From positions 1 to 27,950 of the IMG/VR virus record IMGVR_UViG_3300036652_000485: 27,950 nucleotides of DNA; one strand, given 5' to 3'. Positions 1-27,950 of the stretch are shown one piece after another (within the stretch, counting starts at the first letter, position 1; every line of letters starts with the position of its first letter). Position numbers and translations under genes: made by a program. Source of the stretch: a virus. The notes below the pieces were generated by a model. It made no database searches. It was given only the letters and a program-made list of their open reading frames with translations, and had not been told where the DNA came from.

Positions 1-22
1 ACTCTAAAGGTGTCCGTCTCCA

Positions 23-51
23 GCCCCTCCTTCCCATGCGTGAGGAGGGGC
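23..51. promoter_or_regulatory. Inverted repeat covering a Shine-Dalgarno-like stretch
   Basis: A 9-bp perfect inverted repeat (23-31 with 43-51, loop of 11) pairs GCCCCTCCT with AGGAGGGGC. The right arm is the only purine-rich ribosome-binding-like stretch ahead of the ATG at 63, so a folded transcript would hide it. No T-run follows, which argues against an ordinary intrinsic terminator. Its function is inference only. Confidence 0.35.
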
Positions 52-146
52 CTAACTGGCCGATGCTGGTTGTTATCGGAGGATGCTTTGTCTTCTGGGC
101 CGGTGTGATCTGGGCTGGGTGTGCTGTGCTTTGGGGGCCGAGATAA
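36..146 (+). CDS. Small single-helix membrane protein (about 27-36 aa)
   Basis: A 36-codon reading frame runs from the ATG at 36. An internal ATG at 63 would give 27 residues. After a short charged start (MREEGPNWP) the rest is one hydrophobic segment rich in V, G, F, W and A, ending WGPR. The stop overlaps the next start as TAATG at 144-148, the spacing seen throughout this operon and the main reason to believe the frame. The start is uncertain: the ATG at 36 lacks a clear ribosome site, and the ATG at 63 has AGGAGGGG 12 nt upstream inside a hairpin. The function is unknown; a small inner-membrane early protein is likely if it is expressed. Confidence 0.35.
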   Translation: MREEGPNWPMLVVIGGCFVFWAGVIWAGCAVLWGPR

Positions 147-274
147 TGGGTCCGACAGCACCAAGACCAGCGGTCTACGCCTCGCGCCCAAGAGCGCGAC
201 ACCCCGCCCAGCCCCTCACGTCCAACGACGTTGAAACCCTTCTCGCCCAACGCAAGCTGGAGAAATCAGCATGA
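146..274 (+). CDS. Small hypothetical protein, 42 aa, upstream of ERF
   Basis: I chose the ATG at 146 because it overlaps the preceding stop (TAATG). The stop overlaps the ERF start as ATGA at 271-274, so the frame fits a translationally coupled chain. The first half is proline- and arginine-rich and is encoded by hairpin element B1 (174-199). The second half, SNDVETLLAQRKLEKSA, looks like an ordinary helical protein end. No family is recognised. The N-terminal half may be boundary-element sequence rather than selected protein. Confidence 0.45.
   Translation: MGPTAPRPAVYASRPRARHPAQPLTSNDVETLLAQRKLEKSA
174..199 (-). repeat. Hairpin boundary element B1
   Basis: The arm TCTACGCC is followed by stem TCGCGC/GCGCGA (182-187, 194-199) with loop CCAAGA. 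It lies in the first codons of the 42-aa gene ahead of ERF. In reverse complement it matches the 3'-end copies, including the GGCGTAGAC arm and CTCTTG loop. Confidence 0.7.
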
Positions 275-918
275 CCGACCGCGCCCTTACGCTCGTCTGG
301 GAAGGTGAGCGCGCACCGCTCGCCAAGGCCATCGTCGCCGCCCAGAAGGCCACCGAAAGCATCAAGAAAGCGGCCACCAATCCGGCCTTCAAGTCCAAAT
401 ACGCCGACTTGGCGCATGTTGTCGAAGGCGTCATCCCGGCCCTGAACGCGGCCGGCGTCGCGGTCCTCCAGTCCCCTTCCTACGACGGCGACATGGTGAG
501 CGTTTCCACGGTCCTGCTGCATGACAGCGGATCGTCCGTGACCAGCACCCTTTCCCTGCGCCCGTCCAAGACCGACCCCCAAGGGATCGGCTCAGCAATC
601 ACCTACGGACGCCGTTACGCCCTGCTGGCCATGACCGGCTCAGCCCCGGAAGACGACGACGGCAACGCCGCCTCAGGCCCGTCGCCCAAGCCCGAACCCA
701 AGCGCGCCGAAGTCCAGCCGCCGACGCTGAGCGAGCGCGCTGACCGTCTGGAGGCCACGCTCAAGTCGGTGAAGACCGCCGACGAGCTTCGCAAGGCTTA
801 CGAGCTGGGCGCGAAGCTGTGCGCCGACCTGGACGCCTCCGACCCTGAGCGCCTGGTGGACATCAACGCCATCTACGAAGCGCGCTTCAACCAACTCACT
901 GAGGCTCGCGCGGCATGA
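271..918 (+). CDS. erf: ERF family single-strand DNA annealing protein
   Basis: This 215-residue protein is a phage single-strand annealing recombinase of the ERF superfamily. It would pair complementary strands exposed by the exonuclease encoded next. The N-terminal domain shows the family hallmarks: NPAFKSKYADL at about 37-47, a basic helix before it, and DPQGIGSAITYGRRYAL at about 102-118 followed by an acidic EDDDGNAA end to the core. Residues beyond 135 form a charged, proline-rich linker and a helical tail, as in other ERF proteins. The ATG at 271 overlaps the stop of the preceding small gene, and the gene overlaps the exonuclease by 4 nt at 915-918. The pairing of annealase and exonuclease supports the call. 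Confidence 0.93.
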   Translation: MTDRALTLVWEGERAPLAKAIVAAQKATESIKKAATNPAFKSKYADLAHVVEGVIPALNAAGVAVLQSPSYDGDMVSVSTVLLHDSGSSVTSTLSLRPSKTDPQGIGSAITYGRRYALLAMTGSAPEDDDGNAASGPSPKPEPKRAEVQPPTLSERADRLEATLKSVKTADELRKAYELGAKLCADLDASDPERLVDINAIYEARFNQLTEARAA

Positions 919-1580
919 GCGGGGATCTGATCCAGGGTTCCGATGCTTGGCTCGCCTCGCGGGTCGGCAAGGTGACGGCTTCACGCATGGCCGACTTGAT
1001 GGCCCGCACGAAATCCGGGTGGGGCGCCAGCCGTGCGAACTACCTCGCCGAGCTTCTGTGCGAGCGGCTGACGGGCGTTCAAGGTGAGCGGTTCGTCAAC
1101 GCCGCCATGGCGCACGGAACGGCGACAGAGCCCTTTGCTCGCCAAGCCTACACCGACCGCACGGGCGTGGACGTGTTCGAGGTGGGATTCATCGACCATC
1201 CTGAAATCGCCATGAGCGGCGCGAGCCCAGACGGCTATGTCGGGCGAGACGGCTTGCTTGAAATCAAGTGCCCGAACACCGCGACCCATCTGGATACCCT
1301 CCTCAGCGGCGTCGTCCCTGAGAAATATGTCCTTCAGATGCACTGGCAGATGGCGTGCGCTGGCCGGGCATGGTGCGACTTCGTTTCCTATGATCCGCGA
1401 TGCCCCGAACACCTTCGCCTGTTCATGCGCCGCATCGAACGTGACACGTCCTTGGTCCTCCAACTTGAGGCCGAGGTATCAACCTTCCTGGCGGAACTCG
1501 ACGCGAAGATCGAGGCGCTGAACTCCCGGTATCTCGGCAAGGACACAGCGCGGGCTAATAACCCGCCTGTGGTTGCCTGA
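915..1580 (+). CDS. YqaJ-type (lambda exonuclease-like) viral recombinase
   Basis: This 221-residue nuclease of the PD-(D/E)XK superfamily would resect double-stranded ends to feed the ERF annealing protein. Visible motifs are the N-terminal GSDAWLASRVGKVTAS (about 8-23, the usual W..R.G..TAS start), an early acidic residue in GTATEP (E72), the catalytic pattern SPDG (D106) with LEIKCP (E116, K118), and the QMHWQM helix at 141-146. Length and motif order match phage YqaJ proteins. It overlaps its neighbours on both sides (915-918 and the base at 1580), so it is likely translated coupled with ERF. Confidence 0.93.
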   Translation: MSGDLIQGSDAWLASRVGKVTASRMADLMARTKSGWGASRANYLAELLCERLTGVQGERFVNAAMAHGTATEPFARQAYTDRTGVDVFEVGFIDHPEIAMSGASPDGYVGRDGLLEIKCPNTATHLDTLLSGVVPEKYVLQMHWQMACAGRAWCDFVSYDPRCPEHLRLFMRRIERDTSLVLQLEAEVSTFLAELDAKIEALNSRYLGKDTARANNPPVVA

Positions 1581-1909
1581 TGCTCCGCATCCCTGACAGC
1601 CACGTCGAACACGCCTTCGAAATCCTGAAGTCGCAGAAGCACGCCGCTGCGCGAGCAGGCTACGAGTTTGCCGAGAAGCACCTCAAGGTCGTCTTGGCGA
1701 AAGCGACACTCCAGGCCAACGGAAAGACGGTCGGCGAGCGTGAGGCAAGCGCTCTAGCCTCGCCCGAGTATGAGCGCGCTCTGGTCGCCTTCAAGTTGGT
1801 CGCTGAAAACTACCACAGCGAACGCGACCGCCGGGACGCCGCCTCAGCCATCATCGACGCGTGGCGCACTCAGCAAAGCGATATGCGGGCCATGGGGAAG
1901 GTTGGCTGA
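1580..1909 (+). CDS. Conserved phage protein of the recombination cluster, function unknown
   Basis: This is a 109-residue, mostly helical, charged protein with no cysteines. Notable segments are HVEHAFEILKSQKHAAARAGYEFAEKHLK (about 8-36) and a C-terminal helix SERDRRDAASAIIDAWRTQQSDM. Small proteins of this style often accompany YqaJ nucleases in phages, so an accessory role in recombination is possible, but I do not recognise a named family. Its start overlaps the exonuclease stop by one base, and its stop overlaps the next start as TGATG at 1907-1911. Confidence 0.75.
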   Translation: MLRIPDSHVEHAFEILKSQKHAAARAGYEFAEKHLKVVLAKATLQANGKTVGEREASALASPEYERALVAFKLVAENYHSERDRRDAASAIIDAWRTQQSDMRAMGKVG

Positions 1910-2109
1910 TGGACGCCATCGACAAGGGCCTGGCCGATTGCGGCGAGGGCATCCCGTACAAGGACCGGTCTAGCGGCGAGCGCGCCGCCTACGCGGCTTA
2001 TGCCGTCCTGCGGTGCTGCGGCTTGATCACGGCCGGCGACTGGCGCGTTCCCGAGCGCATCGGCCGCGTCGCTCAGGAAATGCTCGGGGATGAGGAGCGT
2101 GCAGCGTGA
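1909..2109 (+). CDS. Small hypothetical protein, 66 aa
   Basis: The ATG at 1909 is preferred over an in-frame upstream start because it overlaps the preceding stop (TGATG). The protein opens MDAIDKGLADCGEGIPYKD and contains YAAYAVLRCCGL and a helical end VPERIGRVAQEMLGDEE. No family is recognised. It ends in a GTGA overlap with the next gene at 2106-2109. Context places it in the recombination block. Confidence 0.65.
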   Translation: MDAIDKGLADCGEGIPYKDRSSGERAAYAAYAVLRCCGLITAGDWRVPERIGRVAQEMLGDEERAA

Positions 2110-2432
2110 GCTACGATGTTTGGCTTGAAGCGGACCTTGGCGGCAAAGAGCCGGTGTCCCTGCGGACCCTGGACGCCAACTACACCTGGAACATTTCGCC
2201 GATGATCACGGCGGCGGTGGGTCATACGCCGTCCGATTGGGATGGGGTTCTGGCGGCGCAAGTGGCCGAAATCACCTCCACAATCCTAAGCGCCTTCAAC
2301 GCCGATCCGGCGAAGTTTCGTGCGCTCAATCCAGACAACGGATGGGGCGACTTTGAGGGCGCCAGAGCCTTCATTCAGAAGATCAATGACGCCTGCCGTG
2401 ACGCGCCAGCCGCAATCATGAGGGTCGGTTGA
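2106..2432 (+). CDS. Conserved MSYDVWLE-type phage protein, function unknown
   Basis: This 108-residue protein starts with GTG in a GTGA overlap with the preceding stop. The opening MSYDVWLEADLGG, the central NYTWNISPM and the later NPDNGWGDFEGARAFI match the pattern of a small conserved protein seen in phages and actinobacterial genomes, as I recall it. No catalytic motif is evident. The stop is shared with the following HNH gene as TGATG at 2430-2434. Confidence 0.75.
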   Translation: MSYDVWLEADLGGKEPVSLRTLDANYTWNISPMITAAVGHTPSDWDGVLAAQVAEITSTILSAFNADPAKFRALNPDNGWGDFEGARAFIQKINDACRDAPAAIMRVG

Positions 2433-2908
2433 TGACCCTCCGCACCCCCGAACTCCGCGCCGCTCATGAACTCCTCAAGGCCCACCGCCGGGAGACGAAA
2501 CAACCGCGCGCCAAGCCGAAGGCGGAGAAGCACAAGAACGCCGACACGCGGGTCAAGGAGCCGGCTTATCTCGCCTGGCTACGCCGGCAACCTTGCGCGG
2601 TTGGCCCCGATGGTTGCTCAGGCCCCGTGGAGGCCGCCCACGTCCGTACGGCGAAGCGTGGCGATCCTCCGACAGGGCTTGGCCGGAAGCCGGATGATTG
2701 CCGCGCTACACCCCTTTGTCGTGGACATCATCGCGACGGACCAGACGCTCAGCACAAGTTCAACGAGCTGCGCTGGTGGGTCGGGCATGGGTTCGATCCG
2801 CACGTGGTCGCGGAAGAACACTACGCCCGCTTTCTGGCCGATGGCGCCCTTGAAGCGCCAGGCGTGAACCAGATTCAAGGGCTCCGTCGGAATAAGGAAA
2901 ATCCATGA
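2432..2908 (+). CDS. HNH-type nuclease of the Ref/DUF968-like group
   Basis: This 158-residue protein has a basic N-terminal third (residues 18-42) followed by a zinc-supported HNH fold. Cysteines stand at 55 and 62 in QPCAVGPDGCSG, AAH at 68-70, then GLGRKPDDCRATPLCRGHHRDG at about 82-103, with the paired histidines at 99-100. The spacing resembles the P1 Ref / DUF968 nucleases that cut in recombination intermediates, which suits its place after ERF and YqaJ. Assignment to that exact group is inference. I took the ATG at 2432 (TGATG overlap) over an upstream TTG. The last 20 codons contain hairpin element A1 and may be acquired tail sequence. Confidence 0.8.
   Translation: MTLRTPELRAAHELLKAHRRETKQPRAKPKAEKHKNADTRVKEPAYLAWLRRQPCAVGPDGCSGPVEAAHVRTAKRGDPPTGLGRKPDDCRATPLCRGHHRDGPDAQHKFNELRWWVGHGFDPHVVAEEHYARFLADGALEAPGVNQIQGLRRNKENP
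2842..2868 (+). repeat. Hairpin boundary element A1
   Basis: Stem TGGCGC/GCGCCA (2842-2847, 2855-2860) has loop CCTTGAA and outer arm GGCGTGAA. It lies in the last codons of the HNH nuclease gene. The loop and arm are identical to the reverse complement of B3, although the stem differs. Confidence 0.8.
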
Positions 2909-3201
2909 AACCGACTATCGCAGAAGCACGGCGGCATATTGCCGAACGTTTGGCGGAATATCGAGTGCCGGGAACCGTCAGCTACGGCGGTGTCATCGTC
3001 TCACCGGACAAGCTTGAAGCCCTCCTAGACGCCCTATCCCAGGCTGAGGGGGTGATTGAGCGAGCTCATGGCCTGACCGTCGTGAACAAGACGCCCCAGG
3101 GTTTCGTGAAATCCTACGCCCCAAACCTCGAAGCACTCGACGGCTTGCACGGCGACTGCGCCACCTTCCTCTCCTCTCTTAAGGGGCGTGCAAGTGATTG
3201 A
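2905..3201 (+). CDS. Hypothetical protein, 98 aa
   Basis: This helical 98-residue protein starts in an ATGA overlap with the HNH stop. Recognisable stretches are AEARRHIAERLAEYR and KLEALLDALSQAEGVIERA, the latter likely an amphipathic helix. No motif or family is recognised. Its final codons overlap the start region of the next gene, whose first bases (GTGATTGACCCGACAGAG) recur at 7950, so its C-terminus has been placed against a shared gene-start sequence. Confidence 0.65.
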   Translation: MKPTIAEARRHIAERLAEYRVPGTVSYGGVIVSPDKLEALLDALSQAEGVIERAHGLTVVNKTPQGFVKSYAPNLEALDGLHGDCATFLSSLKGRASD

Positions 3202-3210
3202 CCCGACAGA
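3191..3210 (+). repeat. Shared gene-start sequence, copy 1
   Basis: AAGTGATTGACCCGACAGAG recurs with one substitution at 7948-7967, each time covering a GTG start. The encoded start is IDPTE. Related CGACAG or TACGGAG stretches precede B1, B3 and B5. Confidence 0.7.
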
Positions 3211-3661
3211 GAAATCTACGCCTGTCGCTCCAAACGCGACACCCGGCCATCTCGACGCGCTTGCGCTCCAACATCACCTTGATTGGCTGGCCGCTCTGGA
3301 ATCGTCTTGGCGTGACGCGCGAGATTCGTCCGGTTACGCCGCGTCGTCGGCCTGGGCCATGCAGAACGGGCGCCAGCTTCTCAATGCTCACCGCCGGCTG
3401 CTTGGCTTCTACCTCGATATGGATGGCCCTGCTCGCATGGGCGTCCCCCGCGAGCCCACGTCAGGCATGTTGGACCGCGCAGTCGCCTTCGCCCTGAACG
3501 TCAAGATCAGCGGCGACTACGGCTGGAGCGCTTACATGCGGGACCTCTGGAAGACGATGCTGCAAGGCGTCCCGGTCCGTGATGGCCCTCTTGAGGGTCA
3601 CGGAACAGCCTCTCCGAGCAATGGTCCGACCCCTGAACTTAAGGGCCTTTCAGATGGATAG
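3194..3661 (+). CDS. Hypothetical protein, 155 aa, flanked by hairpin elements
   Basis: The GTG at 3194 is preferred over the GTG at 3188: GTGATTGACCCGACAGAG recurs with one difference at the GTG start at 7950, and AAGGGG lies 7 nt upstream. The N-terminus IDPTEKSTPVA and the C-terminus DGPLEGHGTASPSNGPTPELKG are encoded by the shared start and tail elements (B2 and A2). The core between them (about residues 20-130) looks like an independent helical protein containing LDWLAALESSWRDARDSS and LLNAHRRLLGFYLDM. Its function is unknown. It overlaps the next gene by 8 nt. Confidence 0.7.
   Translation: MIDPTEKSTPVAPNATPGHLDALALQHHLDWLAALESSWRDARDSSGYAASSAWAMQNGRQLLNAHRRLLGFYLDMDGPARMGVPREPTSGMLDRAVAFALNVKISGDYGWSAYMRDLWKTMLQGVPVRDGPLEGHGTASPSNGPTPELKGLSDG
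3215..3241 (-). repeat. Hairpin boundary element B2
   Basis: The arm TCTACGCC is followed by stem TGTCGC/GCGACA (3223-3228, 3236-3241) and loop TCCAAAC. It sits at the start of the 155-aa gene, where it encodes STPVAPNA. It shares its stem with B4. Confidence 0.8.
3583..3600 (+). repeat. Hairpin boundary element A2
   Basis: An 8-bp stem TGGCCCTC/GAGGGTCA encloses TT, with one G-T pair at the same place as in A4. It is followed by CGGAACAG, also as in A4. It lies near the end of the 155-aa gene. Confidence 0.75.
3599..3648 (+). repeat. Shared gene-tail sequence, copy 1
   Basis: CACGGAACAGC, then GGTCCGACCCCT and AAGGGCCT recur in the same order and near-equal spacing at 5044-5093. Both encode HGTA...S(N/S)GPTP. 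A partial third copy with GTCGGACCCCC lies at 4370-4380. Confidence 0.7.
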
Positions 3662-4418
3662 GGGGCCTACGGAGCTAGTCACGCCTGCGGCTTCAAGGGC
3701 CGCACACGCGAAGATCGCCGCGCTCTACGTCGAGACAGACGGCTGCTACTTCGGCCTGGAGGGTGTTGAGCCTTGGGATGAGCAGCGCGACGCCAGGCTG
3801 TATGACGGCCCGCATCCGGTGGTCGCGCACCCGCCCTGCCAGCGCTGGGGCCGCTTCTGGCACGGCTCGACGCGGAAGCCGCATCAATTCAAGCTTGGTG
3901 ACGACAAGGGATGCTTCAAGGCCGCGCTAGAGGCTGTGCGAGAATTTGGCGGTGTTCTGGAGCACCCGGCAGACAGCCAAGCGTGGCGCCATTTCGGCTT
4001 GAGCGCGCCCCGGCGCGAAGGTGGCTGGAAGCGAGCAGACTGGCCGCTGAACCAGGGTTGGACCTGCTACGTCGAGCAGGGCTTTTACGGCCACGCCTCG
4101 CGCAAGCCCACATGGCTCTACGCCGCCGGGGTTGACCTTCCTGACCTGACATGGGGCTGCGGTGAACAACGCATCCCCGAATGGATGATCGAACGCTACG
4201 GCTACGAGAAAGCCCGGCGGATCGGTGTTGTCGCCATGATCGGCGGCAAGGACAAGACCAGGAAGCGCAACGCCACGCCCGAACCGTTCCGGGACCTGCT
4301 GTTGTCGATAGCCCGGTCTGTGTCCGCCGATGGCGCCCTTGCGCCAGGCGTAGGCTTCTCCTCCGCTACGTCGGACCCCCTTAATCCTCCCCTTCCCAAC
4401 CTTCGGGGGGAAGGATGA
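3654..4418 (+). CDS. DNA cytosine methyltransferase-like phage protein
   Basis: This 254-residue protein carries HPPCQRWG at 59-66, which resembles the catalytic PPC motif of C5-cytosine methyltransferases, and LEHP at 102-105 in the place where ENV would be expected. ARLYDGPHPVVAHPPC reads like a strand leading into the PPC loop. No clear SAM-binding F.G.G motif is visible, so it may be a divergent or non-methylating relative. The ATG at 3654 has AAGGG 8 nt upstream and is preferred over the longer frame from 3579. Its ends hold elements B3 (residues 9-17) and A3 (225-235), and the last residues NPPLPNLRGEG come from a further palindrome at 4391-4414. Confidence 0.6.
   Translation: MDRGPTELVTPAASRAAHAKIAALYVETDGCYFGLEGVEPWDEQRDARLYDGPHPVVAHPPCQRWGRFWHGSTRKPHQFKLGDDKGCFKAALEAVREFGGVLEHPADSQAWRHFGLSAPRREGGWKRADWPLNQGWTCYVEQGFYGHASRKPTWLYAAGVDLPDLTWGCGEQRIPEWMIERYGYEKARRIGVVAMIGGKDKTRKRNATPEPFRDLLLSIARSVSADGALAPGVGFSSATSDPLNPPLPNLRGEG
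3678..3704 (-). repeat. Hairpin boundary element B3
   Basis: The arm GTCACGCC is followed by stem TGCGGC/GCCGCA (3686-3691, 3699-3704) and loop TTCAAGG. It lies in the first codons of the methyltransferase-like gene. Relative to B2 and B4, two stem pairs have changed on both sides. Confidence 0.8.
4331..4354 (+). repeat. Hairpin boundary element A3
   Basis: Stem TGGCGC/GCGCCA (4331-4336, 4341-4346) has loop CCTT and arm GGCGTAGG. It lies near the end of the methyltransferase-like gene, and a second palindrome, CCTTCCC/GGGAAGG, follows at 4391-4414. Confidence 0.8.
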
Positions 4419-4672
4419 TGCTGGAGCCGATGTCTATTGGTGGTCTCCGGCTTATCATTGTGCCGGAGCCAAAGCCGCCACACTGGTCAAAGCCTCGCTG
4501 TCCGACGAGCGTGCCGCCAGGGCGACGCCGCGCATGGAAGCGCTCTAATCCGCCCAGATTCCTGCGCCCTACCGTCTACCTTGAGCACGGCAAGATGCTG
4601 CGCACTAGCGACACCGTTTTCATGCGCGCCGCAGACTACTGGGCGCTCCAGCAAAGGCTATCTCGCCCATGA
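4415..4672 (+). CDS. Small basic hypothetical protein, 85 aa
   Basis: It starts ATGATG at 4415-4420, so either ATG could serve; GGAAGG is immediately upstream, which favours the second. The N-terminal half is proline- and arginine-rich. The C-terminal half, VYLEHGKMLRTSDTVFMRA ending LQQRLSRP, looks like a conserved small phage fold, but no family can be named. The stop overlaps the next start as ATGA at 4669-4672. It lies between elements A3 and B4, outside any inverted pair. Confidence 0.55.
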   Translation: MMLEPMSIGGLRLIIVPEPKPPHWSKPRCPTSVPPGRRRAWKRSNPPRFLRPTVYLEHGKMLRTSDTVFMRAADYWALQQRLSRP

Positions 4673-5103
4673 TCACCCCCACCACCGAACAGGAAGATTT
4701 AGGGGCCGACGTAGCGGCTCAAACGTCTACGCCTGTCGCTCAAACGCGACACACGCCAGGGCCGTGGCTCATGGCGGCGAGGCCGTCGAGCGTCGTTGGC
4801 TGGCCCATTGTCGCTCCTCCGAACGGGCGGGTGATTGCCGATCTCTACTATGTTGATAGGGATGGCCCTGCGGTCGAGATATTCAACCGCGAGTCCGCTG
4901 CGAATGGTCGCTTGATCGCCGCCGCGCCCGAGCTTCTAGAGGCGTGCATCGCCCTGCAAATGGAAGCGGCGGCGCGGGGCTTCGGACTTCGGATCGCTGA
5001 CGAAGCCATCGCCAAGGCCATGCTTGCCGATGGCGCTCCGCGTCACGGAACAGCGGCGGTGTCCAGCGGTCCGACCCCTCAATCTCTAAAGGCTCAACCA
5101 TGA
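4669..5103 (+). CDS. Conserved phage TPGPW...IAAAPELLEA protein, function unknown
   Basis: This 144-residue protein contains HTPGPWLMAARPSS (about residues 28-41) and NGRLIAAAPELLEACIALQ near residues 79-97. Together these mark a widespread family of small phage proteins that remains uncharacterised. The first 25 residues, including TPTTEQ and TSTPVAQT, are encoded partly by element B4. The last 25 (DGAPRHGTAAVSSGPTPQS) come from element A4 and the tail repeat. The conserved family core therefore lies exactly between the two hairpins. It overlaps the XRE gene by 4 nt. Confidence 0.78.
   Translation: MITPTTEQEDLGADVAAQTSTPVAQTRHTPGPWLMAARPSSVVGWPIVAPPNGRVIADLYYVDRDGPAVEIFNRESAANGRLIAAAPELLEACIALQMEAAARGFGLRIADEAIAKAMLADGAPRHGTAAVSSGPTPQSLKAQP
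4726..4751 (-). repeat. Hairpin boundary element B4
   Basis: The arm TCTACGCC is followed by stem TGTCGC/GCGACA (4734-4739, 4746-4751) and loop TCAAAC. It lies at the start of the TPGPW-family gene, where it encodes STPVAQT, directly before the conserved family core. Confidence 0.8.
5031..5045 (+). repeat. Hairpin boundary element A4
   Basis: Stem TGGCGC/GCGTCA (5031-5036, 5040-5045) has loop TCC and one G-T pair. It lies directly after the conserved core of the TPGPW-family gene. CGGAACAGC follows, as after A2. Confidence 0.75.
5044..5093 (+). repeat. Shared gene-tail sequence, copy 2
   Basis: This is the counterpart of 3599-3648 at the end of the TPGPW-family gene. It carries CACGGAACAGC, GGTCCGACCCCT and AAAGGCT, the last acting as ribosome-site sequence for the XRE gene. 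Confidence 0.7.
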
Positions 5104-5387
5104 CCTTCGGCGAGTGGCTGAAATCACAGCGCGAGGATCGCGGCATGTCGTTGCGGGACGTGGAGCGCGCCAGCGAGGGCGCGGTGTCCAATGCGCTAAT
5201 TTCTCAAATTGAGACGGGCAAAGTGAAGCGCCCGAGCCTTCACGCCTGCATCCAGATCGCGGCGGCCTTGGGGCTATCGGCAAGCGAGATGCTGGAACGC
5301 GCCGTCGCCGAAAGCCAGACCTCACCCGCCCCGGACTTCTGCCCCCATTGCGGCCAGATCATGCGGCCCGACCGGAAGGATTTCTGA
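5100..5387 (+). CDS. XRE-family helix-turn-helix transcription regulator
   Basis: This 95-residue regulator has a single HTH_XRE domain at about 4-66: FGEWLKSQREDRGMSLRDVE, then the recognition helix region SNALISQIETGKVKRPS and the closing helices IQIAAALGLSASEML. A short tail holds CPHCG at 81-85, one half of a possible zinc-binding site. Such proteins bind operator DNA as dimers and could act as an early-gene or lysogeny repressor, although its position inside the early operon also fits a modulator of its own transcript. No clear operator was located. Confidence 0.88.
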   Translation: MTFGEWLKSQREDRGMSLRDVERASEGAVSNALISQIETGKVKRPSLHACIQIAAALGLSASEMLERAVAESQTSPAPDFCPHCGQIMRPDRKDF

Positions 5388-5391
5388 TCCC

Positions 5392-6501
5392 ATGACATCG
5401 ACATCTGATCTACGAGCGCTGACGGACGACTTGCTGGCCCTCTGCAAGGAGATGCGCGACTGGCTCCAGCCTGAAGTGGTGAAGGAGCCAGACCGCACGT
5501 TCTTCTGGAAGCTGGTCGATGCCATCAACGCGACGGAGCGGCTTAAGGCTTCTATGGCCGACAGCGAAACGGCTCCGGGCGTGCGCGGACGGCTCCAAGC
5601 GCCGCCGGGATGGATAGAGCGGTTGTGCCGCCTCATCCACGAACACGTGGCCGACAGCCCCCCCGATCAACTGATCCACCAGCCGTGGCAGAACTCATGG
5701 GAAGAGCCCACGCGACCGCGCTGGACGCAATGGCTCGAACTATCTGAGGCCATCGTCGCTCTTGAGACCGCAGGCGTAGACGGTGCAAAGCCGCTGTCTG
5801 ACCAAGGCGTTATCCTCCGATCCATCGCCAAGCAGCGCCTCAGCACTGAGCTTGACGAGCACGAACACGGATCAGCCGATTGGGAGGATGGTTACGACCA
5901 ACTGATCCTTCTGGCTCGCCGGGCGTCTGACCCCAACCCCCTACCCGATCAGCCGGTGCGCGGGTTGGGGGAGGAACTGGCAACGCTAAGCAAGAAGGCG
6001 TCCATCAACGGCCCGCTTCGCTACACCAACCACGAACGCAAGGACGACCGAGGACACGCATCATGGTCGGAGGTCGAGTGTCTATCGAAGGAGAAAAGTT
6101 GGCACGTCTGCCAATGTCCCGATGAGGAAGACGCCGCCTTTATCGTAGCTGCGGTGAACCACGTCCGCGCCCAACTCGACGCCTCCACCCCCCAAGACGG
6201 GCCAGACCAGCCATCCAGGGGGCTTGCGTGTATGCTCTGCGGCCGCAAGAACGGCGACCCGCGCCCATGGGACACGCGGTCCAGCATCTGCCCCGACTGC
6301 GAAGATAAGCAGGCCAGGGAGGAACCCATTAACCCATCCGATATGCGGGTGGAGGAGATCGCGCGGCTCCGAGCTGCGCTGCTGGCGATTGCTCAAGGTG
6401 ATCAGGTCGCGTTTGGCAAGGTGTGGAACGCAAAACTATCGTGCTGGGTCTCGGTCCGAGACTTCGCAAGCGCCACCCTTATAGGAGCCCACCATGTCTG
6501 A
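5392..6501 (+). CDS. Large modular hypothetical protein with zinc ribbon, 369 aa
   Basis: This is a patchwork protein. Residues 1-60 are a helical segment (ALTDDLLALCKEMRDWLQ). The middle includes RYTNHERKDDRGHASWSEVE, a typical phage accessory fold. About residues 280-303 hold a zinc ribbon, CMLCGRK to CPDC. The parts are joined by proline-rich linkers with related sequence, LPDQPVRGLGE and GPDQPSRGLA, and the first is encoded by a 9-bp inverted repeat at 5931-5970. A degenerate hairpin copy at 5755-5782 also falls inside. No function can be assigned. Fusion of formerly separate modules is my inference. It starts at ATG 5392 with GGAAGGA upstream. Confidence 0.7.
   Translation: MTSTSDLRALTDDLLALCKEMRDWLQPEVVKEPDRTFFWKLVDAINATERLKASMADSETAPGVRGRLQAPPGWIERLCRLIHEHVADSPPDQLIHQPWQNSWEEPTRPRWTQWLELSEAIVALETAGVDGAKPLSDQGVILRSIAKQRLSTELDEHEHGSADWEDGYDQLILLARRASDPNPLPDQPVRGLGEELATLSKKASINGPLRYTNHERKDDRGHASWSEVECLSKEKSWHVCQCPDEEDAAFIVAAVNHVRAQLDASTPQDGPDQPSRGLACMLCGRKNGDPRPWDTRSSICPDCEDKQAREEPINPSDMRVEEIARLRAALLAIAQGDQVAFGKVWNAKLSCWVSVRDFASATLIGAHHV
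5755..5782 (+). repeat. Degenerate hairpin copy inside the 369-aa gene
   Basis: TCGCTCTTGAG and the arm CAGGCGTAGACG match the reverse complements of B1 and B4, but the stem no longer pairs well. It falls near residue 121 of the modular 369-aa protein and may mark an old fusion joint. Confidence 0.5.
5931..5970. repeat. Inverted repeat encoding a proline-rich linker
   Basis: CCCCAACCC (5931-5939) pairs perfectly with GGGTTGGGG (5962-5970) around a 22-nt loop inside the 369-aa gene. It encodes the linker PNPLPDQPVRGLGE. Confidence 0.65.
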
Positions 6502-6778
6502 TCGGGAGGTGGACGAGGCGGTGAAGCGGCTGGCGAGGGCGCTGAAACCAGCAGTGGGTGCTGGAATCCCACGGTATCCGGCCGCGCTCGGCAAGGACAT
6601 TCGCACCGTCCTCTCCGCTCTAGCCACCCGCACGAAGGCGCTGGAGGCGTTTTCCTTGGCAGACAACCTAGACCGCAATCTGGCCGATGACATCCGGCTT
6701 ACCATTATGCGCGGGATGATCACGGCCAACGATTTCAGGTTTGCCCGCAAAGCTCTTACTGGAGGTCAGGATGTCTAG
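6494..6778 (+). CDS. Hypothetical protein, 94 aa
   Basis: This helical, soluble 94-residue protein starts 8 nt before the preceding stop, with ATAGGAG upstream as its ribosome site. It contains REVDEAVKRLARALKPAVG and IRTVLSALATRTKALEAF, both likely amphipathic helices. No family is recognised. Its last codons include GGAGGT at 6761-6766, which serves as a ribosome site for the micro-ORF starting at 6771. Confidence 0.6.
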   Translation: MSDREVDEAVKRLARALKPAVGAGIPRYPAALGKDIRTVLSALATRTKALEAFSLADNLDRNLADDIRLTIMRGMITANDFRFARKALTGGQDV

Positions 6779-6872
6779 GGATTCTAGGTCGGACAGAGTT
6801 ATCGACGCCTGCGGCTCAAGCGCCGCACCCGAGAGATCAAGTAGCCAACAATATACCTCGGAGCCGAAATGA
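6771..6872 (+). CDS. Possible 33-aa leader peptide carrying hairpin element B5
   Basis: A 33-codon frame starts at ATG 6771 with an excellent GGAGGT 4 nt upstream and ends in an ATGA overlap with the next gene at 6869-6872. It opens MSRDSRSDRVIDACGSSAAP, is polar and low in complexity, and its middle is encoded by hairpin B5. It bridges what would otherwise be a 90-nt gap in a chain of overlapping genes. It could couple translation of the Cys-rich gene to the upstream operon rather than act as a protein. Expression is unproven. Confidence 0.4.
   Translation: MSRDSRSDRVIDACGSSAAPERSSSQQYTSEPK
6802..6827 (-). repeat. Hairpin boundary element B5
   Basis: The arm TCGACGCC is followed by stem TGCGGC/GCCGCA (6810-6815, 6822-6827) and loop TCAAGC. 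It lies within the micro-ORF just before the Cys-rich gene. It shares its stem with B3. Confidence 0.8.
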
Positions 6873-7687
6873 CCGAAGTCAAAATCGTCCTGCCAACTGG
6901 CGCACTGGGTAGTTCCGCTGGCGAGGACTTTCTCTGCACGGCCATGCGGATCATCGGCGTGGGTTTCGCCGAACCTGGAGAATGGAGCGCAAAGTATGGC
7001 TGCGACTTTGAGAACGAAGTATTCTTGATGAAGCCATATTGCTGGTGCGAATCTCCAGCGTGTCCGTGGTGTGCGGGATGCGGGGATTTCGAAGACGCCT
7101 GCATCGCTTGCAGCGCGCACCCTCATGACAGCGGATGCTTTAAAGACGTCACGTATGCTCGTCGCGAGGCATGGAAGGCATCGCACCCGAAAGCTCCGTT
7201 TGATGAGCAAATGAACGCTGGCCGGCGCATTAATATAGACGAGCGCAGGCGGCGGGGCTTGCCTTTAGAGCCTTATCAATGGCTTTGCGACTGCGGAGCA
7301 GAGGATGAGATGCGCACTGATCGCGACGTGCGAGGGTGTGATGCTCATCTGGGGACGGGCGTGTTTGCCCGATTTAATGGGCGTGCGCCGAACTTCTGGT
7401 TCAAGCCAAGCAATTTCAAGCTGAACTGGTACAAATACATCGGCCGCGATATGGAGGTTGACGGCGATCTCCCCGCCGATTTCCTTGAACGCATCTTCGC
7501 TACGCACCCGACGGGTATGACCCTAGACGAGGCGATTTCGGAGACTGGCCGCCAGGAGGAGGAAACCGCTGAAAGTTTCCGCCGGATGATGGCGTCTCTC
7601 TCCGATGGGCTTGCCCAAGACGCGGCGGAAGACGGATCACGCGAAGCGGAGCGTAGCGAAGGGACGGCCAAAAGGACCCATCCATGA
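6869..7687 (+). CDS. Cysteine-rich hypothetical phage protein, 272 aa
   Basis: The N-terminal third has dense cysteines: PYCWCESPACPWCAGCGDFE at 57-76 followed by CIAC at 78-81 and C90. This suggests two zinc-binding knuckles. A second Cys patch, WLCDCG, stands in the middle, followed by GRAPNFWFKPSNFKLNWYKY, a W/F-rich stretch. The C-terminal 60 residues are acidic and low in complexity, and contain element A5 (SDGLAQ) and a charged REAERSEGT tail. DNA or RNA binding through zinc knuckles is plausible but not shown. It starts in an ATGA overlap with the micro-ORF. Confidence 0.65.
   Translation: MTEVKIVLPTGALGSSAGEDFLCTAMRIIGVGFAEPGEWSAKYGCDFENEVFLMKPYCWCESPACPWCAGCGDFEDACIACSAHPHDSGCFKDVTYARREAWKASHPKAPFDEQMNAGRRINIDERRRRGLPLEPYQWLCDCGAEDEMRTDRDVRGCDAHLGTGVFARFNGRAPNFWFKPSNFKLNWYKYIGRDMEVDGDLPADFLERIFATHPTGMTLDEAISETGRQEEETAESFRRMMASLSDGLAQDAAEDGSREAERSEGTAKRTHP
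7606..7617 (+). repeat. Hairpin boundary element A5 (short)
   Basis: A 5-bp stem TGGGC/GCCCA encloses TT and is preceded by the usual TCCGA. It lies near the end of the Cys-rich gene. It lacks the GGCGT arm, so membership is less certain. Confidence 0.5.
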
Positions 7688-7953
7688 CCCCTCAACAAAA
7701 ACCCAGAGCCTCTAGAGATGCGCTCCTAGAACTGATCGGGAGGCTGGAGAAGGCGGAAGAGGGTGTAGCTCGCATCATCGACCCGTCGTCGTGGCGCGTG
7801 TTCGACGGCTATCTGGCCGACATGAAGCGGAAGTACGGCCACCTAAACGCCGCCTATGACCCGGAGTCGTTCAGGGACAAACGGTCCTTGGCGAAGGCCA
7901 GAGAGATCATCGCCTTTCTCGCCACAAGTGTTCAAGCGGAGGAAGGGAAGTGA
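7684..7953 (+). CDS. Hypothetical protein, 89 aa
   Basis: It starts in an ATGA overlap with the Cys-rich gene and ends in a GTGA overlap with the next. The sequence is helical and charged, with SRDALLELIGRLEKAEEGVA at 9-28 and a conserved-looking WRVFDGYLADMKRKYG. No motif is recognised. The AGGAAGGG near its end supplies the ribosome site of the following gene. Confidence 0.65.
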   Translation: MTPQQKPRASRDALLELIGRLEKAEEGVARIIDPSSWRVFDGYLADMKRKYGHLNAAYDPESFRDKRSLAKAREIIAFLATSVQAEEGK

Positions 7954-7967
7954 TTGATCCGACAGAG
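7948..7967 (+). repeat. Shared gene-start sequence, copy 2
   Basis: This is the match to 3191-3210, covering the GTG start of the 101-aa gene. Here no full hairpin follows, so start sequence and hairpin can be inherited separately. Confidence 0.7.
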
Positions 7968-8255
7968 CAAAACCGCAAGGACTTCTCTTCGTCCTTCGGC
8001 CGACCCGCGAGAATGATCCTAGGGGAAACTTGGCCAGATTGGTGGGCCGATCTCGTCACGGCCATGAAGGTCATCACCATCAACCGTGACGACAGACTTC
8101 GTGGCGGTCCCGATATGGCGGTCATCTGGACGCCAGACGGCCTGATATTCGCGAAGAAGGGCGACGAGATTCGGCGCTACCTATTCGGGACAATCGCTGT
8201 AGTGCCCGCCGATGGGCCAACGGCCCAGGCGAAGACCGATGAGGCTCCTCTGTAG
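7950..8255 (+). CDS. Hypothetical protein, 101 aa, with the shared IDPTE start
   Basis: The GTG start is fixed by the overlap GTGA and by the match of GTGATTGATCCGACAGAG to the start of the gene at 3194. After this shared leader the protein differs: GETWPDWWADLVTAMKVITI is a likely amphipathic helix and strand, and DMAVIWTPDGLIFAKKGDE follows. The last codons hold element A6 (ADGPTAQ). The function is unknown. It is followed by a 41-nt gap before the membrane protein gene. Confidence 0.65.
   Translation: MIDPTEQNRKDFSSSFGRPARMILGETWPDWWADLVTAMKVITINRDDRLRGGPDMAVIWTPDGLIFAKKGDEIRRYLFGTIAVVPADGPTAQAKTDEAPL
8213..8235 (+). repeat. Hairpin boundary element A6
   Basis: Stem TGGGCC/GGCCCA (8213-8218, 8222-8227) has loop AAC, is preceded by CGCCGA and is followed by GGCGAAGA. 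It lies in the last codons of the 101-aa gene. Confidence 0.7.
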
Positions 8256-8296
8256 GAACCCCAGGAACAACCTTAGCCCCCAAACGTTGAGAGGAT

Positions 8297-8485
8297 ATGG
8301 CTAGCCTTCTCATCGGTCTGATATTCTTGGTCCTCATCGTTGGGATCGCTTGGTGGATCATCCAGCAAGTTCCTCTCCCGCCGCCGATGCGCTGGGTCGT
8401 GACGGTGGTGTTCGGACTTATCGTGCTGCTGGTGGTGCTGAACTATTTGCCAGCCGGCGCGCTTCCGCGAGGGCGTTGGGGCTAG
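8297..8485 (+). CDS. Small two-helix membrane protein (Thivi_2564-like)
   Basis: This 62-residue protein has two transmembrane helices, about 4-23 (LLIGLIFLVLIVGIAWWII) and 32-52 (RWVVTVVFGLIVLLVVLNYL), separated by QVPLPPPM. The pattern resembles the small Thivi_2564 membrane family as I remember it. GAGAGGAT directly precedes the ATG. It is the last plus-strand gene, and its stop shares CTAG with the stop of the opposing gene. A host-membrane early function or an antiholin-like role is possible but unsupported. Confidence 0.7.
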   Translation: MASLLIGLIFLVLIVGIAWWIIQQVPLPPPMRWVVTVVFGLIVLLVVLNYLPAGALPRGRWG

Positions 8486-8682
8486 ACGGCTCCAGCAGCC
8501 TTCAGATCAGCCTCAGCCCGAGCCACATCAACCAGGGCCGAAGCCCGCGCCGCGTCGCTCGCCGCATTCAGGGTCGCCAGATCGGTTTCGCTTAGCGTGC
8601 CCTTGATCTCTTCCGCCGCCGCGAACAACTGCGGAATGGACGCCAGGCCAGCCAGGATCAGTTGCAGGGTTGCCGGGTTCAT
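8482..8682 (-). CDS. Small phage protein at the end of the lysis cassette, 66 aa
   Basis: This 66-residue protein opens MNPATLQLILAGLASIPQLF, a moderately hydrophobic helix, and continues with an alanine-rich charged helix ending KAAGAV. Similar short proteins are common beside lysis genes in phages of Gram-negative hosts, with no assigned role. The start is in an ATGA overlap with the lipoprotein gene (8679-8682). It is the last gene of the long minus-strand unit. Confidence 0.65.
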   Translation of the reverse strand: MNPATLQLILAGLASIPQLFAAAEEIKGTLSETDLATLNAASDAARASALVDVARAEADLKAAGAV

Positions 8683-9017
8683 GGATTCGCTCCTGGATTG
8701 GCGGCAATGGTGATCAGCTCGGCGATCAGTGCGGTTGCTGTAGCGACGTTCTGTTGAGACGTGGCGCTATCACCAGCCTTGCGGGCGTTGTCGGCCGCCG
8801 TGAGGGCATCCGTCGCCTTCTGAAGGTCAACAGCCACGGCGAGCGCCTTGGGGCCGTGCAGGACGTGCGAAACGGCCAAGGCGTCCAGAGTGTTCGCCAC
8901 CGCGTCCAGGGACGCCCACGCGGCGGCTGTGCCCTTTGCTGAGGCCACCTGAGTGCCGCCCGTGGTCGCACATGCAGCCAGGGCGAGACAGGATGCTCCA
9001 ATGAGGAGAAGGCGCAT
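8679..9017 (-). CDS. Lipoprotein, candidate outer-membrane spanin subunit
   Basis: The 112-residue product begins MRLLLIGASCLALAAC, a signal peptide with an LAAC lipobox at C16, so it should be lipidated and placed in a membrane. The mature part is alanine-rich and helical. The gene directly follows one for an N-terminally anchored helical protein, with a TGATG overlap. That arrangement suits the inner and outer halves of a two-component spanin that disrupts the outer membrane at lysis. The spanin role is inference from topology and context; another periplasmic lipoprotein role remains possible. Confidence 0.6.
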   Translation of the reverse strand: MRLLLIGASCLALAACATTGGTQVASAKGTAAAWASLDAVANTLDALAVSHVLHGPKALAVAVDLQKATDALTAADNARKAGDSATSQQNVATATALIAELITIAANPGANP

Positions 9018-9337
9018 CAGGTGGCGGGAGTCGCGGCGGCTTCAACAGCCGATGCAGCCGTCTGGAGGGCTGTCACGGCGGCGCCCAGGTCGGCAACGGG
9101 CTGGTCGAGGGCGCTGGTGTCATTCAGCGAGCCGATGGCCCCAGCAGCGGTCGTGAGGGCCGTGGCGGCGTCATTGATAGACGAAGCGGCGGAAGAGATG
9201 GCGGTAGCAGCGTCAGAGAGTTTCATGGCGAGGATCCCAAGGGCCTTGGTGAGACCGTTATCGCTGGCCGGGCGAGTGACGGCGTGGAAGAGAACGGCGA
9301 AAGCCAATCCGAGGATGGCGAAGGCTAGCAGCGTCAT
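9017..9337 (-). CDS. N-terminally anchored helical protein, candidate inner-membrane spanin
   Basis: In this 106-residue protein, residues 3-20 (LLAFAILGLAFAVLFHAV) form one membrane helix. The rest is a long Ala/Ser/Thr-rich segment with coiled-coil-like spacing, for example AIGSLNDTSALDQPVADLG. This is the topology of an i-spanin, and the next gene encodes a lipoprotein, as the o-spanin partner would be. The low-complexity composition is unusual for Rz-type proteins, so confidence is limited. It overlaps both neighbours (ATGA upstream, TGATG downstream). Confidence 0.5.
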   Translation of the reverse strand: MTLLAFAILGLAFAVLFHAVTRPASDNGLTKALGILAMKLSDAATAISSAASSINDAATALTTAAGAIGSLNDTSALDQPVADLGAAVTALQTAASAVEAAATPAT

Positions 9338-9699
9338 GCGACTACCGTAAGAACCCTGTCATGACTGGCGTCGATCTGCCTGCGGATGGCTGGGCCGAGA
9401 ATGATGCACCCATGGCTCGCGTCATGGTTCGCGTTGTCACCGTGGATGCGGAAGAGAGATCGTCCGAAGACATTCGTTCCCGGCAACGGATCGAGGTTCA
9501 TCGTGATTGGGCCGGTGTTGGGCGATAGGTGCGCCGAGCCGATGCTGTAGCGCCCAGCGGGGATGGGGCCGACGCCACCAGCCGGCTGCATGTCGGGGTT
9601 GTTGCGCCACGCTCCAGCCTTACCGCTGTAGCCAGTCCCCGCGAATTGGCCTTCGGGGTCGATCAGGTCGCCCGTGGCAATCTTATAGGTCCAGCTCAT
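9334..9699 (-). CDS. L,D-transpeptidase-like (DUF2778/tlde1-type) peptidoglycan enzyme
   Basis: This 121-residue protein carries GGVGPIPAGRYSIG at 41-54, FRIHGDNANHDASHGCII at 83-100 and a short tail. The HGD...SHGC arrangement matches the catalytic His/Cys signature of the YkuD-related DUF2778/tlde1 group, whose members cleave or exchange peptidoglycan stem peptides. C98 would be the nucleophile. There is no signal peptide. Placed between a holin candidate and the spanin-like pair, it is the best candidate for the cell-wall enzyme of this phage. The actual activity (hydrolase or transpeptidase) is not decided by sequence. Confidence 0.75.
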   Translation of the reverse strand: MSWTYKIATGDLIDPEGQFAGTGYSGKAGAWRNNPDMQPAGGVGPIPAGRYSIGSAHLSPNTGPITMNLDPLPGTNVFGRSLFRIHGDNANHDASHGCIILGPAIRRQIDASHDRVLTVVA

Positions 9700-9965
9700 T
9701 GCCCATCCTTCGTTTGAGAAGCCATCTGGACGATGGTATCATCCTTGGCCTGCGAACCCTTGGATGACCCCCACCTGTACCCGACATAAGCGCCAATCGA
9801 GGAGCCCACGGTGCCAGAGGTGAGGGCGGCGAAAAGCGGCATGTTGTCCTTGGGAATGTCGTGGAACCCGAGGATGAAAACAGCTGACCCCATCAAGAAC
9901 AGCATGGCGAAGATGAACGCCGCGTCTAGGGTCCGGTCGCCTTTGGTATCAGTGTCCACGCTCAC
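9696..9965 (-). CDS. Two-helix membrane protein, holin candidate
   Basis: The 89-residue product has hydrophobic segments at about 15-34 (AAFIFAMLFLMGSAVFILGF) and 44-65 (FAALTSGTVGSSIGAYVGYR), a polar loop between, and a charged C-terminal tail. Two helices, small size and position just upstream of the peptidoglycan enzyme are typical of class II holins. It starts with GTG inside a GTGA overlap with the XhlA-like gene. Other small membrane proteins in the cassette could equally be the holin. Confidence 0.55.
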   Translation of the reverse strand: MSVDTDTKGDRTLDAAFIFAMLFLMGSAVFILGFHDIPKDNMPLFAALTSGTVGSSIGAYVGYRWGSSKGSQAKDDTIVQMASQTKDGQ

Positions 9966-10132
9966 CCTCCCAGCATATGACGAAGCTTATCACTGAAGAA
10001 GCCGATCACCCAGAGAAGCGCACCCACCGCGCCGATGGCCCATTTCTGGGCCTCCTTCAGGCTGGACACATCCTCGCGCAGCTTCTCAATCGCGTCGTCC
10101 ACCCGGTCTTTCCACCGTTCGTTTTCGGTCAC
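9962..10132 (-). CDS. XhlA-like small membrane protein, 56 aa
   Basis: This frame starts at GTG 10132 in a GTGA overlap with the upstream gene and ends in a GTGA overlap with the holin candidate. The protein is MTENERWKDRVDDAIEKL, then a heptad-like helix to KEAQKW, one membrane helix (AIGAVGALLWVIGFF) and a short basic tail. That layout matches the XhlA (haemolysin XhlA) group found in phage lysis cassettes, where it acts with holins. Codon phase and double overlap make the gene convincing despite its size. Confidence 0.7.
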   Translation of the reverse strand: MTENERWKDRVDDAIEKLREDVSSLKEAQKWAIGAVGALLWVIGFFSDKLRHMLGG

Positions 10133-10593
10133 CGGATAGCACCCGAGCGACCTGCAATATGACCAGAACGGATGCCCAAGCTGCGACGACTGCCACGATC
10201 CACCAGCGATGCAATGGCAACCCCCCCGATAGCTAATAGCTTCAGGGAAAATATGCCCCCATTGAGACTATAGTACCAGAGTTCTCCGCTACGTTGTGTC
10301 GTCAAGCCGACGGCCGCGATGATCTCCTGAAAAAGATACATCAGCACCACGCCGAAACACAGCAGGGAGCGGGTGCGGTATCCGATCACACCCAAGGTCA
10401 CGGTCAGCACCGCGTCGAAGGATGGAACTACGTAGGGGGCGATCTCGAACCCCAGGCGGTTTTCCATCAGGCGGGAGAACACCCACCCCAGGCCGACCAC
10501 CCAGCTCACCCGCTGGGCGATATGATCCCTGGACCACGCCGCCAGCAACAGGACGATTCCGAGACATACGCCGTAGAAATAGACCCACTGCAT
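10129..10593 (-). CDS. Polytopic membrane protein of the lysis region, 154 aa
   Basis: I chose the ATG at 10593 (MQWVYFYGVCLGIVLLLAAW) because it lies 4 nt after the upstream stop; a longer frame from 10650 would overlap that gene. Four to five hydrophobic segments are visible, among them VLTVTLGVIGY, LLCFGVVLMYLFQEIIAAVG and FSLKLLAIGGVAIASLV, and the C-terminus is basic. The function is unknown. A multi-span holin or a membrane protein accompanying the XhlA-like gene are options. Confidence 0.65.
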   Translation of the reverse strand: MQWVYFYGVCLGIVLLLAAWSRDHIAQRVSWVVGLGWVFSRLMENRLGFEIAPYVVPSFDAVLTVTLGVIGYRTRSLLCFGVVLMYLFQEIIAAVGLTTQRSGELWYYSLNGGIFSLKLLAIGGVAIASLVDRGSRRSLGIRSGHIAGRSGAIR

Positions 10594-10597
10594 GGGA

Positions 10598-10783
10598 TTA
10601 CGCCGGGGGCTTGTTGCCGCCGCCTTCGAGCGGCGTGACCACGGCCCCACCAGCGATCAGGCGCTCCACCACGGCAGCGTCAAGGGCGGTCAGGGCTTCC
10701 ACACCCGCTGCTAGCGCTGCCTGGGCGACGTGGAGCTTGTGTGCGGCTTTGTCGCGCAGGGCGATCAGGTCGGCGTCGGTCAT
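10598..10783 (-). CDS. Small helical hypothetical protein, 61 aa
   Basis: The ATG at 10783 follows GAGGGGG at good spacing. The protein starts MTDADLIALRDKAAHKLHVA and continues as an alanine-rich helix, ending in a glycine/proline tail. No family is recognised. It lies between the tail fibre and the lysis cassette and could be a fibre-associated or lysis-associated accessory. Confidence 0.55.
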   Translation of the reverse strand: MTDADLIALRDKAAHKLHVAQAALAAGVEALTALDAAVVERLIAGGAVVTPLEGGGNKPPA

Positions 10784-10809
10784 TTAGTCCCCCTCGTGTG
10801 AAAAACGGG

Positions 10810-11667
10810 TCACTTGCCGAAAGCTACGTAGAAAACATCGGTGATCCCGGTGGAGTCGCCATCCCAAGCGATCCCGATTCCGACTTGCGTGGTGGAAACC
10901 GGATAGCCAAACGCGCCCCCGCCGTTGCCTCCCGTATGCGCCGTATTGCTCTTGACCGTGGCAACCACACCGTAATTCGTGGTTGTGAAGGGGTGAGGAA
11001 GCGTCTCCACGACATAGCTATCATCGCCGGGCGAGACGGTGGCCCAGACCAGAATTAGGCCGCCGGGGAAGGTAATGTACCCGCTTGTTCCCAAGCTCTG
11101 GGCGAAGGAGGCAGCAAGGTTCGTCGCGGAGATCGCGTCTTGCACAAACGCGGTCGTCGCGATCTCAGTGGTGTTCGTTCCGGTGGCCGCTGTGACACTG
11201 GCCGGGGTTCCGGTGAACGTCGGAGAATTGAGGGGCGCAAAGCCCTGCGACTGGACGTAAGCCGTGGTCGCGATCTTGGCGGAATTGTCGTTGCTGGCCG
11301 GCGTCGGGGCCTGCGGAATGCCGGTGAACGTGGGGCTGTTGATCGGGGCGAAGCCGCTGGTGTTGGCCTGGGCGCCCAGCGTATAAATCGTGTCGAAGGT
11401 GAGGGTTGAGCCCCCAGCTACATCAAGCGTGGCGTCGTAGGCAATCCCATCATCGGCCCAGATGACCGTGGTCTGGCCATAGAACCGCCCAGCCGAGTCG
11501 GCAGTCTGCGGATTCTCGATTGGGGTGGAGAGGTCCGCGTCGGCGAACAGGGCCGAGACGTTGGAGGTCCCAGCGTCGAAATAGGTCAGGACCGACCCTG
11601 GCGCGGGAACGCCCAGCGCACTCAAGATCGGTTCGGTGATGGGAAGGATCAGTCTGCCGCCGGCCAA
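10810..11667 (-). CDS. Tail fibre protein with gp53-like C-terminal domain
   Basis: This 285-residue protein starts with TTG at 11667, chosen because GAGGAG lies 7 nt upstream and no ATG fits. Residues 1-100 form a virion-attachment region with VPAPGSVLTYFDAGTS and IWADDGIAYDATLDVAGG. Two copies of an NSPTFTG...IATTAYVQ repeat follow at about 107-140 and 144-176. The C-terminal domain (about 190-285, SGYITFPGGLILVWATV) resembles the receptor-binding end of gp53-like fibres. It probably binds the host surface. It stands apart from the other fibre-type genes, next to lysis. Confidence 0.85.
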   Translation of the reverse strand: MAGGRLILPITEPILSALGVPAPGSVLTYFDAGTSNVSALFADADLSTPIENPQTADSAGRFYGQTTVIWADDGIAYDATLDVAGGSTLTFDTIYTLGAQANTSGFAPINSPTFTGIPQAPTPASNDNSAKIATTAYVQSQGFAPLNSPTFTGTPASVTAATGTNTTEIATTAFVQDAISATNLAASFAQSLGTSGYITFPGGLILVWATVSPGDDSYVVETLPHPFTTTNYGVVATVKSNTAHTGGNGGGAFGYPVSTTQVGIGIAWDGDSTGITDVFYVAFGK

Positions 11668-11875
11668 AGCTTTGCTCCTCTAGGGAAGCAGCTTCGCCGC
11701 ACAACAAAACTAGCCCATCCGAATTGGAAAATCCATACCCTCGACGATTGTGAGCGCGCCGGATCGGTAGTATCGAATTTGACTCATGGATTTTTGGACC
11801 CACGTCGCGGCGCAGTTTTTCCCCAAGCTGGCGCTGATGTGCGTGGTCTATTTCTTCATCGGGTATTTCGGGCGG
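11668..11875. other. Intergenic region between ejection protein and tail fibre genes
   Basis: This 208-nt stretch separates the stop of the 838-aa gene from the fibre start. It holds the fibre's ribosome site (GAGGAG near 11680). It is more AT-rich around 11700-11790 than its surroundings, so a minus-strand promoter is possible, but I see no convincing -35/-10 pair. A plus-strand frame begins at 11786. Confidence 0.4.
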
Positions 11876-12040
11876 CTAATTGACCTTTGGAAGGTAGGAA
11901 GACGCCCGCTGCGCCACGCTCCCCGGCGTGTTGAACTCGTAGTTCCCCCCGAGCGCGCTGAGCGGGACCTCGGTTGGGCGCACGAGGTTCCCGACCCCAG
12001 CAAGAGCCCCCCCGAAGTTCCCCGGTTGCCTGATCGCTAG
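11786..12040 (+). CDS. Possible antisense small membrane protein, 84 aa
   Basis: The first 30 codons lie in intergenic sequence and encode a credible membrane helix (FFPKLALMCVVYFFIGYFG). The rest runs antisense to the end of the 838-aa gene and is basic and proline-rich, like many chance frames. There is no clear ribosome site before the ATG, and it would be transcribed against the late operon. It may be a small moron-type gene or an accident; I lean towards doubtful. Confidence 0.25.
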   Translation: MDFWTHVAAQFFPKLALMCVVYFFIGYFGRLIDLWKVGRRPLRHAPRRVELVVPPERAERDLGWAHEVPDPSKSPPEVPRLPDR

Positions 12041-14392
12041 AGCCCCAGCCGCCTGACCGTAGCGCAAGCCCTCCAGCGCGTTGACGCCGTAACCCATCCC
12101 CTTAGCCGCCAAAGCGCCGGCCGCCAACTTAGCGGCTATGGCTGGATGACTTAAGATTCCGTACTCACCGGCTGCGGCAGACGCGAGGGTAGCGGGGAGC
12201 CAGTTGCGCCCGGCAATTTCCGCCGCGCGCTGAGCGGTGAACGAGTTGGGAGGGGGCTTCAGGAAGGTCTGCCCGATGTCGGCCAGTTCGCCCAGCGGCC
12301 CGGCGCCATGGAACGCCCGGTCATCGAAGCTACGGTTTACGACCCCTTGAAGCTGCGTTGGCGAGATTTCTCCCGTGACCCCAGCCTTGGCGGCAAGTCC
12401 TTTGACCGTCATCAGGTTTTTGTATTGCAGCCGAGTGTTGCGGAAGTCGGCGATTTCGCCCGGCGATGCGCTTTGCATGATCCCGTCATCCAGGGCGTCG
12501 CGGATTTGATGAGCATAGTAGCGAACGTTTGAATCGCCAGACTGCATGGCCCGATCCAAGGGGGAGCCCTTCGAAACCAATGCCTGGTATGCGTCGCCCG
12601 TGATCGTGCGATTTCCAGCCGCATCCCGTGTTGCTACGTCTCCAATGTTCTGGACTTGGTTCAGGAGGGGAGCAACTTCACCAGCAGGCATAACCTGCTG
12701 AGCATCGTGAATGATGCCTCCAAGACGGGTTTGCAGTCCGTCCACGTCTTGGACGCTGTGACCTTGTGCGAAGGCATCGAACTTCGCCCCCAGGTCCGAG
12801 CGCGCCTGATTCATGACGGCGGGAGTGATCTTTTCCGCATCGGCTCCGAACGTCCCCGCCACGGCTCGCGTGAACGCCTGCCTCTGCGCCCGATCGTTCT
12901 TCGCAAAGCCAGAGCCTGGCGCGTTGATCAGGTTTGAATCCTTGACCGCCAGGGACGGATTATCGATCCCAGCAATCTGAGATCCACGGAGCGGGATGTC
13001 ATATTCGTTGATCGCCCTGTCAGCGAGCGCCTTTACTTCAGGCGAAACGGCCCCCCCAAGACCGGCAGCCATCCCGCCAGCCTTCAGCGCGCCCTTGATT
13101 AGAGGAGGCGCTATGACGCCAGCAGCCGCGCCGGTGGCGAGCTGCTCACCCACTGGCGTGGCATTAGCTCCAACCGTCGGAGCGGTAGCAGCCGCACCGC
13201 GCGCGGCGTTCGTGAGCACTTTGCTCCCGACGTTCGCGAGAACCCCGCCAACCCCTGTCGCAGCCCGCCCTGGAAGGGCGATCTCGGGAACGGCCGCCGC
13301 CGCCGCCGTGGCTGGGATAGCCTGCCCTACGAACCGGCCGCCTTGAGCCGCCACATCCCCGAGGTGTGCGAAATGATAGTCTCTCGCCTGTTGAGTAAGC
13401 CCTTGCGTTCCCGCTTGCGCCGTATCGAAGATGCTGGGGCCACCCTGCGTCTGAGCAAGCGCCCCCGCCATGGGATCACCAACAGCCAGACCGCCGCCAG
13501 TCAGCTTGTTCCCGCTGGCAACGAGATCGGGACCGACACCCTGCAAAGCCCCCGCGCCGAAACTCTTCAGTGCGCCAAGGACACCGCCAGGCACCACATG
13601 CTCTTTGCCATCGAAATCGACGTAGTGCGCGCCAGGGGTAGCGGGGATCGGACGCCCACGTTGAAGGGCATACGGCATTCCGGCCGTTCCCTCCATACCT
13701 GGGGACATATCGAGGCCACCAGGTTGCGCCGCGCGTTGGGCATAGTAGGCTTCTTGAGCAGCGGTCATATTCTGACCATTGCTGGTGAACTGCTTGCCAG
13801 TCCCCGACGTTTCGCCCGCCGCCGTAGTCGGTGGCGCAGGCTGAAGGGCTTCCCACTTCGCCTTTTCGTCAGCACTCAGTCCAGCTGGCTCTGGCTGGCC
13901 GTATGGATTTGCTGAACCGCCTTCGTTCTGGGCCATGGAGAAGTGCATGGGGTCGGACTTCGACTTCCATGCGCCCCCCCAGCCAAGGCCATACTTCTGG
14001 GCGAGCTGCGCCACATTGGCTGGAAGATCGCCTTTCGACCCGAGCGGATTAGTATCGGGGTTGATGTCGATGGCGTCCCCAGTGGCGTGGGCCGAGGGAA
14101 CATTCGTTCCAGCTACATCGCGGTTTGCGACCCCGGAAGCTGAACGAATGTTATAGCCGCTTCCCTCCAGATCGTTGACGAAACCCTGAAAGTTGGGGGC
14201 GTATTTCGCATCGACTTGAAACGAGACACCCTTCGGCGTCTTGATCGTCACGAAGCTGGGTTGCGCGCTCGCTGGGATGGCTCCCGTCGATGCGGCTGGC
14301 GCCATAGGAGCGGAAGGCGTCGGAGGCGCTGCCGGCGTCGGTGAGAACGCCGTTCCATCTCCAAAGGTGTAGGATTCGGCGGGGGCGTCCAT
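11876..14392 (-). CDS. Internal virion/ejection protein with N-terminal M15 peptidase domain
   Basis: This 838-residue protein starts directly after the stop of the preceding gene. After a proline-rich lead, residues about 45-155 form a D-Ala-D-Ala carboxypeptidase-like (M15) domain: SAHATGDAIDINPDT gives the HxxGxAxD zinc pattern (H102, D109), and DPMHFSM supplies H150. The remaining 680 residues are glycine/alanine-rich and helical, as in ejected virion proteins that build a channel through the cell envelope. The likely role is local peptidoglycan cleavage during genome entry. It ends YLPKVN at 11876. Confidence 0.82.
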   Translation of the reverse strand: MDAPAESYTFGDGTAFSPTPAAPPTPSAPMAPAASTGAIPASAQPSFVTIKTPKGVSFQVDAKYAPNFQGFVNDLEGSGYNIRSASGVANRDVAGTNVPSAHATGDAIDINPDTNPLGSKGDLPANVAQLAQKYGLGWGGAWKSKSDPMHFSMAQNEGGSANPYGQPEPAGLSADEKAKWEALQPAPPTTAAGETSGTGKQFTSNGQNMTAAQEAYYAQRAAQPGGLDMSPGMEGTAGMPYALQRGRPIPATPGAHYVDFDGKEHVVPGGVLGALKSFGAGALQGVGPDLVASGNKLTGGGLAVGDPMAGALAQTQGGPSIFDTAQAGTQGLTQQARDYHFAHLGDVAAQGGRFVGQAIPATAAAAAVPEIALPGRAATGVGGVLANVGSKVLTNAARGAAATAPTVGANATPVGEQLATGAAAGVIAPPLIKGALKAGGMAAGLGGAVSPEVKALADRAINEYDIPLRGSQIAGIDNPSLAVKDSNLINAPGSGFAKNDRAQRQAFTRAVAGTFGADAEKITPAVMNQARSDLGAKFDAFAQGHSVQDVDGLQTRLGGIIHDAQQVMPAGEVAPLLNQVQNIGDVATRDAAGNRTITGDAYQALVSKGSPLDRAMQSGDSNVRYYAHQIRDALDDGIMQSASPGEIADFRNTRLQYKNLMTVKGLAAKAGVTGEISPTQLQGVVNRSFDDRAFHGAGPLGELADIGQTFLKPPPNSFTAQRAAEIAGRNWLPATLASAAAGEYGILSHPAIAAKLAAGALAAKGMGYGVNALEGLRYGQAAGALAIRQPGNFGGALAGVGNLVRPTEVPLSALGGNYEFNTPGSVAQRASSYLPKVN

Positions 14393-16225
14393 CTAGTATC
14401 CCGCAGCCTCGGCTTTTTCCCGACCGACTAGAAAGGCCCGCTTTTCCGGGTCCGTCTTGATGGTGGCCAAGGTGGCTTGTCGTTCTTTGGGAGACTGGAG
14501 GTTCCACATGAACGCGCGAGGATCGACCGTTTTGGCGAAGTTGACCGCATAGTCGCTGTAGCCTTCGGGAGGTCCATGATACCCGGACACACGCGCGATC
14601 TCGGCCCGCTTCAGGGCGATGTTCATCCGCATCACATCGCGGATCGCCATGTTTGAAATGTCTGGATTGGCGTTGCCCGAGGCAGCCACGGCCAGCTTTT
14701 CGTTCGTTCCCGGTCCATACTGGGCCGCCTGGGCGCCAGCGATTTGGACCATGTATTTGCGGGCCTCTTCCAGGTTCGCGACCTTGCCAGCGTTGGGCCT
14801 CAACCCAGCAGGAAGCCAGCCAAGATTGGCGTTGATGAACGATTGAGCCGTGTTCATCGCCTGCGTGCCCGGTCCCGTGGCGACACCGGGGTGACTGACA
14901 ATATCGAGCACCTTTTCCATGGGCACGAGGGCGGCTTGCGAGGCGGAGACCGTTTGCTTGTCCGCTTGGTATTGCTGGGCGGATGCAGTGTTCATCGCTT
15001 GCTGCTGCGGCGAAGCACCTTGGGAGGGCACGCCGCCATGAGCGAAATCCGCCTTGCTGCGATAGAGTGGCGCTCCGGTGTTGGGGTCGGTCAAACCGGG
15101 CACAAGCTCATAGGGCGCGGTAGCGGCGGCCGACGCGCCAGATTCCGCGCCAGATACAGCACCGTGGAATCCAGCCGCAGTCGGCGCAGCCCCCTGCACC
15201 GGAGAAACGACGGGCGTACCATCGGCTCGATAGGAGACCTCGCCACCCGCGCCACCCGCGCCCGTACCCAAGGCGGTTGCGTTCGCCGTCGCGGCTTGCC
15301 CCTGGAGAGCGCCTGGAGGAGCCACCCAGCCGGGCGTCCCGTCGGGGAGCATACCACGCACCGCGCCAGCAAAAGGGGGGGGGGCGGTGTTCGGGTTGGC
15401 GTTGGCGACATTGGTCCCCGCCGTGGTGTTCTGAGCCCGCACGCCGGCCGCTTCGGCTTCCCGCATCGGGGTGGTGATCGACACATCCCGATTGAGGGTA
15501 TCCGAGGTGTCAAACCCCATATCCTTGACCACGCCAGCCACCAAGGGGTTGGCGTAGAGGGGATTGCTCAGATTGGCGTTGGCGATGCCATAGTTCGAGG
15601 CGTCAGGGCTCTGGGGCGCCTGCTGAGGGTAGAGCGCGGCGATCTGAGACCGGACGGCGGCATGATCCTGAAGGGTCTTGGCGATGTTCTCGTCTGTCGG
15701 ATCGAACCCGGCGATAGCGGATGGGTCCATTCCGCGATCGTGTAGGGAGGGGGCGAGTCGGGCCAACATCGCCTTGCGCTCGGCTCCATCTGTTCCGTAG
15801 GGAACCGCACTAAGCTGCTTTTCGATGCTGTCCATTGCATCCAGCGAGCCTAGGATGTGGTCATGCTGGTCCGAGGACATGGACGCGACATCGGGCGTTT
15901 GCGCCGAACTTTGCCCCGCCAGACCCGCGAGAGCTTGCTTGCCCACCGCCTGATAGATCGGCAACTTGACCTGTTGCAGCACCCGCGCATTGTTGAGACT
16001 GAGAACGCCGGTCGCGGTATCGCTGGCGCCGGCCCGCGCCAAGGCCCCCACGGTCTGGTTGATGGAGGCGGGGTCGTTGACATCCAGGCCGTTCAAGGCT
16101 CCTCGAACGGCCCGCTTCTGGCCCAGGTCGTAGCCCATCAGCGCGCCCTTCTGGGCCGCGTCCGTAATACCGCCAGCCGTGCCTTGAGGAAGCTGCGCGA
16201 TCCAGGAGGGGGTTGAGAAGCCCAT
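14393..16225 (-). CDS. Large internal virion / DNA ejection protein, 610 aa
   Basis: This 610-residue soluble protein is rich in Ala, Gln and Asn. It has helical blocks such as DAAQKGALMGYDLGQKRAVR near the start and a glycine/proline-rich middle. It lies between a P22 gp7-like gene and the M15 ejection protein, the usual place for a second or third ejection protein in P22-like and T7-like phages. No enzymatic motif was found. It starts with a TAATG overlap at 16225 and abuts the next start with no spacer. Confidence 0.7.
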   Translation of the reverse strand: MGFSTPSWIAQLPQGTAGGITDAAQKGALMGYDLGQKRAVRGALNGLDVNDPASINQTVGALARAGASDTATGVLSLNNARVLQQVKLPIYQAVGKQALAGLAGQSSAQTPDVASMSSDQHDHILGSLDAMDSIEKQLSAVPYGTDGAERKAMLARLAPSLHDRGMDPSAIAGFDPTDENIAKTLQDHAAVRSQIAALYPQQAPQSPDASNYGIANANLSNPLYANPLVAGVVKDMGFDTSDTLNRDVSITTPMREAEAAGVRAQNTTAGTNVANANPNTAPPPFAGAVRGMLPDGTPGWVAPPGALQGQAATANATALGTGAGGAGGEVSYRADGTPVVSPVQGAAPTAAGFHGAVSGAESGASAAATAPYELVPGLTDPNTGAPLYRSKADFAHGGVPSQGASPQQQAMNTASAQQYQADKQTVSASQAALVPMEKVLDIVSHPGVATGPGTQAMNTAQSFINANLGWLPAGLRPNAGKVANLEEARKYMVQIAGAQAAQYGPGTNEKLAVAASGNANPDISNMAIRDVMRMNIALKRAEIARVSGYHGPPEGYSDYAVNFAKTVDPRAFMWNLQSPKERQATLATIKTDPEKRAFLVGREKAEAAGY

Positions 16226-16899
16226 TATTGATACATCCCCACCTCAGAAAACACACCACCAGGGCCGCTGCTGTTGATGTTGGTTCCGGCCGATCCGCCC
16301 CCAAAGCTGGATGCGGTGTGCGCCTGGTTGAGTTGGCCGGTCAGGTCGCTTAGGATTCCGCCACCGAAAGCCGCGCCAGCATTGGACGCCGCTCCCGCCG
16401 CGTTAGCTCCGAAGCCCAAGGCATTGCCGACCAGGGAGCCTGTCTGGTTGCCCAAGGCTCCAAGCCCGAGCGCAGCCTGCGTGCCCGTGGTTTGCTGGCC
16501 CTGTAGCAACCCCTCATAGCCTGCCAGAGCGCTTCCGGCTTGGCCTTGGGCATAGTTGTTCAGCGCCTTGCCTGTGGCCCCGCTGTTGAAGCTGGGGGCA
16601 TTAGCGGAGGCGACGCCCTTCAAACCCTGGTCGAGCTGGAACTTGTAGTTCGTGCTGTTCAAGTACTTGTTGAAAGCGTCGGAATTGCCATTGATCAGAC
16701 CGGAGAGGATGCCGGTGGAGTTCTGGCCAGATTGAATGACCGGATTGAGGTTCTGTTGGGCGTCGGAATAGACCCCCTTGTCGAACCCGATGGCCTGGGA
16801 CGCGGCGGTCTTTGCGGCATTGGCGGCGGAGTTGGCGCCGGCCGCTCCAATGGCTCCCTTGGCGATGGATGCGCCAGCGGTAATCGCCGTAACAGGCAT
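16225..16899 (-). CDS. DNA transfer / ejection protein, P22 gp7-like
   Basis: This 224-residue protein contains TNYKFQLDQGLKGVASANAP followed by NSGATGKALNNYAQGQAGSAL (about 82-122), a signature of small phage DNA transfer proteins near the tail module. The N-terminus is alanine-rich and weakly hydrophobic, and the C-terminus is glycine/serine-rich. It would be packaged in the head and ejected with the genome. CAGGAGAA stands upstream of the ATG at 16899. It is the first of three consecutive ejection-type genes. Confidence 0.75.
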   Translation of the reverse strand: MPVTAITAGASIAKGAIGAAGANSAANAAKTAASQAIGFDKGVYSDAQQNLNPVIQSGQNSTGILSGLINGNSDAFNKYLNSTNYKFQLDQGLKGVASANAPSFNSGATGKALNNYAQGQAGSALAGYEGLLQGQQTTGTQAALGLGALGNQTGSLVGNALGFGANAAGAASNAGAAFGGGILSDLTGQLNQAHTASSFGGGSAGTNINSSGPGGVFSEVGMYQ

Positions 16900-16934
16900 G
16901 AAGGATTCTCCTGAGAGTTTGGAGCCTTCGGCCC

Positions 16935-17654
16935 TTAGAGCAAGCGCAAGACCTGAACCTGTTCGTCCATCAAATGTACCACCGCATCCCCTATATTGGC
17001 AACCGGAGGCATGACGGAGAGAATGGTGGACTGCATATAGCCAGCGAAGACGGCCCAGCGGTTATACATCGCCACCGCCTTGCTGATATTCCCTCGCCTG
17101 CATCCCTCCACGGTGGCCCCGACCCAGAAGTCATGCGCTGGATCGTCGGCGTGGCTGTGGGGTCTTAGAGCCTCCAGAACCTCGTGGAAGCGCTCGCCTT
17201 CCTTCTGGTTCCTGCGGTCCTTGAGAATCCAATCTGGATAGTGCAAGGTCCGATACGAAACACCCCTTCCGTCGAAGGCGCCTTCCCGGCGGAAGGTCTC
17301 ACGGAACCCCGCCAGGTCAGCCCAGCGCGCCGCAGCGGGGTTGCCATCGGGGCATTTGGTGCAGATTTCCAAGGCGTCCGTCGCGGTGAACATCCACCGG
17401 AAACCATCCCGCATCAAGGTCAGCATCGGCTTGCCACGGGCGGTCTCTAAGGCCAAGCTATGCGCCTCGTACATCCCCGACTGGAGTTTATGCAGGACGT
17501 AGGCCCCGTCTCGGTTTGGGGTCAGCAGGCAGATGTTATCGGGGTTAGCTGCAATCTCGGTAAGATCGATAAACCCCTCCCCGCCAAGCCAGGGGCGAAC
17601 CTCGGGATCATTGGCGATCCGGTTCAAATCTTCCGATTCAAGCGTTCGGATCAC
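16935..17654 (-). CDS. GNAT-like virion-associated protein, 239 aa
   Basis: It begins with GTG in a GTGA overlap with the preceding gene. The N-terminus MIRTLESEDLNRIANDPEVR is typical of GNAT folds, as is the alternation around YVLHKLQSGMYEAHSLALE. GNAT-like proteins (for example T7 gp13-like) occur beside ejection proteins in podoviruses. The usual acetyl-CoA loop R.x.G.G/A is not clear, so catalysis is doubtful. TKCPDGNPAAARWADLAGFRETFR resembles a late acetyltransferase segment of the type xxARLYxxxGF. Confidence 0.68.
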   Translation of the reverse strand: MIRTLESEDLNRIANDPEVRPWLGGEGFIDLTEIAANPDNICLLTPNRDGAYVLHKLQSGMYEAHSLALETARGKPMLTLMRDGFRWMFTATDALEICTKCPDGNPAAARWADLAGFRETFRREGAFDGRGVSYRTLHYPDWILKDRRNQKEGERFHEVLEALRPHSHADDPAHDFWVGATVEGCRRGNISKAVAMYNRWAVFAGYMQSTILSVMPPVANIGDAVVHLMDEQVQVLRLL

Positions 17655-17983
17655 TGAGGAGCCTGTACATACCCGATACTGAGCACCATGACCCCCGTGG
17701 CCGTGGCCTTGACCATAATCGACTGGCCGCCGGTCAAGGTCTGGCCGGAGAACGGAAGGACGGTCGTTCCCACAGCCATCGCGGTTGCGGGAAGCATCTT
17801 GGAGGTGGCATTTGCGGCGCCTCCCGAGCCAACCCGCCAGACCGTGAGGAGTCGGGGCACGCTGTCATTGTTGACCGCGTTGACCTTCAACAAGGTAATC
17901 CCGGAGTTGGCGTCACAGGTCAGGGCAGCGCTTGTCGTGGTCGCCGAAACCAGGAATTGTTTGTTGTTGACGGTGAGAGACAT
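17651..17983 (-). CDS. Small beta-rich virion protein, 110 aa
   Basis: This is a 110-residue, Ser/Thr/Val-rich protein, predicted beta-sandwich by composition, with no cysteine pair. It starts MSLTVNNKQFLVSATTTSA and ends MVLSIGYVQAPQ. Such proteins in tail and head modules serve as decoration or adaptor subunits. It shows loose compositional likeness to the 80-aa protein at 20497-20739, but I cannot show homology. It follows the collagen-like fibre gene with a 17-nt gap. Confidence 0.62.
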   Translation of the reverse strand: MSLTVNNKQFLVSATTTSAALTCDANSGITLLKVNAVNNDSVPRLLTVWRVGSGGAANATSKMLPATAMAVGTTVLPFSGQTLTGGQSIMVKATATGVMVLSIGYVQAPQ

Positions 17984-18000
17984 GCGGTGATCCTTAGTAT

Positions 18001-19239
18001 CTAGCTGGGCACCGTCGTGCCAAAATTGCCAATCCAGGCATTACCCGCGTGCTGGGGGACGCCGCCAAGTCCATATTCATCGCAGGCCCCCATGAAGGTC
18101 GCGATAGTCCGCGTTCCCACTGTGATCCACAGCGAGCCGTCGCGTGAATATTGATAGGTCAGCGTCGTGCCATCGTTGTTGATGTGCAGCCACATCGCCT
18201 GAAACAGGTTCTGCGTCACCGTCACGGTCGAGAGCGTGCTTGAGAACGTGGTGGCGTTGGTCCATTCTTGCGCCCCGACAACGCCTAGCCAGTTCAACGT
18301 GAAGAGAAAGATTTTCCCGTTGGATGAGTTGCGAAGGACAAGTCCGAACTGATCATTGGTCGTTGAGAGGAAGGGGGACATCCGAATATAGACATCGTAG
18401 GGCGTCGAGGGAGCGGATGACTTCCACAGCTCAATCGTATTGGCGCCCGAGGCTGTCCACGTATCGAGGATCGAATAAGTCCCCTGCGTCAGCGTCGAGA
18501 CGCTGGTTCCCACGCGAACGAATCCCGCGATTGTGGCGAGATTGCCCCAGGCTTCGTAGGCGTGGCCGCCCCCTCCCCCAGCCGGCGTCGCCCAAGTCCC
18601 ATCCCCGCGCCAGTACGTCGTGGAGGATGCGCTCGTGCCGCTGTTGAGGTGGGAGACACCGAGGTTCCCGGTGATCGCAGCCGTGGAGATATCCAAGGCG
18701 CCATAGACCCCGTCCGCGCCGGAGCCACCCGACAGGAAAGGTTGCCCAGCGGTCCCCACCGCCGAGACGCTGAGGGGCGACGTCCCGGCCCCCATGACGA
18801 CACCGTGCGCCGTGTAGGACGTGGTTCCCAGCGTCCCAGAGGTCGTCACCGTCCCGCCGCCCAAGGGCGCTGAGAGGCTGACGCTCGTAACCGTACCGCT
18901 TCCCCCACCGGACCCGTTGGCGGCGGCTGTGAGCCTTCCTTGGGCGTCTACGGTGATGTTTGCGCTGGTGTAGCTGCCAGCGGTAACAGCCGTGTTAGCC
19001 AGGGCTGGAGCCGCATCGGAGCGCATGAAAGTCGTGGCTGACCCGTTGACAGCCGCCGGGCCAACTGTTGCGGTTGGATTAGCGCCGGAGGAGCCAGGAC
19101 CCGTCGGGCCCGTCGGGCCCGTAGGTCCTGTCGGACCTGTCGGACCTGTCGGGCCAGATGACCCGGCGTTCGTTTCCGGCCCCGCCAGCGCCACAAGCGC
19201 TAACAGACCATAATCCGTGTCTCCGATCCTAGCCGCCAT
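18001..19239 (-). CDS. Collagen-like tail fibre / receptor-binding protein
   Basis: I used the ATG at 19239, which overlaps the preceding stop, rather than an in-frame TTG at 19248. Residues 29-48 are six GPT triplets plus GP, a collagen-like triple-helix seed. Next come fibre-type repeats including TFMRSDAAPAL and SYTSANITVDAQGRLTAA, common to trimeric phage fibres. The C-terminal 180 residues (from HAYEAWGNLATIAGF) form a likely lectin-like beta domain containing YDVYIRMSPF and TYQYSRDGSLWITVG. It probably is a trimeric adsorption fibre. Confidence 0.8.
   Translation of the reverse strand: MAARIGDTDYGLLALVALAGPETNAGSSGPTGPTGPTGPTGPTGPTGPGSSGANPTATVGPAAVNGSATTFMRSDAAPALANTAVTAGSYTSANITVDAQGRLTAAANGSGGGSGTVTSVSLSAPLGGGTVTTSGTLGTTSYTAHGVVMGAGTSPLSVSAVGTAGQPFLSGGSGADGVYGALDISTAAITGNLGVSHLNSGTSASSTTYWRGDGTWATPAGGGGGHAYEAWGNLATIAGFVRVGTSVSTLTQGTYSILDTWTASGANTIELWKSSAPSTPYDVYIRMSPFLSTTNDQFGLVLRNSSNGKIFLFTLNWLGVVGAQEWTNATTFSSTLSTVTVTQNLFQAMWLHINNDGTTLTYQYSRDGSLWITVGTRTIATFMGACDEYGLGGVPQHAGNAWIGNFGTTVPS
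19096..19155. repeat. Tandem 9-bp repeat encoding GPT triplets
   Basis: About six 9-bp units of two related types (GGGCCCGTC and GGACCTGTC on the plus strand) lie in tandem inside the collagen-like fibre gene. In-frame unit gain or loss would only change the length of the triple-helix segment. Confidence 0.85.
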
Positions 19240-19501
19240 AGCCGTCAAGCTCCGACAGGGCCAGAAGGCTCAGGACATTCAGCCCCCCCGCTTGAGCCAA
19301 GGCGTCTTCCGCGATAGCCTGGACAGCGGCGATCTCGGCTTCCAGTGCGGCGACCACAGCGGCGATCAACGCCTCCACCTGGGCCAGCGTGACACCGCTT
19401 CCAGCGCTGGTGCTCAGGTCCTGGAAGAATCGATACCAATAGAGCGTGAAGGCGTTGCCCTCGGCGATTGGCAGGGTGCGCTGCGGGAGAGTCTGGGCCA
19501 T
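19229..19501 (-). CDS. Short helical structural protein upstream of fibre gene, 90 aa
   Basis: This 90-residue protein begins with a segment containing FTLYWYRFFQDLSTSAGSG (residues 18-36), then an alanine-rich coiled-coil stretch (VEALIAAVVAALEAEIAAVQ). This type is often found just before fibre genes and may be a fibre connector or trimerisation partner; that role is inferred. It starts directly after the preceding stop and overlaps the fibre start. Confidence 0.65.
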   Translation of the reverse strand: MAQTLPQRTLPIAEGNAFTLYWYRFFQDLSTSAGSGVTLAQVEALIAAVVAALEAEIAAVQAIAEDALAQAGGLNVLSLLALSELDGYGG

Positions 19502-20497
19502 CTAGTCGCTCGGACTGGATGGCGCGAGCATCAGCGCGCCGCCAAATTTGATCGACGCCGTGGGATTGGTCGCGGTCGCTTGCGCGCTCATGGTGACGGT
19601 GAGCGTGTCGATGGAGAGAACCGTGGTCCCCGCCGGAACGCCGGTTACATGCACGAAAGCCCCCGCTGTAATGCCGGTCACGTCCGCCATCACGACATCG
19701 GCCGAGCCGCTGACCAAGGCGCCGGTTTGGGTCACGCCACCGCCAACCGCGAAATCACCCCCCGTTCCCCGGTTCGTCGCGAAGTCGGCCGGGTCTCCAT
19801 CCGCATCGATATGCAGGAAGATCGCGGGCGAGGTTCCAGTGGGCGTAGAGCCGTCAGAGCCAAGGTCTACGGGCTTGCCGTCCTTGATGAACTTGGCAAT
19901 CGTTTCGGGGGGAATATCCCCGTCCACCAATAGCGACTGGTTCGGCGCAATCCAAAGGTCTGCCGTGTAGGCCGTCAATAGCCTGCCGCCGGTCGTGGAA
20001 GACCCGATGGAGAAAGGCAACCCATCCATTGTGAACGCGCCGCCGCCCGCACCGCCCGCACCGGAACCGCTTGCATCAACTCCGTCGATGTAGACTTTGC
20101 CTACAGTAGGATTGGCATTAATATCCAATGACCAGATTTGGTTTTGCCACACACCCAAAGGTGTTGGCGCGTTTGTCGTTAGGTCTATAAGAGCATCGTT
20201 GCTCTCGTTGGCGATCTCGGTATCGCAAGACCCATCGACGTCTAGTTCTGCATAGTTATTGCCTTGGGCCGCGCTGTCGCTTTCCCAAAGCGCCTGACTA
20301 CTGCCCGGCGCGGCCGGAAACCAAAGCCACAGCGACGCGCTAAACACGCCGCTGTCCACACCGAGCGCCAAAGCCATGTTGAGAAGCCACGTCGCCCCAT
20401 CAAGCACCACCCCTCCCGTGGTATAGCCAGGAGGGGGCAACGAACCTCCCAAGGGTTCCCGCACCGCCGCCAGACTGAGGGCCAGCGCCAAGGCCAT
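19502..20497 (-). CDS. LamG/concanavalin-like virion protein, 331 aa
   Basis: The region from VVLDGATWLLN to LLTAYTADLWIAPNQ has the layout of a LamG-type beta-sandwich (WLWFP, IWSLDINANPTVGKVYIDG). The following block, AKFIKDGKPVDLGSDGSTPT then SPAIFLHIDADGDPADF and NRGTGGDFAVGGG, is clearly related to the gene at 24860-25705. The last 70 residues form an extra beta domain. It may bind surface glycans or decorate the virion. It overlaps the upstream gene as TGATG. Confidence 0.72.
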   Translation of the reverse strand: MALALALSLAAVREPLGGSLPPPGYTTGGVVLDGATWLLNMALALGVDSGVFSASLWLWFPAAPGSSQALWESDSAAQGNNYAELDVDGSCDTEIANESNDALIDLTTNAPTPLGVWQNQIWSLDINANPTVGKVYIDGVDASGSGAGGAGGGAFTMDGLPFSIGSSTTGGRLLTAYTADLWIAPNQSLLVDGDIPPETIAKFIKDGKPVDLGSDGSTPTGTSPAIFLHIDADGDPADFATNRGTGGDFAVGGGVTQTGALVSGSADVVMADVTGITAGAFVHVTGVPAGTTVLSIDTLTVTMSAQATATNPTASIKFGGALMLAPSSPSD

Positions 20498-20739
20498 CAG
20501 CGCGGACCGAAGGCGACGATGTTGCTAGCCGTGGTGCCTGTGCTCATGATCCGTGAGCAGACCACCGGAACTACCGCACCGGCCGGAACCGCCGTGAAGG
20601 TGACGGTGTTGCCCGATCCGTCCTGAATGGCGACATCGCCGGTCGTGCCGACGTAGAAGCCATAAGCAGTGATCTTGGTCGTGTCGCTCTTTGTCACCGC
20701 GAAGCATTCCGCCGTAACAGTTGTCGAGTTGAACGCCAT
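20497..20739 (-). CDS. Small beta-rich structural protein, 80 aa
   Basis: This 80-residue protein, MAFNSTTVTAECFAVTKSD to IVAFGPR, is rich in Thr, Val and Gly and reads as alternating strands. It resembles small virion decoration or fibre-tip proteins in composition only. It sits directly after the gp10-like gene with one base between, so it is a tail-region structural gene by context. Confidence 0.6.
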   Translation of the reverse strand: MAFNSTTVTAECFAVTKSDTTKITAYGFYVGTTGDVAIQDGSGNTVTFTAVPAGAVVPVVCSRIMSTGTTASNIVAFGPR

Positions 20740-20740
20740 T

Positions 20741-22156
20741 TTAGTATCTCGCTTCGTTGTATGACACGCCTTCAGCGGCGAAGATGACGGGTTCAGTGGT
20801 GGCTAACTCCACCAGCACGCCAGGCTGACTGACCAGGCCAAGGGCTCGCCAGACCGCCTTGCGGGTGTATTCCCCAGCGGCGCCCAGAGAGCGCGCGACC
20901 CATGAACCGAAGGTGCGGCCGCCGTCCTTGCTCATCCGCATTCGGACTTGTGGATCGGGGGAAAGCGCATTGCCAACCCCGCGCACGCAGGCGAGACCCA
21001 GGCTGTTCAGACGAAGCTTTCCCGCTGTGGTCCAAAATACTGCTGTCACCAGCTTTTCGATGGCGGTTCCGTCGTCGGTCTTGTTGGAGGTGTCCCACAG
21101 GAACACCCGACTATCCGTGGCTGAGCCTGCGAATAGGGTTGAGCCCTGACCCGTCGAGCAACCGGCCATGAGTAGCCCGGGCTCGCTCTGAAAGCGCTGC
21201 TGAGAGCCCCATTGCGCCCATTCGGAGGTCTGGCAATCGTAGGCGAAGGAGAGGTTCAGCGAGGGAAGGTTGATGACGTAGAAGTCGTGGCCTTCGATAG
21301 CGACGTTGAACGAGGTCATCTCGTCAAGGCCGGTTCCGGCTTCCCGCAGCAGATCCTCGATATAGGGCGTGGAGACTCGAACCGGGGCTGAGCTGGTGCG
21401 ATAGATGGTGTAGTTGTCACCGACCCAGAACAGGGCGTTGTCGGTGAAGGCGACGGAGCCTTGAGCGGCCGTGCCTCGGGGATAGGTTCGGCCCTGGCTG
21501 AGAGAGAATGGCTTGGCGGGGTCAGCGCCTCCGTTGAAGTCCCAGATTTCCGTGGTCTTGGTGCCGAAGAAGTACAGCTCCTCGGCCAGGACCTGCACTT
21601 CAAGGATCGGGTCGGGAGCCGTCTCGGCGTTGTCCAGGTTCAGCGCTGGAATGGTGGTCGCATCGCCTACGTTGGAGGTGTAGAACGAATTGGACCCAGC
21701 GACGGTGTAGACGAAGATGTTGTAGAGCACCGCGACGGAGGAGAACGGCGGAAGCCTGGACGACCCGTCATCGAAATACTGCACCAGCGTCAGGGTGGCC
21801 CCGTCATAGACGTACAGCGCCCCGCCGACAACGATAGCCAGTTGGGTCAGGCTGCACGCCATGCGGGGTTGAAGGCCGTAGGGCACATCCCCGACAAAGT
21901 TGTTATTGCGGAAGAGTTGCCCCCCGGCGATGGTGAACAGGTCGCCGTTGAACATGCCGGGGATCTGAAACATCCGCAGGCATGGGCCTGCCGGTCCGTC
22001 GCCGCCTCCCAAGGAATATTGCGCCGTCAACCCAGGACGGGGGATGCGTGCAACGGCGGTGGGACCTTCCTTGGACGCCTCTGCGTAAGCGTTGATCAGA
22101 CGAATAGTGGGCAAGCCAACGCGCGGCCTACCATACGCACCCAAAGGCATATCCAT
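20741..22156 (-). CDS. Packaged DNA stabilization / tail hub protein, P22 gp10-like
   Basis: This 471-residue protein opens with a segment containing LPTIRLINAYAEASKEGPTA, the characteristic start of the P22 gp10-like stabilisation family. Repeated strand-turn units follow (GDLFTIAGGQLFRNN, GALYVYDGATLTLVQYF, VFLWDTSNKT), as in its beta-propeller. In P22 this protein extends the tail below gp4 and plugs the head after packaging. A gp4-like gene lies upstream at 23428-24141, which supports the assignment. The two are separated by small genes and an HNH insertion. Confidence 0.82.
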   Translation of the reverse strand: MDMPLGAYGRPRVGLPTIRLINAYAEASKEGPTAVARIPRPGLTAQYSLGGGDGPAGPCLRMFQIPGMFNGDLFTIAGGQLFRNNNFVGDVPYGLQPRMACSLTQLAIVVGGALYVYDGATLTLVQYFDDGSSRLPPFSSVAVLYNIFVYTVAGSNSFYTSNVGDATTIPALNLDNAETAPDPILEVQVLAEELYFFGTKTTEIWDFNGGADPAKPFSLSQGRTYPRGTAAQGSVAFTDNALFWVGDNYTIYRTSSAPVRVSTPYIEDLLREAGTGLDEMTSFNVAIEGHDFYVINLPSLNLSFAYDCQTSEWAQWGSQQRFQSEPGLLMAGCSTGQGSTLFAGSATDSRVFLWDTSNKTDDGTAIEKLVTAVFWTTAGKLRLNSLGLACVRGVGNALSPDPQVRMRMSKDGGRTFGSWVARSLGAAGEYTRKAVWRALGLVSQPGVLVELATTEPVIFAAEGVSYNEARY

Positions 22157-22175
22157 GGTAGGGATGGCAGCCTCC

Positions 22176-22361
22176 CTAGCGGTTGGTCAGGCCAACGACC
22201 TTGCAGGCGCCATTGCTGGAACCCTTCATGCCGACGGGCTTGGTCTCACGCTTGGAAGCCGGCGCAGAGGTTCCCATGGCGATGGCCTTGTGCAGGTTCA
22301 CACTATCCTTGCCACCGGGCTGAGGGCCTCGTTGGTTTGCGAAGTTGGTCCCGGTCTTCAT
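22176..22361 (-). CDS. Small basic hypothetical protein, 61 aa
   Basis: This short, basic, glycine-rich protein, MKTGTNFANQRGPQPGGKD to VVGLTNR, has no clear fold. Small proteins of this type often lie between tail hub genes, but no role is known. The frame is supported by tight packing: its ATG is 2 nt from the preceding stop and the gp10-like gene follows after about 20 nt. Confidence 0.55.
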   Translation of the reverse strand: MKTGTNFANQRGPQPGGKDSVNLHKAIAMGTSAPASKRETKPVGMKGSSNGACKVVGLTNR

Positions 22362-22363
22362 GG

Positions 22364-22567
22364 CTAGTCCTTGTCGGCTCGGTGATGGAAAACATCGACG
22401 CGCTTGTAGTTGGCCTCGCTCTGGATGACGGCGGGGCCTGAGGGGGCGGCGTGAGGATCGCGGTTCAGCTTGCCGTCCTTGAAGAACGGAGCATCGGAGC
22501 CCAGCTTCAGGGGCTCGCGGGTGATCTTGTGATGACCGCAGTAGTCGGAGTATTTGGGTTTGGCCAT
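22364..22567 (-). CDS. Small hypothetical protein, 67 aa
   Basis: The protein opens MAKPKYSDYCGHHKITREPL and is polar, with CGHHK suggesting possible metal binding. No family is recognised. An inverted repeat (22569-22575 with 22600-22606) begins 1 nt upstream of its ATG and covers the likely ribosome site. The gene closes a tail-region cluster just downstream of the HNH insertion. Confidence 0.55.
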   Translation of the reverse strand: MAKPKYSDYCGHHKITREPLKLGSDAPFFKDGKLNRDPHAAPSGPAVIQSEANYKRVDVFHHRADKD

Positions 22568-22949
22568 GCGAAGGGGTCCAGCGTAGTGGCTTGGATGAAC
22601 CCTTCGGGCGCGTCTGGGACGGTACTAGAAGTGGACCTTTAGTGCAAGGTCTGCGGGCCGGTCGCTACCCCGACTAACGGACGATAGGCGTGTAGTGAGC
22701 GACGCCTCGTTTTAATGCCCAACCGCGCCCCCTAACCATACTCATCTCAGGGGCTACACCCGCACCGTATCGCTACACCGGGTAGGCTCTCGTTCCGCTG
22801 ATTAGCGTGTCTGCTTTCCACGCCGCCGCATTGCTGCTTCTATAGCAGGGTCAGGCGGCTAATGGTAGGGTGAAGGTCAAATCGGAGACGGCTTTCCGCG
22901 CCAACGGACCGCCGCCTCCTGACCACCCGAAGCCCTAAGGAGGCAACGA
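22568..22949. other. 382-nt structured intergenic region ahead of the first HNH gene
   Basis: There is no gene on either strand. Several inverted repeats are visible: CGAAGGG/CCCTTCG (22569-22575, 22600-22606); AGGCGT/ACGCCT (22686-22691, 22702-22707) followed by CGTTTT, a weak plus-strand terminator candidate; and a nested hairpin, GCCGCC/GGCGGC (22822-22827, 22854-22859) enclosing CTGCT/AGCAG. The HNH ribosome site TAAGGAGG is at the right end. It may hold the HNH promoter and the upstream part of the inserted DNA. No tRNA was found. Confidence 0.5.
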
Positions 22950-23543
22950 ATGGCTACCAGCGTATATCCCAGAATCCCGCCAGAAAAGCGCTTTGAAAGC
23001 AGGGTCGAGTACGACACCAACGGCGGCTGCTGGTTATGGGCGTACGGGTGTGACCGAGATGGTTATGGCCAGTTCTATCTAGTCGAGCGCCCTAATACGA
23101 AAGCGCATCGCGTCTCATGGATGTTATTTCGTGGACCTGTCCCGCCTGGAAAAATGGTCCTTCATCGCTGTGATATTCCGGCCTGCGTGAACCCAGACCA
23201 TCTGTTCCTTGGCAGCAATCGTGAGAACGTTGCCGATATGATGTCGAAGGGACGCCACCGGCCTACGCGGGGAGAGGCGCGTCCGATGGCAAAGCTTAAT
23301 GACATTAAGGTACGGGAAATACGCAGGCGATTGGCAAGGGGAGAGCACCCAGCGCAAATTGCGGTGAGTTTTGATGTGGCCGCGTCGCAGATATATGGCA
23401 TTCGAAGTGGTAAAGCTTGGCGCCACGTTAGCGACGACGTGAACCATACCCAGAGCCCGTCAACCGGACCGGTCGCATCCAGATCGACGTTGGCCGGTCG
23501 AAGTCAGACAGTCGGCGATAAAGCACCAGGGCGTGGTTGGTGA
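22950..23543 (+). CDS. HNH homing-type endonuclease 1
   Basis: This 197-residue nuclease has the HNH_3-type core GGCWLWAYGCDRDGYGQF (about 26-43), KAHRVSWMLFRGPVPPG, LHRCDIPACVNPDHLFLGS with the paired Cys and catalytic His, and NVADMMSKGR. A C-terminal helix-turn-helix follows (KVREIRRRLARGEHPAQIA to IRSGKAWRHV). After about residue 160 the frame continues antisense into the 3' end of the gp4-like gene, so the last 40 residues are probably not ancestral. A strong TAAGGAGG precedes the ATG. It is a free-standing mobile gene in opposite orientation to its surroundings. Confidence 0.9.
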   Translation: MATSVYPRIPPEKRFESRVEYDTNGGCWLWAYGCDRDGYGQFYLVERPNTKAHRVSWMLFRGPVPPGKMVLHRCDIPACVNPDHLFLGSNRENVADMMSKGRHRPTRGEARPMAKLNDIKVREIRRRLARGEHPAQIAVSFDVAASQIYGIRSGKAWRHVSDDVNHTQSPSTGPVASRSTLAGRSQTVGDKAPGRGW

Positions 23544-24141
23544 TGTGTCTGGCGGTTTCTGGGTCCGACGCCGCAACGCCTTGGTCGTCCATGAGGCGGT
23601 CCGCCAAATTATATTCCATGGTTTCAGTCCACTCGTCAGGGAAGTCGGTTTGGTCTGACGGGTCATTCACGTCTTCAACCGTTCGGCCGACAGATGCGAC
23701 CATCGTGCCGCCTAGCGTGGCGAGCGGCCAGATGAAGACGGATGACGAGGTGTTCTGGCGGTTGAACATCCAGACCGATGGGCCGCTCGTGGTATTGCTA
23801 TTGGGGTTCGGCAGATTCCAGTAATCCACCCACGAGAACTCTCCCATGGGACGATGGTAAGGATTCGAACCCCCTTGAACGACCCAGGATATTTGCTCCA
23901 CCCCCATCACCCGAGGCGTGATGTCGATTTCCGCAGTCATCGCAGGAACGGCGATCTCGCGGCGTTCCTGGCGGTAAAGGTTAATGCCATCACTTTGGAG
24001 GCTCTTGAGCATGGCATTCAGCGCCAACATGCCTTGCGCCATCTGGTCTTCGTCGGGAACCCAGGGATTTTCGAGATACCCCAGCAAGCGATAGGCGCGG
24101 GTGATGAGTTGACCGGCTGTTAACGACCATGAAACACTCAT
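23428..24141 (-). CDS. Head-to-tail adaptor, P22 gp4-like
   Basis: This 237-residue protein opens MSVSWSLTAGQLITRAYRLL, followed by DQMAQGMLALNAMLKSLQSD, the recognised start of P22 gp4-like DNA stabilisation proteins. Next come the FSWVDYWNLPNPN and IWPLATLGGTMVASVGRTVE segments. It would sit under the portal and bind the gp10-like hub. The ATG at 24141 has GGGGAGGG upstream. Its last 116 nt overlap the plus-strand HNH gene. It is flanked by HNH genes on both sides. A lysozyme activity, reported for P22 gp4, cannot be judged here. Confidence 0.82.
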   Translation of the reverse strand: MSVSWSLTAGQLITRAYRLLGYLENPWVPDEDQMAQGMLALNAMLKSLQSDGINLYRQERREIAVPAMTAEIDITPRVMGVEQISWVVQGGSNPYHRPMGEFSWVDYWNLPNPNSNTTSGPSVWMFNRQNTSSSVFIWPLATLGGTMVASVGRTVEDVNDPSDQTDFPDEWTETMEYNLADRLMDDQGVAASDPETARHITNHALVLYRRLSDFDRPTSIWMRPVRLTGSGYGSRRR

Positions 24142-24251
24142 CCGACCCTCCCCAAGCCTTGGTGCGAAGCCAGAGCAATGTTAGAACGACCTGGGCAATC
24201 CGCTGCGAACGGAAAGCCCAAGCCTGACCACCTCGCTTCGGAGAAAGCGCT
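24142..24251. other. Short region between gp4-like start and second HNH gene
   Basis: It holds the gp4-like ribosome site on the minus strand and the HNH leader on the plus strand. CCTGACCACC at 24223-24232 recurs at 22918-22927 ahead of the first HNH gene, in both cases about 20 nt before ATGGCTAC. Confidence 0.5.
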
Positions 24252-24818
24252 ATGGCTACGCCCTTCAAACCATGCACAGTGTCGGGCTGCAATAAGCGCC
24301 TGCTCGCCAAGGGCTTTTGTTCGATGCATTACTACCGAGATCGCATCGCAAATCCCCGCACGATTTCGCACTCCGCTTTGGAGCGGTTCACTGAGAAATA
24401 CGCCATTGAGCCAGTTAGCGGCTGCTGGCTTTGGTGCGCTGGTATGTCCACGACGGGTTACGGTTCTTTCTCCGTCAACGGGCGCCCTGACCACGCACAC
24501 AGGGCTTCTTGGATTCTCCATCACGGTCCGATTCCCCCGGATCTTTTCGTCTGCCATCGCTGCGATGTTCGGAAGTGCGTAAACCCGGACCATCTGTGGC
24601 TTGGCACGCATCAGCAGAACATCACTGATATGGTGGAGAAGGGTCGTAATCCGCGCGGGACGCAACACAAGCGCGCGTCGCTGACGGAGGAGCAAGTTCG
24701 CTTCATTCGGACGCACATTCATTGGACATACGCACGCATCGCCACGCACCTCGGGGTGTCCTGGAGTGCGGTGGGGCGCGTCGCACGCGGGGAGCGCTAC
24801 CGAGATATAAGCCCTTAG
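24252..24818 (+). CDS. HNH homing-type endonuclease 2
   Basis: The 188-residue protein starts with a small zinc-finger-like unit, CTVSGCNKRLLAKGFCSMHY (residues 8-27), often fused to phage HNH nucleases. The HNH core is SGCWLWCAGMSTTGYGSF, HAHRASWILHHGPIPPD, CHRCDVRKCVNPDHLWLG and NITDMVEKGR. A helix-turn-helix tail follows (SLTEEQVRFIRTHIHWTYAR, GVSWSAVGRVARGE). The core closely matches HNH 1, so the two are related. It lies in opposite orientation between the gp4-like gene and a LamG-like gene. Confidence 0.9.
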   Translation: MATPFKPCTVSGCNKRLLAKGFCSMHYYRDRIANPRTISHSALERFTEKYAIEPVSGCWLWCAGMSTTGYGSFSVNGRPDHAHRASWILHHGPIPPDLFVCHRCDVRKCVNPDHLWLGTHQQNITDMVEKGRNPRGTQHKRASLTEEQVRFIRTHIHWTYARIATHLGVSWSAVGRVARGERYRDISP

Positions 24819-24859
24819 GTTCTCGCACTCGCCGAATGAAGGCGACCAGTCGATTGACA

Positions 24860-25705
24860 TCAGAACACGTGCCCCTGGCTATGCTGGCCGCCGCAGACGC
24901 ACGGGCCAGCAGCGGCTTGAAGCGTGCCCACATCGTTGAGGAAGTTGCCCCCCGTCCCGTGGTTGGTCAGGAACGCGGTGGCGGGGTCGGCGGGGCCTCT
25001 GCGAAGATAGATCGTGGGAGAAGACCCCGTGGGGATTTGGCCGTTGTCGCCGAGGTCCACCGGGCATGACCCATCGTAGAACTTCGCTAAGGCCCCCGAG
25101 ACAAGCGGCGTGTTGCCATTGCCATCCGGTGAAGCTCCGGTGTTCAGGAAGCTGGTTCCGAGATTGAGGTAGAACTCGGCAATTGAGCCGATCAGTAAAT
25201 CATTGTCGGGGAAAGCTTCATCGCCCGCGTTGCCGATCAGGAAGTCCAGCCCATTCATCGCCAGGATCGTCGCGAGGGAGCCCGAGGTCGTCAGCCGACT
25301 ATGAGGCTGGCCATCGATCAGCAGGGTTCCGCGCTTGTCCGTTCCGTTGGAGAGGTCTCCAGCCGCGAAGCAATGATGCCACTGGTCATCCGCGAAGCCG
25401 GGAGGATCGGTGACGCTTCCATCCAGGGTGTGCATCTGGACCCCGTTGGCGCTGGGGCCGGTGACATCCGAAAAGCCGCCCACAACCGTGATGATGGGGC
25501 TGTCCGTTTCCGCCGAAAGGCCATTAGCTCCGACTGCTGAGTTGCTAACCCACCATTCGCCAAACGTCCCCACAAAGCCATTTGGGATGGTCTTGAAGAA
25601 GAACGAATTGGAGACTAACGGGCTATCGGTCGCGATCAGGGAGGAACGCTTGATCCGCGTCGAGCCGTCGAAATAAACTCCGCCTGGGCAGAAGGTGCGG
25701 CCCAT
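24860..25705 (-). CDS. LamG-like virion protein, 281 aa
   Basis: The ATG at 25705 (TGATG overlap) is preferred over a longer frame. The protein has VYFDGSTRIKRSS near the start, WHHCFAAGDLSNGTDKRGTL and LLIGSIAEFYLNLG, all LamG-like strand patterns. The C-terminal block AKFYDGSCPVDLGDNGQIPT then SPTIYLRRGPADP and NHGTGGNFLNDVGTLQ parallels the protein at 19502-20497. It ends soon after this block, where its relative continues for about 70 residues. The HNH 2 insertion lies 41 nt downstream, so truncation is possible. Confidence 0.72.
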   Translation of the reverse strand: MGRTFCPGGVYFDGSTRIKRSSLIATDSPLVSNSFFFKTIPNGFVGTFGEWWVSNSAVGANGLSAETDSPIITVVGGFSDVTGPSANGVQMHTLDGSVTDPPGFADDQWHHCFAAGDLSNGTDKRGTLLIDGQPHSRLTTSGSLATILAMNGLDFLIGNAGDEAFPDNDLLIGSIAEFYLNLGTSFLNTGASPDGNGNTPLVSGALAKFYDGSCPVDLGDNGQIPTGSSPTIYLRRGPADPATAFLTNHGTGGNFLNDVGTLQAAAGPCVCGGQHSQGHVF

Positions 25706-26190
25706 CAGCTCGCCACCTTCGTCACCGCCAGGGCCACGGTAAGCCGGGTGATCGCCGAGACGGAATTGACGTTGAAGCGCAGGGTGGAATTGGCCGCCAA
25801 GCTGGTGGTCCACCCCGTCAGCGTGGTATCCTGCGACTTCACGCCGGAACTGATCGTTGGAGGCGCGGACGCCACGATGCTGTCAGCAATCGTCGGGGGA
25901 TAGTTGGCGTAGGCGTCAGCCCAGATATCCACCACGACAGAGCCGGTTTGATCCGCCAGCAGGGTTGCCGCCGTGATCGTGCAGCCGAACGGGATCTCCA
26001 AATCCCCTGCCACGCCCGTTGAGAGAACCGAGCCCCCGCCGTCGATCACATAGGTGATGCAGGAAGTCCCAAATTGGGTCATGGTGTCAGCCGCAGAAAT
26101 GCGGAGCGTGCCACGCCCAATTCGGTCAATCCAGAAGTCGTCGTCTGGCTCTAACGAAGTGACCGGATCATATTGTCTCAGTTGCGGCAC
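25705..26190 (-). CDS. Phage structural protein with beta-rich C-terminal domain, 161 aa
   Basis: The N-terminus MPQLRQYDPVTSLEPDDDFW and a short linker precede a domain seen at the end of many phage fibre and neck proteins: GDLEIPFGCTITAATLLADQ, then TGSVVVDIWADAYANYPPTI, DTTLTGWTTSLAANSTLRFN and ITRLTVALAVTK. This is a compact beta-sandwich. It is likely a virion surface or neck protein. It overlaps the LamG-like gene by TGATG. Confidence 0.75.
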   Translation of the reverse strand: MPQLRQYDPVTSLEPDDDFWIDRIGRGTLRISAADTMTQFGTSCITYVIDGGGSVLSTGVAGDLEIPFGCTITAATLLADQTGSVVVDIWADAYANYPPTIADSIVASAPPTISSGVKSQDTTLTGWTTSLAANSTLRFNVNSVSAITRLTVALAVTKVAS

Positions 26191-26199
26191 CCAGACCTC

Positions 26200-26688
26200 C
26201 TAATCGTTACTCGGCGCGGCCACCGGCCCCGTAATGAAGGTCACATCGTCCGCCAGCACATCCGGTCCCAGCGGCAAGCCAATCGTTGAGGGTTGCCCCG
26301 GCTCTGGTGAGTTTGGATCGAACGTAATGGACTCGGTCACTGGAAGCGGAGAGATCGACCCTGGCGTCTGGTACTGACCGTCTGGGTATGTCACCCCCGG
26401 CGTGACGACAAAGCCGCCTGTGACGCTCTGTAGGGCCGTGTCATCCTCTAGCCGGTCCGGGCGGTCGGGCGGCGGCCTGGCGTCGAGGAATGGCATACCC
26501 TCGGGGAACACATCCGGTGGTTCCATCTGGGGCGGCCTTGGATCGAGGCAGGGTGTGCAGACCCGCAGGTTGTCCCATTCGATCCGCATCTGAGACCTGC
26601 GCCAACGCTGGGAGCATCGGTCACAGGTGAACCACGCGTTCCCGAGACGAAAAGTATCAGAGCCGCTGTATGCGCGTGAGAGGCTCAC
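26200..26688 (-). CDS. Zinc-ribbon protein of the head module, 162 aa
   Basis: Residues about 19-50 carry WFTCDRCSQRWRRSQMRIEW to VCTPCLDPRPPQ, a four-cysteine ribbon (CxxC...CxxC) found in small proteins following the capsid gene in many podovirus-like genomes. The remaining part is proline-rich and acidic. The start is GTG at 26688 with GAGGAG 5 nt upstream. A 9-bp inverted repeat covers this start. Its role in head assembly is unknown. Confidence 0.75.
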   Translation of the reverse strand: MSLSRAYSGSDTFRLGNAWFTCDRCSQRWRRSQMRIEWDNLRVCTPCLDPRPPQMEPPDVFPEGMPFLDARPPPDRPDRLEDDTALQSVTGGFVVTPGVTYPDGQYQTPGSISPLPVTESITFDPNSPEPGQPSTIGLPLGPDVLADDVTFITGPVAAPSND

Positions 26689-26695
26689 AGCGGCT
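26661..26695. promoter_or_regulatory. Inverted repeat over the zinc-ribbon gene start
   Basis: AGCCGCTGT (26661-26669) pairs perfectly with ACAGCGGCT (26687-26695). On the minus-strand transcript the left arm includes part of the GTG start (26686-26688) and the right arm falls within the first codons, so folding could limit initiation just after the abundant capsid gene. An alternative inner pairing, GTGAG/CTCAC, exists. Confidence 0.45.
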
Positions 26696-26704
26696 CCTCA
26701 CAGG

Positions 26705-27634
26705 TTAGACGCCGGCGTTGCCGTACACGGAGCGCCAGTCGCCGTTGGTCGGGATGAAACGCGCCGTGCTCTTGGCCTTTGCGTTTTCTGTATCGAAGTC
26801 GTTATCCTTCTCCAGCTCCGGATCGCGGCGCCAGATGGACTTGAGGCCCTTGTTCTTCTGCACGCTGGTGTGCAGGAACCACGAGCCGGTGGAGAGCGTG
26901 CCCAGGTAGGGGTTCACCTGGACGCCTTCGGGGATCAGGCCCATCTGCTTGATGGCGTTGATGTCGTTGTTCGCCGTCGAGGAGCGGAGCTGCGATTCCA
27001 GCACGCGGGTGGTGTTGAACATGTCGGCGGCGGCGACTTGCACCATGCGGGGGCGCAGGTTGATCAGCAGGCCACGCGAGTTCTGCGCGAGGTAGACCTG
27101 CTTGATCATCGACTCCAAGGCCGCTTCGGAGAAGTTGGCGGCGATGGCGGCGAGGTTGGATTGCGTACCGCTCTTGGTCGGGTGCGAGGCGCTGAACAGC
27201 GGCTGGCCATCGCCGAAGAGGTAGGCGGCGGAGTTGGTGAAGCCGTTGATGAAGATGCCGACGTGAGCCAGTTCGATCGTGGTCCGCAGCGAGAAGGCCA
27301 GAGAACTTGCGCGCGACATCGACACTTCGGTGTAGAGGCCGTCCTCGAGTTCTTCCCGCGTGACCTGGTAGCCCAACCCGATCACATACGGCGTCGCCAG
27401 GGTCACGTAACCCTCGGCGTCGGTGTCGTAGGTGATCGGCGCCCCTTCCGTCTTCGTCCGAGCGAGGCCGAAGGTGGTTGCTTCAACCAGGCGTTCGGTG
27501 GCGAGCGAACCTTCGGTGCGGTCGAAGAACATCGACCACACTTCCGGGAACTGCTCGTAGTCCACGCCGAAGATGGTTTCCACGCCGGGCCACAGAAGGT
27601 CCGGGTGGGCTGAACGGGTGATCACGGTGGCCAT
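26705..27634 (-). CDS. Major capsid protein (HK97-fold, Mu gpT-like)
   Basis: This 309-residue protein has features of the gpT-like major head group. It has an early VETIFGVDYEQFPEVWSMFF, a central YVIGLGYQVTREELEDGLYT followed by a helix with ASSLAFSLRTTIE (the spine helix region), QPLFSASHPTKSGTQSNL and a late WFLHTSVQKNKGLKSIWRRD. TTAAGGAG lies 8 nt before the ATG at 27634, a strong site as expected for an abundant protein. It follows the partial head gene at the window edge. The portal and terminase are presumably beyond the right boundary. Confidence 0.85.
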   Translation of the reverse strand: MATVITRSAHPDLLWPGVETIFGVDYEQFPEVWSMFFDRTEGSLATERLVEATTFGLARTKTEGAPITYDTDAEGYVTLATPYVIGLGYQVTREELEDGLYTEVSMSRASSLAFSLRTTIELAHVGIFINGFTNSAAYLFGDGQPLFSASHPTKSGTQSNLAAIAANFSEAALESMIKQVYLAQNSRGLLINLRPRMVQVAAADMFNTTRVLESQLRSSTANNDINAIKQMGLIPEGVQVNPYLGTLSTGSWFLHTSVQKNKGLKSIWRRDPELEKDNDFDTENAKAKSTARFIPTNGDWRSVYGNAGV

Positions 27635-27662
27635 GGGGCGCGCTCCTTAAAGACGGGTCGGG

Positions 27663-27950
27663 CTAGATGCCCGTGGCCGCCAGACCTTCGGTGGATTGGT
27701 TGATACGGACGATGAACTTGGTGTAGTTGCGGCCGGCGCCAGCGACGTTATCCGGCTCGGCCAGAACGTCGATGATCTGCACTTGCTTGGTCGATTGGGT
27801 GCCCACCGTAGAGGTGTTCAGTTGCCAACCGGACCAGCCGGTGTAGTTGGAGCCAGTCCCCGAGACGAGGTTGGCGTTCTTGCCCACCGAAGTCGCCAGT
27901 TGGGTGGCGTTGGCCTGGATGACGTATTCCGAGTTGGGATCGTCATCGAC
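27663..27950 (-). CDS. Head-associated (decoration-like) protein, partial at window edge
   Basis: The frame is open to the right edge and has no stop there, so the true start lies outside the window. Ninety-five residues are visible, beginning VDDDPNSEYVIQANATQLAT and ending INQSTEGLAATGI. The internal ATG-like start at 27887 is a GTG codon inside the frame and is not needed. The sequence pattern, with NANLVSGTGSNYTGWSGWQL and a strand IIDVLAEPDN, resembles small proteins encoded directly before capsid genes in podovirus-like genomes, probably capsid decoration or stabilisation subunits. Confidence 0.7.
   Translation of the reverse strand, partial: VDDDPNSEYVIQANATQLATSVGKNANLVSGTGSNYTGWSGWQLNTSTVGTQSTKQVQIIDVLAEPDNVAGAGRNYTKFIVRINQSTEGLAATGI

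Follow-up and report, generated by a model that had tools for sequence, protein, structure and literature searches.

It has long been asked how phage gene modules come to be joined so cleanly at their gene ends. Boundary sequences account for few of the joints; illegitimate recombination is usually invoked by default. Promoter-stem-loop (PeSL) cassettes were reportedly described in T4-like phages by Comeau et al. in 2014 (cited in PMC5931544), with the repeated stem-loops at gene joints proposed to serve modular shuffling. They are the nearest idea in T4-like phages to the elements analysed here, although PeSLs reportedly carry promoters and terminators in intergenic gaps, whereas here neither was detected and the copies lie in coding ends. 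Conserved boundary sequences have been proposed for phage mosaic joints in general (PMC3029335), and the phage-specific SAS/ESAS repeats of cluster K mycobacteriophages are found at some of the gene starts, and half of the repeats have imperfect inverted repeats (PMC3203893). Integron attC sites have also been reported in phages (PMC9892861). Outside phages, the REP elements of the GTAG and CGTC superfamilies, including RPE-4 and RPE-6 of Rickettsia, are like the present elements in being short hairpins with complementary stem variants, a conserved unpaired tag at one end, inverted neighbours and some copies in coding ends (PMC3733652). Joint repeats are thus already known in other phages, and it is their inverted, in-gene form that seems new.

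The window analysed here, the whole 27,950-nucleotide stretch of the viral record IMGVR_UViG_3300036652_000485, carries one repeat family at gene ends about twelve times in a phage with its own annealing recombinase, which makes the boundary-sequence model directly testable. In the A orientation, the element consists of CCGA, a 6-bp stem starting with TG, a loop that usually includes CTTGA, the complementary half ending with CA, and the arm GGCGTRGAC; the B copies are reverse complements of the A copies. About 10-20 bases beyond the arm lies an outer motif resembling GTCGGACCC, often followed by AATC, which was overlooked in the original prediction and stretches the element to about 55-60 bp. 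Agreement of the copies with the consensus of this motif averaged 7.5 of 9 against 5.8 at random places, and none of 20,000 samples was as high, in a test that is partly circular as the motif was derived from the same copies. Ten clear copies scored 26.4-40.4 bits with a covariance model and the next best place in the window 11.7; the model was built from these ten, so their match is given by construction and what is informative is the distance to the next place. Strict hairpins (TG-N4-loop-N4-CA, then the arm with up to three mismatches) were observed seven times, compared with a mean of 0.06 and a maximum of 2 in 300 dinucleotide-preserving shuffles, which rules out a chance origin of the family. 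All seven fell in the first 8.3 kb of the window, a scan of positions 8300-27950 found zero, and all elements are contained within 146-8265. The hairpin family is therefore confirmed, both by the model gap and by the shuffle test that the original prediction had itself named as capable of overturning it.

Read from the sequence, the B elements lie closely behind a start codon and the A elements before a stop codon in the same reading frame, and between the early-region gene modules the hairpin faces the gene and the outer motif points outward. The clear B copies are all on the minus strand: B1 (146-206, hairpin 182-199) in the N-terminal part of a small gene before the ERF gene, B2 (3188-3246, hairpin 3223-3241) at the start of a 157-aa gene, B3 (3654-3710, hairpin 3686-3704) before a methyltransferase (MT)-like gene, B4 (4692-4757, hairpin 4734-4751) at the start of the TPGPW gene, and B5 (6780-6833, hairpin 6810-6827) within a mini-ORF immediately ahead of the Cys-rich gene. 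The clear A copies, on the plus strand, are A1 (2837-2890, hairpin 2842-2860), A2 (3578-3640, hairpin 3583-3600), A3 (4326-4385, hairpin 4331-4346), A4 (5026-5085, hairpin 5031-5045) at the end of the TPGPW gene, and A6 (8208-8265, hairpin 8213-8227). SAS/ESAS repeats occur only at gene starts, upstream of the start codon (PMC3203893), whereas here half of the copies are at gene ends, and both ends carry in-frame elements in opposite orientations. Sigma-70 and terminator scans stayed at background level, so that neither a promoter or terminator reading nor the early promoter and terminator stem-loop of a PeSL was borne out; one weak terminator-like site overlaps B2 on the minus strand.

Several details of the predicted family needed revision. 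Eleven hairpins had been counted, ten of which are clear; the remaining one, A5 (7600-7670, plus strand), at the end of the Cys-rich gene, is a poor copy with the palindrome TGGGCTTGCCCA at 7606-7617 followed by GGCGGAAGAC, and was not recognised by the model. The degenerate copy placed near 5758 (5755-5781, plus strand, inside gene 5392-6501) does have the exact arm GGCGTAGAC at 5773-5781, without a proper stem or a model match. The predicted arm, GGCGTRGAC or close, holds for most copies, with CGGAACAGC in its place in A2 and A4, and the TG...CA stem ends are usual, with TC...GA in B1. The alternation of B and A stood, while a probable B6 (7948-8010, minus strand) had been missed. Its outer part is like that of B2: GATTGATCCGACAGAG is present as at B2, GATTGAYCCGACAGAG is common to both, and a 23-nt repeat links 3192 and 7948 (91%), whereas the hairpin is replaced by an unrelated 6-bp one, AAGGAC/GTCCTT, at 7977-7996. 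With B6 counted as a probable twelfth copy, the order is therefore probably six regular alternating B-A pairs plus the degenerate copy.

A2 and A4 have one G-T pair each in their stems and share a 41-nt repeat (76%) at 3597-3637 and 5042-5082. They form a separate A subfamily, in which the arm (CGGA) and outer motif (TCCG) are complementary and the arm is unlike that of all other copies. Complementary arm and outer motif were also seen in A3/B4; the two cases together are a weak lead. The mini-ORF containing B5 has 33 codons (6772-6870, plus strand, beginning MSRDSRSDRVIDACGSSAAPER) and overlaps both the stop codon before it and the start codon after it, so that translational coupling to the Cys-rich gene is possible.

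Comparison of the stems across copies showed that the hairpin shape is kept while the stem sequence varies. All 60 cells form standard pairs, four of the six stem pairs have changed on both sides, in ten cells, and the covariation score was 0.578 compared with a shuffled mean of 0.112. Such complementarity may reflect either selection on shape or template-switching palindrome correction, which needs no selection. RNAalifold across the copies returned the main hairpin only. A three-way junction suggested by single-sequence DNA folds, in which the left flank pairs with the outer motif and the arm with a downstream CTACG, was unsupported across copies (p 0.56 and 0.15). Similarity was 0.61 within A or within B and 0.50 from A to B (p 0.008), and the two ends of one module showed no special mutual likeness.

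The most direct evidence that the elements mark joints comes from relatives of the bracketed proteins. It is well supported that homologous proteins elsewhere start and stop at what would here be the element edges: the homology edge coincided with the element edge at all five edges tested in three proteins, namely both ends of the MT-like and TPGPW proteins and the C-terminal end of the HNH protein. For the MT-like protein, about 50 relatives were found among viral contigs, bacterial contigs and phages, most of which align over residues 45/46 to 247/249, and phrog_12600 matches residues 44-250 with positions 2-196 of its 203. In the gene, codon 42-44 is where B3 and its flank end and codon 249-251 where A3 begins, leaving a conserved core (3711-4325, plus strand) between them. 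The relatives begin with ATGATCGCCGCCCTCTAC (prophage L013) or with GTG at the equivalent position, where the window has AAGATCGCCGCGCTCTAC right behind B3, so that their native ATG or GTG start codon corresponds to AAG at 3711. The TPGPW protein matches phrog_1273 at 25-117, with B4 ending at codon 27-28 and A4 beginning at codon 119-121, and a relative in prophage L014 starts MSGVKHTPGPW. Relatives of the HNH/DUF968-like protein (2429-2908, plus strand) match up to residue 130-137, and A1 begins at 137-138. In the Cys-rich protein, homology stops at or before residue 238, a few residues from A5, which begins at 244. Viral contigs yielded no homologs of the 157-aa gene or of gene 7950.

Gene order in relatives points the same way. 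In a Caulobacter MAG (L203), the end of the HNH relative overlaps the start of the MT relative, where the window has A1, gene 2905, B2, the 157-aa gene, A2 and B3 between the two. The prophages L013 and L014 are near-identical over the stretch from ERF to HNH inclusive but have different genes thereafter, the point of divergence corresponding to A1; the end of HNH is thus a real joint elsewhere too, though there without the element. One changed adjacency (L203) and one joint in phages without the element (L013/L014) are the gene-content changes seen between relatives. In two unrelated contigs (L237 and L238, at 4001-4051), the last part of the MT-like gene survives as a 50-bp remnant (86% DNA identity) before another gene, left over from a mosaic joint at the C-terminus of MT.

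We give about an even chance to the reading that the elements are DNA boundary elements of REP-like build that served as joining points for gene modules, probably through annealing recombination. The joints are well supported, and the mechanism is what we infer. Modules of the form B-gene(s)-A would have been joined or exchanged at the elements, leaving the bracketed genes to start and end in element sequence, which replaces or extends their original termini and is translated as a short tail. The likely route would be resection by YqaJ, after which the phage's own ERF would anneal short homologous ends. The genes for both proteins lie beside B1 on the plus strand, within the B1-A1 module: an ERF single-strand annealing protein (271-918; PF04404, 5e-21; phrog_2324) and a YqaJ exonuclease (915-1580; PF09588, 1e-29). 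It is their presence in the same block that suggests ERF as the joiner. The original reading of the elements as module joints is sustained by the homology edges, the L203 adjacency and the L013/L014 divergence, while its proposed role for ERF would be a conjecture of the same kind. A family far above chance, the five coinciding edges, the AAG behind B3, and ERF and YqaJ beside B1 all count for boundary elements. The greater likeness of A to A and B to B is also more in keeping with exchange of like boundaries than with the copying of cassettes together with both their ends.

Against boundary elements, no exchange with both joints inside elements was seen among the fetched relatives, which also included no second carrier; the L203 comparison involves a distant relative (41% for HNH), and the element is missing from the L013/L014 joint. 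Plain homologous joining needs no conserved hairpin, yet the stems covary, which adds a puzzle. The boundary sequences proposed earlier are alike in being short common sequences at gene ends that join unrelated genes (PMC3029335), and the five edges of three proteins here do show a shared sequence where homologous gene blocks join. Neither inverted pairs nor covarying hairpins that are read into proteins form part of the earlier description.

The main rival, close to the mobile palindrome also offered in the original prediction, which we consider possible though distinctly doubtful, is that these are selfish mobile palindromes of the REP or RPE kind, moved by a host transposase in trans, repeatedly inserted near gene ends and tolerated there as short tails of little cost. 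An unpaired conserved arm, compensatory stem variants, inverted neighbours and insertion into coding ends have all been described for REPs and RPEs (PMC3733652), and the complementary variants of GTAG REPs have their counterpart here in the fully paired cells, ten of them changed on both sides. The layout differs, being stem-GGCGTAGAC, that is GTCTACGCC-stem, with no GTAG or CGTC ahead of the stem. The arm (GGCGTRGAC or CGGAACAGC) follows the stem in all clear copies, whereas GTAG REPs have an unpaired GTAG directly before it; CGTC REPs and RPEs have a terminal CGTC, an 8-9 bp stem starting with AT and a CCA tail, in contrast to the 6-bp stem starting with TG and lacking a CCA tail here. The RAYT (Y1) transposase domain PF01797 was absent from the window and the overlapping record G001, though a host gene is possible. 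Mobile insertion also sits poorly with the strict alternation, the hairpins facing the gene, and elements that meet native start and stop points instead of scattered terminal positions, confined to one region of the phage and absent from its other about 33 kb.

A role at the RNA level is unlikely, whether control of translation by the paired hairpins near start and stop codons, protection of the mRNA or pairing of its two ends. The elements do adjoin start and stop codons, their stems covary, and A and B copies are complementary to each other (A1-B3, 22 nt at 91%; A3-B4, 38 nt at 79%), but the best-matched pairs are not from the ends of the same gene. A and B would give reverse-complementary RNA motifs, so that one recognised RNA shape cannot serve both, whereas a DNA function can be shared. 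No promoter or terminator signal was found at the elements, and an Rfam search of them gave chance matches only. The reverse complementarity therefore fits a DNA function rather than a single RNA motif and, together with the like-with-like copies and ERF and YqaJ beside B1, favours boundary elements.

Integron attC sites invite another comparison, as there too a folded single-strand shape is kept while the sequence varies. They occur once per gene module, whereas here each gene has two elements in opposite orientation, and the R'' (RYYYAAC) and R' (GTTRRRY) boxes were absent from all 12 elements, so the attC reading was rejected. We regard as improbable a reading in which self-contained single-gene cassettes with hairpin-bearing inverted ends of about 60 bp are recognised by shape in single-stranded DNA and moved or swapped as units, unlike integrons or REPs. 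Slighter still is the likelihood that single genes form self-contained cassettes, each with inverted repeats at its termini and mobilised whole by an enzyme recognising the folded single strand. The six regular B-gene-A units, whose hairpins point inward, and a shape conserved over sequence as in sites read from single strands, would suit such cassettes, but the B and A of one module are not closest kin, integron-type R boxes are lacking, neither a tyrosine integrase nor a Y1 transposase was found in the phage sequence examined, and the same gene cores occur elsewhere without the repeats.

Searches beyond the window recovered no further family. Relatives fetched by the ERF, capsid or MT protein nowhere carried the element above about 21 bits with the model. 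Two exact-pattern scans of viral contigs gave 20 stretches, none of which passed the strict hairpin-plus-arm scan, and 30 stretches, with single places reaching 28 bits and no contig with a convincing second copy. A de novo search of 152 other loci for arm-sharing hairpin families gave at best 5, compared with 7 in the window. With the model, the family was not found in 199 Caulobacteraceae and 200 Sphingomonadaceae genomes, in shallow scans that scored 34-35 candidates per genome, nor in 385 Alphaproteobacteria genomes with the exact pattern, which matches only about 4 of the 12 window copies; these results also speak, at that depth, against mobile palindromes. Single model matches of 31-33 bits in the Caulobacteraceae and Sphingomonadaceae genomes were judged to be chance or left unresolved. 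The overlapping record L108 (IMGVR_UViG_3300037069_000283) is identical to window positions 16708-27949 and extends the phage about 12.9 kb past the right end, adding a further 13 kb of the same phage without the element. Two related HNH-type genes in the window (22950-23543 and 24252-24818, plus strand) are on the strand opposite to the surrounding structural genes, a placement that is common for freestanding homing endonuclease genes.
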